From Pseudomonadota bacterium (GTDB taxonomy: Bacteria > Pseudomonadota > Gammaproteobacteria > Steroidobacterales > SZUA-146): a stretch of DNA of 64,000 nt. The position numbers and the translations under genes were made by a program. The stretch is from the NCBI GenBank assembly GCA_039028935.1, contig JBCCHD010000007.1, forward strand, positions 1 through 64,000, in the 5' to 3' direction. The notes beneath the pieces are model-generated. The model was not told where the DNA came from and did not search any database. It was given only the letters and a program-made list of their open reading frames with translations. Below, piece after piece: positions 1 through 64,000 of this stretch (position 1 is the stretch's first letter; each line of letters starts with the position of its first letter).

Positions 1-312
1 CGGTGATGGTGTGGGTGACAACGGTGATGCGTTCCCGAACGATCCAACCGAAACGGCCGACAGCGATGGCGATGGTGTGGGGGATAATGCGGATGTGTTT
101 CCGAACGATCCAGCCGAGACTGCCGACAGCGACGGTGATGGCGTGGGTGACAACGGTGATGCATTCCCGAACGATCCAACCGAAACGGCCGACAGCGATG
201 GCGATGGCGTTGGGGACAATGCGGATGCGTTTCCGAATGATCCGACCGAAACGGCTGACAGTGACGGTGATGGCATTGGCGACAACGCCGACCCCTTCCC
301 GAACGACCCCAA
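1..312 (+). repeat. 66-bp tandem coding repeat (TSP3 units)
   Basis: About 4.7 copies of a 66-base unit encode 22-residue Ca-binding repeats. Copies alternate between DNGDAF and DNADVF/DNADAF versions, which suggests duplication of a two-unit block. The array continues beyond the left edge, so the full copy number is not known. It causes long spurious open frames in the other readings. Confidence 0.85.
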
Positions 313-1123
313 CCTCCCGAATGGCAGTGTGGCGTATCAGGCAGGCTCCATTACGATCGAACAGCCCGACGGCAATACCTGGTTCAGCGTGTCGTTTGAT
401 ACCGAGTTTGCGGCAACACCTGTGGTTGTGATGGGTCCGATTACCCTCAATGGCGGCCATCCGGTCACACTGCGCGTGCGCAACGTAACCAGTGCTGGCT
501 TTGAGTATCAGATGGACGAATGGGAATATCTCGATGGCTATCACACAACCGAGACGTTCAGCTGGCTGGCAATGATGCCGGGTCGTCATGAGTTGGGGTC
601 ACTGAGCGTCGAGGCCGGTTCCATCACCGCCACCAACGCACGCGCGACCTACAGCTTCGATGAGCCCTTTGCGGCCGCACCAATGCTGCTCAGTCAGGTG
701 GTGACGGTTAATGAGGCCACCGCGGTGACAACACGTCAGCGCACGATTAGCGGCGGCAGTTTCCAGCTGGAGCTCGAAGAAGAAGAGGCGCTCGTCTCGT
801 CCGGCCATGCAGCCGAGACCGTGCACTACATTGCGATCGAGTATGGTGCGAGTGATTTGCCCGACGGGCAGTCAATCGGCGCAGGTGCAACCGGCAACTC
901 GGTTACGCATACCTGGACGACCGCATCGTTTGGCTCAGATTACAGTGGCGGTATCTTCCTCGCCGCCATGCAAACGACAGATGGCGGCGATACGTCGAAT
1001 GTGCGCTATCGGAACCTAAGCGGAACAAGCGTTGAGGTGACGATTGACGAGGAACAGTCGGCTAACTCAGAGATCAATCACACCTCAGAAGTGGTTGGTT
1101 GGCTAAGATTAACGCTGCCCTAG
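2..1123 (+). CDS. TSP3-repeat protein with lectin-like C-terminal region (5' end outside window)
   Basis: The frame is open at the left edge, so only the C-terminal 373 residues or so are seen. The first 100 residues are tandem 22-residue TSP3-type Ca-binding repeats built on DSDGDGVGDNADAFPND. The remaining 270 residues form two or three similar beta-rich segments (GSVAYQAGSITI..., LGSLSVEAGSITA..., YIAIEYGASDLPDG...) that recall H-type-lectin-like modules found in bacterial surface proteins. That assignment is by pattern only. It probably acts outside the cell, with Ca ions rigidifying the repeat stalk. No C-terminal sorting tail is visible; the protein ends in GWLRLTLP. A good terminator follows 20 bases after the stop. 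Function unknown; adhesion or sugar binding is inference. Confidence 0.75.
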   Translation, partial: GDGVGDNGDAFPNDPTETADSDGDGVGDNADVFPNDPAETADSDGDGVGDNGDAFPNDPTETADSDGDGVGDNADAFPNDPTETADSDGDGIGDNADPFPNDPNLPNGSVAYQAGSITIEQPDGNTWFSVSFDTEFAATPVVVMGPITLNGGHPVTLRVRNVTSAGFEYQMDEWEYLDGYHTTETFSWLAMMPGRHELGSLSVEAGSITATNARATYSFDEPFAAAPMLLSQVVTVNEATAVTTRQRTISGGSFQLELEEEEALVSSGHAAETVHYIAIEYGASDLPDGQSIGAGATGNSVTHTWTTASFGSDYSGGIFLAAMQTTDGGDTSNVRYRNLSGTSVEVTIDEEQSANSEINHTSEVVGWLRLTLP

Positions 1124-1144
1124 CGTGGCGTAGCGGTCGAATCG

Positions 1145-1170
1145 AGCCCGGCCGCCTGGCCGGGCTTTCT
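1145..1170 (+). terminator. Rho-independent terminator
   Basis: A perfect 9-bp stem, AGCCCGGCC (1145-1153) with GGCCGGGCT (1158-1166), a 4-base loop, then TTTCT. It sits just after the TSP3 gene stop at 1123 and before the convergent diguanylate cyclase stop at 1194. Confidence 0.7.
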
Positions 1171-1193
1171 GTGCGCCAACTCCCGGTATGGCG

Positions 1194-2315
1194 CTAGGAG
1201 GCATCCAAGCCGTGAAACGGCGACCAGGTGCCCGTGCTTGTATAATTGTTCGGTTCTCCGGCAAGGAAGGTGCGATTGCGTCCTGCGCGTTTGGCTTCGT
1301 ACAAGGCGCCATCCGCTCGCTTGTACCACTGGTCCGCATTCTCGCCTTCCAGCAGTTCAGCCACGCCCAGCGACACGGTGACCTGCAAAAGCTGTTTGGG
1401 GTTGTTACACGACGGTATTTGTAATGCGGAAACCGCCGCGCGCAGTGACTCGCTCAGGCGCCGCGCGACGCTTAACCCGGCCCCTTCCACCACCACGACA
1501 AATTCTTCCCCACCGACGCGAAAACAGTGATCCGAGGCGCGGACGTTCTCGCGAATACACTCGGCAACTGCGATCAGTACACGGTCGCCTGCTGCGTGGC
1601 CAAATTCGTCATTGATGTTCTTGAAGTGATCGATGTCGAGCATGATTAAGGTCAGGGATTGCACGGCCGATTCAGGGCGATCGATTAACGCAGCAATCGT
1701 TTCATCCATGGCCCGTCGATTAGAGGTGCCGGTTAGCGGATCCATAAGGGCCATAGCGCGCATCCGCCGCCGTTGTGTCAATGTGAGCGCTGAAAAGGCC
1801 GTTGCGATAAGTACCGTGAGGACCAGCGAGAAAAAGAGCACTGGCGTAATGCGCGAATCTTGTTCCGCCATTAACGGCGGTAAAGCGGCAAGACTCGCCA
1901 CGGTAATTAACCCGATCGCTTCTTTGGGTTTCAATAAAAAAAACAGACTGACCAGCAAGGGAAACGCCCAGTAGATATGTTCGCTGCCGTTGAAATAAAT
2001 GTTAGCGGTAAGCCCCGACACGCACATCAATGACATAACGGCGTTGGCCAGGCGCACGGCCTTCCCGCGAAACAGGCTCCACGCGACCCAGGCGAAGGTG
2101 AGTGTGATCACTACGTTTACGATGGCGAGCGGGTAGTGCCCTTGAATACTTCGAATCGCCACAAACGGGAGTACCGCAACAAATCCACTCAACGCCAACA
2201 GAAGCGGAAGCAACGATTCGATGTCGAGCGCCCGAAGTCGGTCGACGGCAAAGAAGGCGTGCGCTCGGCTCGGAGGCGGCTGGCTGGGAGGATAGGGCTT
2301 CAACGATACCGCCAC
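1194..2315 (-). CDS. Membrane diguanylate cyclase (GGDEF)
   Basis: 373 residues. The N-terminal half holds about six hydrophobic segments (roughly residues 35-178), forming an integral membrane sensor region of no recognised family. A GGDEF domain follows from about residue 185 (MDPLTGTSNRRAM). The active-site motif is GGEEF at 268-272 with the metal site LDIDHFK at 226-232, so it should make cyclic di-GMP from two GTP. An RxxD inhibitory site (RASD, 259-262) lies five residues before GGEEF, so product feedback inhibition is expected. No EAL or HAMP domain is present. It stands alone between convergent and same-strand neighbours, and its signal is unknown. The start is uncertain by a few codons because no strong ribosome site is visible. 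Confidence 0.9.
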   Translation of the reverse strand: MAVSLKPYPPSQPPPSRAHAFFAVDRLRALDIESLLPLLLALSGFVAVLPFVAIRSIQGHYPLAIVNVVITLTFAWVAWSLFRGKAVRLANAVMSLMCVSGLTANIYFNGSEHIYWAFPLLVSLFFLLKPKEAIGLITVASLAALPPLMAEQDSRITPVLFFSLVLTVLIATAFSALTLTQRRRMRAMALMDPLTGTSNRRAMDETIAALIDRPESAVQSLTLIMLDIDHFKNINDEFGHAAGDRVLIAVAECIRENVRASDHCFRVGGEEFVVVVEGAGLSVARRLSESLRAAVSALQIPSCNNPKQLLQVTVSLGVAELLEGENADQWYKRADGALYEAKRAGRNRTFLAGEPNNYTSTGTWSPFHGLDAS

Positions 2316-2509
2316 GAGAATTTAGGGGTGTATCAGGGTTTTCGGCAGGTTGAGCGAAATCTTTAGTGATATCCGGTGATAGGGACCGCCCCGGGCTGCC
2401 GCTGCGCACTCCTCGATCGAACCACTGGGGTGTGTCGTTGCTGCGGTATTGATTACCGGCAGGGACCATCGTTAAACGCGAAGGGTCTGGATCGAGTGTG
2501 TGCCGCGCG

Positions 2510-3913
2510 CTAAATAAACGGTAAGACGGGGGAGGCCGAAAAATTGCTCAGGTTTGGCAGGGCTTGCCCCAGGTCCGCGTTGCTCAGCCCAAACCACCGA
2601 CCCAACGGTGCGGCCAACTCTTCAACGGCGGTCGTGGGAATCAGTCGACCGCTGCCGGAATCTTGATCATGGCCCAATGTGGCCGGTGGAAGCCGCCCGT
2701 AGATGGCACCCCCTTGAACGGCGCCGCCGACCACAAAATGATGACCGCCCCAGCCGTGATCGGTGCCGTCGCCATTGACAGCGAGCGTTCGACCAAAATC
2801 TGAGGCGGTGAAGAGGGTGACCTGTTGAGACAGTCCCTGCGCGATCATCTCAGCTTGAAAAGCCGATACAGCACCATCGATCTGCGTGAGCAGGCCCGGC
2901 AAACTGGTTGCCTGAGCGGAATGTGTGTCGAAGCCGCCCAGACCGACAAAAAACACCTGGCGGTTTGCCTGCAGTCCTGAGCGGACGCTAATCGATTGCG
3001 CCACCGCCCGAAGTTGTGCGCCCAATGGGGACGCGGGGAACGCTGTGGTCAGCGGTTGAGCGCTCAGCAGCGCCGCGTTGTAAAGCGTATTACTGTCAAT
3101 CGCGTCTCGGTGTGCGTTGGCCATATCAAGACCAAACAGGTTGCTGCCTTTATATTGTTCGTTTCGCAGCACGGATCGAACCGCTTGCAACGGCGCGGTG
3201 TTCCCCGACTCTTGGGCCAGAATCTCGAATTCTTCGAGCAGTTCGATACGCGCTGCGCCCTGGGGGCTGATGTTGTAGGGCTGGGCGGTTTGACCACTGA
3301 GAAACAGCCCATCGCCTATGCTGCTGATAGCGGAAAATTCCGGCGAGCCATTACCGGCGAGCAGCGCATCGGCGAATCGTCCGCCCCAGCCAAACAGAGC
3401 CCCTTCAGGCGCGCTCGCCTGCCAGGTGGCCTGCTGGTCATTGTGCGAAAACAGTCGAGCGGGTAGCGGCACCGACTCTTGCTCAAACGACAGACGATCG
3501 GTCGCCTGCAGTAGAGGGCCGACATTGCCGATGATCGCGGCATTGCCCTGATCATAGAGCGCTTTCAATCCCGCCAGTTCTGGCGGCAGTGCGTAGCGCC
3601 GCGCACCAAATTGCGCTGGATCCTGAGTGGTCAGCGGCAAGAGATTCTCGCGAGCACGAGCGGTACCCTGCGCCTGAAACAGCGAGCTTCGCAGCGAAGC
3701 AAATTGATCGTACGACGCCTGATCGTAGGGCAAGACCGTGTCGTGACAATCCAGTCCACCAAACAGAAAAACGCACACCAACGCTTTGTAATCATTGGAC
3801 TGGGCGGCGTGCGCGTCGAATCCGCACAGGGCCTGGCCGACCCCAGACAAGCTGGCAAGCGCGAGCGAAGAGGCGGCTGAATTAGAAAGAAACTGTCGTC
3901 GAGTCAGTGGCAT
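2510..3913 (-). CDS. DUF1501 family protein, Tat-exported
   Basis: 467 residues. The N-terminus MPLTRRQFLSNSAASS carries a twin-arginine motif (TRRQFL) and a hydrophobic stretch, so export in folded form by Tat is likely. The body matches the DUF1501 pattern: VFLFGGLDCHDTVLPYD near the start, FSHNDQQATWQ, FVGLGGFDTHSAQ, and FTASDFGRTLAVNGDGTDHGWG, which resemble metal-site segments of the alkaline phosphatase/sulfatase superfamily. It is encoded 26 bases downstream of the DUF1800 gene, and such pairs recur across bacteria, so the two products probably act together in the envelope. The biochemical function of the family is not established. Complete and of usual length. Confidence 0.9.
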   Translation of the reverse strand: MPLTRRQFLSNSAASSLALASLSGVGQALCGFDAHAAQSNDYKALVCVFLFGGLDCHDTVLPYDQASYDQFASLRSSLFQAQGTARARENLLPLTTQDPAQFGARRYALPPELAGLKALYDQGNAAIIGNVGPLLQATDRLSFEQESVPLPARLFSHNDQQATWQASAPEGALFGWGGRFADALLAGNGSPEFSAISSIGDGLFLSGQTAQPYNISPQGAARIELLEEFEILAQESGNTAPLQAVRSVLRNEQYKGSNLFGLDMANAHRDAIDSNTLYNAALLSAQPLTTAFPASPLGAQLRAVAQSISVRSGLQANRQVFFVGLGGFDTHSAQATSLPGLLTQIDGAVSAFQAEMIAQGLSQQVTLFTASDFGRTLAVNGDGTDHGWGGHHFVVGGAVQGGAIYGRLPPATLGHDQDSGSGRLIPTTAVEELAAPLGRWFGLSNADLGQALPNLSNFSASPVLPFI

Positions 3914-3939
3914 GTTGTGTCTCCAACAAGAATTCGAAT

Positions 3940-5799
3940 TTAGCGTTGAACAAGAAAGTCAGGAGAGAGCATGACCAGTAACACGGCATGCCAAACCAGT
4001 TCCTCACTCTCTAGGCCCGCTTCGTCTCTGAGCGTGGTCAGTGCTGATACAACATGCACACGCTGCTCGGTTCGCATTGATCCATAGGTGAGTTTGGTAG
4101 CCAGATGATCCACCAACATCGTCAGATTGCTGACAAGGACGAGTTCTTCTGTGTAGTCAGGATTAAAACTCTGTGGAGCAAGAGACGCATCCAGGTTGAT
4201 GCCGTTATTTTGAAAAATCTCCACTAGCTCGTCGACATCGTCTTCGGCGATGCCACCCCGAATAACCGCCGCCATAAAATTAGCGTAGCCCGGTGTCGAC
4301 GACGCATTGACGATCTGTAGCTCGGGGGCGGTCAGACCCGCTGAGGCGGTTTGCGTACCGGGTGCCATGTAGCCGGGTCGAAAAAAGTTGAAAACCGACG
4401 TGGCGCGATAGGGGTGTTGAGCAAAAGCGTTGGAATCGGATGTATCCCATAGCGACAACACAAGCTCGGGTGTGACCGTGCCGACGTTAAACGCGCGTGC
4501 CCAGGCGGTGAAACGCAAGATTGGCTCGCGCACTTTGCCCAGTGTCGGCGTGACCAAGCTCGATGCGGAACGCACCTCCGGATCGAACAGCACGGCGGCG
4601 ACGGTAGCACCGAGGTCCCCTCGTTTCTCGGCGCCAACCGCGCGTCCATCGGGGAGTACAAATCGACCGCGATCGAATGCCGCGCTCACCCTGGCGATAT
4701 AGTCGGGGCTTGGGCTGCTGACGGTAAGACGCTGGATCAGTTGACGCCCGATAAAAGGCCCGACGTTGGGATGGGCAAAAATGGCGTCCAGCGCCAGTCG
4801 AATACTCTCACGCGCTGGTGTAAACGGCGGAATAGTCGTATTAAGAAACGTCTTTTCAGAAGTAGAGTGATCGATCTCTTCGATCGACATGGGCCGTTGC
4901 CATTCTGGAAACAAACGATCCGGAAAAGCTGGGTCTTCAACAAAATCGAGGTTCAGCCCAGTGAATACTTTAGCAAGGCCGGTAATATCAGCATTGGTGT
5001 AGGTTTCGATAGGTTGGCCGTTCGTGTTGAGTTTTGGCGTGCCGTCTGGATTGAGTTCGACCAGACCGATCGAAAACAGCTGAAGAATTTCGCGAGCGTA
5101 GTTTTCGTCGGGCATGCGACCGGTCAATGGATCGGCTTTTTTACTGCCGGCATAGGTCAAGTAGTGACCCATTGCGGGCGCATACGTAATCTCTTCCAGC
5201 AAGTCTCGATAGTTACCAAAAGCCTGACGACGAAGAATATCTTGATACCACGATACGGCATGCGGAATGTCCGTGAGCACTTCGCCGCCGGCGTTGGACA
5301 CCACAAAAATTTCAGAAAGCGCAAAGGCAATGCGTTGACGAAGCTGATCACTACCAGCAATGGCATGGGTCCAAAAGGCGATGGTCGCGGTTTCTACCGA
5401 GACCTCGGTAATTTCCTCTGGATCGTTTTGAAGGCCCAGCAGCCGCGCGAATTCGGGCATGATGTAACTGGCAGGCTTTGCACGCTCGTCAAGAAACCAC
5501 GACGAAGCGCTTTTGCCGACCAGCGAGTCAATTTGTGTGGGCGTTGGACCAAACGTTGACTGAGTAAGAAAACGCGCCGTGCGATCGCGTGTCGAAAACG
5601 TTAAGTCCTGAGCAATTGGCGCACTGGGACTAGCCGGTTGGGTGGGCAGGTCGACGGGGTCTGGCGCGCCGCCTGAATCAATCAATGCCTGGTCGGTTGG
5701 TGCATCAGACGGACTGGTGCCACCACCGCAGCCATTCAGGATAATCGCCAATACAAACAGCCAGCCGAGGCGTGACGTGAGGTGTCGTAGTCTTGTCAT
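3940..5799 (-). CDS. DUF1800 family lipoprotein
   Basis: 619 residues from the chosen start. An open frame extends 26 codons further upstream, but the ATG at 5799 gives a proper lipoprotein signal (MTRLRHLTSRLGW... ending LNGC) and has GAGACA upstream, so it is preferred. The mature part shows DUF1800 features: ARFLTQSTFGPTPTQID, FWTHAIAGSDQLRQRIAFALSE, and ENYAREILQLFSIG. Family members are always next to DUF1501 genes, as here, and are thought to be envelope proteins; no reaction is known. The pair is probably transcribed together from the 5.8-5.95 kb divergent region shared with the two-component system on the other strand. Confidence 0.88.
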   Translation of the reverse strand: MTRLRHLTSRLGWLFVLAIILNGCGGGTSPSDAPTDQALIDSGGAPDPVDLPTQPASPSAPIAQDLTFSTRDRTARFLTQSTFGPTPTQIDSLVGKSASSWFLDERAKPASYIMPEFARLLGLQNDPEEITEVSVETATIAFWTHAIAGSDQLRQRIAFALSEIFVVSNAGGEVLTDIPHAVSWYQDILRRQAFGNYRDLLEEITYAPAMGHYLTYAGSKKADPLTGRMPDENYAREILQLFSIGLVELNPDGTPKLNTNGQPIETYTNADITGLAKVFTGLNLDFVEDPAFPDRLFPEWQRPMSIEEIDHSTSEKTFLNTTIPPFTPARESIRLALDAIFAHPNVGPFIGRQLIQRLTVSSPSPDYIARVSAAFDRGRFVLPDGRAVGAEKRGDLGATVAAVLFDPEVRSASSLVTPTLGKVREPILRFTAWARAFNVGTVTPELVLSLWDTSDSNAFAQHPYRATSVFNFFRPGYMAPGTQTASAGLTAPELQIVNASSTPGYANFMAAVIRGGIAEDDVDELVEIFQNNGINLDASLAPQSFNPDYTEELVLVSNLTMLVDHLATKLTYGSMRTEQRVHVVSALTTLRDEAGLESEELVWHAVLLVMLSPDFLVQR

Positions 5800-5947
5800 A
5801 ACGTGTCTCAACGATTTGTGCCCGACGTTCAGGCTACAAAACCTTGGATGGCGACAGGATGGACGCAACATGAACAATTTTTAATGTGACAGCCGCCCAT
5901 GGGGCCGCGCTAGAATAGAGCCCATAAACGGGAACATTGAACGTCCT

Positions 5948-6619
5948 ATGAATATTTTGCTCGCTGAAGACGACCCAGAAATCAGTGCCTTTCTTATCAA
6001 AGGGCTCAGCCAGGCCGGCCATACGGCGCAAGCTGTCGCGGACGGGGACACGGCGCTAATCGAGGCATCGCACGGAGCGTTTGATGTGCTCATACTCGAT
6101 CGTATGCTGCCCGGCACCGATGGCCTCAGTATTGTCAAAGCACTCAGGGCGATGGGCTGTAACACACCCGTGCTGATTTTGAGCGCCATGGGGGATGTCG
6201 ACCATCGCGTCGAAGGTCTTCGCGCCGGATCGGACGACTACCTCACCAAGCCGTTTGCCTTTAGCGAAGTGCTGGCTCGCGTTGAGGCACTGGGGCGCCG
6301 CCCTCACCCAACAGCGCAAGCAACTGAACTGCGCGTTGCCGACCTTGAGATCGATCGTCTGACCCGCGTTGCGACACGAGCCGGTGTTGAACTAGAGCTG
6401 TTGCCGCGCGAGTACGCGCTGCTTGAATACCTGATCGAACACGCCAATCAAATTGTGACGCGCACGATGTTGCTCGAGCAGCTGTGGGGCCTGCACTTCG
6501 ATCCGAAAACCAATATCGTCGATGTGCATATTTCGCGATTGCGTCAGAAGGTCGACAAAGGCCACGAACACGCCTTGATTCACACCATTCGTGGCATGGG
6601 ATACGCGCTTCGTGGCTGA
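5948..6619 (+). CDS. OmpR-type response regulator
   Basis: 223 residues. The receiver domain spans residues 1-115 with acidic pair EDD (7-9), phospho-acceptor D51 (LILDRMLPGTDG), and conserved Lys in LTKPF. A winged-helix DNA-binding domain covers residues 130-223 (LPREYALLEYLIEHANQIV... HTIRGMGYALRG). The closing segment runs into the following kinase gene, which overlaps it. It will be phosphorylated by that kinase and control transcription. The divergent DUF1800/DUF1501 operon, 148 bases away, is an obvious candidate target, though this is inference from position only. Confidence 0.95.
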   Translation: MNILLAEDDPEISAFLIKGLSQAGHTAQAVADGDTALIEASHGAFDVLILDRMLPGTDGLSIVKALRAMGCNTPVLILSAMGDVDHRVEGLRAGSDDYLTKPFAFSEVLARVEALGRRPHPTAQATELRVADLEIDRLTRVATRAGVELELLPREYALLEYLIEHANQIVTRTMLLEQLWGLHFDPKTNIVDVHISRLRQKVDKGHEHALIHTIRGMGYALRG

Positions 6620-8288
6620 ACGCGCCTGGCTACGGAGTTCGAGTCTGCGCGTGGCGGTGTGGTTGACGCTGGTGATCTGGTTGACCTCATCGGGCGTGAT
6701 GGTGGCGATTGTCGCGCTCTCCGAGCGCGCCATGCTATCGCCGGTTTCAGCGGCACTGGACGAGCACATTGATCTGCTCGTCGAGCAGGTGGCTGAAGAT
6801 GAGTTTGCGTTTTTCCCGTGGTTCGATAGGGAGCTCGATGAGCGTTTAGTGGACATCGATGATCTTGACGAAGACGATGAGGAACGATTGCTCGATGATT
6901 ACGCGGCACACTTGCAGGAGGCCAGCGTTATCACTGACGATGTGGGTGAATCGGTTCGCGTCCGGTTATGGCTTCTGGGCTATGCCGAGCAACCCGGCCG
7001 CATTGATCGGCCATTGGCATACTATGCGGTGCTGATACTCGAACAGCTGCCCGACGCCACGCATGACTTTGTGATCGAGCGACTGAAACGTCGAGAGCGA
7101 GAATGGCCTGAGCGGTGGCGTTGGGAAACGATGTCTATAGCCGAGCGTACCGAGCTGCTCATTCATGCGCCAATGGATGATCCAAGCGATCGTCGCTGTG
7201 TGCGGGATAGCGAAAGCAACCGCACCGCCCCATGGCGCCGGGTGTTTGAAAAAGGCGATTACAGCGCCTTCAATGTTCCCTCCGACCGATTGGGTTCTGA
7301 ACAGAGAGTGTGTTGGGCGAAGGCGTTACCGTTAGGGACGACAAGGGTGATCACGTACGGCATCGAGGCGACCGATACCCTAAACGCGGTGCAGACGAAT
7401 CGCCGCTGGCGGGCTATCGGTGTCGGCGCGAGCTTATTGCTCTCGATTCTCTTAGGTGGAGTGTTAGGGCGCACCATTTATTCTCGTCTCCATGTGATTA
7501 ATGTGCTCACCGAACGGGTGCGCGAGGGCGACCTTGATCATCGGCTTCGACTGCGTGGCACCGGAGACGATTTCGATCGACTTAGCACCAATGTAAACGC
7601 GATGTTAGATCGAATTGTTGACTTGATGAATGGCGTCAAAGAAGTGTCCGACAATATTGCGCATGATCTACGCTCACCGCTGACACGACTTCGCAATCGA
7701 ATCGAACAACTGGAGCAAATGGCGTCACCCACCGCAGAGGATATTCGACCGATTGCCGAACAGACCGATGAGCTGTTGGCCATGTTCACGTCGCTGCTGC
7801 GCATTGCGCAACTTGAGCAAAAAGCACAGAGGCAGCCGTTTGCAACGCTAGACCTGGCCGAGGTTGCAAAAGAAGTTGTCGATCTTTACGAGCCTGTTTT
7901 CGCGGAGTCCGGTAGTCGGTTGACGCTCACTCTCCCCAGTGGATCGGCATTGATTACCGGCGACCGCCCTTTGTGGATGCAGGTGTTTAACAACCTTCTT
8001 GAGAATTCACTCAAATACGCCGCCGAGAGTCCACGTGTGTCGATTGCGATGCAATCCGCCGATCGTCATTGGATTGTGCAAGTTAGAGATCAAGGACCGG
8101 GTGTACCAGAGCACGCGCTGGAGCGACTGACCGAACGTTTTTACCGAGCAGAGAGTCACCGTGAGCGAGGCGGCACCGGGCTTGGATTGGCACTGGTGGC
8201 GGCCATTTGTCGCGTGCACAACGCGACCATCGATTTTGCGAATGACGGCGGGTTGGTTGTTACGATTCGCGTCGAGAAACGGGCCTAA
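6591..8288 (+). CDS. Sensor histidine kinase with very acidic periplasmic domain
   Basis: 565 residues from the ATG at 6591, which overlaps the regulator gene. A GTG at 6612 overlapping the regulator stop is an equally possible start. Order: TM helix (about 20-45), periplasmic sensor (about 50-275), TM helix (about 278-300), HAMP, HisKA with H358 (AHDLRSPLTR), HATPase with NNLLENSLKYA, DQGPGVPE and GGTGLGLAL. All catalytic boxes are intact. The sensor starts with an acidic run (DELDERLVDIDDLDEDDEER-like) of the kind that binds divalent cations or cationic peptides in PhoQ-type sensors, but the domain family is not recognised. The ligand is therefore unknown. Confidence 0.93.
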   Translation: MAWDTRFVAERAWLRSSSLRVAVWLTLVIWLTSSGVMVAIVALSERAMLSPVSAALDEHIDLLVEQVAEDEFAFFPWFDRELDERLVDIDDLDEDDEERLLDDYAAHLQEASVITDDVGESVRVRLWLLGYAEQPGRIDRPLAYYAVLILEQLPDATHDFVIERLKRREREWPERWRWETMSIAERTELLIHAPMDDPSDRRCVRDSESNRTAPWRRVFEKGDYSAFNVPSDRLGSEQRVCWAKALPLGTTRVITYGIEATDTLNAVQTNRRWRAIGVGASLLLSILLGGVLGRTIYSRLHVINVLTERVREGDLDHRLRLRGTGDDFDRLSTNVNAMLDRIVDLMNGVKEVSDNIAHDLRSPLTRLRNRIEQLEQMASPTAEDIRPIAEQTDELLAMFTSLLRIAQLEQKAQRQPFATLDLAEVAKEVVDLYEPVFAESGSRLTLTLPSGSALITGDRPLWMQVFNNLLENSLKYAAESPRVSIAMQSADRHWIVQVRDQGPGVPEHALERLTERFYRAESHRERGGTGLGLALVAAICRVHNATIDFANDGGLVVTIRVEKRA

Positions 8289-8352
8289 CGATCGTGTGTG
8301 GTATCGTTGGATTATGACGATAAGGTGCGTACCAGCACGAAAACAATCTTGC

Positions 8353-8799
8353 ATGACTTCTTATAGAAACGGATCAGCGAAACATAGGTTTATTCTTGGC
8401 TTGTGGATCGTGTTGGCCATGCCGATGCCTACTGTTGCTTCGAATAATCTTGTTGATATTTCACGCCTAGGGATACAGGACACCGACGGCGACGGCGTCA
8501 CCGACCAGTTCGATAACTGCACTCTCATACCGAATCCCTCGCAGTTTGATGCCGATGAAGACGGATTCGGTAATCGTTGTGATGCCGATTTTGATAACAA
8601 CTGTGCGGTTAATTTCCTGGATGTGATTCGCTATAAAGCGGCCTTTAATTCGTTCCAAGGCGACCCGAATTACGATCCCGTTGTCGATATTTCGGAGAAC
8701 GGCGCGATCAATTTTCTCGACTACATTATGATTACCGGCACGTTTCTTCTCGAACCGGGGCCGAGCAACGTGGAATGTTCGGTTTTGCCGTCGAGTTAG
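8353..8799 (+). CDS. Small secreted TSP3/dockerin-like protein with PGPS tail
   Basis: 148 residues from ATG 8353; ATG 8314 would add 13. A signal peptide (FILGLWIVLAMPMPTVAS) is followed almost at once by TSP3 loops (DTDGDGVTDQFDNC, DADEDGFGNRCD) and two dockerin-like Ca-binding segments (NNCAVNFLDVIRYKAAF and NGAINFLDYIMITGTF). It ends LEPGPSNVECSVLPSS. The whole mature protein corresponds to the C-terminal tail of the two much larger proteins at 38933-41935 and 44822-47692, so here the tail is a free-standing protein. It may be a Ca-dependent docking or adaptor piece, or a remnant of a larger gene. No upstream ribosome site is convincing. Confidence 0.7.
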   Translation: MTSYRNGSAKHRFILGLWIVLAMPMPTVASNNLVDISRLGIQDTDGDGVTDQFDNCTLIPNPSQFDADEDGFGNRCDADFDNNCAVNFLDVIRYKAAFNSFQGDPNYDPVVDISENGAINFLDYIMITGTFLLEPGPSNVECSVLPSS

Positions 8800-8840
8800 A
8801 TCTTCTGCACGACAGCAGGCTTCGCGAACGTTAGCTCGAT

Positions 8841-8872
8841 AAAAAAGGCGGATCGACCTTCGCCGATCCGCC
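8841..8872 (-). terminator. Terminator of the thioredoxin/YHS operon
   Basis: A 9-bp perfect stem, GGCGGATCG (8847-8855) with CGATCCGCC (8864-8872). Read on the minus strand it is followed by six T residues (8846-8841). It lies 60 bases beyond the stop of the YHS gene at 8932. Confidence 0.75.
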
Positions 8873-8931
8873 AAAAAAGCGCTCACGTATTTAGGGGGTT
8901 GGGGGAAAGCGCTGTTGATTCTGAGTAGTAA

Positions 8932-9393
8932 TTAGAGCTGGCCGGCCGGAACGTCTTTGATACGCGGCCAGTGACCCTCTGCTTTCACGATATTGTTGGG
9001 GATGTCTTTCTTCCAGCTGTCGTACACCTTCAGATTCTTGTTGACGTAGAGCCGTCCTTCAACAATGCGAAATGCCTTGCCGTCGACATCAAATTTTTTC
9101 CCGAACGACGTACCCAGTGCGCAATAGCCACCGTAGGCTGGCGCGTACTTATCTGGATTGGCGCGAAAAAGATCGCGATTTTGGGCGGAGGCGAAGCGAT
9201 ACACAGCACCCTCATGTTGCGCCGTGTAGTCGGCCGAGCCCAGCACCGCTTTGTCCTCGGTGAAGTACGCCACCGCATCGTGACCGGCGAGGATGACGTC
9301 GTTGGCGTCAGTGGCCGTCTCGGTGCCGGCCATTGCCAGCGAAGTAATCCACACGGCGGTAAAGAGTGAAGCTAATTTGATCAGTGTTTTCAT
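8932..9393 (-). CDS. Exported YHS-domain protein
   Basis: 153 residues. Start at 9393 is chosen because GGAG lies six bases upstream and it gives a clean signal peptide (MKTLIKLASLFTAVWITSLAMA). The mature protein is a YHS domain: LAGHDAVAYFTEDKAVLGS, YRFASAQNRDLFRANPDKYAP, YGGYCALG. YHS domains are small metal-binding folds often linked to copper handling or redox, and this exported type is common next to thioredoxin-like genes. It follows the thioredoxin gene by 28 bases on the same strand, so they form an operon. A role in periplasmic metal or redox homeostasis is inferred. Confidence 0.88.
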   Translation of the reverse strand: MKTLIKLASLFTAVWITSLAMAGTETATDANDVILAGHDAVAYFTEDKAVLGSADYTAQHEGAVYRFASAQNRDLFRANPDKYAPAYGGYCALGTSFGKKFDVDGKAFRIVEGRLYVNKNLKVYDSWKKDIPNNIVKAEGHWPRIKDVPAGQL

Positions 9394-9421
9394 GACAATC
9401 TCCAATAGGGTAGTTTGATAT

Positions 9422-9742
9422 TCAGTGGGCGCCGATCAGCGATTCGAGCTGTGGCTGGGTTTGTACGCCGACGCGTGTTTCCTGTGCCTGGCCTTCTTTG
9501 AACAGGATGAGAGTCGGGATGCTGCGCACGCCAAACTGGCGAGCCAGATCCGGCGCGTCGTCGATGTTGATCTTTACGACGTCCAATGCATCGGCCCGAT
9601 CGGCGGCCAGCGTGTCCAACAACGGTGACTGGGCCTTACAAGGCGCGCACCAGTCGGCGTAGAAATCCACAAGCACCGGGCGATCGGCCTGCAGTACATC
9701 GGCTTGGAAAGTGGTTTCGGTTGTGTGCTTAACCTGTGACAT
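9422..9742 (-). CDS. Thioredoxin
   Basis: 106 residues, single thioredoxin fold. The active site WCAPC (C32, C35) differs from canonical WCGPC by Ala for Gly. The cis-Pro segment is RSIPTLILF. No signal peptide, so cytoplasmic. It would reduce disulfides in partner proteins. First gene of the operon with the exported YHS protein. The divergent AraC-type regulator starts 207 bases away, and the intergenic region contains direct repeats that may be its operator. Not the housekeeping trxA as judged by context, but this cannot be excluded. Confidence 0.92.
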   Translation of the reverse strand: MSQVKHTTETTFQADVLQADRPVLVDFYADWCAPCKAQSPLLDTLAADRADALDVVKINIDDAPDLARQFGVRSIPTLILFKEGQAQETRVGVQTQPQLESLIGAH

Positions 9743-9822
9743 AGCGTTTCTCCGTCAGATCGGCCTCAGCGCCGACTTGTTGTTTCAGTGGAGATACTGT
9801 AATTTTTAAGAAGAAAATTAAC

Positions 9823-9855
9823 TATGCCGAAAAATACTGAAAATATGTCCGAAAT
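9823..9855. promoter_or_regulatory. Candidate AraC-type operator (direct repeats)
   Basis: TATGCCGAAA at 9823 and TATGTCCGAAA at 9844 are direct repeats whose TATG starts are 21 bases apart, two helical turns. They lie between the divergent thioredoxin gene and the AraC-family gene. Spacing and orientation suit an AraC dimer. Only two copies are seen, so chance is possible. Confidence 0.35.
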
Positions 9856-9949
9856 CGTTGTGGTGACTCGAAATCTGGCAATTTTCCGCTTTTATTTTGC
9901 TTAAGTAGTTGATTGAAAAGTTGTTCTTTATTCGACATCGGGCGGAGCC

Positions 9950-10876
9950 ATGACCCAAACAGCAGAGTCAACAGAACCTACGGCAATGAGCGATCCGCTC
10001 AGTGAATTACTCCAAAAAGTACGTTTCTCAGCCTCGGTGTTTTTTCGTGCCGAGTATTGCGGAAACTGGGCGGTGGATACTTCCGGGTCTCGGCAAGTGC
10101 CATTTCATCTGGTTACGCACGGGGAGGGCTGGTTGCATACCGATGGGGAATCGCCCACGCGTCTGATGACCGGACACCTTGTGCTGTTTCCCAATGACGC
10201 GCCGCATGTGCTCTCGGCTTCCGAAGAAGAGCCCGATCCCACGGTGATTAATGCACCCCCAGCGGATCATATGGAGGGGGCCGTAACGCGATTGGTTTGT
10301 GGGTATTTTTCATTTGACGAGAAAGCGGCCGCGCCACTGCTGGCCAGTTTGCCCGGCACTATGTTGCTTAATCTGAGCGATGCTTCGAGTTCCGGCGCCC
10401 GCGAGCTAGTACAGCTTTGGATGCGCGAGGCGGCGGAAAACGCATTGGGCAGTGACGTTGCGGTAGATCGTTTTGCCGAACTGGTGTTTATCCAGGCCTT
10501 GCGGTGTCAGATGTCGATGGGCCGACTCACCGGTGTCATCGGCGCGTTGGCGGACAAACGGCTGGGTCCCATACTGGGCAACATTCATCGACACCCTGGC
10601 GCGCCGCATACACTCAAAGAAATGGCGTCATCGGCGCTTTTAAGTGAATCGGCGTTCACACAGCGCTTTAAGAAACAGGTCGGTATGACGCCAGGCAATT
10701 ACGTGCGTCACTGGCGAATGCAGTCAGCCGCTCGGCTCTTGACCGATACCGATCTGTCGATGGGCGCGATTGCGGAACGCGTGGGATACGAATCGGAGGT
10801 GGCCTTTCGCAAAGCCTTCAGCACGCATTTTGAGCAGACCCCTGGTCGGTATCGACGCGGCACACACAGTGCGTGA
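9950..10876 (+). CDS. AraC-family regulator with cupin sensor domain
   Basis: 308 residues. Residues about 15-200 form a cupin-type sensor (PFHLVTHGEGWLHTDGE, GHLVLFPNDAPHVLS), the AraC_binding_2/cupin_6 type. Residues about 205-305 carry the two helix-turn-helix units (LKEMASSALLSESAFTQRFKK and MGAIAERVGYESEVAFRKAF) and the typical end FEQTPGRYRRG. The cupin ligand is unknown; relatives often sense small organic or reactive compounds. It is divergent from the thioredoxin-YHS operon and most likely activates it and itself. Start has GGAG (CGGGCGGAGCC) upstream. Confidence 0.92.
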   Translation: MTQTAESTEPTAMSDPLSELLQKVRFSASVFFRAEYCGNWAVDTSGSRQVPFHLVTHGEGWLHTDGESPTRLMTGHLVLFPNDAPHVLSASEEEPDPTVINAPPADHMEGAVTRLVCGYFSFDEKAAAPLLASLPGTMLLNLSDASSSGARELVQLWMREAAENALGSDVAVDRFAELVFIQALRCQMSMGRLTGVIGALADKRLGPILGNIHRHPGAPHTLKEMASSALLSESAFTQRFKKQVGMTPGNYVRHWRMQSAARLLTDTDLSMGAIAERVGYESEVAFRKAFSTHFEQTPGRYRRGTHSA

Positions 10877-10897
10877 CTCGACGGCCGCGCTAAGCGA

Positions 10898-11224
10898 TTA
10901 GTTTGGGATAACTGATTTCAAATAGAGCGTGCCGTCCTCGGCTTCTCGATATTCGAGCATGCGCCCCGACTCGATGTCCATGTCCTCGGGCACCATAATT
11001 ACGACGGACTCTCCCGTGAGCCGCATGCGCGCATTGACCGCACGCCACGTCACATCTTGTGCGACCACTGCAGCTGGTTTCGGTGAGGTGGTATCGACGT
11101 CCGTGGAGGTGATTGACGATGGTGGCGTTTCCACATCCGTATTCGGCGGCGTGGGGGTATCGTTGCCACAGGCGGTAAGAAAAATGCCCAGCGCGATAAG
11201 CGCCATTGTCTTTGTGCGGTTCAT
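10898..11224 (-). CDS. Small lipoprotein of unknown function
   Basis: 108 residues from ATG 11224, which has GGAAA upstream and gives a lipoprotein signal (MNRTKTMALIALGIFLTAC). A Pro/Thr/Ser-rich linker follows to about residue 55, then a short folded region (VTWRAVNARMRLTGESVVI ... GRMLEYREAEDGTLYLKSV). No family recognised. It is probably tethered to the outer membrane. A longer frame upstream exists but lacks a signal. It is convergent with the AraC gene (21 bases apart). The small gene upstream at 11300 may be co-transcribed. Confidence 0.7.
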   Translation of the reverse strand: MNRTKTMALIALGIFLTACGNDTPTPPNTDVETPPSSITSTDVDTTSPKPAAVVAQDVTWRAVNARMRLTGESVVIMVPEDMDIESGRMLEYREAEDGTLYLKSVIPN

Positions 11225-11299
11225 GATTGGTTTCCATCGTGCGAGAACCGCGCCATGGTAGCGCACTTGGGTCGCGGTGAACATGCGACGCAATCTGAA

Positions 11300-11509
11300 T
11301 CAACGTGCTATCGGTGGTGTTCCGAAGTATTCGAGCTTTAGCCGATCGGATGTTTCTTCGTCGAGCACCTCGACCTCAAAAGCATCCGCACAGGTGGATT
11401 CGAGGTCAAGCGCAGTGGTATCTGCCCGTGCCTTTTTCTCCACAAAGTCATAGTAGCTGGTGGAGCGCGATGACACTCTTCGAACGCGATAAGTCAGAGG
11501 TCGGTTCAT
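11300..11509 (-). CDS. Hypothetical small protein
   Basis: 69 residues from ATG 11509; the frame stays open to 11614 if an earlier start is used. It is basic at the N-terminus (TYRVRRVSSRSTSYYDF) and acidic later (DAFEVEVLDEETSDRLKLEY). No domain, signal peptide or membrane segment is visible. No good ribosome site is seen. It could be a real cytoplasmic small protein upstream of the lipoprotein gene or a chance frame. Confidence 0.35.
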   Translation of the reverse strand: MNRPLTYRVRRVSSRSTSYYDFVEKKARADTTALDLESTCADAFEVEVLDEETSDRLKLEYFGTPPIAR

Positions 11510-11684
11510 GATCGGTCTGCCTATTGGGTCTGATCGGCCTACTTTTTTTGCCGGTACCGTGTAAGGCGACATTTCGCTTCGGATTCCCTCATGTTCCACG
11601 TCATTTAGAACCAATCAACTCATGTATCCGAATGACAGACTGCCATGAGTCGGTTGAGTGACGGGCTCGGGGACGAATAAACAG

Positions 11685-11721
11685 CCAAAAAAAAGGCCGA
11701 GAGGGTTATGTCTCGGCCTTT
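11685..11721 (-). terminator. Terminator of the GlyGly-CTERM gene
   Basis: An 11-bp perfect stem, AAAGGCCGAGA (11692-11702) with TCTCGGCCTTT (11711-11721). On the minus strand it ends in a run of T residues. It lies 22 bases after the stop at 11743. Confidence 0.85.
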
Positions 11722-11742
11722 CGTGGTTGGTGTCGTGCTTGA

Positions 11743-14700
11743 TTAGGTGCGCAGGCGCTGTCGTCGGCGGAAGAGGGCCAGCAACCCAACACCACCCAGC
11801 AGACCCAGTGCGCCACCGCCGCCACCTTCACCGCCGCTCGCCGGTGGCGAGGCGGGAGGCGGGGTTGAAGGCGGTGGTGTTGTCGGTGGCGGTGTGCTTG
11901 CCGACGCGGCAACCACCGGACCACTTGGGTCGACGATGACACCATTGACCGTACCGTCTTGGTCACCGATGCCGCCGTCGATCAGACGCACCGTGGCGGT
12001 GTTGCCGCTGTAGGTAACGTTGGTGGAGTAATCGCTGAAGATACCGGTCGCTTCGTCGTATTTTTGCCACCCGCTGTTCGCGTCGTAGGTGTCGGGCAGA
12101 TAGACCGTGACGTTGACCTGTGCTGGATTAGATAGATTAACCGGCAGGTTCTCGACTCGGAAACTAAACATGCCGAGCGGCACTTCCTCGTCATTACCGA
12201 GGTTGACATTGGTCGCTAGCGAGTTGGGTACGGAGGTGTAACAACGTACGCTTCCGACATTGCTTGTTAGTCCCACAACACTGCCACCTTGCGCGTCGAG
12301 TAGGTTACAGATTCCTTCGTTTTGATCGGGCACGCCGTTATTGTTGGCATCTGGATTGCCCGCCACCTGATAGCTGTCGTTAATGAAGTTGCCATCGGCA
12401 TCATTGGCGTAGGCGGTTTCCGCGATGAGCGTCGCGGTATCGGACCACGGAGACGCCGAGTTCGATACGTCGAAATGTCGCGTGCGCAGATAGTACGTCT
12501 GTCCCGGATCGAGCACACCCATCGGCACCATCATTGAGGTGGAGCCACTGACGTCGCGATCAAAAACAATGTTGGTGAAGTTTTGATCATGGGCAATTTG
12601 CCACTGCGAATAGAGCAGGGCATTACCATCGGGATCGCTGTAGCCACCCACCGGTTCCAGTTCGAATGAGCCAAGATTGGCTGCCCGTTCGTTGGCGACC
12701 TGTGGCTGATTTGGTGACGAGGTGCCCGAGAAGCTCAGTGGGTCGCGCGGGTCGCTGCCGCCTGCCACTTCGTCGCCATCGGTTTGGCCATCACCATCGG
12801 TGTCGTCACGACCCGGATCGGTGCCATTCACATACTCTTCTTGATCGGTGAGTCCATCGGAATCGGAGTCCTGCGTGCCGTCGCTTTGCAGTGAGCCGAA
12901 CAACGCTTGCTCCCACACGTCTGGCATACCATCTTGATCACTGTCTTCAAAGGAGACCGTCAGGCTCTCGGTAGTCGCACCGAACCCGTTAGAGCAGGTG
13001 AGCGTGTAGGTCTCGGATACATTGATCGGCCCAACAATTTGAAAGCCCGCGATGTTCTTGGCGCCGTTCCAACTGCCGCTGGCATTACACGACACCGAGT
13101 CTTCGGTATTCCAGATGAGCACAACGGTGGCCGAAGGCGTGCCGAGCGACAGCGGTGACAAGGTCAAATTGATGGTTGGCGCGTCGGCAGCCGCCTGCAC
13201 CGCGACCTGAACGGTTTCGGAGCTGGTGCCTCCCTCGCCCGTGCAGCTTAGTGTAAACGTTGACGACTGCTGCAGATTGCTGATGGTCTGCTGGCCAGAA
13301 ACGCTACGGGCGCCGGACCAATCGCCCGATGCCTGACAACTCTGCGCGCCAAACACATCCCAGTTGAGTGTGATCGATGCGCCGGTGACCACCGAGCTAC
13401 TGCTGGCACTGAATGACACTTCTGGTTCAGGCGTGGGCGGTGGCGGTACTTCGCCACCTGGGGCCGCGATGTCATTGAGTGACACGATGACTTCATCATA
13501 GAGCGTGTAGGTGTCTTGACGGCTTGCGTCGGGCTGCTTGCCCGTATCATAGGGCAGAAGCCAGAGTGCGTTGTGCGCCGGACCGTTACCCAGATCGATG
13601 TTGTCGCGATCGATGATCAGGTCCCAATCCCCGCCTTCGCGTGCCGCCCACACCTTCACATGCGTGTTCGCGGTGCCGGTGCCTTGACTGCCCAGCTTCA
13701 CGTAGGTCTTAAACGAAATCCACTCGTTGGGGTAATAGATGAATGCACCCGTCAGCGGGTCAGGTGTACCGGTGCCGGAGCCGTAGGAGTACAGCCCGCC
13801 GTAGCGTGCGCGGTCGTTTTCGCAAGCGTTACCGACGGATTGCGGACCGCGATCAACCGCGTTTTGATGACGGAAATCGGTGCTAGAACAGGCGGTCGCG
13901 GCGCTGACTTCCCAGCTGGGATACGCCCCGTTGGAGTTGCGGTTGTAGCCCTGCACAATGCCGCGGTAGCGGTTGTTGTGAAGCACGACCTCGTTGAGTT
14001 GGTTCGAACCACACTCGTTCGTCTGGCAGTCTTGATTGACGCCGTTCATTTCGTACGCATTACGGCTGATGATTGACTGCTTCCAGCCGCCACCGCCGTT
14101 GAACACGTGCGTTGCAAAATACGCTGGGAAATACTGTCGATAGGCGACGTAAAATTCATCGCCTTCCACGAACTCCCGCTGATCTTCCGATAGCCAGCGT
14201 CGCCAACTACCCGAGGCCGCACCATCGGTTTTGAGGATGTCCATCCGCAGCGCGCCGTTACCGGAAGCAACGTTGTTGGTTTCCCATTTCACGTTGTCTT
14301 GCGAGTTATCCAAGTGCTTCCAGTTGTGCACATCACCTGAGGCGTCAAAGCGTGTGGCCATCAGCACGCCGGGTGCGGTGGAGCGCGCTTCCCAATCCGA
14401 TTCGTCGGAGGGTGGTGGCGGCGCGCCGTCGCTTACGTTCACCGACACCGAATCAGTGGCCTCGCCGCCGGCCCCGGAGCACGACAGCACAAAGGTGCTG
14501 CTGGTCTGTAAATTGCTAATGGTCTGACTGCCCGACACGGACTTGTTGCCGGACCAACCGCCGGATGCGACACAGCTGCTCGCGTTAGTGCTCGACCAGG
14601 ACAGCGATACATTATCGCCGGCATCGACGTTGCTGGCGCTCGCTGTGAGGTTAACGGTGGGCACTTGTGGAGGCGGCGGTGAGCCGCCGCCCGTTGGCTT

Positions 14701-15810
14701 GTACACGTAGACGTTGCGGTCAACTTGGTTAACCAGCACAAAGCCACCGATCGACGGCGCATAGCGGAAGCGGCCAAACGTGCCGTTGAGGCTGGTTGAG
14801 CCTGGCGAGGCCGAACCGGGTGGCGTCACGCGTGTGACGGCCATGGTTGCAGCATCGATGATGTACACATCTTTGCCACCCAGCCAAGCCACGTAGTTGT
14901 CGTTCACCGGATCATAATCGAGGCCGATCTGACGCGCGCTCGCCAGAGCATTACCGCCTGTTCCCGTGAACGTTGAGTTGTTCATGAGGTTTTGATTGGT
15001 TGGGGTGGACTGACTGAGGTCCCAAATGAACGCTTGAGGATTCGAGCCACCGAGAACCAGCATTTTGTTGCGAGCCGTATCAATCGCGCTGGTGGCATAA
15101 ATGTGGATCGCTTTCTCGGCAAGATACGAATGCGTATTGGTGCTGGGGTTGTACTCATAGAGACGCCCGCCCAGCGAGCGGTGGTAATACACCTTGTCCG
15201 TGATGCGATTGTAGGCCGAATAGCCGACCACCATGGCGCCATTGTTGTCGCCGTCGGCACCCCGCGTCCATTCTAGATTGCTGTTGTCGAAATCAAGACG
15301 CCAGACTTTCGAGTCGCCGCTTGAACCACCCGGACTCTTTGCGTAGGACGATGTCGATAAAAACATGTTCTGTGACTCGACAAACACAATCGAGTTGTAA
15401 GTGTGGCGCGAAACGGGACGACCATCGGGATATTGCCCGGCAGATTCGTGCGAAGACGTGGCGCTGTAGGGCGATGGCGGCATGATCATCTCCCACGACT
15501 CGGTGTCGAGATCGAAGGCATACATATCATTGCCGTAGTAATCGTTGTGACCCCCGCCCCATACAATTAGGCGGTTTTGCACGGTGTCGAAGACCCCACC
15601 GTTCCACGCATCCATCAATGCCGAGAAACCCAGCGTGCCAGAGTAATTGCAGTTATTACTCGGGCAAGGGTTAATCGCATCGAGGCGGGAGCTCGGTACT
15701 TCGTACCACTGGCCTGGCGTCAGGCTATCGGCCAGATCGGCGTGGGAAGAGACGGCGAATAACGCCAGTGAAAACAGGGTAAATCGGGCAAACGCTTTAA
15801 ATGAGTACAT
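11743..15810 (-). CDS. Very large multidomain surface protein with GlyGly-CTERM tail
   Basis: 1355 residues. Signal peptide 1-25. Residues about 30-375 look like a kelch/galactose-oxidase-type propeller (RLIVWGGGHNDYYGNDMYAF, MLVLGGSNPQAFIWDL). An Ig-like unit lies at about 385-465. A domain at about 470-785 (DEFYVAYRQYFPAYF, PNEWISFKTYVKLG, DEVIVSLNDI) resembles jelly-roll carbohydrate-binding or lyase folds, but the family is not proven. Two more Ig-like units sharing the SCxASGxWSGxxSVSG pattern lie at about 795-950. TSP3 loops follow (957-1023), then an FN3-like unit, a 'choice-of-anchor U'-like domain (about 1137-1300, RLIDGGIGDQDGTVNG), a Pro-rich linker, and GlyGly-CTERM (GGGGGALGLLGGVGLLALF + RRR). 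The tail predicts processing by rhombosortase and type II secretion. Likely a polysaccharide-acting or binding surface protein. Confidence 0.85.
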   Translation of the reverse strand: MYSFKAFARFTLFSLALFAVSSHADLADSLTPGQWYEVPSSRLDAINPCPSNNCNYSGTLGFSALMDAWNGGVFDTVQNRLIVWGGGHNDYYGNDMYAFDLDTESWEMIMPPSPYSATSSHESAGQYPDGRPVSRHTYNSIVFVESQNMFLSTSSYAKSPGGSSGDSKVWRLDFDNSNLEWTRGADGDNNGAMVVGYSAYNRITDKVYYHRSLGGRLYEYNPSTNTHSYLAEKAIHIYATSAIDTARNKMLVLGGSNPQAFIWDLSQSTPTNQNLMNNSTFTGTGGNALASARQIGLDYDPVNDNYVAWLGGKDVYIIDAATMAVTRVTPPGSASPGSTSLNGTFGRFRYAPSIGGFVLVNQVDRNVYVYKPTGGGSPPPPQVPTVNLTASASNVDAGDNVSLSWSSTNASSCVASGGWSGNKSVSGSQTISNLQTSSTFVLSCSGAGGEATDSVSVNVSDGAPPPPSDESDWEARSTAPGVLMATRFDASGDVHNWKHLDNSQDNVKWETNNVASGNGALRMDILKTDGAASGSWRRWLSEDQREFVEGDEFYVAYRQYFPAYFATHVFNGGGGWKQSIISRNAYEMNGVNQDCQTNECGSNQLNEVVLHNNRYRGIVQGYNRNSNGAYPSWEVSAATACSSTDFRHQNAVDRGPQSVGNACENDRARYGGLYSYGSGTGTPDPLTGAFIYYPNEWISFKTYVKLGSQGTGTANTHVKVWAAREGGDWDLIIDRDNIDLGNGPAHNALWLLPYDTGKQPDASRQDTYTLYDEVIVSLNDIAAPGGEVPPPPTPEPEVSFSASSSSVVTGASITLNWDVFGAQSCQASGDWSGARSVSGQQTISNLQQSSTFTLSCTGEGGTSSETVQVAVQAAADAPTINLTLSPLSLGTPSATVVLIWNTEDSVSCNASGSWNGAKNIAGFQIVGPINVSETYTLTCSNGFGATTESLTVSFEDSDQDGMPDVWEQALFGSLQSDGTQDSDSDGLTDQEEYVNGTDPGRDDTDGDGQTDGDEVAGGSDPRDPLSFSGTSSPNQPQVANERAANLGSFELEPVGGYSDPDGNALLYSQWQIAHDQNFTNIVFDRDVSGSTSMMVPMGVLDPGQTYYLRTRHFDVSNSASPWSDTATLIAETAYANDADGNFINDSYQVAGNPDANNNGVPDQNEGICNLLDAQGGSVVGLTSNVGSVRCYTSVPNSLATNVNLGNDEEVPLGMFSFRVENLPVNLSNPAQVNVTVYLPDTYDANSGWQKYDEATGIFSDYSTNVTYSGNTATVRLIDGGIGDQDGTVNGVIVDPSGPVVAASASTPPPTTPPPSTPPPASPPASGGEGGGGGALGLLGGVGLLALFRRRQRLRT

Positions 15811-16582
15811 TAATCATTGATCTCGGGGTATCGTTTTGACACTAATCAAATGACTCTGTCGCAGCCGCCGAATCGAATGACACGTCGTTGTTGTTCACGT
15901 GTGTACCGATGTTCAACTTGGCACGTTCCCGTGTTCAAGTTGCTTCATTGGCAGCCCCGCTGTCATAGAGCGCGATGCACTCCTTAGACCGGTGGCTTTG
16001 CGACCTCGTCTTTCAACGAGTGAGCCTTTATCAACTAGCGAATATTATGAGGCCGGGACAAGGCAAAAAGTGTGACGTTGATCACGTAACCCAGCGCCGC
16101 CAAACGGTACCCGCAAAGTTGACAAAACGTGCTGTATTTATCCTTAAATTTCGGTGTGCGAAACGTTGGACGATGCCAAGAGTGCACACAGCGTTGAACC
16201 GAAACAAGCGTCGCAATTTGACGACAATTTTTAACGCGTTGGCGCGATGCGTGCATCGCTAGCGCCCTGTATTCCGTGAGGAAAGTACCTTGTTTTAAGG
16301 CCTGTGGCTAACCGGGCCCATGGCCCGAAATGTCGCATATGGAGGGATTTGGCCAACGTTGAGACTGAACAATAATCGAACGTACGCAGGGAGCGGGTTA
16401 GCGGGCGTTCAGCGTGCTTACGATAACGCTTCAATTAATGCCTTTAAATGCTTGATAAACGAACCTCAAATCGGCCATTTTGACGCGATCTTCTCATGTT
16501 TAAAATTTTTATAACGTTTCGCTCGATTTAACGTTTTTTCGTCGCGTGGGGGCGGTTAGCAAAAAAGTCTGGGTAATCGGCG
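15811..16582. other. Long stretch without a recognisable gene
   Basis: 772 bases, lower in GC than its surroundings. Open frames here (for example 15975-16262 plus) give basic, low-complexity translations with no domain, and I do not accept them. It contains the promoter of the 15810 gene and a CRP-like site at 16071-16086. A small RNA cannot be ruled out. Confidence 0.6.
16071..16086. promoter_or_regulatory. CRP-like site
   Basis: TGTGACGTTGATCACG matches TGTGA-N6-TCACA at 9 of 10 positions. It lies 261 bases upstream of the GlyGly-CTERM gene start. The distance is large for direct activation, so it is a candidate only. Confidence 0.3.
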
Positions 16583-17020
16583 CTAATCGACCGCCGTAAA
16601 ATGTCCGTGTATACATAACCAGCGATCATTTTCGCGCACAAAAATGCGCGTGGACTTGCCACGACTGGTCCATCGCTCACCGTCGGTGTAGCCCGCGTCG
16701 GTCCAATAGTAGGTTATCCAGGCTGTATCGCCTCGCACTGTCACGCTGGGATCGTGCATCTCGGTCTGAACACGCTTTGCGCGTCCCACCCAGTCGGTCA
16801 TCGCACGAAGTTCGAGCGCCTTGCCCTCGGCCAGATACACGTCGCCTTCCCCGAATAAGGTGTAATCCGGATGGACGTAGGTGGCGTAAGTGTCGATATC
16901 GCCTTGTTCAAGCGCCGCCCACATCTCGGTGATTGCTTTTTCTATCAATGTTTCATCGGTCTGCGCGGTGGCGTTCAGTCCGATAAAAGCAACGAATACG
17001 AGTAGACTCAGTTTGTGCAT
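16583..17020 (-). CDS. Exported NTF2-like (SnoaL/DUF4440-type) protein
   Basis: 145 residues from ATG 17020, preceded by AAGGAGAG and giving a signal peptide (MHKLSLLVFVAFIGLNATA). The body has the NTF2-like pattern: LIEKAITEMWAALEQGDIDTY, HPDYTLFGEGD, GDTAWITYYWTDAGY, and WTSRGKSTRIFVRENDRWLC, as in DUF4440 proteins. Such folds act as small isomerases, binding proteins or accessory domains, so a reaction cannot be assigned. It lies 96 bases after the FAD monooxygenase on the same strand and may be co-transcribed. Confidence 0.82.
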   Translation of the reverse strand: MHKLSLLVFVAFIGLNATAQTDETLIEKAITEMWAALEQGDIDTYATYVHPDYTLFGEGDVYLAEGKALELRAMTDWVGRAKRVQTEMHDPSVTVRGDTAWITYYWTDAGYTDGERWTSRGKSTRIFVRENDRWLCIHGHFTAVD

Positions 17021-17116
17021 GACGGCTCTCCTTGGCGGACGTGTTGCTGAGTGTAATCGCTGCCGACCCGCGAGCGCTACTGAGCGTTCAGGCGGGAATG
17101 ACAACGACCGACCGGA

Positions 17117-18343
17117 TCACGCTGAGGAGTCCGAGCCGAGTTGAAGTGTCTTGAGTGGCCGAGTTAAGAGACCCGTCACCAGACCGGCAACCAGCTGGCG
17201 TATACCGGGCAAACGCGACAGTGGGTCGAACATCAGGTCGCGAAGGGCCGCGAGGACGCGGCTGTCAGATTGATAGAACGGTGTGAGACTCAGGCTGGCC
17301 AGTTGAAATAAACGCACGTGCAGTCGTCGTAGGTTCGCGTAGCGTTTCAGCGCCGACTCGATGTCTTCGGCGTCGGTGCCGGCGCCCTCGAGTGCCAAGC
17401 CAAGTGCCCAGGCATCGAGTAATCCCATATTGGCGCCCTGGCCCAACTGCGGACTGGTTGCATGCGCGGCATCGCCAATAAACACCAATCGTTGGCCATA
17501 CGGATAGCGAAGTGTGTGATGCCCATACCGCGCAAACGTCATCTGATCTGGGTGATGAATTTGCTCGAGCAGCACCTCGGTGTCGGGCCAAATCGCGCGT
17601 ACCTGTGCTTTCCACTCGTCTAGGCCTGCCGCACGCCAGGTGTCGATCGCGTCGTTGCGCACGCTCCAAAAAAAGGCCGCCTGATCGGCGTTGGCGTTGG
17701 CATGACGACCGATCGGCAGCACACCGATCATCGTATGCGCCGCCACGTATCGCTGATGCAGCTTATGCGGTTCAAACACCCCCTGGGGCCAGTCCAGCGT
17801 GCCCCAAATGGCACCGTATTGAAGCGCCCGGCGTGTTGGCGGGGTGCGCGCATACGGATGCAGAGGACTTCGACTTCCGGTGGCGTCGACGCAAAGATCG
17901 AATGCACGTGACTGAACGCCGTGTTGATCGACAAGCGATACGCGTGCGCTGTTGTCAACCAATTGTTGAATGTCGGTGGATGACTGAACGGTAATGCCGA
18001 GCGCATTGACCCGTGCATACAGCACGTCAAACAACGCGGCTCGATGCACGGCCAGACCCTGTGTGTCGATGCCGAGCGCCTGATAGTCGACATTGAGCAC
18101 CCGCTTGTGTCGAGGCATCGAATGACCGGTGAGCACGTTGATGCGATGCCCCAGTGAAGCAATGTCGTCGCGCAGGCCCAGCGCATCCATCACCGCCAGT
18201 CCGGTGGGCTGCAAAATAATGCCTGAGCCCACGGCCTGTGGTGCGTCGAAGCGCTCGAAAAGCGATACGGTATGGCCTTGCGCCTGAAGCACGAGTGCCG
18301 CCGCGAGGCCGGACGGCCCGCACCCACAGATGGCAATGTCCAA
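17117..18343 (-). CDS. FAD-dependent aromatic-ring-hydroxylase-type monooxygenase
   Basis: 408 residues. N-terminal Rossmann FAD motif GCGPSG (7-12) with the acidic end of strand 2 in FERF. The DG-like middle motif is in LCVDATGSRSPL, and the second FAD motif is FIGDAAHATSPQLGQGANM with the usual GD. This is the UbiH/PHBH/salicylate hydroxylase group. It would use NAD(P)H and O2 to hydroxylate an unknown substrate. The C-terminus has a hydrophobic amphipathic stretch (LPGIRQLVAGLVTGLLTRPL), so membrane association is possible. Divergent from the nitrilase gene with 252 bases between. The substrate cannot be told from sequence. Confidence 0.9.
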   Translation of the reverse strand: MDIAICGCGPSGLAAALVLQAQGHTVSLFERFDAPQAVGSGIILQPTGLAVMDALGLRDDIASLGHRINVLTGHSMPRHKRVLNVDYQALGIDTQGLAVHRAALFDVLYARVNALGITVQSSTDIQQLVDNSARVSLVDQHGVQSRAFDLCVDATGSRSPLHPYARTPPTRRALQYGAIWGTLDWPQGVFEPHKLHQRYVAAHTMIGVLPIGRHANANADQAAFFWSVRNDAIDTWRAAGLDEWKAQVRAIWPDTEVLLEQIHHPDQMTFARYGHHTLRYPYGQRLVFIGDAAHATSPQLGQGANMGLLDAWALGLALEGAGTDAEDIESALKRYANLRRLHVRLFQLASLSLTPFYQSDSRVLAALRDLMFDPLSRLPGIRQLVAGLVTGLLTRPLKTLQLGSDSSA

Positions 18344-18595
18344 GGTCTTGCTCCACCGCGGAAAGCCCTATTTTACCCCGCGATGAGCCCAAATACTGTG
18401 TTTCTACGCCTGATCCTGAGTAGACTGTCGCGCATAATCGTCGGTGCGGTCGAACGGGGTTGCGGTGCGCGCGGTAGGTCGTTCGCTCAAAAAGCCGCAG
18501 AACGCGGCATGGGCTATCTTAATGGTGTGGACGGTGACACACGGATCGCCAACAATACGTACACTCAAGATCGTCCGACTAAGCAGAGACTAACG

Positions 18596-19558
18596 ATGAG
18601 AAACATGGATACAGTGACGGTAGGCCTTGCTCAGATCGCGCCGGTATGGCTCGATCGAGCGCGCACACTCAACAAGGTGATCGACTGGGTGCAGCGTGCG
18701 GCCGACGCCGATTGTGAGCTGGTTACCTTCGGCGAAACGCTGGTACCGGGCTATCCCTTTTGGTTAGCCTGCACCGACGGCGCACGGTTTGAGTCGGCGC
18801 TGCAAAAAGACATTCACGCGCACTATCTCGATCAAGCGGTGTGTATTGAACACGGTCATCTTGACGAGCTGGCGGAAGTCGCGGCGGATCGCAACATTGA
18901 CGTGATGGTGGGCTGCTACGAACGGCCCGCTGATCGCGGTGGGCACACCGGCTATGCCTCCCTCGTGCGGGTCGATCGGTTTGGCAACGTCGCGAATAGC
19001 CATCGTAAACTCATGCCGACCTATGAAGAACGGCTGGCTTGGGGCACGGGTGATGGTGATGGCCTACGCGTGTTTCCGCTGGGACCGTTCACGGTCGGCG
19101 GGCTGAACTGTTGGGAAAACTGGATGCCGCTGGCTCGCTCTGCCCTGTATGCGCAGGGCGAAGACCTGCATGTTGCGCTGTGGCCGGGGGCCAAACGCAA
19201 TACCATCGACAACACGCGGTTTGTGGCCAAAGAGTCGCGCTCGTGGGTGTTGTCTGTTTCTGGGCTCATGCGTCACGCCGATATTCCCGAGGATATGCCG
19301 GGGCGCGATCTCATCATCGATAGCACGCCGGCTCTGATGTCCGATGGCGGTTCCTGTATCGCCGGTCCTGACGGCGAGTGGTTGATCGAACCCCAGGTGG
19401 GGGAAGAAGACCTGCTGGTCGCAACGCTCGATCACACCGCCGTGCGGCGAGAGCGTCAAAATTTTGATCCTTTTGGGCACTACTCTCGACCAGATGTGCT
19501 GACGCTGTCGATCAACCGTGCGCGACAAACTGGTCTTGATATAAACGACGATTCCTGA
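18596..19558 (+). CDS. Nitrilase / cyanide hydratase family enzyme
   Basis: 320 residues from ATG 18596; the frame is open 108 codons further upstream but that part is not protein-like. The carbon-nitrogen hydrolase triad is complete: E47 (TFGETLVPGYPFW), K138 (HRKLMPTYEERLAW) and C172 (GLNCWENWMP). The CWENWMP context is typical of true nitrilases that convert R-CN to acid plus ammonia, rather than amidases. Cytoplasmic. The Ser/Thr kinase gene starts 8 bases after its stop, so the two are translated from one message. The substrate (aliphatic or aryl nitrile) is unknown. Confidence 0.93.
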   Translation: MRNMDTVTVGLAQIAPVWLDRARTLNKVIDWVQRAADADCELVTFGETLVPGYPFWLACTDGARFESALQKDIHAHYLDQAVCIEHGHLDELAEVAADRNIDVMVGCYERPADRGGHTGYASLVRVDRFGNVANSHRKLMPTYEERLAWGTGDGDGLRVFPLGPFTVGGLNCWENWMPLARSALYAQGEDLHVALWPGAKRNTIDNTRFVAKESRSWVLSVSGLMRHADIPEDMPGRDLIIDSTPALMSDGGSCIAGPDGEWLIEPQVGEEDLLVATLDHTAVRRERQNFDPFGHYSRPDVLTLSINRARQTGLDINDDS

Positions 19559-19566
19559 GGGCGCGG

Positions 19567-22110
19567 ATGACCACGGAAGGCGATAGTTCAGACGGCGCGA
19601 AGCCCACCTCAGTCGACTCACCGGTCAGCAACGGCGCTGACCTACAGCGCGTGCTCGCGTTGTGTGACGAGGCGTTGCTTAAACCCGAGGAAGAGCGCGC
19701 CGACTTTGTGGCGGACGCGTGTGGTGACGACGAGTCGCTGCGCCTCTCGGTCAATTCCCTGCTGATGTCGGTGGGCGCGTCCAGCGCTTTTATGGAAGTG
19801 CGCACAGAAGAGAACTACGCGTCGCTCATCGGGCAGCAGATCGGTGACTATCGCATCCTTGAGCGCTTGGGCGAGGGCGGGATGGGTAGCGTGTACCTGG
19901 CGGAACGCGAAGGCGGTGAGTTTGAGCAGCGAGTCGCGATAAAAATCGTGCGCCGCTATATGATGAGCCAGGAGCTCGTTCAGCGTTTCGACTCCGAGCG
20001 CCAGCTCCTCGCTGGGCTTCACCATCCGTATGTTGCGCAACTCATTGATGGTGGCACGACCGACGACGGTGTGCCGTATCTGGTGATGGAGTACATCGAC
20101 GGTCAACGCATCGACGAGTATTGTGACGACAATACCTTTACGCTCGATCAACGCATTGAGCTGCTCAAAAAAGTCGCAGTGGCGGTTCAGGCTGCGCACA
20201 AAAACCTTATTGTTCATCGCGACCTGAAGCCGGCTAACGTGCTCGTTACTCACGATGGCATTCCAAAGCTCCTCGACTTTGGTATTGCCAAGCTCATTGA
20301 CCCAGCTGGAAAGCCGGCCGCTGGCCACACTACGATGTTTGGCCACATGCCGATGACACCAGATTATTCCAGTCCCGAACAGATTCTTGAGGGTACGGTG
20401 ACCACAGCCAGCGATATTTATTCGTTAGGTGTGTTGGCGTATGAGTTACTCACCGGTACCCGACCCTACACGCTCAACGCCAACAGTCATCCGCGGCTCA
20501 TGAAATCGGTGGAAACGCTGTCGATTGAAAAGCCCAGTGGTCGCCTCGAGCGCCGGTCTCGCGATGAACAAACGATTTGGGCGTCTCGTCGATCCACGTC
20601 GCCACAGCAGTTGGTGAAAGATCTCGCGGGCGATCTCGATCGCATTTTGCTTAAAGCGCTCCACAAAGACCCGCAACAACGCTACGAGTCGGTCGACGCG
20701 TTTGTTCGTGATCTCGATCGCTATTCAAACGGTTTACCTGTCGAGGCACGTGACGATACGCTGGGCTATCGGGTGTCCAAGTTTGTTGGGCGCAACAAAC
20801 TCAAAGTCGGCGCCGCCACGGTAACCATGCTGGCGGTAGTGGCCGGGCTTGGCTTTTCACTTTGGCAGGCGGGCATAGCGCGGGACCAGTCGATTAAAGC
20901 CCAAGCGCAGCTTCAGCGCGCTGAAGCGGTCAGTCAGTTCTTAGGGGATGTGCTGCTTTCACCCAGCGTTAACTGGGACGGTGCCCTGCAAGCTGGTCCG
21001 AACGCCCGCATTGCGGACGTGCTGACACTGGCAGACAAAAAGCTCGACAGCGAGCTGGAAGACTATCCCGAAGTACGCGTCGAGCTGTATCACAAAATCA
21101 GCGAGGCGTTGGGCGCGGTGGATCAGATGCAGGCATCGCTTGATGTACAAAACAAAGCGTTTGCGCTCGCCGAAGACACATTACCTCGTACCTCGCCGCT
21201 GCGGGTCGACGCCTACTATCGGCTGGCCACGTCGTTGTCTGACGTTGGCCAACTGGATGAGGCAATCGGCGTATTTGAACAAGGTCTTGCGCTGGCCGAT
21301 GAGCAGAGCGACACGCCCACGCTGATCAAGCTGTACCTTATGAACGACTTGGCGCTGACGTATGCCGAGGGTCATCAATACGAAAAGGCGCGCGTCATCA
21401 TGCAGGACACGATTGATGCCGCGTCCGACGTTTTGGGGCCTGGCTTGCACCCGCCGCACACGCTTGGCTATGCCAATCTCGGTAGCATTCATATGGCGTT
21501 AGGACAATTGGATGTCGCCGAACGACACTACAAGACGGGGCTAGAGGCGCATGCGCTGTATCCAGATCAAACGCAGTCAATCGGCGCGATACTACACGAG
21601 CGGTATGCGCGCTTAGCGATTTTCAAACGCGATTACTCAGATGCCAGAGCGCGCTATGAAACCGCACTTGAGCTCAATAACGCAGCGTTTGGTATACCGA
21701 ACACAACCTCTGCCGAAACCAAGATGCGCCTGGCGCACGTGTTGGTGTTTTTAGGTGAGCTTGATCAAGCGCGAGGTTATATCGATGAGGTAGAGCAAGA
21801 CTATGGTGCTCGGTTGGACTACGATTCTGCGTGGATTTATCACTTGGCGTTAGGGCATTTGCGCCTGGCGCGTGGCGAAACAAAGCCAGCACTTGCTGCC
21901 GCGCGAAAGGCGATGGCGCTTGGGTACGAAATTGAAATGAGTCGGTTTGATCGCACCGACACCATGTGGTTGCTGGTCAGAACGTTACGGGCGAACGGCG
22001 AGTCCGCCGAAGCCGAGCGTGTGTATGGCGAACTCATCACCACCGAAAGCACGTGGATGCCGGAGGACACGGCCTACAAACGGTCGCTACGACGTCAGTC
22101 GATGGACTGA
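19567..22110 (+). CDS. Membrane Ser/Thr protein kinase with C-terminal TPR domain
   Basis: 847 residues. An N-terminal helical region (residues 20-80) has the pattern found before the kinase domain in ECF-sigma-linked kinases. The kinase domain is about 93-390: G-loop GEGGMGSVY (103-110), K126, HRDLKPAN (217-224), DFG (237-239), YSSPEQ. One TM helix lies at about 414-436. Residues 480-840 are TPR-like repeats outside the cytoplasm (AIGVFEQGLALADEQ, AERHYKTGLEAHALYP, ARARYETALELNNAAF). All catalytic residues are present. These kinases usually sit beside a TIGR02999-type sigma factor. Here the kinase follows a nitrilase, while such a sigma factor stands at 57312. Targets unknown. The 3' end overlaps the convergent DDAH-like gene by 16 bases. 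Confidence 0.95.
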   Translation: MTTEGDSSDGAKPTSVDSPVSNGADLQRVLALCDEALLKPEEERADFVADACGDDESLRLSVNSLLMSVGASSAFMEVRTEENYASLIGQQIGDYRILERLGEGGMGSVYLAEREGGEFEQRVAIKIVRRYMMSQELVQRFDSERQLLAGLHHPYVAQLIDGGTTDDGVPYLVMEYIDGQRIDEYCDDNTFTLDQRIELLKKVAVAVQAAHKNLIVHRDLKPANVLVTHDGIPKLLDFGIAKLIDPAGKPAAGHTTMFGHMPMTPDYSSPEQILEGTVTTASDIYSLGVLAYELLTGTRPYTLNANSHPRLMKSVETLSIEKPSGRLERRSRDEQTIWASRRSTSPQQLVKDLAGDLDRILLKALHKDPQQRYESVDAFVRDLDRYSNGLPVEARDDTLGYRVSKFVGRNKLKVGAATVTMLAVVAGLGFSLWQAGIARDQSIKAQAQLQRAEAVSQFLGDVLLSPSVNWDGALQAGPNARIADVLTLADKKLDSELEDYPEVRVELYHKISEALGAVDQMQASLDVQNKAFALAEDTLPRTSPLRVDAYYRLATSLSDVGQLDEAIGVFEQGLALADEQSDTPTLIKLYLMNDLALTYAEGHQYEKARVIMQDTIDAASDVLGPGLHPPHTLGYANLGSIHMALGQLDVAERHYKTGLEAHALYPDQTQSIGAILHERYARLAIFKRDYSDARARYETALELNNAAFGIPNTTSAETKMRLAHVLVFLGELDQARGYIDEVEQDYGARLDYDSAWIYHLALGHLRLARGETKPALAAARKAMALGYEIEMSRFDRTDTMWLLVRTLRANGESAEAERVYGELITTESTWMPEDTAYKRSLRRQSMD

Positions 22111-22889
22111 CGGCGCCATCGGAGCGACATGCACGAGAGGCCGGCATCGATGCGGGCAATTTGTGTTGTCGCAAGCTCAACCAGAGCGTAACCGAGTCCG
22201 GCGAGCCGTTCGCTGGTTCGCGGGTAATCTCGGCTGACAAAGAGCGCGTCATTGATTCGTACGCAGTTTGCCGCCGCGTCTTCTCCTTGCGGCACTTCAA
22301 TCACGTCAAAGCCACTGAACACACCCGATGCGGCGAGTCGCGACGTGCTGAGAATACGCGTTTCATCCAGTAGCGCGCAGTCCGATTTAAAATGGAGCAC
22401 ACCGGCTGGCGTCTGCACGATTTTGCTGTCTAATCCCAGTGTCGCGAGGCCGCGCTGTAGCGCTTCGGCACCGCGCCGGTTCGTGCGGCCCGACAGGCCG
22501 ATCATGACGCCTTGAGGCGTTGTGAGTATATCGCCACCGTCGGCGACACCGTCTTCTAAGTCGAGCACGGTGGCGAAATGGTCGGTGAGCGTGTCGCGTA
22601 GCGTCTCGGCTTCGCCCTGTCTTGAGGGCGCGCCCGGATTGAGCAAAATGGCACCTTGCGTAAACACGAGAGCGGGGTCTTCAACGAACAGCGCGTCGGG
22701 AAAGGCTTCAAGCGCCGGGAGCTCAATCACCGCGAGGCCGGCAGCACGGAGGGCCGCCACGTAGTGCTGGTGTTCGTCAATCACCTGAAGGTAGTCCGGA
22801 TTCGGACCGTTCCCGTCACGCAATCCTTGCACGACCGAGCGGGAGGGGGTGCGCACGATGGCGCTGTCGAACTGATAGGGCGTCATCAT
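22095..22889 (-). CDS. DDAH-like / arginine deiminase-superfamily hydrolase
   Basis: 264 residues from ATG 22889. The guanidino-modifying enzyme fold shows its motifs in order: FPDALFVEDPALV (substrate carboxylates), DGGDIL, the catalytic His in VLHFKSDCAL, and the catalytic Cys in DAGLSCMSLRW. This matches dimethylarginine dimethylaminohydrolase, which makes citrulline plus dimethylamine from methylated arginine. Related enzymes act on arginine or other guanidines. Cytoplasmic. It follows the 89-residue gene by about 20 bases, so they likely form an operon. Confidence 0.9.
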   Translation of the reverse strand: MMTPYQFDSAIVRTPSRSVVQGLRDGNGPNPDYLQVIDEHQHYVAALRAAGLAVIELPALEAFPDALFVEDPALVFTQGAILLNPGAPSRQGEAETLRDTLTDHFATVLDLEDGVADGGDILTTPQGVMIGLSGRTNRRGAEALQRGLATLGLDSKIVQTPAGVLHFKSDCALLDETRILSTSRLAASGVFSGFDVIEVPQGEDAAANCVRINDALFVSRDYPRTSERLAGLGYALVELATTQIARIDAGLSCMSLRWRRQSID

Positions 22890-22911
22890 GGGCACTTTTT
22901 TGGCGTCGGGT

Positions 22912-23181
22912 TCATGAGCGTTTGATCTGCACCACGTTCATCACGTCCATCTCAATACCCGAAACGGTTTCGGTCGTCGGGTAGTACGTCACGTCGACGC
23001 GCGCACCTTTAAGATTGTGGTAGCGCTTGCGGCGCTTGTAGCGAAAGGGCACATCGCAGTCTTCGATGAGCACCGTATTAATAATCCACTCACCAGCGCT
23101 ACGCTGCACATGCGAGACCACTTTTTTCATCGACGAATGGACAAGTTCCGGATGTTCGCTGAGCCATTTTTTCATCGACAT
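22912..23181 (-). CDS. Conserved-looking small protein of unknown function
   Basis: 89 residues. No signal or membrane segment. It has a basic middle (PFRYKRRKRYHNLKGARVDV) and a beta-rich second half (YYPTTETVSGIEMDVMNVVQ). The composition looks like a real folded protein rather than a shadow frame, and it sits immediately upstream of the DDAH-like gene in the same direction. I do not recognise the family. Nothing in the sequence shows a specific role. Confidence 0.6.
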   Translation of the reverse strand: MSMKKWLSEHPELVHSSMKKVVSHVQRSAGEWIINTVLIEDCDVPFRYKRRKRYHNLKGARVDVTYYPTTETVSGIEMDVMNVVQIKRS

Positions 23182-23357
23182 CGTCTGTCAGCCTGTTCAA
23201 GCATACCGTCATTATGAGGCAGATCGGCAGCAAAATCAGGTGTGTGAATAAAGGCAGATTTTGGCCAGTTTTGTCGATTGGCCTCAGTCGCATGGCTTGA
23301 TACACCTATACACACGCATATGGACATGCGGTGTACTACTTAATTCAAGGAAGAATC

Positions 23358-26300
23358 ATGCATCTATTCACGCTTTTGCGCTCCAGTGCGCTGCTCGTAA
23401 TTGTGTTGTTGCTGTCGTCACCGATAGTGGTAGCGGACGATCCCGGAGGGGACGGAACAGTGATCGAGGACATACTACTGCCCGAGCCGCGCTTAGGGCA
23501 CTTTCCGGGGGAGAACATTGAACTGGCCTCATTGAAGCTCTCCTACGACTTCGAGGACGTTCGGATTCCGGGTCCCAACGGACTGGACATTGTGGTCGGG
23601 CGTAAGTACCGGCAGGCTGGCAGCAAAACGGTGACACACCTTGCGGGGTTTGGAGACAACTTTGAGTTCAAAGTGCCGTTTATTGCCGTGGCAGAAGATG
23701 TGCCCAATGGCAACACGGTGCCCCAAACCGGATACGAGTGCGTCATCGACGCATCGCGCTTTGGCATCCGCTTTTATATGCCGGATCAAACACTCACAAC
23801 AGTCGGTCTTGCCAATGAAAGCCAGTTGCCTGCGGGCACATTGATGGCGTTCTCCAATCATTCGGTGTTTCTGTGTGAAAACGGCTTGCCCGTGGTGCGA
23901 AGTGCGGAGGGCATTCGTTATGTGTACGGCAAAAAACGCGATACCTCTGAATCGGGTCGAGAAGCCGCCACCCACTATCTGACGCGCATGGAAGATCGTT
24001 TTGGTAATGCGATCGACTATCACTACGCAGCCGATCTGACCGAGCCCTACGCAGTGGCACAGTTAGCAGCAATTTCCCGCAGCGACGGTGCGTTGGTGGA
24101 ATTTACCTATCAGTCGCATTCGTCGATCAACACCATCTCAACAATAACTTACGGCGACCGGCAGCTGACTTATGCGTATGTCGATCCCGGTGCGCAGTCG
24201 AATTACACACTCGATAAGGTGTTTGACGAAGAGGGTCGTGTGACCGATTTCAACTACTATTCGGTGCACGGCTGGCTCGAATCCATCGAGTTTCCAAGCG
24301 GTGCCCGTGCCGAATACACCTACCAGGTGATCAACCCCGATCAGGGGCTCAACGGCCAGGTGCGTTGGAAGACCCTGAGTGGCCCAGATATGCCAACACG
24401 CCACTTCACCTATCATTATCAGCCACAAAGCGCATTCTACTTGCATCACGCCGATGTGTTTGAAACGGAAACGGACGCATTGGACGGCGATATTATCGAC
24501 AAAGTATTCACGATTAAAAATCAGCCCGCCGGCCATCCGTTCACTGCAAATGAACAAGCGCTTCACACCGTGACGAACGGCACGGTTCGCCAGTTCCTCA
24601 TTCTGCACGGTGGTACGCCGCAGATCGGTGGCGGCAACCTTATTTATTCGCTCTACAACGAGTGGGTACCGCATCGAGCAGGGGGAGTGGGGTGTCAAAA
24701 ACACACACAAGCGTTCTTGCGTTATCGAGTATGTGCTCGACCACGACTGACGAAACAGATTCGCAAAGTATTCAACGGTATTGGGAACACCGAGAACACG
24801 TTTACTGCGCACACTCTGTCGTTCGACGCCTATGGCTTCCCAACGAAGACGCGTTACTGGGCCAATTATGACGACTGGGGTGGTGGATCAAAATACGTAC
24901 GTAAAACGTATCTGCATGATCCGACCAATTGGCTGATTGGACTCGAACGTGCGACCTCGTTGTCATCGACCGATAGCCACTACACCGAGACGTTCCGCCG
25001 CGACTACTATTCGCCTACACACGCTTACAAGTCGCTGCCTCAGTTCGATGTTGAGTTCGGGCGTTGGGTCGTCAACTACCAAAGCTATCATCCTAGCGGC
25101 GAAGCACGGGATATACGGTACAACCAAAGTGATCGCGTCGAGCGAAGGCTGCAGTATAAGCGCGGTCAACCGCAGGAATATCAGTTACCCAACACGAACT
25201 CCACGGTCGGCGGTATGGTGTCGCGTTTCGCCCACGTAGACGATTTCGGCAACGTCATCCACGACATCGATTTTCGTGGCAATGAGGTGGTTTACGCCTA
25301 TGACAAACTCAATCGACTCACGCACACCGATTATGGCGGCGCGACTTGGAATGATGAATCTACCGTCTATGACGATACGCAAAATCTCGAGGTGACGACC
25401 ATCGGGAATCTGACCCGTCAACGCTACTTTGATGGTCTCGGTCGCACAACGATGACGCGCTCCGAGGAGACGGGCGACAGCAGTGTGCGCGTAACGGTTC
25501 GTCGTCAATACACAAAGCAAGGACAGCTCGCCTTCTTGTCGTTTCCAGATCACACGGAAGCGGCCGATGGTACGCGCTACACCTATGACGCGCTGGGCCG
25601 CAAAATCGAAGAATGGGATACAACCACCAATTCCACACGGACGTGGGCCTACCTGTCGGGACATCGCGTGCGTTATTTGGACGGTCTCGGCAATGAAACA
25701 GTGACCACATACGAGGCATACGGCACACCGCAGTATCGCTTGCCGGTACAAATACGGCAGGCCGTGTCGTTAGATTCAGGTGGGCCGGATATCGACTATT
25801 GCGGTGATCCGCCTGTGCCCTGTCGTTCATCCAATGATTCAACGTATATCGAAACCCGTCTCAGCTACGACCAATTTGGCAACGTCCGTTCCGTGATGCA
25901 AGCAGATCGGCTAATCGAATACCGCTACGACAACCACCAGAAACTCTGCCGAATCAGTCGCCCCGATGTTGGCGATACCACCATGGCCTATTCGGCCCAG
26001 AATCAACTTCTGTGGTCGGTTGAAGGGGCCAGTGGTAGCAGCAACACCTGCGGCAGCGAGAGCGACGTGGGCCGCATTCAGTATGTGTACGATGCGCAGG
26101 GTCGGCTTCACTATCGATTGGGTGCCAATCCCTATTTCATCGAACTCTACGGGCGCGACGCAAACAACAATGTGTTGGGGACGCTCGCAACCGATGGCAT
26201 CGCCCGCTCGTACTTTTATAACGATCGGAACCAACCCATTCTCGAATATCACTTGGACACGGGTTCGCTGTTTCGTTGGTTGTACAACGCGAATGGCGAT

Positions 26301-27902
26301 CTAAGCGCCATGGTGTATCCCAATGGCACGGTGATTAACTACGCCCCCGATGCGTTAGGTCGACCGACGCAGGCCGGTGAGTTAATCACATCAATTGACT
26401 ATCACCCAACAGGGCAACCAGCGGCGATGACCTATGGGAATGGCTATCAGCGTACGATTGAGCATGCGCCGAGCGGTCGCATAGAGCGCATCACAGACGT
26501 TACACCAAACGGCAGCCTTCAATTTCGCCATACGTATCAGTATGACAAAGAAAATAACCTAAAGGGCATTGCCGATGGCGTCGAGCCGGCTTACAACCTG
26601 TCCGCGTTCAGCTATGACGGATTGGGGCGATTGACGGGTGTACGCGGTGTTTGGGGCAACAGTACGTTTGACTATGACGACACCGGCAATCTCACGCGAC
26701 GCGTACTGGGTGCTCAAATAACCCACTACCAATACAACAGCAAATCTCAGCTTCTTGGTGTGAATGGCCACGTCAACAAGAGTTTTGCGTACGACGGACG
26801 AGGAAATGTGATCCATAATGGCACGCGCTCGTTTAGTTATGATCGTCGCAACCGACTTGTCTCGAGCGCCGGTGATCGGTTCTCATACGATGCACAGGGT
26901 CTTCGAGCCAGCAAGACGACGGGAATTACAACGAGTCACTATGGCTATTCTCTGGGAGGTGTGCTCTATCGATCCACCGATACGGATGGCCGTGCTACGG
27001 ATTATTACTACATTGATGGCAATCTGATCGCTGAGCGCCGCGTTGAGTCCGATGCGGTGGAGTATATTCATACCGACAGACTGGGCTCGGTGAGCCTGCG
27101 CTCCGACCAGGACGGGCAGATCGTCAAGCGCACTCACTTTCAGCCCTTTGGGCAGATGTTGATGTCCAGTAATGACGATGAAACCGGTTATACCGGTCAT
27201 CGACACGACAGCACACTCGATCTTGTATACATGAAGGCGCGTTACTACGACGCGTCGATTGGTCGGTTCTACAGCAGCGATCCAGTTGGGTTCAGAAAGT
27301 CCAACACAGCGTTATTCAATCGCTACGCATACGCCAATAATAATCCCTACAAGTTTGTCGACCTGATGGGCGAAGAGTCCTATCTTGTCAGTCGCCCGAT
27401 CAACGACCCGATCGTTGGTCAGATTGCCAATCACAATTTTGTTGTCAGCCACGCCAGTTTCCCCGGCGATCCCAACGCGTTTGTGTATTCGTTTGGAAAA
27501 CTTGCAAGCGGGGTTACCGGCCAGGTGACTGATACCACCACCGGTTTCTCAGCTGGCACTTACGCGACTGATCGCGAGGCGTGGCTCGCACTTGCCAGTC
27601 AATCGGAGCGGGCGGTCGCGCGATCAGCGACACGCATTAAGGCTGGAGATGATCGCGTTCAGTCGCTGGCTGAGAGCGTGGTTCTGGATACTTGGTACGA
27701 TCCGCTGCCGCAGTTTACGCGCAACAAAACCAACAGCAATACCGTGGCATCAGCCGTCGCGGACACGGCCCAAGGTTCAAAGGTGGCTTTGCCGGACAAC
27801 AATCGAGTCAGTCCGGGACACAATCAAACCGATCGTATTCGTTTCGAGGGTAAGCAGCTTCGAGGGGGGCGGCTGTATCGCATCGATCGTTACAACCTCT
27901 AG
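23358..27902 (+). CDS. Exported RHS/YD-repeat protein with variable C-terminal domain
   Basis: 1514 residues from ATG 23358, which has AAGGAAG upstream and gives a signal peptide (MHLFTLLRSSALLVIVLLL...VVA). Most of the protein is YD/RHS repeats (YDxxGRLTxxx-like: YDALGRKIEEWD, YDDTGNLTRRV, YDGRGNVIHNG, YDAQGLRASKT), expected to form a beta-cocoon shell. The RHS core closes with RYYDASIGRFYSSDPVGF and NRYAYANNNPYKFVDLMG at about residue 1335. The last 170 residues are a different domain (NHNFVV..., RNKTNSNTVASAV..., DNNRVSPGHNQTDRIRF) not recognised. By family precedent it is the toxin or effector tip. The signal peptide and lack of VgrG/PAAR point to Sec export rather than type VI. A 104-residue membrane protein follows. 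Confidence 0.9.
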   Translation: MHLFTLLRSSALLVIVLLLSSPIVVADDPGGDGTVIEDILLPEPRLGHFPGENIELASLKLSYDFEDVRIPGPNGLDIVVGRKYRQAGSKTVTHLAGFGDNFEFKVPFIAVAEDVPNGNTVPQTGYECVIDASRFGIRFYMPDQTLTTVGLANESQLPAGTLMAFSNHSVFLCENGLPVVRSAEGIRYVYGKKRDTSESGREAATHYLTRMEDRFGNAIDYHYAADLTEPYAVAQLAAISRSDGALVEFTYQSHSSINTISTITYGDRQLTYAYVDPGAQSNYTLDKVFDEEGRVTDFNYYSVHGWLESIEFPSGARAEYTYQVINPDQGLNGQVRWKTLSGPDMPTRHFTYHYQPQSAFYLHHADVFETETDALDGDIIDKVFTIKNQPAGHPFTANEQALHTVTNGTVRQFLILHGGTPQIGGGNLIYSLYNEWVPHRAGGVGCQKHTQAFLRYRVCARPRLTKQIRKVFNGIGNTENTFTAHTLSFDAYGFPTKTRYWANYDDWGGGSKYVRKTYLHDPTNWLIGLERATSLSSTDSHYTETFRRDYYSPTHAYKSLPQFDVEFGRWVVNYQSYHPSGEARDIRYNQSDRVERRLQYKRGQPQEYQLPNTNSTVGGMVSRFAHVDDFGNVIHDIDFRGNEVVYAYDKLNRLTHTDYGGATWNDESTVYDDTQNLEVTTIGNLTRQRYFDGLGRTTMTRSEETGDSSVRVTVRRQYTKQGQLAFLSFPDHTEAADGTRYTYDALGRKIEEWDTTTNSTRTWAYLSGHRVRYLDGLGNETVTTYEAYGTPQYRLPVQIRQAVSLDSGGPDIDYCGDPPVPCRSSNDSTYIETRLSYDQFGNVRSVMQADRLIEYRYDNHQKLCRISRPDVGDTTMAYSAQNQLLWSVEGASGSSNTCGSESDVGRIQYVYDAQGRLHYRLGANPYFIELYGRDANNNVLGTLATDGIARSYFYNDRNQPILEYHLDTGSLFRWLYNANGDLSAMVYPNGTVINYAPDALGRPTQAGELITSIDYHPTGQPAAMTYGNGYQRTIEHAPSGRIERITDVTPNGSLQFRHTYQYDKENNLKGIADGVEPAYNLSAFSYDGLGRLTGVRGVWGNSTFDYDDTGNLTRRVLGAQITHYQYNSKSQLLGVNGHVNKSFAYDGRGNVIHNGTRSFSYDRRNRLVSSAGDRFSYDAQGLRASKTTGITTSHYGYSLGGVLYRSTDTDGRATDYYYIDGNLIAERRVESDAVEYIHTDRLGSVSLRSDQDGQIVKRTHFQPFGQMLMSSNDDETGYTGHRHDSTLDLVYMKARYYDASIGRFYSSDPVGFRKSNTALFNRYAYANNNPYKFVDLMGEESYLVSRPINDPIVGQIANHNFVVSHASFPGDPNAFVYSFGKLASGVTGQVTDTTTGFSAGTYATDREAWLALASQSERAVARSATRIKAGDDRVQSLAESVVLDTWYDPLPQFTRNKTNSNTVASAVADTAQGSKVALPDNNRVSPGHNQTDRIRFEGKQLRGGRLYRIDRYNL

Positions 27903-27968
27903 TGGCGGCGCGGCCCGTTGTCTGTCGCCGCACGACGGTGTGCGGTCTTGGTATAAGGAGAGTCTGTT

Positions 27969-28283
27969 ATGCGTGTAATAGTGTGTCTATATCCGGCCGT
28001 GGCGTTTGCCAATGTCAGTTTTATGACGTTTGTGCTGATGCCCTCAATACGCCGTGAGCTGGGCTGGTACCAGGATGAGGGGTCTGGCGTTGTATTGATG
28101 GGGTTTACCTTGGGTTTACTCAGCGCGGTGCTGCTGGGTGCTGCGTTCAACCCGACGGTTAGATCAACCGGTAAAAACGTGATGGGCGCGCCTGTGTACC
28201 TGTTCAGCGTAGGGCTTCTCGCCGTGTATCTGGGGCTAATGTTCGTTGTGCTGAATCGAGTGTATCGGGTGGGCGGACTCTGA
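27969..28283 (+). CDS. Small membrane protein, candidate RHS immunity protein
   Basis: 104 residues with a good ribosome site (AAGGAGAG, 9 bases upstream). Three hydrophobic segments: about 2-27, 41-60 and 76-97 (VYLFSVGLLAVYLGLMFVVL). No family recognised. It starts 66 bases after the RHS stop, in the same direction. Immunity genes of RHS toxins sit at this place, and membrane-spanning immunity proteins protect against envelope-acting toxins. The assignment is by position only. Confidence 0.7.
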   Translation: MRVIVCLYPAVAFANVSFMTFVLMPSIRRELGWYQDEGSGVVLMGFTLGLLSAVLLGAAFNPTVRSTGKNVMGAPVYLFSVGLLAVYLGLMFVVLNRVYRVGGL

Positions 28284-28417
28284 CTCCTTCGCGGCCGCAT
28301 GAGCACTGAGGGTTCGAGGCGTTGAATGGGCTCCCAACAATGAGTGACCCCACGCGCGAAGCGGCGAACGCCGTCTTGCGCGAGGGGCGCATTTCATTTA
28401 GCAGGTGGTGCGCGAGT

Positions 28418-30187
28418 CTAGAATTCTTCGGTCACAATGTCGATGATACGCGACATGGTTGAACCAAAGGCACCGGAGTCGATTCGGCCAGGGTTTGAGC
28501 TTTGAGTGTTAAGCATGCCCACCACAACGTATGCGCCACGATCGTCGGATTCCAACAGCCAGCCCAGCGTTAGCACTACCAGGCCTTGAGGATCGCCGAG
28601 GCTGCCCCCTTTGAACCACACGCGCTCCCAATTTCGTCGCGCCTGCCAAGCGCCTGCGTTTGCGCCATAGGCCAAATCAACCATGCGAAATTCATCGCTC
28701 TTGTCGTTGTATTGCCGCATGCCAGCGATGACCCGGCAGACGTCCATTGGACTGGCTTGCCAGGTACCATCCACCAGCACTGAGCCGTTTGCTTGCGGAA
28801 AGGCCGTGACCGGTCCAAGTGGCACAAGCACGTTATTCATGTAATCCACCTGCGCTGATTCGGTGCCATTGGCGTAGGCGAGGGCGTCAACCTCCGGCAC
28901 GGTCCAATAGAGGTGGAAGGTTTCATTGATCGACAAAAAGGGACTCATCACGGAGGGCGTGGCATGGTTGAACGTAGACAATGACGCCTGGGCGGCAGTG
29001 CGGCCCACAAATTCGTGCAGATGATCGGTTGCCGTATTGTCACTGGTCCCCATCATCATATTGGCCATATCCGAAACTGAGAACAGAGCGCCGAGCGGCT
29101 CGTCATTTAAGGGTCCCGCGAACGGCACGATTTCATTGGCATCAAACACCATGTTCTGGTCAGGTGTAATGGTGCCGTCCTTGACCGCTTCAGCGGCCGC
29201 GCCCAATACCCATGCTTTAAAAATCGATCCTGTCGCACGCGGTGTATCCCGATTGATGCCGTATATCGGCGTACACACATTGTTGTCGATGCGTCCAACG
29301 AGTAAGGAGAGCTCTTCACCAAGTGATTCAGCCTGAGCACCCGCTTGGGCCAGCGTTAGGTTTTGGTCGCTAAGGAGTGTCGAGGATGGGTTTTGAGGAA
29401 AGTTCTGCACAAAAAAATACGTAATCTTGTTGTCGCTGAAGCGAATGCGAAGATCCACAAAGCCGGCTGTGCTGCCAGGGTTGGTAGGATCGCCGATCAC
29501 TACTTGGGCCTGACGAGCGGTGACATTGATCGCTTCGATCACACGCGCATTCGGAAAACTTGTGCGAAGCGTGTCAAAAAAGGACTGCAGGCTGGCAAAG
29601 TCAAAACCTGGCACGAATCGCGCTTCGATATCGGCAAGCGATGTGCTGGGTAAAGAAAGTTGCGCCATGATCCATTCAAACTGATCGCCCACTGCGTAGT
29701 CCGGAAAGTCCGTCACGCCATTGGTCTCGGGGAAGAGCGGCTGTATGGGCATCGTTCGAGCGGGGTTAATCGGGAAGTCGTCATCAACGTCAGGCGTACC
29801 GTCATTGTCGTCATCGGTATCGGCGTTGTTACCGATGCCGTCGTTATCGGAGTCTGAAACTTCATTGGGGTCGAATGGGAATGCGTCCTGATCGTCAGGC
29901 ACGCCATCGCCATCGGAGTCGGCTTTTGCGGCTGGCGGCAAGAACACGAAATCACCCAGGTCGTCATTGTTGAAGGGCGGTCGAGACGCAGTGCGACCGG
30001 TCGATGTTGCGCCCGCGCGTAATGTGGATGGATCCGTCTTTCGTGGACTTAATGTGTGCCGATATTCACTGCGATACAGGCGCGCTCCGTTTTCATAATC
30101 GGCTTGGTAGACTTCCGCCACCGCTGGCACCGCAATGGCGCCCATCCCCAGAACAATGCTTACCCACTGATTTTTCAAAATACGCAT
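28418..30187 (-). CDS. TSP3-repeat protein with class-A-beta-lactamase-like serine hydrolase domain
   Basis: 589 residues. Signal peptide 1-24. TSP3 Ca-binding loops lie at about 89-145 (DSDGDGVPDDQDAFPFDPN, DSDNDGIGNNADTDDDNDG). A domain at about 165-265 (FDFASLQSFFDTLRTSFP, VDLRIRFSDNKITYFF) resembles the NTF2-like domain before beta-lactamase folds in ORF12/LpqF-type proteins. A beta-lactamase2-like domain follows with SxxK as S321-IF-K324, SDN at 382-384 and KGG near 545. All three motifs are present, so it is probably an active serine hydrolase. Whether it is a lactamase, peptidase or esterase is unknown. The Ca-binding module in front is unusual. Confidence 0.85.
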   Translation of the reverse strand: MRILKNQWVSIVLGMGAIAVPAVAEVYQADYENGARLYRSEYRHTLSPRKTDPSTLRAGATSTGRTASRPPFNNDDLGDFVFLPPAAKADSDGDGVPDDQDAFPFDPNEVSDSDNDGIGNNADTDDDNDGTPDVDDDFPINPARTMPIQPLFPETNGVTDFPDYAVGDQFEWIMAQLSLPSTSLADIEARFVPGFDFASLQSFFDTLRTSFPNARVIEAINVTARQAQVVIGDPTNPGSTAGFVDLRIRFSDNKITYFFVQNFPQNPSSTLLSDQNLTLAQAGAQAESLGEELSLLVGRIDNNVCTPIYGINRDTPRATGSIFKAWVLGAAAEAVKDGTITPDQNMVFDANEIVPFAGPLNDEPLGALFSVSDMANMMMGTSDNTATDHLHEFVGRTAAQASLSTFNHATPSVMSPFLSINETFHLYWTVPEVDALAYANGTESAQVDYMNNVLVPLGPVTAFPQANGSVLVDGTWQASPMDVCRVIAGMRQYNDKSDEFRMVDLAYGANAGAWQARRNWERVWFKGGSLGDPQGLVVLTLGWLLESDDRGAYVVVGMLNTQSSNPGRIDSGAFGSTMSRIIDIVTEEF

Positions 30188-30479
30188 GACTCACCCCAAC
30201 GATCGCTATGTCACTGACCCGACGCCAGATTCGCGCCGTGTCTATAAAGGCGTAAGACCCTAAAAAATCGGTTCAAATCGAGGCCCTGCGTCGCCGCACA
30301 AACCGGCGTAGTGCCGTTGTGAATTGGCAAGGCAAACCTCATTTACTATTTATATATCAGTATCTTAGGTTTTGTTGAGCGGATATCGGACGGCCTTAAC
30401 ACCCGCTTCCCTCCTCGGGTGAGCAGGCCGCCGCCGCATCCCTGGTGGATCGACAAGATCACGGTCGATGAACGGTCGG
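30188..30479. other. Intergenic region without a gene
   Basis: 292 bases between the M20 gene stop and the start of the beta-lactamase-like gene. An AT-rich patch near 30339-30372 (TTACTATTTATATATCAG) may contain the promoter of the 30187 gene. Nothing else seen. Confidence 0.4.
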
Positions 30480-31802
30480 TCAGGACGTCGGCATAAGATC
30501 CATTAGGATGTGCACGGTGGCTTCTACGCCGCTTCGAACCGATGGCTCGGGTGATATTTTAAACAGCGGGCTGTGGTGGCTGGCGACTGGTGGACCGCCA
30601 TTTTTAGCCGCTTCAAAGTCCGCTCTCGGCGTGCCGCCCACGCTAAAGTACACGCTGGGAATGTAGGGGTCGGTGGTGAAAAATCCGAAATCCTCGGCGC
30701 CCATACCTCCCCCTTCTCGCGGTGCCAGCAGCATCTCTTCGCCCATCTGCTCAACGAGTACGCCGCGCACGTGACGCGCCATCGCTTTATCGTTGAAGGT
30801 CGGTGGATAGGAAAACTCACTCACCACCACATCGGGCAACTTGTCCTCGGGCATACCCGCCGTACGAGCAGTGCCTTTGGCAACGCGGACAATTGCGCTT
30901 AGCAACTGGTGACGCACGCGAGGATTGAGACTCCGCACAGTGAGCTGTAGGTCGGCGCGATTGGAGATGATGTTGTGTTTGGTGCCGGCGTGAAACGCGC
31001 CCACCGTGATCACCGCCGAATCGCGAGGCGCGATCTCACGGCTGACAATGGTTTGGAGATTCAGCACGATCTGCGATGCGATGACCACCGGGTCTTTGCC
31101 TTGGTGGGGAGAGGCGCCGTGCGCCCCGATACCGTGCACCGTAATGTCTACGGTGTCAGCACCGGCATACGGAGAGCCTTCGGATACGGTCACTTTACCC
31201 GCTTCTGAATTCGCATCCACGTGAAACGCCAACGCATAGTCCGGTTGGCCGAAACGGTCCCAGATATTGTCCGCCATCATAGCCGAGGCGCCGGGACCAC
31301 GTTCTTCGGCCGGTTGTCCGATTAGCATGAGTGTGCCAGACCACGCGTCTTTATTTTTGGCCATATAGCGTGCGGTGCCGACCAGCGCGGTGATGTGCAC
31401 ATCGTGACCGCAGGCATGCATGACGCCGACTTCATTACCGTCCCAATCAATTTGGGTCGCCGTGGACGCGTTGGGTAAACCAGAGGCTTCAACAACCGGG
31501 AGACCGTCCATGTCCGCTCGCACCATGACCATGGGCCCTTTGCCGTTTTTCATGATCGCAACGATGCCCGTGCCCCCAATGTTCTCGGCGACGGTGAAGC
31601 CCGCGCTACGCAGTTCTTTGGAGAGGCGCGCGGCGGTTTTATGCTCCATGAGTGAGAGTTCTGGGTTGCGATGGAAGTGATCCCAAAGTGCCGCAAGATG
31701 ATTGTCGTAGTCGCTGGCAATCGCCTGTGTGTAGTCGATGGCCTGCGCAGGCAGGGTGAGAACCGCAAATAAGGCGGCCAACGAACTCAGTAAACGTGGC
31801 AT
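30480..31802 (-). CDS. Exported M20 family amidohydrolase
   Basis: 440 residues. Signal peptide MPRLLSSLAALFAVLTLPAQA. The body is an M20D peptidase/amidohydrolase of the IAA-amino-acid hydrolase and hippurate hydrolase group: HRNPELSLMEHKTA, VRADMDGLPV, MHACGHDVHITALVG, IGQPAEERGPGA, GAHGASPHQGKDPV, and the C-terminal metal His in VASHHSPLFK. All metal ligands appear intact (two Zn or Mn). It would hydrolyse N-acyl or amide bonds in the periplasm. Usual length for the family. The downstream 280 bases hold nothing recognised. The substrate is unknown. Confidence 0.93.
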   Translation of the reverse strand: MPRLLSSLAALFAVLTLPAQAIDYTQAIASDYDNHLAALWDHFHRNPELSLMEHKTAARLSKELRSAGFTVAENIGGTGIVAIMKNGKGPMVMVRADMDGLPVVEASGLPNASTATQIDWDGNEVGVMHACGHDVHITALVGTARYMAKNKDAWSGTLMLIGQPAEERGPGASAMMADNIWDRFGQPDYALAFHVDANSEAGKVTVSEGSPYAGADTVDITVHGIGAHGASPHQGKDPVVIASQIVLNLQTIVSREIAPRDSAVITVGAFHAGTKHNIISNRADLQLTVRSLNPRVRHQLLSAIVRVAKGTARTAGMPEDKLPDVVVSEFSYPPTFNDKAMARHVRGVLVEQMGEEMLLAPREGGGMGAEDFGFFTTDPYIPSVYFSVGGTPRADFEAAKNGGPPVASHHSPLFKISPEPSVRSGVEATVHILMDLMPTS

Positions 31803-31832
31803 GGTGTTAGATCCTTAGAAGCGCATAGAACG

Positions 31833-31863
31833 AAAAAAGCCCGCATCATCGAAGACGCGGGCT
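31833..31863 (-). terminator. Terminator of the PEP-CTERM gene at 32006
   Basis: Stem AGCCCGC (31838-31844) with GCGGGCT (31857-31863) and on the minus strand a run of six T (31838-31833). It separates the PEP-CTERM gene from the M20 gene. Confidence 0.75.
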
Positions 31864-32005
31864 CTAGATTAGCACGTCTGAGCGCGGCCGCCGCAACCCC
31901 CTAAGAGCGCGGATGGCGGGCATCGTCTCGTCGTCAAAGTGGGGCGAAAACGGATTCTTCAGCCCGCCACACCAGGCGATGTGCGTTGATTAGCGTGCCG
32001 AATGG

Positions 32006-32788
32006 TTACCGGCGGCGAGTCGTTCCGATCAGCCCCAGGCCAAGCCCCATCAGCAGCAGAATCGATGGCTCGCTGACACTCATTACGTCGCCGTTGATAA
32101 TGAGGTTTCGAAACGCGAAGGCCTCGCTACCGCCATTGGCTGACGCGGTTAGAAAAATCGACAGCGATGAGCCCGTGCCATCGATCAGACCAGAGAAATT
32201 AAGGAACGCGTTGCTCAACGACAGACCTTCAACAGTAAGCGGGTCATTGAGCGTAAAGGTATCGCCGTCTTCGAGCGTGTAGTCTTGGCTCAAGGCCTCA
32301 TCGGTAATGCCCTCAAACAACATGATTTCGGCACCGCCATCGATGGAGTAACTCCAACTGAAAAAGTCAGAGTTTTCAAAATCGCCCATAGCGGCCATGT
32401 CGATCGACATCGACAGATTGCCGGCACCATTGATGTCAAACACCCATTCGGCAGTGACCGGCGCGTTGTTGTCCGAATTGACGGTATCCACCACACCAAA
32501 AAACGTGTCCATGTCATCCGCGCCGATAATGCCCTGTGTGTCGGGTGGGAACGAGCCATTGCTATCGTCGACGACGGCAAACGGAATGGACGCTGAGACG
32601 CCGCGTTGATAAATCTGGAAACCATCGCCGGCTGAGCCAAAGGCGTCGGTCCATGGGTTGTTGTATTCAGTCAGGTTCTGGCTGCCGCTGTTAACTAAGT
32701 CAAATGCGATAATGTCGGCGTTGGTGGTGCCAAGTGCTGATGCGGCAAGTGCCACAAGACCGGCGCGGACGAATGTCTGAACAGGCAT
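32006..32788 (-). CDS. PEP-CTERM sorted secreted protein
   Basis: 260 residues from ATG 32788, chosen for AAGGA upstream and a clean signal peptide (MPVQTFVRAGLVALAASALG). The mature part is acidic and beta-rich (NLSMSIDMAAMGDFENSDFFSW, FLNFSGLIDGTGSSLSIFL), a composition shared by many exosortase targets. The C-terminus is SEPSILLLMGLGLGLIG followed by TTRRR, a standard PEP-CTERM signal read by exosortase A. No exosortase gene is in this window, so it must be elsewhere. Likely exported and linked to extracellular polysaccharide. Specific function unknown. Confidence 0.88.
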   Translation of the reverse strand: MPVQTFVRAGLVALAASALGTTNADIIAFDLVNSGSQNLTEYNNPWTDAFGSAGDGFQIYQRGVSASIPFAVVDDSNGSFPPDTQGIIGADDMDTFFGVVDTVNSDNNAPVTAEWVFDINGAGNLSMSIDMAAMGDFENSDFFSWSYSIDGGAEIMLFEGITDEALSQDYTLEDGDTFTLNDPLTVEGLSLSNAFLNFSGLIDGTGSSLSIFLTASANGGSEAFAFRNLIINGDVMSVSEPSILLLMGLGLGLIGTTRRR

Positions 32789-33053
32789 GATGGAATCCTT
32801 AATCATTGAGTGCGAATCGGTGTCGATGAGGCGCGGACACGGGCCGCTGCCGTTTGACTTAATCTATTCAACAATTGTGCCAATCAGATATTCCTAACCT
32901 ATTCAGTACACTAGTCAATCTGACGTGCGGGGCGCCGGGGAAAATGTAAAAGCAATCGACAAATTACGGGCTTGTATTTGTGCGTGAGAGGCGAATTGGT
33001 GATGGCGCTCTTCGATCGACTGGGCGAGCGAGCGGCCACGCGCGCGAGCGGTT

Positions 33054-33803
33054 CTACCGGCGTCGCCGTCTGCGTAAGTGCCGAGTCTTATATAAGCTAT
33101 AAAACACGGCAAGCGGCCAGCAAAAAAACAGCAACAGGAAAAACAAAAGAAAGGAGAACGGGCGTTCGCCTCGTCGTATGGGCATGCCGTAGCGACGGCT
33201 GGCGGGCTCGTAGCCCCGCAGCTCCGCGATGGCCGCTTGTTTGAGCAGATTGAGCTGTCCGCTGGCGACGGGGGCTGAGCAATAGCTGCACCGCGGTATG
33301 TCCTCATCCGCCAGCGATACGCGAAGACCCACCGGTGCACCGCACGACTCGCAGGCGTCGACCATGACGTATTCGTCGTCAAGTCGACCGTCGGTAATCG
33401 TGTCGGTCTTTTTGTTCCACACGTAAAACCCCAACCCACGGGTGTTCAGCAACGTGACGGCTCGTTTGAGTTGTTCGCGTGTGATGTCGCTGTTATCAAT
33501 CAGCTCGGCTACTTTGATCGATGTGTTGCGATACAGGATGCGCCAAACCGATAACGTGCGCTTTTCGACTTGCCGCACGCGTGCACCGATAAACCAAATT
33601 AAAACCGGCGCGATAAACAGAGTAAACGAAAGCGGATGTGTCCGGCCTAGGCTTAGTGCATCGGTAAGGACCAGCACCAAGGCCACGAACGAACCGATCG
33701 CACCGATCCGAATAAACCAGTCGTCGATGTGGAAAAAATTGTAGTTTGAATCCGGGGCGGTCACTGCCGTTCCATTTGTCGTGCCGATCAACACAGCATA
33801 CAC
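33054..33803 (-). CDS. Membrane protein with HTH-like region and zinc ribbon
   Basis: Up to 249 residues from GTG 33803; GTG 33764, with GGA upstream, is another possible start. Two hydrophobic segments lie at about 33-50 and 58-72. A region at about 90-145 (TSIKVAELIDNSDITREQLKRAVTLLNTRG) looks like a winged-helix fold. A CxxC...CxxC ribbon follows (CESCGAPVG at about 151 and CSYCSAPV at about 170). A third hydrophobic segment near the C-terminus (FSFLLFFLLLFFCWPLAVFYSLY) ends in a run of seven Arg/Leu/His residues. No family recognised. Divergent from the CadC-like regulator. Confidence 0.6.
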   Translation of the reverse strand: MYAVLIGTTNGTAVTAPDSNYNFFHIDDWFIRIGAIGSFVALVLVLTDALSLGRTHPLSFTLFIAPVLIWFIGARVRQVEKRTLSVWRILYRNTSIKVAELIDNSDITREQLKRAVTLLNTRGLGFYVWNKKTDTITDGRLDDEYVMVDACESCGAPVGLRVSLADEDIPRCSYCSAPVASGQLNLLKQAAIAELRGYEPASRRYGMPIRRGERPFSFLLFFLLLFFCWPLAVFYSLYKTRHLRRRRRR

Positions 33804-34070
33804 GGGATGATCGGATGGCCAAACACTTTACAGTGGTCAAGTTGTTGAATTAACAATTTATATTCGACCGCGTTAAGCGGATCTGTGACGGCAAGGCCTC
33901 CACGTATTACGTCAACTTCACCCGTGTGACGCGCAAACAGGCTACACTCTTTCCAGTGCGCAGTGTGTCTGAAGCACGCGATCGAGGCGCATGGCAAGCC
34001 GCTCGGTATTGGACGCCAACGCGATTTGACAACGGCCAACTTTAACAGACCGCGCTAATCAAAAGAGCTG

Positions 34071-35207
34071 ATGGACACGACCATGACACAACAACACTTC
34101 GAGCAATACGTTTTCGACCGTCAGTCTTTCACGCTCACGCGCGCGGGCCAACCCGTTGAGCTGCGCCCAAAGACCATCGAATTGCTAAGCGTGCTCATTG
34201 AAAACCGGCGTCGAGTGATGAGCAAGCAGGCACTCATTCGCTGCCTCTGGCATACCGAGCATGTCACCGATCAAAGTGTGTTTCAGGCCATGAGCGAACT
34301 CCGCGCCGCACTCAAACCGCTCGACGCCATTCGCACGTTTCCCAATCGTGGCTATCGATGGGTGCTCCCAATTGAGACCGTTTCTTCCAAGGCGGCCACC
34401 CGAACTGGCCGTCGACCAACATGGTGGGCGGCGGCGGCAGTTGTGCTGGTTATGGGCGCCGTGGCCGCTTGGGTTCGTCCGATAGCGACCCACCACGCTG
34501 GCACGCCAAGCGTCTCGGCTCACACGTTACCGGCGCTTGCCGCCTTCAGTGAAGGCGCGGCGGCACTCCAGCGTGGTGATACGGCTCGAGCCCGGGCACT
34601 ACTAACAATGAGTGTTGATGAGCGCCCTGATTTTGCTGAGGCGAGGCTTCTGCTAGCGGAAGCTACGCTGGCACATGGCGATGCGTTACAGGCCCGCCAG
34701 CAGGCTGGCAATGTGCTCAACGGTTTATCAAATGCCGATGTCTATGCACTGGTCACCGCCATGGATTTGATCAGTCGAGCGGATCAGCAACTTGGTCAGC
34801 TTCATTCGGCGCTCGAGTGGGCGGTGCGCGCGGCCGACCAAGCACAAGTGAATGGATATGAATGCACCGCGGCAGATCTGCAGGATCGAGTGCGCTTGCT
34901 CGTGCACGATCAAACCGAACGCGAGGCGCAGGCCAGTCCAGTATTGACCTCACCGTTGGCGCTTGCCTTCCTCCATCGCTGGCAGGAAACCGACGAGTCG
35001 ACCGACACCCCTGAGCGGGACCCATTGTGGTCAGATGCTCGCGACACGCCGCATGAGTCGCTGGCCCAATTCTCTGAGCTGCCGTCGGCCAAGCGACCGG
35101 CGCACTGTGACCGTTATCGCGGCGAAACCAGTGACGTGGGGGCTCAGCCCACATCCATCACAGTGCTGCAGGCAGACTTGGCCCCCTATCCACGCCCTGT
35201 TGGTTAG
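34071..35207 (+). CDS. CadC-like membrane transcription regulator
   Basis: 378 residues. N-terminal OmpR-type winged helix, about 8-103 (LRPKTIELLSVLIENRRRV, VFQAMSELRAALKP, RTFPNRGYRWVLP), lacking a receiver domain. One TM helix at about 121-138 (WWAAAAVVLVMGAVAAWV). Residues 145-378 are periplasmic and helical, with TPR-like character in the first part (SEGAAALQRGDTARARALL, ARLLLAEATLAHGDALQAR). This is the layout of CadC/ToxR one-component regulators, which sense a periplasmic signal and bind DNA from the membrane. Signal and targets unknown; the divergent zinc-ribbon membrane gene is a candidate. ATG 34083 is an alternative start. Confidence 0.85.
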   Translation: MDTTMTQQHFEQYVFDRQSFTLTRAGQPVELRPKTIELLSVLIENRRRVMSKQALIRCLWHTEHVTDQSVFQAMSELRAALKPLDAIRTFPNRGYRWVLPIETVSSKAATRTGRRPTWWAAAAVVLVMGAVAAWVRPIATHHAGTPSVSAHTLPALAAFSEGAAALQRGDTARARALLTMSVDERPDFAEARLLLAEATLAHGDALQARQQAGNVLNGLSNADVYALVTAMDLISRADQQLGQLHSALEWAVRAADQAQVNGYECTAADLQDRVRLLVHDQTEREAQASPVLTSPLALAFLHRWQETDESTDTPERDPLWSDARDTPHESLAQFSELPSAKRPAHCDRYRGETSDVGAQPTSITVLQADLAPYPRPVG

Positions 35208-35403
35208 TGTCATCGGGCGCTTTGCCTGTCTCGGTGTGTCTCGCCGGGCAGATCGCCACGGGACCGGCTTCGGGTTCAAGACCGATCGATTAACCTAAGC
35301 GACTGATTTGAGATCATTTTAGGTCGACTTACGCCAGAAAACCCGTTTTTTTGCTGGCGTTTCGCGTCTACTTCGTTGTTCAACCAACGGAGGTAACCCC
35401 ATC

Positions 35404-36111
35404 ATGTATCGATCCTTTTTTTTCGTGCTCGCGCTCGTGCTGTGTAGCACGCCAACCACCGCGTCCGATGCGATTCGAGCCGCCGTCGAAAAACGCCAGC
35501 CCAATGCGCAGGATGTCACCATTCGCCCGACGCCCATACCTGGCGTGAGTGAAGTGAGTATCGGTATGCAGGTGCTGTATATGTCCGAAGACGGTGCGTT
35601 CGCGTTAGCGGGACCTTTGTTGTCGCTGGCCGATGGTGCGAATCTCACTGAACAACGACTGGCGCAGGCGCGCCAAGCAGCGCTCGATCGCAGCACAGTA
35701 TCGATGTTTCATTATCCCGCTGACACGCCGAAACACTCGGTAACCGTCTTTACCGACATCGACTGCCCGCACTGTCGCCGCTTTCACAATGAAGTGCCCG
35801 CCATGCAGGCGGCCGGTATCGACATTCGATATGTGTTGTTGCCTCGAGCGGGTAAGGGTTCAGCGTCCTATCAAAAGAGCATTAATGCGGCCTGCGCTGC
35901 CGACCCTGAAGCGAGTATTACGCGCGCCATGACCGGCAAGCAGCCAGCTGAGGCGACATGTTCACACCCCATTGATGGGCACTTGGCGTTGTCACGTGCA
36001 CTGAATGTCAGCAGCACGCCGAGTATTGTTATGGATGACGGACAGCTTATTTTGGGTTATCACAACGCCGAACGCTTGCTTAAGGTCATTGCTCAACGCA
36101 AGGTGAAATGA
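35404..36111 (+). CDS. dsbC: Thiol:disulfide interchange protein DsbC
   Basis: 235 residues. Ribosome site GGAGG 9 bases before ATG. Signal peptide MYRSFFFVLALVLCSTPTTA. N-terminal dimerisation domain about 22-85 (IRAAVEKRQPNAQDVTIRPT), linker helix, then a thioredoxin fold with active site C121-PH-C124 (FTDIDCPHCRRFHNE), a second Cys pair (AAC and ATC), and cis-Pro in SSTPSIVM. Periplasmic isomerase that reshuffles wrong disulfides, kept reduced by DsbD (not in this window). Usual length for DsbC. Convergent with ada. Confidence 0.95.
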   Translation: MYRSFFFVLALVLCSTPTTASDAIRAAVEKRQPNAQDVTIRPTPIPGVSEVSIGMQVLYMSEDGAFALAGPLLSLADGANLTEQRLAQARQAALDRSTVSMFHYPADTPKHSVTVFTDIDCPHCRRFHNEVPAMQAAGIDIRYVLLPRAGKGSASYQKSINAACAADPEASITRAMTGKQPAEATCSHPIDGHLALSRALNVSSTPSIVMDDGQLILGYHNAERLLKVIAQRKVK

Positions 36112-36149
36112 CGCGACCGGGCCGATTGTCCAACCAGTCTGCCAGTTTT

Positions 36150-37208
36150 TTATGCGCGTTCGTGCGCGTAGTGGCGCTCGAGCTCGATGAGTTTTTGCTT
36201 GCGCCACAGCCCGCCGCCATAGCCGGTGAGCGAACCGTCGGCACCGATAACCCGGTGGCATGGGATGAGCAGTGAGATTTGATTGGCGCCATTTGCCCGC
36301 GCGACTGCGCGCACGGCATTGGGATTGCCGATTCCGGCCGCGAGCTGGCCGTAGCTGCGTGTCTCGCCGGCTGGAATCGCGCGCAGCGCATCCCACACGC
36401 TGCGTGTGAACGCGCTGCCGTGGTATGCCAAACGCACCGAAAACTCAGCGCTTCGCTTGTCAAAGTAATGACCAAGCTGGCGCTCAACCTCATCGGTCAG
36501 CGCAAAGCGACCGATACCCAATTGGCCTTTGACTTTTTTACTCAGTTTGCCGAGTTCGGTTGGGAGCGCTTTGCGATCAACAAACTCTAACAAGTGGAGC
36601 GCCTGTCTATCGCATACTGCAATCATCGGGCCGAGCGGCGAGTCCAGCCAATCCGCCCGAAGCGCGCTGCCGCTGAGGTCAGACGGTGCGTGACCAAGCA
36701 GTCGTGTAAAGGCCGCGCGAAAAGCGCTTGACGATTCGAACCCGGCCGAGAGCTGTGCGTCCGTCACGCTACCGCCCGTGCTTAAGGTGTCAAAACCTTC
36801 GCGCAGTCGTGTGTGACGCGCGAGTTCTAAAAAGGTCATGCCAAAATATCGCTTAAACAGGCGGCGCACTGTGGAGGGATCGAATCCCATCGTTTGTATA
36901 TCGCGCTCTTTAAATCGTCGCGCCGGTTCGGCTTTGAGCGCGGCGAGCAGCGTGTCGATGGCGGGCTCTTGCGCGGCCTCGTGTCCCAGCGGCAGGCAAC
37001 GCTTACAGGGGCGAAAACCGGCTTGCACACACGCGGTGGGGCTCTCATAAAACGTGCAGTTGACCGAGTGTGGTTTGCGCGCGGCACAGGTGAGCCGACA
37101 AAAAATACCGGTGGTGGTCACCCCCACAAACGCGACGCCCTCATAGCGCGTGTCGCGCTTAATGAGCGCCTGGTAGAGCGTATCGTGATCGGGAAGTTCA
37201 AACAGCAT
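36150..37208 (-). CDS. ada: Ada: bifunctional DNA alkylation repair methyltransferase and regulator
   Basis: 352 residues from ATG 37208; the frame allows nine more residues. Zn-binding phosphotriester repair domain with all four Cys: C37, C41, C68, C71 (FCRLTCAARKP, RPCKRC). AraC-type helix-turn-helix domain about 85-185. O6-methylguanine methyltransferase domain about 195-350 with acceptor C317 in PCHRVIG and the SYGQLA and GGLWRK segments. It removes methyl groups from O6-MeG and phosphotriesters and, when methylated at the N-domain Cys, activates the adaptive response. All functional residues are present. No alkB or alkA gene is adjacent. Confidence 0.95.
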   Translation of the reverse strand: MLFELPDHDTLYQALIKRDTRYEGVAFVGVTTTGIFCRLTCAARKPHSVNCTFYESPTACVQAGFRPCKRCLPLGHEAAQEPAIDTLLAALKAEPARRFKERDIQTMGFDPSTVRRLFKRYFGMTFLELARHTRLREGFDTLSTGGSVTDAQLSAGFESSSAFRAAFTRLLGHAPSDLSGSALRADWLDSPLGPMIAVCDRQALHLLEFVDRKALPTELGKLSKKVKGQLGIGRFALTDEVERQLGHYFDKRSAEFSVRLAYHGSAFTRSVWDALRAIPAGETRSYGQLAAGIGNPNAVRAVARANGANQISLLIPCHRVIGADGSLTGYGGGLWRKQKLIELERHYAHERA

Positions 37209-37600
37209 GCGAACAGTATAGAAGGAATGAGCCACACGGATCGTCGATTTTCGAGCAAGTAATTCGATGATGTTGACGTACGCGACGGTCTTTTGTCATC
37301 GCATTGGCGAGCGTGTTTCGGTTTTTAACGAGAACGAGGTCAGCGTGTGGTGGCCACTTCTGCATGCGCGCACTTCGCGTCGTGGTAAACGATGCGTTCT
37401 GACCGTCTCTCACATCGGTTGCGCGCCGGGGGGGGGTCTCGGCGCCACCGCCCGGCAACACCAAACCGCAGGGCATGCTGGCAGAGAAATTAACATAATG
37501 ACAAGGCAGCGCCGGGCGAATCCACAGGCGAGGCCAATCGGCGGGCATAGCGCGGTGAATGTGTTTGCACTGGCCGCTCGGTGACGGTTGTGAACACTAT
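37209..37600. other. Intergenic region without a recognised gene
   Basis: About 390 bases upstream of ada and before the Fur-like promoter. Open frames on both strands give basic, Arg-rich translations without domains. The ada promoter must lie here, but I see no clear box. Confidence 0.5.
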
Positions 37601-37603
37601 GTG

Positions 37604-37646
37604 AATGCGAATTATTCTTGTTAACGCATCACTGCACCGGTATGCT
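37604..37646 (+). promoter_or_regulatory. Fur-box-like operator and promoter of the 37724 gene
   Basis: AATGCGAATTATTCTTGTT at 37604-37622 fits a Fur-box pattern (15 of 19 with AATGATAATTATTCTCATT) and has the inverted core GAAT-T-ATTC. It overlaps a -35 box TTGTTA (37618-37623) that is 17 bases from a -10 TATGCT (37641-37646). A 10-base palindrome TGTGATCACA (37648-37657) follows the -10. Binding by Fur would block the promoter when iron is plentiful. Confidence 0.6.
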
Positions 37647-37723
37647 CTGTGATCACAACACGGGTCCCATCGCCGTTACAACTATATAAAGAGGCGTGGG
37701 AATAAAAAGAGAGGTACCCATCC

Positions 37724-38635
37724 ATGAGCATTCGCAAACTACAGGCCTTCGCTTGCGCCTTATTTCTTGCGGCCGTCGGCCCACAGTCTGGTGCTGCCAC
37801 CGTTCAAATTAATCTTGAGGGAGCTGGCGGTACAGTGACCGGTGCCGGATCTGCCGGTTTGCAATCGTTGTTCGATGACACGTTGTTCAGCGGCATGTTC
37901 ATTATTCGAAACTTCGACCCAACCGGCTTTACCGGTACAGTGAGTTTTGATCGACAAACCAGTGATGCCGGTGTCGAGTTTTTACTCCACCTGAGCACTC
38001 TCGAAAGCCTTGAAGCGGCGATTTTTCGTACAGGTCCAACATCGCGCAGCGATGAAATCGGTTTTCCGAATGGCCAAATATTACTGCCGCGCACAGCGCA
38101 GTACACCGACTTAGGTGGCAATACCGGCTTTTTTGGCGCGGGTAGCGTGTCGTTTATCGATGGTGTGTTAGTGGGTTTCGAATACGTTATCGGACCCGAA
38201 GCTCTGTCGAGCTACGATTTTCTCTTTCAAGGTGCCGGCTTGGACGTCAGTCTGGAAGAGATTGTCATCAGCAGTGGCATCATATCGATCGGCTCCGAGT
38301 TCATACTCGACGGTGCCGACCCAAATGCCGACACGCCGTATGGTCTGAATACGAACGGCTATCTAACGCCGCTGACCGACAACACTACCACCCGTTTTGA
38401 AGCGAGCGATCCAGGATTGTGTACGCAAATCTATATCGGCGATTTCTGTCTTGGCATCGACGATCCGCTCAATAACGTTGCGGGTCTCAACCCGTTTGTC
38501 GAGGGCGATGATCTGTATCTATACGAACTCGGTGGCTTAAGCGGCGACATAGCAGTGGTACCGATTCCGGGTGCTGTTTGGCTGTTTGGAAGTGGCCTGT
38601 TCGCATTGCTCTTTGGTGCACGGCGACGCGCGTAA
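37724..38635 (+). CDS. PEP-CTERM secreted protein, single-domain relative of the 38933 product; likely iron-regulated
   Basis: 303 residues. Signal peptide MSIRKLQAFACALFLAAVG...GAA. C-terminus VPIPGAVWLFGSGLFAL followed by GARRRA, a PEP-CTERM tail. The body shares ordered segments with each repeat of the next gene: SGMFIIRNF versus NGQIIIKNF, EFLLHLSTLESLEAAIFRTG versus GIFLHSPLLNRLETSTWRTE, ILLPRTAQYTD versus IYLPDFTPNGT, PYGLNTNGYL versus PFGVYFNLDSF, and DLYLYELGGLSGDIAVVP versus VTFFDLNGGADFDTTVSVVP. I infer homology from this colinearity. Two Cys in CTQIYIGDFC are unique to this copy. No known family. A Fur-box-like site overlaps its promoter. Probably an exosortase-processed envelope or matrix protein made under iron limitation. 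Confidence 0.85.
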   Translation: MSIRKLQAFACALFLAAVGPQSGAATVQINLEGAGGTVTGAGSAGLQSLFDDTLFSGMFIIRNFDPTGFTGTVSFDRQTSDAGVEFLLHLSTLESLEAAIFRTGPTSRSDEIGFPNGQILLPRTAQYTDLGGNTGFFGAGSVSFIDGVLVGFEYVIGPEALSSYDFLFQGAGLDVSLEEIVISSGIISIGSEFILDGADPNADTPYGLNTNGYLTPLTDNTTTRFEASDPGLCTQIYIGDFCLGIDDPLNNVAGLNPFVEGDDLYLYELGGLSGDIAVVPIPGAVWLFGSGLFALLFGARRRA

Positions 38636-38748
38636 TGGCCTTGCGCCACTGACCCCGGTGTTGGGTTTTCACCTTCCGTTCACTGGCCGATAGTGTGTGT
38701 GAAACGCATGGTCAATGGCTTGCGCCGCGTTGTGCGTTAAGCTTGTCA

Positions 38749-38775
38749 GATGCGAATAATTCTCATTGCTAATAT
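38749..38775 (+). promoter_or_regulatory. Fur-box-like operator of the 38933 gene
   Basis: GATGCGAATAATTCTCATT at 38749-38767 is a near-perfect inverted repeat (ATG-GAAT-A-ATTC-CAT) and closely matches the site upstream of the 37724 gene. It abuts an extended -10, TGCTAATAT (38767-38775). It lies 165 bases before the ATG. Confidence 0.62.
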
Positions 38776-38932
38776 AGTCGAGAGTCGCTAGACTCAGTCC
38801 GCGCAGATTGTCGGACAATGCGTTTTTACGTGTCTCGGTCTGCGACGAATTACTCGAAAAAGTAAATGAACGGCAAGTACGCCGTTTCGACACGCCGGTA
38901 CTGGCGAAAAAATGGAATAGGGGAGACTTCTT

Positions 38933-41900
38933 ATGTTAACTCGCTTTATCGCAAGCGCGATGTTGGGGGCACTGCTTTTTGTGGCTCCGGCACACGCGCA
39001 AAATAGCGCCGTGATTAATTTCACGACAAATCTGGCCCCTGGAGGCTACTCGGGTGTTGATGACGTCAACCCCTTCATTGCCGGCACGGAACTGAACGAT
39101 TTGTTGAACGGGGTGTTCGGTCCTGGCGCCAGCGCTGATTGGCTGCGCTTCAACGGCCAAATCATCATTAAGAATTTCACGGGAGATGGCACCTATACCA
39201 TCACCCCTGACGGCTTAGGCGACGGTGGTATTTTTCTCCATTCGCCTTTGCTGAATCGACTGGAGACGTCAACTTGGCGTACCGAAGGCTCGCTGTCTTC
39301 GGCAAGCATCACCGCGGGGGGTGGCGTGTTTGACGGCGACCCAACGACCCAACGCGATGACATTTACCTGCCGGACTTTACACCGAACGGCACGGCCATT
39401 GTCACGATCAGCGGTAACCAAGTCACGGTCGACTATGATCTGGACTTTAAAACGCTGGGCGCTGCCAACGCGATCTTCCTTCGCGACGGGGTGACGCCAA
39501 CGGCGTTGTCCGATCGATTGGACGCCGCCAATGCACGCTTTGATACGTTGACGATCGACGGAACCGGCACGGCGGTAACCACATCGGCAACAATCGGCGT
39601 GAACGACGGTGAAATTCCCTTCGGCGTGTATTTTAATCTCGATTCGTTTTTGAGCGGCAACTTGTCGAATACCCTTTCGGATTTGGATTTCTTCGGCGCT
39701 GGTCAAGGCATGCTGACCCGAGAAATCATTCGCAACGAACTAGCGGTCAACAACATCACCACAAACGGTCAAGGCGGTGATCCGCTTCCGGATCCGTTTG
39801 CGGATGAGTCAGGTACCGTGACCTTCTTTGATCTGAACGGCGGCGCCGACTTTGATACAACGGTGTCGGTCGTGCCGCGTGACAGTGCGGTGATCAACTT
39901 TACGACCAACTTGCCACCCGGCGGTTACACGGGCGTCGATGATCTTAACCCGTTCATTGCGGGTACCGAATTTAACGACCTCATCAACGGCGTGTTCGGC
40001 CCAGGTGCTTCGCCTGATTGGCTGCGCTTCAATGGTCAGATTGTGCTAAACAACTTTGTCGGTGACGGTGTGTACACCGTGACCCCAGACGGGACCGGCG
40101 ATGGCGGCATCTTCTTGCACTCACCGCTTCTGAACCGCCTCGAAACGTCGACGTGGCGTACTGAAGGACCGCTCTCACCGGCCAGCATTGTCGATGGCGC
40201 GGGTGTATTTGATGGTGATCCCACTACGGTGCGCGATGACATTTATCTGCCTGACTACACGCCGAACGGTACATTCACCGTGACGATCAGCGGCGACGAT
40301 GTCACGATCGATTATCTGATCGACTTTAATACTCTGCCGCCTTCGAACTCGATCTTCCTGCGCGATGGGGTTACTCCCACCGAACTGTCGGAACGACTCG
40401 ACGACGCCAACGCGCGCTTTGAATCGATTTCAATCACCGGCACGGGCACAGCGGTCACCACAGTGGCAACCGAAGGCGTCGACGATGGTGACATTCCGTT
40501 TGGGGTGTACTTCAACTTCGACAGCTTCCTAAATGGCAACCTGTCGAACACCGTGTCCGATCTGGACTTCTTTGGTCCCGGCCAAGGTGCATTGACCCGC
40601 GGCATTATTCGCAACGAACTCGCTGTGAATAACATCTCGATCGACGGCCTGGGCGGTGAACCGCTGAGTGATCCGTTCGAGGGTCAAGATGGCACCGTGA
40701 CATTCTTCGATTTGAACGGCGGGGCCGATTTCACGACTAACGTGTCTGTTGTGCCGCGCGATACGGCCGTGATTAACTTTACGACCGCATTGGGACCGGG
40801 TAACTACTCCGGCGTGGCGGCACTGGATCCGTTTATTCCAGGCACCGAGTTCAACGATTTGATCAACGGTGTGTTTGGCCCGGGTGCCTCACCTGACTGG
40901 CTGCGATTCAATGGGCAGATTGTGCTCAACAACTTTATCGGCGATGGCACGTACGTGGTGACACCCGATGGCGTTGGCAACGGCGGTATCTTCTTGCACT
41001 CGCCGCTGTTGAACCGAATCGAGACCTCCACGTGGCGTACCGAAGGACCGCTCACGGCCGCGAGTCTCGCCGAGGGTGCGGGTGTGTTCGATGGTGATCC
41101 CACCACGGTGCGCGACGACATTTATCTGCCCGATTTGACGCCCAATGGCGTGATAACCGTGACGATTGCTGGCGATGACGTGAACATTAACTATGTACTC
41201 GACTTCACCACACTCGATCCAACCAATGCGGTATTCCTACGCGATGGTGTGACGCCCACCGACTTGTTTGATCGTTTGGACGAGGCGAACGCTAAGTTTG
41301 AACTGATTGGAGTTGACGGTGGTGGCACCGCTGTGACCACGACGGCGACTGCCAATGTGGATGATCAGGACATTCCGTATGGCGTGTACTTCAACTTCGA
41401 GAGCTTCCTCAACGGCAACCTGTCGAACACCGTGTCGGATCTTGATTTCTTCGGCATGGGCCAGGGTGCGTTGACGCGCGGCATCATTCGTAACGAAGTC
41501 GCTGCGGGCAACGTGTCGATCGACGGTTTGGGCGGCGATCCGTTGCCGGATCCGTTCGCTGCTGAAGAGGGCACGGTGACGTTCTTTGATTTGAACGGCG
41601 GCGCGGATTTGTCCACCACCGTATCGGTGGTGCCGGATCCGGACACCGATGGTGATGACGTCAATGACAGTATCGACAATTGCACGCTCGTGGCGAACCC
41701 CACGCAGCTCGATACCGACGGTGACCGTATCGGTAACCGCTGCGATGCGGACTTCAACCAGGATTGCATTGTGAACTTCCTGGATCTGTCTATCTTCAGC
41801 GACCTGTTCTTGGGCACTGGTAATGCCGGCGACCTCAATGAGGACGGCGTGACTAACTTCCTCGATTTGGCGTTGTTCCAGGATTTGTTCCTGCTGGCGC

Positions 41901-41935
41901 CCGGGCCGAGCAATCTTAGCTCTTGCGGTACGTAA
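38933..41935 (+). CDS. Secreted protein of three 293-residue repeats plus TSP3/dockerin tail; likely iron-regulated
   Basis: 1000 residues. Signal peptide MLTRFIASAMLGALLFVAPAHA. Three tandem copies (residues 24-316, 317-609, 610-901) each start xAVINFTTxLxPGxYxGV and contain WLRFNGQI, GGIFLHSPLLNR, TSTWRTEG, RDDIYLPD, FLRDGVTPT, IPFGVYFN, DLDFFG and VTFFDLNGGAD. No Cys in the repeats. The tail (902-1000) has TSP3 loops (DTDGDDVNDSIDNC, DTDGDRIGNRCD), dockerin-like segments (DCIVNFLDLSIFSDLF, DGVTNFLDLALFQDLF) and the ending APGPSNLSSCGT. No known family for the repeat; function unknown. Preceded by a Fur-box-like site and followed by a strong terminator. The shared site with its neighbour suggests joint expression under iron limitation. 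Confidence 0.88.
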   Translation: MLTRFIASAMLGALLFVAPAHAQNSAVINFTTNLAPGGYSGVDDVNPFIAGTELNDLLNGVFGPGASADWLRFNGQIIIKNFTGDGTYTITPDGLGDGGIFLHSPLLNRLETSTWRTEGSLSSASITAGGGVFDGDPTTQRDDIYLPDFTPNGTAIVTISGNQVTVDYDLDFKTLGAANAIFLRDGVTPTALSDRLDAANARFDTLTIDGTGTAVTTSATIGVNDGEIPFGVYFNLDSFLSGNLSNTLSDLDFFGAGQGMLTREIIRNELAVNNITTNGQGGDPLPDPFADESGTVTFFDLNGGADFDTTVSVVPRDSAVINFTTNLPPGGYTGVDDLNPFIAGTEFNDLINGVFGPGASPDWLRFNGQIVLNNFVGDGVYTVTPDGTGDGGIFLHSPLLNRLETSTWRTEGPLSPASIVDGAGVFDGDPTTVRDDIYLPDYTPNGTFTVTISGDDVTIDYLIDFNTLPPSNSIFLRDGVTPTELSERLDDANARFESISITGTGTAVTTVATEGVDDGDIPFGVYFNFDSFLNGNLSNTVSDLDFFGPGQGALTRGIIRNELAVNNISIDGLGGEPLSDPFEGQDGTVTFFDLNGGADFTTNVSVVPRDTAVINFTTALGPGNYSGVAALDPFIPGTEFNDLINGVFGPGASPDWLRFNGQIVLNNFIGDGTYVVTPDGVGNGGIFLHSPLLNRIETSTWRTEGPLTAASLAEGAGVFDGDPTTVRDDIYLPDLTPNGVITVTIAGDDVNINYVLDFTTLDPTNAVFLRDGVTPTDLFDRLDEANAKFELIGVDGGGTAVTTTATANVDDQDIPYGVYFNFESFLNGNLSNTVSDLDFFGMGQGALTRGIIRNEVAAGNVSIDGLGGDPLPDPFAAEEGTVTFFDLNGGADLSTTVSVVPDPDTDGDDVNDSIDNCTLVANPTQLDTDGDRIGNRCDADFNQDCIVNFLDLSIFSDLFLGTGNAGDLNEDGVTNFLDLALFQDLFLLAPGPSNLSSCGT
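39002..41635 (+). repeat. Three tandem 879/879/876-base coding repeats
   Basis: Units 39002-39880, 39881-40759 and 40760-41635. Long stretches are near-identical at the protein level, and many codon choices are shared, for example around TGGCTGCGCTTCAATGG and the DLNGGAD segment. This indicates fairly recent internal duplication or ongoing homogenisation. Units 2 and 3 look closer to each other than to unit 1. Confidence 0.9.
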
Positions 41936-41984
41936 TCGAGCGTTATTGGTAGACCTCTGGAGGCGATAGCGCCTCGCAAGTAAG

Positions 41985-42016
41985 AAGCCCCGGCTGCATG
42001 GCCGGGGCTTTTTTTG
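41985..42016 (+). terminator. Terminator of the triple-repeat gene
   Basis: Stem AAGCCCCGGC (41985-41994) with GCCGGGGCTT (42001-42010), six-base loop, then a run of seven T. Fifty bases past the stop at 41935. Confidence 0.88.
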
Positions 42017-42102
42017 TGCGGCTATGGGTGCGCCGCCTTCCACTGGTCGAGTGTTGCCCTTGAGTTAAAAGAGAGCGAAGTGACGGTTGCGCTGCGCTCG
42101 GA

Positions 42103-42786
42103 TTAGACTTTTTTGCGGGGACGTTTGCGCAACCGATTGTTTTCCAACCGCTCCTCGCGCATGCGTTTTTTCGTCGCAGCAAACGAACAAATCGGGCACT
42201 CGGCCAACTCGTGAAAACGGGCCGGGCAGTATTCGCGACCAAAAAAGATGATCTGCAGATGCAATTTGTTCCAGCGGTCTTTGGGAAACAGGCGCTTGAG
42301 GTCTCGCTCGGTTTTGGTCACGTTACTGCCGTCGGACAAGCCCCAGCGAGCCGCCAGCCGATGGATGTGTGTATCGACCGGAAAAGCCGGCACGCCAAAG
42401 GCCTGCGACATCACGACCGATGCGGTCTTGTGACCCACGCCGGGCAGTGCCTCGAGAGCCTCAAAGCTGTTGGGGACCTCGCCGCCGTTGTCGACCAACA
42501 TCTCCGATAGCCTCTGAATGTTCTTGGACTTCTGAGGTGCGAGACCCAGTTGTCGTATATAACCCAGAATGCGTTTGGCGGATAACTCCGCCATGGCCTT
42601 GGGTGTGGGTGCGGCGTTAAACAAAGCCGGCGTGACCTCGTTCACTTTCTTGTCCGTTGTTTGCGCGGACAGCAGAACCGCAATGAGCAGTTCAAAGTGG
42701 TTTCGGTGATCGAGTGGCACTGGGGTTTTGGGGTACAACTCCTCAAGCAAAGTGGCGATTCGTTCGGCTTTTTCGCTGCGTCGCAT
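42103..42786 (-). CDS. nth: Endonuclease III with atypical iron-sulfur cysteine pattern
   Basis: 227 residues. Helix-hairpin-helix LPGVGHKTA with catalytic K120 and Asp D138 in FPVDTHIHRLA. These are the two residues needed for glycosylase/AP-lyase action on oxidised pyrimidines. The usual C-x6-C-x2-C-x5-C iron-sulfur motif is changed to C187-x9-C197-x2-C200 with no fourth Cys in the remaining 27 residues, which are basic (KRMREERLENNRLRKRPRKK). A four-Cys cluster therefore cannot form in the standard way. The rest of the fold is intact. Base excision repair, cytoplasmic. Downstream of the FAD oxidase by 22 bases in the same direction. Confidence 0.93.
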   Translation of the reverse strand: MRRSEKAERIATLLEELYPKTPVPLDHRNHFELLIAVLLSAQTTDKKVNEVTPALFNAAPTPKAMAELSAKRILGYIRQLGLAPQKSKNIQRLSEMLVDNGGEVPNSFEALEALPGVGHKTASVVMSQAFGVPAFPVDTHIHRLAARWGLSDGSNVTKTERDLKRLFPKDRWNKLHLQIIFFGREYCPARFHELAECPICSFAATKKRMREERLENNRLRKRPRKKV

Positions 42787-42808
42787 TGGCGGCTACCTCA
42801 GTCCCGTG

Positions 42809-44236
42809 TTACGGACGCACCAGCAACTTGCCTGGGTTCATAAGCCCTTTGGGATCGAGCGCCTGCTTGATTGACTGCATCAACGCCAGTTCAACCGGAT
42901 CTTTGCGTGCGGCTAGCTCATCGCGCTTGAGCACACCGATGCCGTGCTCCGCCGAAATAGAACCGTCGTGGTCGATCACAACATCGTGAATTCGATGGGT
43001 TAGATCATCGGCTTGAGCACGCCACGACGTCGCGTCCATGTCGAGCGGGCCGAGTACGTCGTAGTGCAGATTGCCATCACCCATATGTCCGAACGCGATT
43101 GGACGAGCGCCTGGTACGGAGTGTTCGACACAGGCGTCGGCGGCAATCAAAAACGCTGGGATCGCGTGAACCGGGACAGAGATATCGCACTTTAAGCAAT
43201 GGGTGGGATCTTTTTTCATTGACGCACTCGCGCTGAAGCGCAGTTGCCAAAGGGCGTCGGCATCGGCGGGCGTTGTTGCCGTTAAGCCATCGAGTGCTAA
43301 ATGCGTTTGCAGCGCCTCTTGCAGGAACTGATCCGCAATGGCGTTCAATGCGGTGGCCTGGTTCGCGGTCATTTCAATGAGGGCATAAAATTGACCCGCT
43401 TTGATCGAAGGCCGAACGTGAGTCGGAAACGCGTTGACGATCAGATCGAGCGTGTCGTCGCTCAATAGCTCAAACGCACTGAGCTGTTCATGACTCATCG
43501 ATTTAGCCACACCCAGTAACGACACAGCTGCATCGGCAGACGGTAGCGCCAAGAGTATCGTGACGCTGTGGGCGGGCTGTGGCGAGAGTTTGAGTACCGC
43601 TGCGGTGATGACACCGAGCGTGCCCTCGCCGCCGATCAGCAACTGTTTCAAATCGTAGCCAACGTTGTTCTTACGCAGCGTATTGAGACCATGCCAAATA
43701 CGTCCGTCAGGCAGCACCGCCTCAATGCCGAGGCACAAGTCGCGGGCGTTGCCGTATCGAACGACGTGCAGGCCCCCCGCATTGGTGGATAACGCGCCGC
43801 CGATTTGGCAGCGATTCTCTGATCCAAATGACAAAGGCAACAAACGCCCCATGTCGGACGCGGCACGCTGCGCGTGGGCGAGGGTGACCCCGGCTTCCAC
43901 GGTGAGCGTGTCGTTGCCAGCAGAACGGTCGCGAATGGCGGTGAGACGCTCGGTACTAATGAGTACGTCGCCCTGTGGAATCTGGCCACCCACCAAGCCC
44001 GTATTGCCGCCTTGCGGCACCATACTGATGTCGTGCTGATAGGCAAACGCCATGATGTCGCTCAATGCACGAGTGCTAGCGGGTTTGACAATGAGCGGCG
44101 TCGTGCCATGCCACCGACCGCGCCATTCCTCGAGATACCGCGACTGATCCGCATCGAGCACTATCGCGTCCGGGCCAGCGATCCGTTTGAGATGTTCAAG
44201 TGCCTGTTCGTCAAACATGCGGCCACTATCGAGCAT
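42809..44236 (-). CDS. FAD-binding oxidase of the glycolate oxidase GlcD / D-lactate dehydrogenase family
   Basis: 475 residues. FAD-binding type 4 (PCMH) domain about 30-215: PQGGNTGLVGGQIPQ, SENRCQIGGALSTNAGG, and GYDLKQLLIGGEGTLGVIT. The C-terminal FAD-linked oxidase domain has HMGDGNLHYDVLG and the closing ISAEHGIGVLKRDEL with MNPGKLL, all signature segments. It would oxidise a 2-hydroxy acid (D-lactate, glycolate or 2-hydroxyglutarate) to the keto acid; which one is not settled by sequence. No glcE/glcF partners are adjacent. Probably transcribed with nth, whose start is 22 bases after. Confidence 0.92.
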   Translation of the reverse strand: MLDSGRMFDEQALEHLKRIAGPDAIVLDADQSRYLEEWRGRWHGTTPLIVKPASTRALSDIMAFAYQHDISMVPQGGNTGLVGGQIPQGDVLISTERLTAIRDRSAGNDTLTVEAGVTLAHAQRAASDMGRLLPLSFGSENRCQIGGALSTNAGGLHVVRYGNARDLCLGIEAVLPDGRIWHGLNTLRKNNVGYDLKQLLIGGEGTLGVITAAVLKLSPQPAHSVTILLALPSADAAVSLLGVAKSMSHEQLSAFELLSDDTLDLIVNAFPTHVRPSIKAGQFYALIEMTANQATALNAIADQFLQEALQTHLALDGLTATTPADADALWQLRFSASASMKKDPTHCLKCDISVPVHAIPAFLIAADACVEHSVPGARPIAFGHMGDGNLHYDVLGPLDMDATSWRAQADDLTHRIHDVVIDHDGSISAEHGIGVLKRDELAARKDPVELALMQSIKQALDPKGLMNPGKLLVRP

Positions 44237-44283
44237 TTTGGCGGCGGGGTCCAGGTGCGCCGGGTCTCTGCGTCCAGCGACGA

Positions 44284-44694
44284 TTACCGATGCGGCACCA
44301 GCGGTTCAATGATTAAATACTGCACCGTGGTCGTGCCCACGTTTTCAACTTCGTGCCACGCTGTGCCGTCGCTTGAGAAATAGCTGTGGTCAGCAAGCGT
44401 AACGTCTCGAGTGCCTTGTGCATCGGTCAAACGCATCCGCCCACCCGACAGGGCATAGCCAAAATGCGGGGGATGGTAGTGGCGTTCATGACCGACACCT
44501 GGCGGAAACGTACAGCGTAATACACGCTGGTATTCGGTGAGGCTCAGCTGCTCACAGACCGGCGCGCCGCGCCAGCCGGCGGCGAGCGGATCGGGCAGAT
44601 TAAGAGGGTTGCCGGAGGGGGCTTCTGGGGACTGTGTTGTACACGCAGCGAGTGCAACAAGTGCCGTCCCTGCGCAGATTGGAATTCGAAACAT
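44284..44694 (-). CDS. Cupin-domain lipoprotein
   Basis: 136 residues. Lipoprotein signal MFRIPICAGTALVALAAC with lipobox LAAC. Mature part is a single cupin: PPGVGHERHYHPPHFGYALSGG (metal His pair) and SSDGTAWHEVENVGTTTVQY (second His). It would bind a metal and possibly a small ligand at the periplasmic face. No enzyme activity can be named. It ends 47 bases before the FAD oxidase start on the same strand, so co-transcription is plausible. Confidence 0.8.
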   Translation of the reverse strand: MFRIPICAGTALVALAACTTQSPEAPSGNPLNLPDPLAAGWRGAPVCEQLSLTEYQRVLRCTFPPGVGHERHYHPPHFGYALSGGRMRLTDAQGTRDVTLADHSYFSSDGTAWHEVENVGTTTVQYLIIEPLVPHR

Positions 44695-44770
44695 AGCGCT
44701 CAGGTACCACGATAAAAACGAACGTGGAGCCTAACAAACGCAGCAGGTCCTTGTCTGCGTTGAGCAAAAA

Positions 44771-44803
44771 AAAGGGCGCCTGATAACCAGGCGCCCTTTT
44801 TCG
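44771..44803. terminator. Bidirectional terminator
   Basis: Stem AAAGGGCGCCTG (44771-44782) with CAGGCGCCCTTT (44788-44799). T runs are present on both sides depending on strand. It terminates the 44822-47692 gene on the minus strand. Confidence 0.85.
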
Positions 44804-44821
44804 TTACGCGCGTAGACGCGC

Positions 44822-47692
44822 TTAGTTGCTGGCGCAGCTGGCCAGTGCACTCGGTCCTGGTGCTTCCAGGAACTGACTGGTCATGTACGCGTAGTCAAGG
44901 AAGTTGGCCGCGCCATCTCCATTGAAGTCATTGTCAGCGTCGGTGGTGTTAAACACCGTTGAGAACGCCTGAATGTCGGTGAAGTTGACGATGCAGTCAT
45001 TATTGGTGTCCGCATCACACGCGTTGCCGAAGCCATCACCGTTGCTGTCGATCTGATCGGCATTGGCTACGTTGGTGCAGTTGTCCACATCATCACCGAC
45101 ACCGTCACCGTCACTGTCGACGGCTGTGTCGGCGAGTGCTGGAATCAGGCACCACTCGTTCAGCGTACCGGTGTCGATACCGGCGTTGTCCGAAACGTTC
45201 AGTGTCCAAGTGCCGGCCAGATCCAGTCCGTTAAACGCGGAGAGTGGGTTGTTCGGACTCAAGACACCCGTGAGGGCTGGCCCCGGTGCACACTCGTTCT
45301 CAACCGGTGTGGCACTGTCGTCATCCAGCGTGGCATCGACGTCATTGTTGCTGCAGCCAAAGCCCGAGGCCGGGACGCCGGGACGGTCAACCATGACCAC
45401 AGAAGTACCGGAGTCTTCGTGCGTCAGCGTGAAGATGAGGTCGCCAACATAGGTATGGGTCGCGTTGAGGCTCACATTGAGATCCTCGATCTCGCCACCC
45501 AAACCGACGGTGGTTGCACTGTCGAGGCCCGCCGCTGAGTTATCCGGAATGGCCTGACCAGAATTTACACACACAATGTTCTGTGTCGTAAACGAGAACC
45601 CGGCTGTTGGGGTGTTGATGCCGCAAATGTTCGCAGCACGCACGCGCCAGTAGTAGGTCGTTTGTGGCGACAGGCTAGCGGGGAGTGTGTAGCTCGTGCC
45701 GGCCACTTGGTCCACGGCGATCATGTTGTTAAACGCTGCATCCGTAGCGATCTCGATCGTGTAGGTGGACGCTTGACTGCTTGCCGCCCAGGCAAACGTT
45801 GGCGACGAAGGCTGTTCAGTCGCGCCATTGGCGGGCGTCAGCAAGGTTGTGGCACCCGGCGTCGAGGTGGCTACCGACAGCACCAACTGCACGGCACGGT
45901 CCTTCGCGCCCGAAGTGCCGGTAACATCCAAGTTATAGGTGCCAGCCGGTCCGGCTGCGGTGTTACCGATGGTCAGGTTGGAGCTTCCCTCCGGAGTCAC
46001 GGGATTGGTGCTGAAGGTGGAGGTCATGCCCGCCGGCACGCCGTCGACCGACAGAGTGACCGGATCGGAGAAGCCCAGAGCCTGGCCGATATCGATACCG
46101 TAAACGGCCGTATCGGGTGCGCACACTTCCTGGATGGAATTGTCGCTGCCCAAGAAGAAGTCGGGCTCGAATACGTCTTCATCGAAGAACACGTTGGGGT
46201 CTGCATGACCGCTGTTGACGGTGCGGTCGTCTGCCCACTGCAAGTACACCGACGATGCGGTTTGTATCTGCTGGTCGTAGTCACCGTGGTAGCAGGCCGC
46301 CAAGCCTGGATCAATATAGACCGGTGATGATTCATCCGAAATTCGGACGTTTGGACCAAATGAGGCACCACCGTCTTCAGACATGACCGAGTAGTAGTCG
46401 AAGAACAGGTTATTCGCTTCGTCGAGGCGACGATCGTACCAGGCAATCACGATGCGGCCGGTTGGGCCGGCGCTGATGCTTGGGAAAAACTGATCGGTGG
46501 TGGTGGCGTCGTCATTCACACGCACTTCGGGCAACCAGGTGGCGCCCATGTCGGTGGACCGGCGATAGTAAACGTCAATCACATCCCCGACGTCGCGACC
46601 ATCCGGGTCATAGGTGTACACGGCGTGCAAATCGCCGTTGGGTGTGACCGCGATCTGTGGTGAGGACAAATAACGAATGTTGCCATTGAGTGCCGGGCGA
46701 CCGCAGTTGCCGGTTGGGCCTGACGCATAGGGGTTAACCACGCCGGTCACCGGATTGGTGACCCGTGTGAACGTGTCGCCCCCATCGTCTGAGCGCGCAA
46801 TCTCGATGTCCATCGGTCCACTGAAGAACGGGTTCCATCGCACCCAGGCCACGTAGAGTCGACCGTCGGTGGTGATAATGGGATAGGCGCCTTGCGTGTC
46901 GGAGCCTGCGTCGCTCAGCGGTACGGGTGTGGACCAGTTGAGGCCGTCGTCACTGTAGGTCGCGTAGATACGAGCGTCGTCAAAATTGATCCATACCAGG
47001 TGCATTCGACCGTAGTAATCGCTGCTCACTGTGTTGTCGATGGCCAGTAATTCCTTATCGTCTGAGCCACCGACATGTCCCAGCGAACGCAGCGTGAATG
47101 TTTGGCAGTCGTCCGTCGAACGATACACACCCAGCCCGTCACTGTGCAGCGTGGCCAGATAGAAATTACCGTCGGCGCGACGCCACTGCATGCTCGGATC
47201 GCCGAAGCTGTTCGCGTCAAAGGCACCATTGTCGTCAAACGACGCACCGCCATCGGTCGAGCGCGAAAAGCCCGTGAAGCCGCCACCGGCGACCACGCCG
47301 CTCCAGGCATCGTTATAGCCAGAGCAGATCGTGCCGGTGTTTTCATTGAGCGCGATCGACGTTTCGTTTTGTGTTTGGGTGGCACCAGATTCACCGGTGT
47401 CGTCGTTCACTTCAACATCGGTACCCGGAATGCGGTTCGTGACGCGCTCCGGATCGTAATACTCCGACTCGACGCCGCCAAACTCGCTGGTGCGATCGCA
47501 CAGCACTAACAATTTGTTAAGCAGAGCGTCCATGCGCGGACGCTTCTTGGTGTCGTCGAGCATCGCACAGCGGCTGCTGAGCTCCTTCGACGACATTTTG
47601 GTCGTTGCCTTTTTGGTGTCTGACGCCGCGATGGCGCTAGAACTGAAAAGACCGGCGATGACTATCGCGCTGATCAGTTTAAACGTGTTCAT
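44822..47692 (-). CDS. Secreted sialidase-fold (BNR) protein with P-domain and TSP3/dockerin tail
   Basis: 956 residues. Signal peptide MNTFKLISAIVIAGLFSSSAIA. Residues about 130-520 contain Asp-box/BNR motifs (RSTDGGASFDDNG, RSTDDCQTFTL, RSDDGGDTFTR, SEDGGASFGPN), a six-blade propeller as in sialidases or photosystem-assembly-like proteins. Residues 615-700 look like FN3 (SQASTYTIEIATDAAFNNM, TTYYWRVRAAN). Residues 709-845 form a proprotein-convertase P-domain (TYVGDLIFTLTHEDSGT, DLAGTWTLNVSDNAGIDTGTL). The tail 852-956 has TSP3 loops, dockerin-like segments and ends EAPGPSALASC. No proprotease catalytic domain is present. Likely an extracellular binding protein or glycosidase-like enzyme. 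Tail type is shared with 8353 and 38933 products. Confidence 0.85.
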   Translation of the reverse strand: MNTFKLISAIVIAGLFSSSAIAASDTKKATTKMSSKELSSRCAMLDDTKKRPRMDALLNKLLVLCDRTSEFGGVESEYYDPERVTNRIPGTDVEVNDDTGESGATQTQNETSIALNENTGTICSGYNDAWSGVVAGGGFTGFSRSTDGGASFDDNGAFDANSFGDPSMQWRRADGNFYLATLHSDGLGVYRSTDDCQTFTLRSLGHVGGSDDKELLAIDNTVSSDYYGRMHLVWINFDDARIYATYSDDGLNWSTPVPLSDAGSDTQGAYPIITTDGRLYVAWVRWNPFFSGPMDIEIARSDDGGDTFTRVTNPVTGVVNPYASGPTGNCGRPALNGNIRYLSSPQIAVTPNGDLHAVYTYDPDGRDVGDVIDVYYRRSTDMGATWLPEVRVNDDATTTDQFFPSISAGPTGRIVIAWYDRRLDEANNLFFDYYSVMSEDGGASFGPNVRISDESSPVYIDPGLAACYHGDYDQQIQTASSVYLQWADDRTVNSGHADPNVFFDEDVFEPDFFLGSDNSIQEVCAPDTAVYGIDIGQALGFSDPVTLSVDGVPAGMTSTFSTNPVTPEGSSNLTIGNTAAGPAGTYNLDVTGTSGAKDRAVQLVLSVATSTPGATTLLTPANGATEQPSSPTFAWAASSQASTYTIEIATDAAFNNMIAVDQVAGTSYTLPASLSPQTTYYWRVRAANICGINTPTAGFSFTTQNIVCVNSGQAIPDNSAAGLDSATTVGLGGEIEDLNVSLNATHTYVGDLIFTLTHEDSGTSVVMVDRPGVPASGFGCSNNDVDATLDDDSATPVENECAPGPALTGVLSPNNPLSAFNGLDLAGTWTLNVSDNAGIDTGTLNEWCLIPALADTAVDSDGDGVGDDVDNCTNVANADQIDSNGDGFGNACDADTNNDCIVNFTDIQAFSTVFNTTDADNDFNGDGAANFLDYAYMTSQFLEAPGPSALASCASN

Positions 47693-48076
47693 AACGATCC
47701 CCCGTTGGCAATGAATGCCGAGCCAGTCGCCTCATGTGAAGGCGGCTCGTTAGTCTCGGTAGTCGTGTGCGTATCCCTACACCAACAAAACGCATGAAAC
47801 GCCTCCGCACGGTTGTCGCTATGTTCTAGACGCCGATTGGTCGGTCGCGTTTATTTGTATTCGTTGGATCGTGATACAGCTGCTGCCAGTGTGATGAAAA
47901 AAAGCCTTGCTTATCTTTATATTTGCGTCGAACGTGACGCGTATTCGCGATCCATAGTGGCAAACGTCGCACCGAAGCGCAATTGATAGCTGGGCGAATA
48001 TGTTAAATGAAAAAGCCGTAGTTCGTGTGTTACCGACGACTTTAATCAAACAGCGATAGATGAATGTTTCCCGCTC
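47693..48076. other. Intergenic region without a recognised gene
   Basis: 384 bases between the LysR gene stop and the start of the BNR protein. An open frame (47819-48049 minus) has no domain and is rejected. It must hold the promoter of the 47692 gene; no operator was identified. Confidence 0.5.
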
Positions 48077-49000
48077 TTATACGGTGATGGCATCGGCGCC
48101 GAGCGTTTGGCTTTGTTCAACAATGATGTCCCGTAGCCTCTGCACACCCGGGCCGGCGCTTTGAGGTTGCGCCAAAATCAGATAAACCGTGACCAGTCGA
48201 TCGTTGGGTTCGCTGAGCGCAATGGGCTTGAGTTCGCCACGTGCCAGTTCACCTTGAATTTTGTGTTCTGGAAACCACGCGTAGCCATAACCTCGGCAGA
48301 CCGCTCCGATCGACGTCGACATGTTGCTCACCGTCCAACGCTGCGCCCCGGTTGACGTTGTCTTGCTCTTGCGGGCGCCATCGGTCTCACGCACAAAAAG
48401 ATGACGATGGCGGAGCAACTCGTCCGGGCTGATTGCGGTGGTTTTTTGATGAAGCGCGTGATTGGGACTGGCCACCGGCAAAAACCGTAGCGTCATTAGC
48501 GCGGTTCCGTAAAACCCCTGCGGAATGTGATTGCTGATTACCATGTCGGCGCGACCGCTGTGCAGTTCTTCGAGCGTACCGCCCATGACCGATTCGACGC
48601 ATTCGATGTGCGTGTGGGGACTGTGTCGACCAAATTCGGCGAAACAATCGAGCAACAGCCAGACGGGAAAAATCACGTCTGCACTCACACGGATTTCCGC
48701 CTCCCAGCCTGCTGACACTTGGCGCGCGGTCTGTTCAAGACGAGCGGCACTTTTAACGAGCGTTTCGGCTCGCTCATACAGCAACTCTCCGGTGGGTGTA
48801 AGAACAGCGCGGCGGCCCTCAAGTTTGAACACCGCCACATCGAGCACGGACTCGAGCTTCTTAATCGCATAGGTGACGGTCGACTGACTTTTATTGAGCT
48901 GCTCCGCGGCCTGCGCATACCCGCCCGCGTCGACCACAGCGAGCAACGTGCGCCATTGCTCGAGGGAAATGCGGGGTGTTGAGGTTGGTGTCTTGCTCAT
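48077..49000 (-). CDS. LysR-family regulator, divergent from azoreductase
   Basis: 307 residues from ATG 49000. Helix-turn-helix at about 12-70 (LLAVVDAGGYAQAAEQLNKSQSTVTYAIKKLE), then an effector-binding domain of two lobes (IRVSADVIFPVWLLLDCF...). Standard length. It is divergent from the azoR-like and pirin genes with a 225-base gap containing a 22-base palindrome. LysR proteins typically control the divergent neighbour, so it probably activates azoR-pirin in response to quinones or other electrophiles. The trigger is inferred. Confidence 0.92.
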   Translation of the reverse strand: MSKTPTSTPRISLEQWRTLLAVVDAGGYAQAAEQLNKSQSTVTYAIKKLESVLDVAVFKLEGRRAVLTPTGELLYERAETLVKSAARLEQTARQVSAGWEAEIRVSADVIFPVWLLLDCFAEFGRHSPHTHIECVESVMGGTLEELHSGRADMVISNHIPQGFYGTALMTLRFLPVASPNHALHQKTTAISPDELLRHRHLFVRETDGARKSKTTSTGAQRWTVSNMSTSIGAVCRGYGYAWFPEHKIQGELARGELKPIALSEPNDRLVTVYLILAQPQSAGPGVQRLRDIIVEQSQTLGADAITV

Positions 49001-49071
49001 TATTTTCAATGAATTACGGTGTTTCGGCGGATTAAACAACGAAAAAATAGATAGATATAAGCGAAATATTA

Positions 49072-49093
49072 CTATTTTTAATCATAAAAATAG
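49072..49093. promoter_or_regulatory. Perfect palindrome, candidate LysR operator
   Basis: CTATTTTTA (49072-49080), four-base spacer, TAAAAATAG (49085-49093). It includes a T-N11-A type core, sits between divergent lysR and azoR genes, and lies in an AT-rich patch. Probably the regulator binding site. Confidence 0.5.
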
Positions 49094-49225
49094 AAGTTTT
49101 AATACACGGGAGGTTACGGCAGACACCGCCACTCGACACCGGCAATGCTCAAGGCCCGATCTCACCACGCAACGCCGCCGCCCGAAAAGGGCAATACGTT
49201 CACCGAACCGCATGAGGAACGCACG

Positions 49226-49828
49226 ATGAAACATCTTCTTCTGATTCACACCAGCCTGAATGGCGCCAAGAGTTTGTCGTCGAGTTTGGCCCTGGAGGCG
49301 GCCGCATCCTGGACGCGGGCCCACCCCGAGAGCCACATCGAGACGCTGGATTTTGCCGAGACGCCGATTCCGCATCTCACGGCTGACACCTTCGGTGCGT
49401 TTGTGACGCCAGACGCCGAACGCAGCGATGAACAGCGAACACGGGTGGCGCTGTCCGATCGACTCGTCGAGCAACTGAAAGCGGCCGATGACATTATTTT
49501 GGCGGTGCCGATGTATAACTTCGGCGTGCCCTCTCAGTTGCGTGCGTATTTCGATCACGTGGCGCGCGCGGGCGTCACGTTCCGCTATACGTCCGATGGC
49601 CCGGTGGGGTTGCTCGATGACAAGCGCGTGACCGTTATCGCTACGCGCGGTGGGCAATACGAAGGAACGCCACTGGATAACCAAACGAAGTATCTTGAAC
49701 AGTTCCTCGGCTTCTTAGGCTTAGATAACGTGCGTTTCGTTTACGCCGAGGGCACGGCCATGGGCGATGAGGCACTCGACACCGCCGTGCAGTCCGCGCG
49801 CGCATCGATTCACGCACTACACGATTAG
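49226..49828 (+). CDS. azoR: FMN-dependent NADH-azoreductase / quinone reductase
   Basis: 200 residues from ATG 49226 with GAGGA upstream. Flavodoxin-like fold: LLIHTSLNGAKSLSSSLA (phosphate-binding loop), VPMYNFGVPSQLRAYFDHVARAG, and RGGQYEGTPLDNQTKYLEQFLGFLGL, all typical for AzoR. It performs two-electron reduction of quinones and azo compounds with NADH, a detoxifying reaction. Complete and of normal length. Followed 36 bases later by the pirin gene in the same direction; this pair under a divergent LysR is a common electrophile-response cassette. Confidence 0.93.
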   Translation: MKHLLLIHTSLNGAKSLSSSLALEAAASWTRAHPESHIETLDFAETPIPHLTADTFGAFVTPDAERSDEQRTRVALSDRLVEQLKAADDIILAVPMYNFGVPSQLRAYFDHVARAGVTFRYTSDGPVGLLDDKRVTVIATRGGQYEGTPLDNQTKYLEQFLGFLGLDNVRFVYAEGTAMGDEALDTAVQSARASIHALHD

Positions 49829-49864
49829 TCACTACCACCAATGATCCCCAAAGGAGGAAACACC

Positions 49865-50749
49865 ATGAACACACGCCATGTCACACAGCTAATCCCCTCG
49901 ATTGAAACGTCTGATGGAGCAGGCGTGAAGCTTCGTCGCAGCCTTGGCGCGGCGCGCGACTTGCGGGTGGATCCTTTTCTGATGCTCGACGAGTTCGGCA
50001 CCGACAATCCCGACGACTACATCGCGGGTTTCCCGCCGCATCCGCACCGCGGGTTTGAAACGGTGACCTATATGCTCGATGGCCACATGCGCCATGAGGA
50101 TCATATGGGGAATGTGGGTGAACTCACCGAAGGTGGTGTGCAGTGGATGACCGCGGGCCGCGGTGTGATTCACAGCGAAATGCCTCAGCAAAAAGAGGGC
50201 CGTATGCGCGGTTTTCAATTATGGGTGAATTTGCCCGCGGCCGAAAAAATGGTGTCTGCCCAGTATCGCGACATTCCGGCTAATCAAATACCGGTTGATG
50301 AATCGACGGATGCGCGTATTAAGGTGATCGCCGGTCAAATCGATCGCACAACCACCTCAACCGAATCCGCCGAGGGCGTTCGCAAGTCGGTGATGGGCCC
50401 GGTGGCCGGTCCGATCAACGGACTGACCACCGAGCCATACTTTCTTGATGTGGCTTTGAGCCCTGGCGTGACGTTGGAGCAGCGACTGCCCGCGCAGCAC
50501 AACGCGTTTGTCTATGCTTATGAAGGTGCGCTCATGATCGATCGTCAGTCGGTGCCGCGACAACAGGCGGCGGTGCTGTCAGCCGGTACGACTGTGCGCG
50601 TCGCTAGTGATGCGGGCGCGCGTTTCATATTGTTGGCGGGTAAACCACTCAACGAGCCCATCGCGCAGCGCGGACCGTTTGTCATGAACACCGATAGCGA
50701 AATTCGGCAAGCGATCCGCGACTATACGGACGGCGTGCTCACGCAATAA
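49865..50749 (+). CDS. Pirin family protein
   Basis: 294 residues from ATG 49865, which has AAAGGAGG upstream. Bicupin with Fe ligands in PHPHRGFETVTYMLDG (His pair), HEDHMGN and the following Glu in HSEMPQ. The pirin segment LGAARDLRVDPFLMLDEFG is near the start, and the C-terminal cupin has TVRVASDAGARFILLAGKPL. Bacterial pirins such as YhhW act as quercetin 2,3-dioxygenases or redox regulators. Here it is probably co-transcribed with azoR, so a role in handling aromatic or quinone stress is likely. Convergent with betC. Confidence 0.93.
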   Translation: MNTRHVTQLIPSIETSDGAGVKLRRSLGAARDLRVDPFLMLDEFGTDNPDDYIAGFPPHPHRGFETVTYMLDGHMRHEDHMGNVGELTEGGVQWMTAGRGVIHSEMPQQKEGRMRGFQLWVNLPAAEKMVSAQYRDIPANQIPVDESTDARIKVIAGQIDRTTTSTESAEGVRKSVMGPVAGPINGLTTEPYFLDVALSPGVTLEQRLPAQHNAFVYAYEGALMIDRQSVPRQQAAVLSAGTTVRVASDAGARFILLAGKPLNEPIAQRGPFVMNTDSEIRQAIRDYTDGVLTQ

Positions 50750-50789
50750 CGTCTGGGTGTACCGATGCGGAGAACTCGCCCATAACGCC

Positions 50790-50832
50790 GAGCGCCTTTG
50801 GATGAGGGAACTACGAAGAAGGCGCTCACTTT
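50790..50832 (+). terminator. Possible terminator after azoR-pirin
   Basis: Stem GAGCGCCTT (50790-50798) with AAGGCGCTC (50819-50827), a 20-base loop and ACTTTCT after it. The T run is weak. Lies between convergent pirin and betC genes. Confidence 0.4.
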
Positions 50833-50842
50833 CTGCTCGGCC

Positions 50843-52351
50843 TTATTTTGGGTAACGGTTGCCGCCATCCACCTCATTGAGATCGAGATGATTGCGCATG
50901 TAGCGATTGCGCGCCTGCCCGGGCGGGTCATAGTCCCAATGCGTGAAGGTACCGAGTCGATTAGCCTGGTCGACCAGTCGACGGCAGGCCTGACTGTGCC
51001 GCACGTCGTGTTCAAATTGGGCAAAATCCCACCGCGACCGGACTTCGTTCTCGAACTCGGTCTCTATTTCCGCATGCGCATCGTCCCCGGCTAAGTTGGT
51101 CCGTTCATCGGGGTCGGTACGCAGGTTAAACAGCTGTGGCGGGTCGGCCGGGCAAAAACAATATTTATAATCGCCTCGGCGAATCATGACCATTGGTGCT
51201 ACGGATCCTTCCGCACAATACTCACTGTACGCCGCGCGATCGGTTTCTCGACCCTCGGCTACCGGGATCAACGAATGGCCATCGATCGGGCAAGCCAGCA
51301 TCGATGGGTCGGCGCCGGCAAGATCCAACAGTGTCGGCAAGATGTCATGACTGGTCACTGGGGTGGCCGTCCTACCGGGCGTCATCGACGGCGTGTTGAG
51401 CACCAGCGGAATGCGATTGGAACCTTCGAAGAAGCTCATCTTGTACCACAGTCCCCGCTCACCGAGCATGTCGCCGTGGTCAGAGAGCAGTATGATGTCA
51501 GTCGAGTCGGACAGGTCGCAGCGGGCGAGCACATCGAGAATCTCGCCAATTTTCTCGTCCAGATAGCTGACGTTGGCGAAATAGCCCCGGCGCGCGTTGC
51601 GCACATCGTTCTCGGTCACATCGAAGCGTGTGTGATCCACCGCATCCATCAGGCGTTGTGAATGCGGGTCCTGATGGTCATAGGCGATTGGCGCTACGCG
51701 CGGTAGCGGGATGGTCGCCGGGTCGTACAAATCCCAATATTGACGGCGCGCCACATAGGGATCGTGAGGATGCGTGAAGCTTACGGTAAGGCAAAACGGT
51801 CGGGTATCCAGTCGGCGCGCGTACTGATAGAGCTTCAGCTTAGCGTGGTAGGCCACATCGTCATCAAACTCAAGCTGGTTGGAAATTTCTGCAACGCCGG
51901 CGTCGGTCACCGAGCCGAGGTTGTGATACCACCAGTCGACCCGTTCCAGCGGTTTGGTCCAGTCCGGTGTCCAGCCAAAATCGGCCGGGTAAATGTCGGT
52001 TGTGAGTCGTTCCTCGAAGCCGTGGAGCTGATCGGGCCCAACAAAGTGCATTTTGCCGCTTAAGCTGGTGTGATAGCCCGATGCCCGTAGGTAGTGTGCA
52101 TAGGTAGGCGTAGCCGCAGTGAATTCCGCCGCGTTGTCGAAAATGCCGTTACGCGACGGCAGCATGCCGGTCATGAAACTGCCGCGCGCCGGTGTGCACA
52201 AAGGGCTCGACGAATAGGCTTGGGTAAAGGTCACACCCGTTTTCATTAACGCCCGAATGTTGGGCATGTGCACCGCGTCGATGAGGGGTTCATCGAGGAG
52301 CGTACCTGCCATTTGATCGACCATCAAAATCAGTATGTTTCGTTGTGTCAT
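50843..52351 (-). CDS. betC: Choline sulfatase
   Basis: 502 residues from ATG 52351 (a TTG at 52366 also fits). Sulfatase fold with metal site NILILMVDQ and the formylglycine motif C52-T-P-A-R (SPLCTPARGSFMTG), where Cys is converted to formylglycine. LLSDHGDMLGERGLWYK provides the second metal site. The C-terminal extension (SRWDFAQFEHDVRHSQACRR ... HWDYDPP ... YMRNHLDL) is the choline-sulfatase-specific tail. It splits choline-O-sulfate to choline and sulfate, feeding betA across the divergent promoter. No formylglycine-generating enzyme lies in the window. Confidence 0.95.
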   Translation of the reverse strand: MTQRNILILMVDQMAGTLLDEPLIDAVHMPNIRALMKTGVTFTQAYSSSPLCTPARGSFMTGMLPSRNGIFDNAAEFTAATPTYAHYLRASGYHTSLSGKMHFVGPDQLHGFEERLTTDIYPADFGWTPDWTKPLERVDWWYHNLGSVTDAGVAEISNQLEFDDDVAYHAKLKLYQYARRLDTRPFCLTVSFTHPHDPYVARRQYWDLYDPATIPLPRVAPIAYDHQDPHSQRLMDAVDHTRFDVTENDVRNARRGYFANVSYLDEKIGEILDVLARCDLSDSTDIILLSDHGDMLGERGLWYKMSFFEGSNRIPLVLNTPSMTPGRTATPVTSHDILPTLLDLAGADPSMLACPIDGHSLIPVAEGRETDRAAYSEYCAEGSVAPMVMIRRGDYKYCFCPADPPQLFNLRTDPDERTNLAGDDAHAEIETEFENEVRSRWDFAQFEHDVRHSQACRRLVDQANRLGTFTHWDYDPPGQARNRYMRNHLDLNEVDGGNRYPK

Positions 52352-52435
52352 ATTGCACTCGCCCAAGAGAGACTCTGATTACTCTATTCCGCCGTTTCGG
52401 GCACTGTCCATCCAATTGAGCCGGCCAGTGGTGCA

Positions 52436-52564
52436 ATGGCGACACCGACCGGACCTGAAAATCCCATTATCCATTCGATAAGGCTGTGCCCGGCCTGTGG
52501 TCATCAATTCCTCGGTACACACATCGATTCACTCCTTCGCTTAGCGCTGCGTGCTGACTGTTAA
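52436..52564 (+). CDS. Possible 42-residue CxxC micro-protein
   Basis: ATG 52436 to TAA 52564 in the betC-betA gap. The product has a CPACGH element near its middle and an Arg/Leu-rich end ([11 protein letters not shown]). No ribosome site is clear. It may be a chance frame in the promoter region; listed because the CxxC element is striking. Confidence 0.2.
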
Positions 52565-52641
52565 GAGGAGTCTTGAGATCTAGGATGCAGGTCGTTGAGG
52601 GCGATGTGTTGGATGGTCTTTTACGTTACATTCTGCGTGTC

Positions 52642-54345
52642 ATGACATCGAAGGTTGTAGGCGTGCGCGAATTTGATTACATCGTGGTGGGTGCGGGATC
52701 AGCGGGTTGTATTTTGGCCAATCGCCTGACCGAAGACCCAGAGGTGTCGGTGCTGTTGCTCGAGGCGGGCGGCAGCGACCGCAGCATTTTTATTCAAATG
52801 CCCACGGCTCTATCGATTCCGATGAACACGGCCGAGTACAACTGGCAATTCGAATCGCTGCCTGAACCGGGCCTCGACGATCGACGCCTACACTGTCCTC
52901 GCGGCAAAGTGTTGGGCGGCTCATCGTCGATTAATGGCATGGTCTTTGTGCGAGGCCACGCCGATGATTTTAACGAGTGGGAATCCCTCGGTGCGCGCGA
53001 TTGGGGATACGCACAGTGTTTGCCCTACTTTAAGAAGCTCGAAACATGGATGAACGGCGCCGATACCTATCGCGGCGGCGATGGGCCAGTGTATGTGAGC
53101 AACGGCAACAACCGGCGCAATCCGCTTTACGACGCGTTTATTGAGGCGGGCGTTGAGGCAGGTTATCCGCATACCGCTGACTACAATGGTGCGCAGCAAG
53201 AGGGCTTCGGGCCGATGCACATGAATATCCGTAAGGGGATACGGGCCTCCACAGCGAATGCCTACCTCACCCCGGCGCGCGGTCGACCCAATCTCACCGT
53301 GATCACGCGAGCGGTAGCACAGCGGATTGTGTTTGAAAAAAAACGCGCCATCGGTGTCGCGTTTCGCCGCCCCACGGGCGTGACCGAAGTGCGAGCGCGT
53401 CGAGAGGTGCTGCTGTCGGCGGGTTCCGTTGGGTCGCCTCATTTGCTGCAGGTGTCGGGAGTGGGTCCGGAGGCGGTGTTGCGAGAAGCCGGCATTCCGC
53501 TGCAGCATGCACTAGAGGGTGTGGGTCAAAATTTACAGGACCACCTGGAGTTCTATTTTCAGTACCGGTGCAAGCAGCCCATCACGCTTAACGGCCGATT
53601 GGATGTCATAAACAAGTTTAAAATCGGTGCCCGGTGGTTTTTCACTAAACGCGGTCTGGGTGGCACCAATCACTTTGAATCCTGCGCGTTTATTCGCTCC
53701 AAGGCGGGCGTGGCCTGGCCGGACATTCAATACCACTTTCTGCCCGCCGCTATGCGCTATGACGGTCAGGCGGCGTTTAAGGGGCATGGATTTCAAGTAC
53801 ACGTGGGTCACAACAAGCCGTTTAGTCGCGGATGGCTTCGAGCACGAAGCCCCCGAATCGATGACAAGCCCAATCTGCTGTTCAACTACCTAAATGACGC
53901 ACGCGATATCGAGGCATTTCGAGCGTGTGTTCGATTGACGCGCGAAATTATCGGACAGTCGGCGTTCGATGCTTATCGCGATGGCGAAATTCAACCGGGC
54001 GAGGCGGTGCAAAACGACAGTGAAATCGATGCGTTTGTCCGCGCCCACGTGGAGAGTGCCTATCACCCCTCTTGCACGTGCAAAATGGGCGAAGACGATA
54101 TGGCGGTAGTGGACTCAACGCTCAACGTTCGTGGCCTCACCGGTATCCGGGTGGTCGACTCATCCGTGTTTCCATCGATCCCCAATGGCAACCTCAATGC
54201 GCCGACCATGATGTTGGCTGAGCGTGCGGCCGATCTTATTGGTGGGCAGCCCCTACTGCAGCCACTGGATGCGACGGTGGAGCGCGATCCGCAATGGTCG
54301 ACGCGCCAGCGTCAGGGTTCGCCCAAACGCATCGTGACCATTTGA
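52642..54345 (+). CDS. betA: Choline dehydrogenase (GMC oxidoreductase)
   Basis: 567 residues from ATG 52642. The frame extends further but the FAD site at residue 17 ([15 protein letters not shown]) favours this start. GMC signatures: [35 protein letters not shown], and the active-site His in [10 protein letters not shown] with the second catalytic residue in [19 protein letters not shown]. It oxidises choline to betaine aldehyde at the membrane, passing electrons to the respiratory chain. Divergent from betC, so both can respond to choline sulfate. betB is not seen nearby. Product betaine serves as osmoprotectant or nutrient. Confidence 0.93.
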
Positions 54346-54374
54346 GCGACCGACTTTTTTAAGGACGAAACCAC

Positions 54375-55250
54375 ATGAACATTGTATTGGCAACATGCCT
54401 CAAGCAACCCGACATCTCCGTCAGCGATCAGGTGTTGGCGGACGCCTTGCGGCGAACCGGATGCGATGTGTCGGGGGTGCCGTGGAACGGCGACTGGCAA
54501 CCGTTTGCTGAGGCGGACGCGGTGATCATTCGTACGACCTGGGATTACTTTGAGTATTACCCTGAGTTTACGCAGTGGCTCGATAAGCTCGTTACTGCTG
54601 ATCTGTTTGTTGCGAATCCTCTGCCCGTACTGAGATGGAACGCGCACAAACAGTATCTGTTTGATCTGATTGAACGCGGTGCGCCAGTGCTGCCCATGAT
54701 GGCGGTCGAGCACGATGCGCCGGCGATTGCGCAGCTAACGACAGAGCAAGGGTGGGACAAGGCGGTACTCAAGTGTCTCATTAGCGGCACGGCCCGGGGG
54801 TTGAGCCGTTTCCAACCCGCCGATCTCAGTTCGATCGAGCGTGCGCTCGAGGTGGCCAGCCCATGGTCTGAGTACGGCTTGATGGTCCAGCCGTTCATGC
54901 CGCAAATTCAGGATCATGGCGAGGTGTCGATGGTGTTCATAGATGATGTGTTCTCGCACGCGGTACTCAAAACACCAAAGGAAAACGAATTTCGAATCCA
55001 AAGCGAGTTTGGCGGTCGCTACGCGCGTGTCGAGCCGGAGACGCAATGGCTCGACGCCGCGTCAGATTGTTTAGAAGCTGCACGGGCAGCCACCGACTCC
55101 GACACCCTTTACGCTCGGGTTGATGGTCTCGTTGTCGACGGGCAATTCAAACTCATGGAGCTCGAGCTCACCGAGCCGGAGCTGATGTTTAATTTGGCGC
55201 CCGAGTCTGCGAACCGCCTTGCTGACGCCGTGCGACAACGCCTGACCTGA
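54375..55250 (+). CDS. ATP-grasp family protein
   Basis: 291 residues. Ribosome context AAGGACGAAACCAC before ATG, 29 bases after betA, so an operon is likely. Features of small ATP-grasp ligases related to glutathione/cycloserine synthetases: RTTWDYFEYYPEF, NPLPVLRWNAHKQYL, KCLISGTARGLSRF (Lys and loop), LMVQPFMPQIQDHGEVSMVF, and the metal site LYARVDGLVVDG...FKLMELELTEPELMF. It would join a carboxylate to an amine using ATP. Substrates are unknown, and there is no known reason for it in choline use. Confidence 0.85.
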   Translation: MNIVLATCLKQPDISVSDQVLADALRRTGCDVSGVPWNGDWQPFAEADAVIIRTTWDYFEYYPEFTQWLDKLVTADLFVANPLPVLRWNAHKQYLFDLIERGAPVLPMMAVEHDAPAIAQLTTEQGWDKAVLKCLISGTARGLSRFQPADLSSIERALEVASPWSEYGLMVQPFMPQIQDHGEVSMVFIDDVFSHAVLKTPKENEFRIQSEFGGRYARVEPETQWLDAASDCLEAARAATDSDTLYARVDGLVVDGQFKLMELELTEPELMFNLAPESANRLADAVRQRLT

Positions 55251-55496
55251 TCCGCTGCGCGCCCGTCACCGATCAACCACGGCCTTTCTGGCCGAGTCGC
55301 ACTGAACCGAAACGGTCGACGACCGGTTACGGAGCGTCTGTTCCGTCGAATACCGAGCACTCGGCAGGTGAGGACAAAAATTGATCAGTTGTATCACCAA
55401 AATTCATAGAATCTCGCTATTGATGTGAGTTTGCTGATGTATTATCGAGAGGAAACTGTCGGCGGCGAGCTCGACGGGCAACACGGAGGCAGGCGC

Positions 55497-56381
55497 ATGC
55501 GAAATCTGGACATCGGAGCTTTACGGTCACTCGTGGCGATCGCCGACACGCGTACGGTGACTAAGGCGGCGCAACAAAATCACCTGACGCAATCGGCTGT
55601 GAGTATGCAGGTTAAGCGACTGGAGCGGGCGTTTGATACGAAGCTGCTTCATCGTGAGGGGCGCGGCGTTGTGCTCACACCGATCGGCCAGCAACTTGTC
55701 AGCTATGCGCGCCGACTGATCGAACTCAATGATGAAACCTGGACACGACTCACCAACGATGACTACGAGGGCGAGGTGTCACTCGGGGTGCCCATCGATC
55801 TCATCTATCCCCATATGCCGCTTATTTTGCAGCGAGCCAAAGAGCGCTATCCGCGCATTAAAATCAGCCTCGTCTCGTCGCTCACCCGGTTGCTGCTCGA
55901 ACAGCTGGACAAGGGCGAAGTGGATTTGACGCTCACGACCGAGAAACGCTTGCATCGCGGAGGCCGTACGTTGGCCAAGGTCAAACAGGTGTGGATGGGT
56001 GCTGAGGGCGGCCAGGCCTACTTAAAGCGACCGGTACCGCTTGCGATGTGCAATGTGTGCAGTCAACGGCAGGATGCCATTGATTCACTCGATCAGGCCG
56101 GTATTCCGTGGGAGCTTGTGACCGACACCAATTCGGAAGCGACGGTCAATGCCATGGTGGCGGCGGACTTGGCGATCACCCCCCAAGTTGAGACGGCGAT
56201 GGAGCCTGGTTGTGAAGCGGTGCCCGACGGGTTGTCCGAGCTCAGCGACGTCTACATTAATTTGTACACATCGGGTGACAGTCGCTTGGTTGAAAAGATC
56301 GCGGAACTGGCCGAAGAAGTGTATGCCCAGGACACGCGATGCGAGAGCCCGGCGCCAGCCGATTACGCCCATACGGGGTAG
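55497..56381 (+). CDS. LysR-family regulator
   Basis: 294 residues from ATG 55497, which has GGAGG upstream. Helix-turn-helix at 8-65 (SLVAIADTRTVTKAAQQNHLTQSAVSMQVKRLE). The effector domain begins at about 92 (GEVSLGVPIDLIYPHMPLIL). The Cys pair in MCNVCSQRQD is unusual for the effector domain. It follows the ATP-grasp gene by 246 bases in the same direction. It may control the bet genes, since choline-sulfate operons often carry a LysR gene, but that is inference from position. Confidence 0.9.
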   Translation: MRNLDIGALRSLVAIADTRTVTKAAQQNHLTQSAVSMQVKRLERAFDTKLLHREGRGVVLTPIGQQLVSYARRLIELNDETWTRLTNDDYEGEVSLGVPIDLIYPHMPLILQRAKERYPRIKISLVSSLTRLLLEQLDKGEVDLTLTTEKRLHRGGRTLAKVKQVWMGAEGGQAYLKRPVPLAMCNVCSQRQDAIDSLDQAGIPWELVTDTNSEATVNAMVAADLAITPQVETAMEPGCEAVPDGLSELSDVYINLYTSGDSRLVEKIAELAEEVYAQDTRCESPAPADYAHTG

Positions 56382-56651
56382 CCACGGTTTGGCTGTTTGC
56401 GCGGCCAAGTGACTGATAGTTAGGATGATGGGCCTCAGGTCGACACGCTGCCAACCGGCCTCGCTTTGACCTAACGCCGATAGGCTGTATGATGCGTCGC
56501 CAAGTGGCCGGCCGCGGCGAAGCGGCGAAAGCCAATATTCTTAACAAAATCTGACAAATAGGCATCCCCGACCGCGCTCGGGCCGTGAACTAATCCACGG
56601 GAGGGTGTTCCAACATTCCGATTGCCCTAGTCGTCCGTACGGAGAGTTAGT

Positions 56652-57161
56652 ATGAGATTTACCCAGTTTCTTGCCGGTCTGCTGCTGCTGGCAACGGCCG
56701 GTTTCGCCGCCGCCGAAAACAACATTGCGGTGCTTAACGTGCAGGGCGTGATACTTCGCTCAACCATGGCCAGCGAGTTTAATGCGCAACTCGAGCGAGA
56801 ATTCAAACCGCGTCAGGATTCGCTCAAAACCATGGCTGAAGAAATCCAGAAGATTCAGGAAGACGGCCAACGCGACGCAGACTTCTTAAGCGATGATCAA
56901 AAGCGCGAAATTTCGCAGCGCCTCGGCACAAAAATGCGTGAGTTCCAGCAGCTGCGCAATGAAATGGGCCGCGAGCAAGCCGAAAAAGAGCAAGCGTTTA
57001 TCGAAAGCGTGCGGCCTAAACTCGACACGGTCGTCAATAAAATTGTCCAGGATCGCAGTATCGATTTGCTGTTGGACAGCCGGTCGGTATTGTTCGTCAA
57101 GCCCGATACCAACATGGACATCAGCCAGGAAGTACTCGACGCGCTCAACGCGCAGCAGTAG
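56652..57161 (+). CDS. Skp/OmpH family periplasmic chaperone
   Basis: 169 residues. Signal peptide MRFTQFLAGLLLLATAGFAAA. Mature N-terminus NNIAVLNVQGVILRSTMAS, then a long charged coiled region (LEREFKPRQDSLKTMAEEIQKIQEDGQ ... QLRNEMGREQAEKEQAF) that forms the tentacles, and a C-terminal strand (SIDLLLDSRSVLFV). These are all typical of Skp. It holds unfolded outer-membrane proteins in the periplasm before delivery to BAM. It is not beside bamA/lpxD as in the classical locus, so it may be an extra copy. A strong terminator follows. Confidence 0.88.
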   Translation: MRFTQFLAGLLLLATAGFAAAENNIAVLNVQGVILRSTMASEFNAQLEREFKPRQDSLKTMAEEIQKIQEDGQRDADFLSDDQKREISQRLGTKMREFQQLRNEMGREQAEKEQAFIESVRPKLDTVVNKIVQDRSIDLLLDSRSVLFVKPDTNMDISQEVLDALNAQQ

Positions 57162-57180
57162 TATCCGGCACGCAAACCAT

Positions 57181-57215
57181 AAGGCCGCGTGGCGTAATCC
57201 GCGCGGCCTTTTTTT
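57181..57215 (+). terminator. Terminator of the skp-like gene
   Basis: Stem AAGGCCGCG (57181-57189) with CGCGGCCTT (57202-57210) then seven T. Twenty bases past the stop at 57161. Confidence 0.88.
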
Positions 57216-57311
57216 ATGAAAAAACCGTCGGAGGTTGGCGGAAGTGAGGAAATACGAGCTAGGCTTTGTTAGATTTGAGCAAAAGTATGATGTAACAGAA
57301 GGATAGTGTGC

Positions 57312-57872
57312 GTGGCTGATGTGACGGAACTCCTGCTGCAGTGGAATGACGGCAATGAGGAGGCGCGTGCGCAACTCATGGAGAAAATATACGGTGAGCT
57401 GCGCTCGATCGCTGCCCGTCACTTAGCGAATGAACGCCATGCCGCCGACCTTCAACCCAGCGCGCTGGTCAACGAGGCCTACATGCGGTTGATTAACCTG
57501 AACCGTATTGAGTGGCAGGATCGCGCTCACTTTTTCGCAATGTCAGCGCGGGTAATGCGCGAAATCCTCATCGATGAAGCACGAAAGCGCGGTGCTGCTA
57601 AGCGCGACGGCGGCGTGCAGGTGACGCTCACTAACCTATCGATGGACAGTCAGGATCCCACCACCAATGTACTGATGCTGCACGAAGCGCTAGAGCGCTT
57701 AGCGGACGTGGACCCGGAGCGCTCGCGCTTGGTCGAACTTCGCTTTTTCGGTGGGCTGACGATTGAGGAAACAGCGGCGGTGTTGGGTAAATCGCCGGCA
57801 ACCGTAAAACGAAGCTGGGAAGTGGCCCGGGGTTGGTTGTTCCAGATCATGAATAAGGGCAACACGGCCTGA
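57312..57872 (+). CDS. ECF sigma factor, TIGR02999 type (kinase-associated)
   Basis: 186 residues from GTG 57312, which lies nine bases after AAGGA; GTG 57306 is the alternative. Sigma-2 region ELRSIAARHLANERHAADLQPSALVNEAYMRL and WQDRAHFFAMSARVMREILID, sigma-4 region RLVELRFFGGLTIEETAAVLGKSPATVKRSW. The LQPSALVNEAYMRL segment marks the family that is normally followed by a Ser/Thr kinase with TM and TPR domains. Here no kinase follows; a 71-residue kinase-N-terminus-like gene lies tail-to-tail. The intact kinase at 19567 is a possible partner. No anti-sigma factor is seen. Confidence 0.93.
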   Translation: MADVTELLLQWNDGNEEARAQLMEKIYGELRSIAARHLANERHAADLQPSALVNEAYMRLINLNRIEWQDRAHFFAMSARVMREILIDEARKRGAAKRDGGVQVTLTNLSMDSQDPTTNVLMLHEALERLADVDPERSRLVELRFFGGLTIEETAAVLGKSPATVKRSWEVARGWLFQIMNKGNTA

Positions 57873-58038
57873 CCGCCTGTGGTGTCCGCCCGTTGCGTCC
57901 CGGGCCTACGAGAGGGTGCAGGCGTTGAGGGCGAATCGCGTTGTGCCCCTTCGTGAGCGGGTCCGCTATGCCAAGCGATCACCTGTAATGAGACCAGGCA
58001 GTTCCAGCGGATAGACCCGGCACAGACCCGGCTTTGAA

Positions 58039-58254
58039 TCAGTCGGTCCGTTCGGCTTGGTCAAGAATCAGAAACTCACCGGAATTATCGATCGATTCGA
58101 GCAGCTCTTCCACATCACGCCGCAGAGCGTGATCGGTGCCGCACCGTCGGTCAAGAAACGTACCGCGTGCGACCGGCTCCAGTGCCAGCACTTCATCGCA
58201 AATCGACATGATTAATCGGTCCCTGTCTGATGGTGGCGTCATTTCCGTTTCCAT
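58039..58254 (-). CDS. Free-standing N-terminal region of an ECF-associated Ser/Thr kinase
   Basis: 71 residues. The segment IMSICDEVLALEPVARGTFLDRRCGTD then LRRDVEELLESIDNSGEFLI has the same pattern as residues 25-80 of the kinase at 19567 (LCDEALLKPEEERADFVADACGDD then LRLSVNSLLMS). It stops exactly where the kinase domain would begin; nothing downstream resembles a kinase. It may be a remnant of a lost kinase or a real mini-protein that interacts with the sigma factor. It has GGAAACGGAA before an internal ATG at 58242. Confidence 0.55.
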   Translation of the reverse strand: METEMTPPSDRDRLIMSICDEVLALEPVARGTFLDRRCGTDHALRRDVEELLESIDNSGEFLILDQAERTD

Positions 58255-58596
58255 CCGCGCGTCGTAAAAAGGCCCGGTTGGGCAGGCTAGGCGGCCTCGC
58301 CCGGGTACATAAGTACAGGCGCAAGTGAACGCGATTGTGGATCAATAAAGTTGTTCGTTGGGCAGATCGGCGATGCGGCACGCGATGACCTCGCGTTGTC
58401 GGGCAAAAGCGACGAAAGAACCGCCAAAAAAACGGGCCCGACGTGAGCTGTTTTTGATCGGTCTTGCGCCTAATCATTATGAGCACAGTCAGAATTCGAT
58501 GGCTGTCTGTGTTGCTCGCGTCATTAACCAATATAAAACAATGATTTAAGCGGTCGCCCGGAGAGGCGATTCGATAAAAAAGGGGGAGAACCAACC
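58255..58596. other. Intergenic region without a recognised gene
   Basis: 342 bases between the kinase-like mini-gene and the PEP-CTERM gene. A TATAAAA-like element near 58530 preceded by TTAACC may be the promoter of the 58597 gene. Other frames are not protein-like. Confidence 0.4.
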
Positions 58597-59340
58597 ATGG
58601 CCATTCGACACACTCTGTGCGCCTTACTACTGATGATGGGTGTCAGCAGTCACGCGGCGCTGACTCTGGAATTCACCACGCCCTCCGGCACCGCCGGGGC
58701 GAATGACGCGATCGAGATTTGGCTGACGCTATCAACCGATACCGGATTTAGCTTTGATCCGTTTGATCCTGACGGCGATATGTCTTACGGCGGGGCCATT
58801 GACCCATCCGACGTGCCCAATGAGGGCTTTTCCTTCGACGCCAATATGGGAACGGGCGGTTTTGTCGAATTCGATTTTATTGAGTTTGTCGGTCTTTCCC
58901 TGTTCGCCACCTGTAATGGTTCCTTTGTTGTGGAAGACGGAACGTGCGGGTTCGGCATGGGCGGCACCGACAATTATTCCTTTTCGTTTGGTCCGGGACC
59001 GTCACCCGGCAACGACCCCATATCGCTGGCTGCGGGCGAATCGCTCGACTTTCTCTTCGGCACATTTACGCCCGTGGCTGGCGGTGCTGAAGCCGGTACG
59101 TACGACTTTTTCCGGGTTGGCCTTTCGTTGTTTTTTGCCGGAGTCGGTTTTGATGACTTGGGTGAGGAGGTCGCCGTGGACGCGTTCTTTGATCTTGCCC
59201 TTGCGTGCGAAGACGGTGACCCGTCTTGCGCGTTTACACGCACCGTCAGTGCGACACCTGTGCCGGTTCCAGCCGCCGCTTGGCTTTTTGCCAGTGCGCT
59301 ACTGGCGTTGAGCAGTTTGAGTCGACGACGACACCGATAA
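58597..59340 (+). CDS. PEP-CTERM (VPxPA-type) secreted protein
   Basis: 247 residues. Ribosome site AGGGGGAGAA before ATG. Signal peptide MAIRHTLCALLLMMGVSSHA. Mature part is acidic and Gly/Phe-rich (FSFDPFDPDGDMSYGG, FGMGGTDNYSFSFGPGP), with two Cys pairs (CNGSFVVEDGTC and CEDGDPSC). C-terminus VPVPAAAWLFASALLAL then SRRRHR, a VPxPA variant of PEP-CTERM. Processed by exosortase, probably at the cell surface. Function unknown. It is the third exosortase-type target in this window. Confidence 0.87.
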   Translation: MAIRHTLCALLLMMGVSSHAALTLEFTTPSGTAGANDAIEIWLTLSTDTGFSFDPFDPDGDMSYGGAIDPSDVPNEGFSFDANMGTGGFVEFDFIEFVGLSLFATCNGSFVVEDGTCGFGMGGTDNYSFSFGPGPSPGNDPISLAAGESLDFLFGTFTPVAGGAEAGTYDFFRVGLSLFFAGVGFDDLGEEVAVDAFFDLALACEDGDPSCAFTRTVSATPVPVPAAAWLFASALLALSSLSRRRHR

Positions 59341-59518
59341 CAATGGACCAACCCCGCTAAGAAAATCATCAAGGAGAGAGACAGTCGTAGGGTCTAAGAC
59401 AACGACTGACCGCATGGAGTGATGCCTATGCATGAGGGACGCAACTAACAAGGATGTTTTCTTTTTTGCCCTGGGGGCAAGTGTGGCACGCGAATAGCCC
59501 CGACTGCCACGCGACGAA

Positions 59519-59568
59519 GGCTGTACCGCACAGGTGTTTCACCGATTGTTGGTACAGTCTTTTTTTTA
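59519..59568 (+). terminator. Possible terminator
   Basis: CTGTACC (59521-59527) can pair with GGTACAG (59551-59557), with a 23-base loop and a strong run of T after it. About 180 bases past the PEP-CTERM gene stop. Long loop makes it tentative. Confidence 0.4.
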
Positions 59569-59571
59569 CGC

Positions 59572-60285
59572 TCAAAAAGCGCGGGTCGCCCAAACTCTGA
59601 TATCGCTATCCGCAACCGGGTCGGTCAGACCAAACAGTGCTCCGGCGAATAGGCTCCAACCGTTACTCAAAGGCAGATTGGCAAACGGTCCCAGTGCGTG
59701 ACGCTGCTCGTCACCGTCGGCAAAATCGCTGGTTGATCCAAAGTCGCTGAACAATTCAATGCCAAACTGGCGATTGTCGTCAAGCGTCCGATATAGGTTT
59801 GCACGTGTCTGTAACCCCACACCGTCTCGGCCACCGCTGCCCAGGTCGACGGTAGTGAGCAACAGCGCGCGCGCTTGCCACTGATTAGCAAGACGAAACT
59901 GATTCATCCAATTGACACCAATCGTTTCATTGCGACCGCTGTCTCGCACCCGCACATCGAATCGTACGCCGGTCTGCCAATCGGCCGATTGATCGGTGAT
60001 GTCCCAAAACAATTCGCCCTGCACATAATCGAAGTCGAAGTCACGGCTTGCGGTTTTGCGCGTTTGCGCTACGACGCGCCACATGAGTCGACTATCGAGT
60101 GCTTGCTGGTAGTGCAGACGCTGCGCAAAACCATTGGTATCGTCCACAAACGCCGCCCGATACTGAATGCTCCTATGGCCTTCCTTGACCACAGGCCCAA
60201 AGACGCCGCCGGTGTTTTGGGCCTGCGCTATCGGCAGGAACAACCAAATTAGTACGCTGGTGGCAATTGCCTGTCGCTTGATCAC
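59572..60285 (-). CDS. Putative outer-membrane beta-barrel protein
   Basis: 237 residues from GTG 60285, chosen for GGAG nine bases upstream; TTG 60291 also fits. Signal peptide QAIATSVLIWLFLPIAQA. The rest alternates polar and aromatic residues in short strands (IQYRAAFVDDTN, LMWRVVAQTRKT, WQARALLLTTVDLG, WSLFAGALFGLTD) and ends in Phe (IRVWATRAF), the usual BAM recognition end. So a 10-12-strand barrel is likely. No family recognised; function unknown. Confidence 0.75.
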   Translation of the reverse strand: MIKRQAIATSVLIWLFLPIAQAQNTGGVFGPVVKEGHRSIQYRAAFVDDTNGFAQRLHYQQALDSRLMWRVVAQTRKTASRDFDFDYVQGELFWDITDQSADWQTGVRFDVRVRDSGRNETIGVNWMNQFRLANQWQARALLLTTVDLGSGGRDGVGLQTRANLYRTLDDNRQFGIELFSDFGSTSDFADGDEQRHALGPFANLPLSNGWSLFAGALFGLTDPVADSDIRVWATRAF

Positions 60286-60573
60286 GGTCAAAGTCTCCTT
60301 TCAAGGGCCGGTTTCGATAGCGCAATAAGTGTGGCGTGATAAGGCGTTTGTCGCAACGCCGGATGAGTCCCATCGCTGCGGATCACTCACAGGGGCGATG
60401 CTAATCGAGTGGGTGTCATGGACCGGTGATAGGCACCTCTAACGCGCCACCATTTGCGGTCACGGCGTCGCGGCTGAACGCGCCAAAGGCGGGCAATACC
60501 CCACTTCTGTGCCATTTTATCGTCGTCGACCGCGACACTTGACATCGCCGCGGGTGCGAACTATCACGTGCGA

Positions 60574-61692
60574 TCAGCGTCGAGTGATCACGAAGCTCTC
60601 ATCGTTGAACCACAGGCCATTGTGCTTGTGTAACACCCGCGCCGTGGCCTCCAAATAGTTACCGGACTGCAAGGCTTCCTCGAGGCGCTGATCATCGATT
60701 TGGGCCACATACACGGCTGCATTCCAGGCCGCAAACAGCGTTGACGTGCCGATGCTCTCGCCAATTTCTTCAGGGAGTGTGTGCATCTGGTACTGGAACA
60801 GGCCGTGCTCCTCGGCGCTGGCATCGATGGTGTAGTCATTCGATTGCTCGTCGAGCATCCGGCGAAGTTCACGCATGAGTTCGTGCCGATTAACCTGGAA
60901 GGGGTCTTCCTCGGGCCAAATTTCGCGAATGATCTCAAGACCTGGATCGAGACCGCAAGACTGAACCGCGATGAGTCGACCACCGGAGCGCAGTGCGCGT
61001 GTAAGCGGGGACAACACGTACTTAACTTTGAATTCGGCGCTCATGCGCGCTCGCCAAGGCTGTGACGCGATCACCAGGTCAAAGTCCGCACGCGGTGTGT
61101 CTTGTTTTGGTACGACCGAGTCCAGTAGAAACTTGTGGTCCTTTCGATAAACGACCAACACCGAGGGTCGCACGTAAAGTGGGTTGCCCGTTTTCTCGCT
61201 CGATTTAATCTGCCACCCGTCCACCAAAAACTCATCGAGACTGCCAAGCTGCTGGTCGTATTCACTGGCAGAGTTTCCTTCAAGCTCGACCACGCGCCAA
61301 TTGATGTCTTCGAGCGCCATCTTGCTTGGGGTCAGCCACGGCGCTTCTTTGTACAGCATGTTGGTGTACACAACCACGGTTGCCGGATGCTCGACAAACC
61401 GATCCGGTAATATTTCAAGGCTTAAACGGATGTCTTCTAGACTGATTTCCTTACCGACGACGTAAAAGGGGTGGGTTGGAAAATGGAAGTGCATGGATCG
61501 CATGACGTGCGCCAGAATCGTACCGTCACCCATACCCGCGTCGAACACGCGTAGTGCTGGCGGTTGTGGCTCAAGCAGCGGCAGTTCACGTGATGCTCGC
61601 TCGCCCACCTTGCGTTTTTCATTGCAGGTGTTAACGAAAGCCAGATACTTTTGACGGTTGTCATAAAAGCGAATAGGTCGTTTGGCTGCCAC
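60574..61692 (-). CDS. SAM-dependent methyltransferase
   Basis: 372 residues from GTG 61692, which has GGAG seven bases upstream; GTG 61710 also possible. The SAM-binding motif is RVFDAGMGDGTILAHV at about 47-62, with a DLVIASQPWRARM segment at about 205 as motif IV and RALRSGGRLIAVQSCG as the following strand. The C-terminal 120 residues are helical and family-specific (NRHELMRELRRMLDEQSNDY). No substrate can be assigned. Cytoplasmic. It stands alone, with 280-base gaps on both sides that show no gene. Confidence 0.8.
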   Translation of the reverse strand: MAAKRPIRFYDNRQKYLAFVNTCNEKRKVGERASRELPLLEPQPPALRVFDAGMGDGTILAHVMRSMHFHFPTHPFYVVGKEISLEDIRLSLEILPDRFVEHPATVVVYTNMLYKEAPWLTPSKMALEDINWRVVELEGNSASEYDQQLGSLDEFLVDGWQIKSSEKTGNPLYVRPSVLVVYRKDHKFLLDSVVPKQDTPRADFDLVIASQPWRARMSAEFKVKYVLSPLTRALRSGGRLIAVQSCGLDPGLEIIREIWPEEDPFQVNRHELMRELRRMLDEQSNDYTIDASAEEHGLFQYQMHTLPEEIGESIGTSTLFAAWNAAVYVAQIDDQRLEEALQSGNYLEATARVLHKHNGLWFNDESFVITRR

Positions 61693-61710
61693 GTGAGGTC
61701 TCCGATCCAC

Positions 61711-61991
61711 ATAGATAATCCGGGACAGCGATTACTATAGTCGAAGACTGGTTCGACGGGTGAGACTCAGTCGACGCTACTGGGCGCTGCATTGGACTGA
61801 CCGGGCGGTGTGTTATGGCCGCGACAACAGTGTTTCGGGCGCTTTGTGTGTTGATTTCGGCAGCGGTTCCGATGCTGTTTGCGGTGCATTAAGCCGACTC
61901 AATTTTTTAAGTTATTGATTATTAATCGATTCGAGCGATTGCTTGGACAGGCTGCAGACACTGGGGTGTGGCGGCGCGACGGGTGTCTTGT
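61711..61991. other. Intergenic region without a recognised gene
   Basis: 281 bases between the methyltransferase start and serB stop. AT-rich near 61900-61930 (TTTTTTAAGTTATTGATTA), probably the methyltransferase promoter area. Nothing else seen. Confidence 0.4.
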
Positions 61992-62969
61992 TCACTGTGG
62001 CGGCGCGGCGCGACCAAAATCGAGCCAGTCGGTTAGGCGATCAAGCGGCGCGTGATCCAAGTGCCACGGCGTAGCGCCGTGCACAACCGGCTTGGCACGG
62101 TAGGCCACACCAACGCCGGCTTCGCCAAGCATGGCCATGTCATTGGCGCCGTCGCCAATGGCACACACTTCGTGTGGCGCCAGATTGAGCCGCTCACGCT
62201 CTTCGCGCAGCACGTCCAGCTTAGTCGCCTGCGTTACGATCGGTGGGCTGACAAGACCGGTCAGTGCGTTGTTGTCCAGCGCCAGCGTGTTCGCCACCAC
62301 GCGGTCAACATCAAGAAGACGGCCGACATGATCGGCGAAATGGGTGAAGCCTCCGCTGATGAGGACAGTGCGGGTGCCTCCGGTATTGGCCGCGTCCAAC
62401 AGTGTTTTTGCACCCTGGCTGAGTTCCGTGTGCTGCACACACGCATTGAGTTGTTGTAGGGAGAGTCCCGCCAGCAATGCAACGCGTTCGTTGAGCGCCG
62501 CAACGAAATCGAGCTCGCCGTTCATCGCACGCGCGGTAATCGTTGCTACCTGCTCGCCGATGCCAACATGCGCGGCCAACTCGTCGAGCGACTCGGTGGT
62601 GATGAGGGTGCTGTCCATATCGCAGACGAGCAATTTGACCACGGGTTTATCGATCGGCATGACCCACACGTCGACGGCCTCTTTGGCACGCCACAGTGTT
62701 TGCCACAGATGCCAAGCCCGGCGACCATCGGCATAGATGGACAGCGCACAGTGTGTGTCATCCGTGATCCAGTCACCGGTGGAAGTGAGACCCACGCGTG
62801 CCAGGAGTCCCGTGGTGCTTTTTTTGGCCTCGCTCAAGACCGAGTCGTCCCCGGCGAGTCGAATCTCAAACTCGCCGGTGATTGCCTCAACCCAGTAAGG
62901 CACAGAGTCGCTAAACGGTGCCTGCGCCGCGTCGCCGGAGCGAAGCCGTGGCAGTTGCGTTATCGACAT
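61992..62969 (-). CDS. serB: Phosphoserine phosphatase
   Basis: 325 residues from ATG 62969. The frame opens 74 codons earlier but that part overlaps serA and is not conserved-looking. N-terminal ACT-like domain (about 25-105), then HAD phosphatase: nucleophile D117 and D119 in VCDMDSTLI, the cap region (ITARAMNGELDFVAALNERV), Ser in LISGGFTHF, Lys, and GDGANDMAML. It hydrolyses L-phosphoserine to serine and phosphate, the last step of serine synthesis. It starts 35 bases after serA, so serA and serB form an operon. Confidence 0.95.
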   Translation of the reverse strand: MSITQLPRLRSGDAAQAPFSDSVPYWVEAITGEFEIRLAGDDSVLSEAKKSTTGLLARVGLTSTGDWITDDTHCALSIYADGRRAWHLWQTLWRAKEAVDVWVMPIDKPVVKLLVCDMDSTLITTESLDELAAHVGIGEQVATITARAMNGELDFVAALNERVALLAGLSLQQLNACVQHTELSQGAKTLLDAANTGGTRTVLISGGFTHFADHVGRLLDVDRVVANTLALDNNALTGLVSPPIVTQATKLDVLREERERLNLAPHEVCAIGDGANDMAMLGEAGVGVAYRAKPVVHGATPWHLDHAPLDRLTDWLDFGRAAPPQ

Positions 62970-63003
62970 TGCGATTTCGATCCAGTATCGGCCGTCATGT
63001 GGG

Positions 63004-64000
63004 TCATTGGCCAAACCGGAGGCTGTGGGCATCCTGAATGTGATCGAGCGAGCGCAGACCGGCCAGTTGCTCAGGTCCCAGCGGGGCATCGACCTCAAGC
63101 AGCGCGATGGCCTCGCCGCCACTATGGCGTCGACCAAGATGCATGTTGGCAATGTTAATGTCGTTCTGGGCGGCAAACGTACCGATGGCACCGATTACCC
63201 CAGGCTGGTCCGAGTTGGTTAGATACACCATATGTGGGCCAAATTCGGATTCGAGTTTGACGCCTTTGATATCCACTATGCGGCCCACTTTCTTAAACAG
63301 CGTGCCGCTGACGGTGCGCGAGCGACTTTCGGTCGTGACTTCAAGCGTAATGCGATTATGGTATTCGTTTTCAACTTCACTGCTGGCGGTCGTCACGACA
63401 ATGCCCATATCACGGGCGACTTGCTGGGCGTTCACCGCGTTGACATTGCAATTGCTGGGTTCCAGCACGGCCTGTACCGCCTGCGTTACGATCGGCTCCA
63501 TATTAAGGGTGGTCACGTCGCCATAGAGCGACAACGTGATGCCCTTTATCGCCTCGCGCGACAGCTGTCCGGCAAACGCGCCAAGGTTTTTTGCGAGTGT
63601 TAAGTAGGGAGTGAGTACGATCGCTTCTTCGGCGGTGAGATTCGGCGCATTGAGGGCGTTAGCGATCGCGCCATCAAGTAGATAATCCGACAGTTGTTCG
63701 GCGATCTGTACTGCCACTTTCTCCTGCGCTTCTTGTGTTGAGGCGCCAAGGTGTGGCGTGCAAATCACATTGGGTAATCCGAACAAGGGATTTTCTTTCG
63801 CGGGCTCATCGGTGTACACATCAAGCGCGGCCCCATGCAGATGATCGTTGAGCGCCGCCATTAGCGCCAGTTCGTCGACCAACCCCCCTCGTGCGCAGTT
63901 GATGAGCATGGCACCCGCTTTCATTTTGTTGATCGCGGTGGCGTCGATAATGTTCTCGGTGTCGGGCGTGCGCGGCACATGCAGTGACACGATGTCGGAG
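63004..64000 (-). CDS. serA: D-3-phosphoglycerate dehydrogenase (N-terminus beyond window)
   Basis: The frame runs off the right edge; about 332 C-terminal residues are visible. NAD-binding part: SLHVPRTPDTENIID, INCARGGLVDELAL, ALDVYTDEPAKENPLFGL, and the catalytic His in TPHLGASTQEAQ. An intervening domain at about 145-255 (allosteric substrate-binding type), and a C-terminal ACT domain (LTNSDQPGVIGAIGTFAAQNDINIANMHLGR). This is the long type I enzyme, which oxidises 3-phosphoglycerate in the first step of serine synthesis and is usually feedback-controlled by serine via the ACT domain. serB follows. Confidence 0.95.
   Translation of the reverse strand, partial: SDIVSLHVPRTPDTENIIDATAINKMKAGAMLINCARGGLVDELALMAALNDHLHGAALDVYTDEPAKENPLFGLPNVICTPHLGASTQEAQEKVAVQIAEQLSDYLLDGAIANALNAPNLTAEEAIVLTPYLTLAKNLGAFAGQLSREAIKGITLSLYGDVTTLNMEPIVTQAVQAVLEPSNCNVNAVNAQQVARDMGIVVTTASSEVENEYHNRITLEVTTESRSRTVSGTLFKKVGRIVDIKGVKLESEFGPHMVYLTNSDQPGVIGAIGTFAAQNDINIANMHLGRRHSGGEAIALLEVDAPLGPEQLAGLRSLDHIQDAHSLRFGQ

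Follow-up and report, generated by a model that had tools for sequence, protein, structure and literature searches.

Does a sigma factor gene that has parted from its kinase, and that faces a short frame resembling only the front end of such a kinase, mark a broken regulatory module or one that has gained a part? In the window, i.e. the whole 64,000-nt stretch of DNA analysed here, two convergent genes raise this question:

57312..57872, + strand: TIGR02999/PF07638 sigma factor gene (matches to both profiles, orthologue in G001)
58039..58254, - strand: stand-alone kinase N-domain gene of 71 codons, convergent with the sigma gene and called the mini below

The original prediction had left two possibilities: either the sigma-kinase module was broken by rearrangement, or the small protein is a working sigma-binding piece. 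We propose that the mini is a feedback brake on the sigma factor or its kinase, a reading to which we assign a probability of about 0.55.

The sigma factor and its distant kinase

Supported by the orthologue, we place the start of the sigma gene at the GTG at 57312; its stop is at 57872. In profile searches the product scored 201.5 bits with TIGR02999 (cut-off 126.15) and matched PF07638 with an E-value of 3e-55 (187.3 vs a cut-off of 21.1). The orthologue in G001, a genome of the same genus, is 90% identical. The 4.1-Mb genome that harbours the window (G000) encodes seven TIGR02999 sigma factors above the cut-off, including the one studied here, and a kinase gene adjoins five of them. The statement that such sigma genes are nearly always followed by a kinase was too strong, as a kinase follows in three of the seven cases, precedes in two and is missing in two. 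One of the latter is the window sigma gene: we found no kinase gene beside it, and the stretch from 56.4 to 58.7 kb is free of kinase-domain remnants. The second orphan (G000:C38; L157, 6488-7120) lacks both kinase and mini in the 13 kb around it, and its neighbour encodes a giant protein with a dockerin-like tail.

A complete kinase some 37 kb away behind a nitrilase, as originally described, was indeed present:

19567..22110, + strand: Hanks kinase with N-domain and TPRs (Pfam Pkinase and TPR matches)

A nitrilase-family gene (PF00795) directly precedes it, and its start and end lie 37.7 kb and 35.2 kb from the sigma gene, respectively. In the kinase tree, the window kinase belongs to one clade (100/100) together with G001_C24, a second kinase pair (G000_C54 and G001_C281) and the kinases of G042, G058, G064, G071, G083 and G089; the 15 other kinases of the tree fall outside. 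The window kinase is a (co-)orthologue of the sigma-adjacent kinases of relatives. The orthologous sigma gene is adjoined by a kinase gene in G042, G058, G083 and G089, and also in G064, there with the mini in between.

The acidic DxxD of sigma2.2 is absent from the window sigma factor, which carries QPSA instead. Passages of PMC13147305 describe the lack of this acidic motif as a feature of ECF43, and give the Thr at the sigma2.2 phospho-site as conserved in 88% of ECF43. The window sigma factor has Ser at this acceptor position and so lacks the conserved Thr of ECF43. Among nine orthologues the acceptor is T in one, S in three and neither in five; it is T in seven of eight other TIGR02999-type sigma factors (six from the same genome, one each from G342 and G009). 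As the sigma2.2 Thr is not conserved, we call the window sigma factor 'ECF43-like', not ECF43. The Thr of the linker motif T[NDE]xL is present in 9/9 orthologues vs 0/8 of the other TIGR02999-type sigma factors. For EcfK, the same passages of PMC13147305 report phosphorylation of Thr51 (sigma2.2) or Thr106 (linker), either one being enough. Since in the clade studied here the linker Thr is invariant and the sigma2.2 Thr is not conserved, and since either Thr suffices in EcfK, these sigma factors may rely on the linker site.

A stand-alone kinase N-domain gene

Similarity between the mini and the window kinase is confined to the N-terminal region of the latter (35% over 48 aa, pairwise E-value 2e-7), and no readable kinase continuation was found downstream of the mini stop after 71 codons. 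Profiles and alignment thereby bear out the initial observation of a TIGR02999-type sigma gene without an adjoining kinase and with a 71-residue frame on the opposite strand that matches only the pre-kinase region. An alternative start codon, Met5 at 58242, is in line with the start of the G001 mini and is possibly the true one. No family match was obtained in Pfam and NCBIfam, any anti-sigma model included. The AlphaFold2 model of the mini, built from a two-row alignment, consists of three helices (10-23, 27-38 and 42-58) with a mean pLDDT of 75.9 and values of 86-89 in the core blocks. A fold search with this model returned no PDB match at an E-value of 0.001 or better, and two matches, both chance-like, were all that came from searching solved structures by sequence.

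From its homology, the mini would be a free copy of the helical region found ahead of the catalytic domain in sigma-linked Hanks kinases. The minis have a signature of their own, [IV][ED][DNE]S[GC]xF near the C-terminal end, seen in 8/8 minis vs 0/10 kinase N-domains. A branch of the N-domain tree (91/88, not starred) separates the eight minis from the other sequences, and minis and kinase clade together form an 18-row group (99/95). Between G000 and G001, a comparison in which synonymous sites are near saturation, the pN/pS of the mini is 0.46 (bootstrap 0.31-0.66, 0/2000 at 1 or more); the values for other genes are 0.10 (sigma), 0.22 (OmpH), 0.32 (CTERM), 0.34 (kinase) and 0.16 (nitrilase). 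Judged by this ratio, the mini is under purifying selection, and we are close to certain that it is a genuine conserved gene.

Distribution and gene neighbourhoods

With a profile from three stand-alone minis, an order-level sample of 396 genomes yielded short mini frames with E-values of 1.3e-12 or better in G000, G001, G058, G064, G071, G083, G089 and G299. An independent search of the same 396 genomes for sigma orthologues at 63% identity or more retrieved nine, namely those of the eight mini genomes and of G042; the next best reached 51%. At the same score level, a stand-alone mini is found in 8/9 genomes with a close sigma orthologue vs 0/387 others, a co-occurrence evaluated by a Fisher test that ignores genome relatedness. 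G042 has the sigma and kinase genes and no mini. The comparison of the locus among relatives, suggested along with the original prediction, shows the mini to be a conserved stand-alone gene in seven further genomes; absence or degradation in close relatives, which had been named as speaking against it, was not found, G001 having kept the gene.

In a class-level sample (369 genomes, G000 included), four genomes had a match with an E-value of 1e-7 or better; among the limited number of candidates scored per genome, which may have let copies slip through, the mini stands alone in G000 only, and the three other matches lie in long frames. A scan of named genomes returned a single locus, which is the G001 record (MAG SZUA-146, QIGP01000037). 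No match was detected in plasmids or in viral contigs, and on this ground we rejected the idea of a mobile or plasmid gene. G002 (84% complete) lacks the sigma gene, the mini and the neighbouring methyltransferase-like gene; with three genes of the block missing from an incomplete genome, the locus is simply unseen there and G002 is uninformative.

Two of the other short frames from the order-level profile search were looked at. At G116:C81 (L108), a frame of 92 codons showing the pattern of the kinase N-domain (6088-6366, +) is convergent with a gene for a different TIGR02999-type sigma factor (6404-6958, -; 44% identity). The layout is that of the window and perhaps represents an independent case. 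At G022:C19 (L070, 6700-9060), the N-domain of a kinase and its catalytic domain are encoded in different frames, reflecting a frameshift, an assembly error or recoding.

Further genes recur around the sigma-kinase module; those of the window are:

58597..59340, + strand: exported protein with a VPxPA-type CTERM tail (tail read from the sequence; no Pfam match)
28418..30187, - strand: Beta-lactamase-like Ser hydrolase (Beta-lactamase2, E-value 6e-16)
23331..27902, + strand: RHS-repeat giant protein (RHS_repeat, E-value 5e-17)

Mechanical, uncurated ORF picking in the relatives gave the following gene maps:

Window: kinase, RHS and hydrolase genes clustered at 19-30 kb; sigma, mini and CTERM genes at 57-59 kb
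G001: block as in the window, with OmpH, sigma, convergent mini (57%), CTERM protein and methyltransferase-like gene
G064: sigma, convergent mini, kinase upstream of the mini on the mini strand, hydrolase
G083: hydrolase followed by mini on one strand, faced by kinase and sigma
G089: RHS-like giant, PEP-CTERM protein and mini, faced by kinase and sigma
G071: sigma, mini, PEP-CTERM protein, RHS-like giant; kinase located elsewhere
G299 (72% complete): sigma with the mini 96 bp downstream in the same orientation; divergent hydrolase
G058: RHS-like giant, PEP-CTERM protein and mini; a different contig carries sigma and kinase
G042: sigma and kinase, then RHS-like giant and PEP-CTERM-like protein; mini absent

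Pfam backs the RHS_repeat label in the window and the Beta-lactamase2 label in both the window and G299; the remaining RHS and hydrolase labels in relatives were assigned by sequence reading alone. With a cut-off of 20.7, the PEP-CTERM proteins of G089 and G058 scored 24.8 and 23.5, and that of G071 20.3, just below. RHS-like genes accompany the sigma-kinase module in the relatives. The mini adjoins the sigma gene or its kinase in seven of the eight mini genomes, the exception being G058. Opposite the G058 mini, a kinase gene has decayed to fragments; the mini frame is still open.

How much of the proposed rearrangement can be retained? Dispersal of the module is favoured by the kinase clade and by the same split in G001: in the window genome, the kinase gene lies about 35 kb off, sigma gene and mini having stayed together. 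The mini itself is not a by-product of this dispersal, because it is a separate gene beside intact sigma-kinase sets (G064, G083 and G089) and is under purifying selection.

A promoter-like motif

Reading upstream regions by eye revealed a shared motif that the first reading of the sequence had missed, TGANCYR-N13-YTDCGCCT, with TGA and CGCC at a fixed distance of 23 nt. The 4.1-Mb genome contains six exact sites, the reversed control none. Three of them are in the window (PWM scores without its own genome):

58317..58344, - strand: upstream of the mini, exact match, PWM 10.7 (weak)
58444..58471, + strand: upstream of the CTERM gene, exact match, PWM 23.6
30248..30275, - strand: upstream of the Ser hydrolase gene, exact match, PWM 26.6

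The sites of the mini and the CTERM gene are arranged divergently. Two further sites precede the genes for C2, an exported protein with a dockerin tail, and for C19, an M23 peptidase with a like tail, and the sixth, inside the kinase gene C40, is probably a chance match. Exact sites in G001 lie ahead of the CTERM gene, which is kept there beside the mini, the orthologue of the Ser hydrolase gene (by 42 bp) and a gene for another exported protein (66 bp). Order-wide, at least one match occurs in 202/396 genomes; chance matches are common, so that the position of a site counts more than its presence. Searches without the final T were noisy, several genomes being close to the reversed control and many sites lying within ORFs.

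For PWM scoring, matrices were built leaving out the genome being scored. The seeds were drawn from the same gene classes as the targets, L208 was one of the loci retrieved because of their sites, and gene starts set by hand include those of the G299 and G064 hydrolases, the G071 RHS-like gene, the window RHS gene and the G089 and G058 CTERM genes. Scored in this way, 15 of 18 target upstream regions reached a PWM of 16 or more. Below this value were the window mini (10.7), the G058 CTERM gene (8.6) and the window RHS gene, which has no motif (-0.7). The motif was absent from all 17 sigma and kinase upstream regions, where the PWM never exceeded 3.5, and among other genes 1/136 reached 16, that one having been fetched on account of its site. 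The site of the window mini is marginal, as 2/135 unselected background genes exceed its score.

The four minis that do not lie behind a CTERM or hydrolase gene (G000, G001, G299 and G064) all have a relaxed core of the motif within 320 nt, at distances of 37, 63, 106 and 163 nt, measured from the chosen start; the chance expectation is 0.0011 per region (reversed DNA). The four others (G089, G071, G083 and G058) trail a CTERM or hydrolase gene by 36, 49, 64 and 111 bp, and in three of the four (G089, G071 and G083) the gene ahead bears the motif. For the G058 mini no motif was found. In G083, a strong hairpin occupies the gap between hydrolase and mini. In the window, a weak terminator-like hairpin (58272-58287, -) lies between the motif site and the start codon of the mini and is a possible leader attenuator; terminator-like sites in this region number 5 vs 0.9 in shuffles.

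From this association, the motif would be read by the sigma factor studied here. Because it precedes the mini as well as the CTERM and hydrolase genes, the mini very probably belongs to the sigma regulon, and the CTERM protein and the Ser hydrolase are likely members. Motif-like sites also occur near sigma genes of about 50% identity without a mini (L168, G009:C3; L167, G342:C1), which suggests that the wider sigma lineage shares the same promoter. A dockerin/thrombospondin-3-like repeat followed by a short PGPS/PGPG tail forms the C-terminus of several exported proteins:

window, 8161-8799: dockerin-like-tailed exported protein
window, 38933-41935: dockerin-like-tailed exported protein
window, 44822-47692: dockerin-like-tailed exported protein
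L213, 3631-5046: dockerin-like-tailed exported protein
L212, 3812-4717: dockerin-like-tailed exported protein

Two dockerin-like-tailed proteins encoded elsewhere in the same genome bear the promoter motif.

Proposed role of the mini

We propose that the mini joins sigma factor and kinase as the third component of an ECF43-like module. The kinase would activate the sigma factor, which would turn on the mini along with the exported proteins; the mini would then dock at the site used by the kinase N-domain and compete with it for the sigma factor, or bind the kinase, so that the response is damped. Both the binding and the sign of the effect are what we infer. Of the original suggestion of a working sigma-binding piece, a separate and conserved gene under purifying selection has been substantiated, and sigma binding is putative.

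The opposite sign is rather unlikely, but is fitted equally well by the homology, conservation and promoter evidence: as a regulon-induced helper, the mini might bind the kinase N-domain (e.g. in dimerisation) or ferry the sigma factor to a distantly encoded kinase, in the manner of a positive feedback or a scaffold. G000, G001 and G071, which keep the mini with the sigma gene while the kinase gene sits elsewhere, are as expected for such a bridge. However, G064, G083 and G089 retain the mini beside intact kinases, where a bridge would be needless, and by general reasoning a free copy of a docking domain competes by default.

There is only a small chance that the mini has a separate task within the exported-protein regulon (e.g. 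PEP-CTERM/RHS biogenesis) and has lost contact with sigma factor and kinase. Its C-terminal signature is unlike the kinases, and a PEP-CTERM and an RHS-like gene precede it in the same orientation in G089, G071 and G058, but no PEP-CTERM gene was seen beside it in G083, G064 and G299, and it co-occurs with the sigma clade and adjoins sigma gene or kinase gene in all but one of its genomes. A decaying remnant of a broken kinase gene is highly improbable and was rejected on the pN/pS and the intact loci of G064, G083 and G089: the kinase is gone from the window locus, and breakage is known from the G058 remnant and the out-of-frame N-domain of G022, but the mini has its own signature and promoter motif, and its stand-alone frame is open in eight genomes, three times beside an intact kinase.

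For the feedback brake, we tentatively envisage, at somewhat less than even odds, that the kinase docking domain was duplicated, detached and put under the promoter of the very sigma factor which that kinase activates, yielding a new anti-sigma or anti-kinase type of feedback; the sigma2.2 Thr switch would have been relaxed in this clade, perhaps because the linker Thr and the mini took over control. If true, this would be a new kind of feedback regulator for phosphorylation-activated ECF sigma factors. The mini bears on the shut-off of kinase-activated ECF sigma factors and on the role of the helical domain preceding the kinase, and its 71 residues are a ready reagent for asking whether this domain docks on the sigma factor. 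The motif would define a regulon of CTERM proteins, a beta-lactamase-like hydrolase and dockerin-tailed exoproteins.

Comparison with known systems

Known pairs of ECF43 sigma factor and Hanks kinase are EcfP-PknT of Vibrio parahaemolyticus and EcfK-PknS of Xanthomonas citri (passages of PMC13147305 and PMC8999054). As described there, the window module resembles both in having a sigma factor without the acidic sigma2.2 motif and a Hanks kinase led by a helical domain of about 80 residues. The first 81 residues of PknS are predicted to form three to four helices and were not resolved (PMC13147305, same passages), and the three helices of our mini model appear similar to these predicted ones. 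Unlike the two pairs as portrayed in these passages, the window has an extra stand-alone N-domain gene, apparently within the regulon, and a kinase gene that is not adjacent to the sigma gene. The clade also differs from ECF43, as characterised in that source, in lacking a conserved sigma2.2 acceptor Thr (1/9) and having an invariant linker Thr (9/9). No paper describing a kinase N-domain as a separate gene within ECF43-type modules came up in our literature search. Such a gene adds to the known sigma-kinase systems and is not a new kind of system. Like anti-sigma factors co-expressed with ECF sigma factors, the mini would be a small regulator encoded beside the sigma gene, apparently under a shared promoter motif; unlike them, it matches no anti-sigma model and is related to a kinase N-domain, with sigma binding as a putative property.
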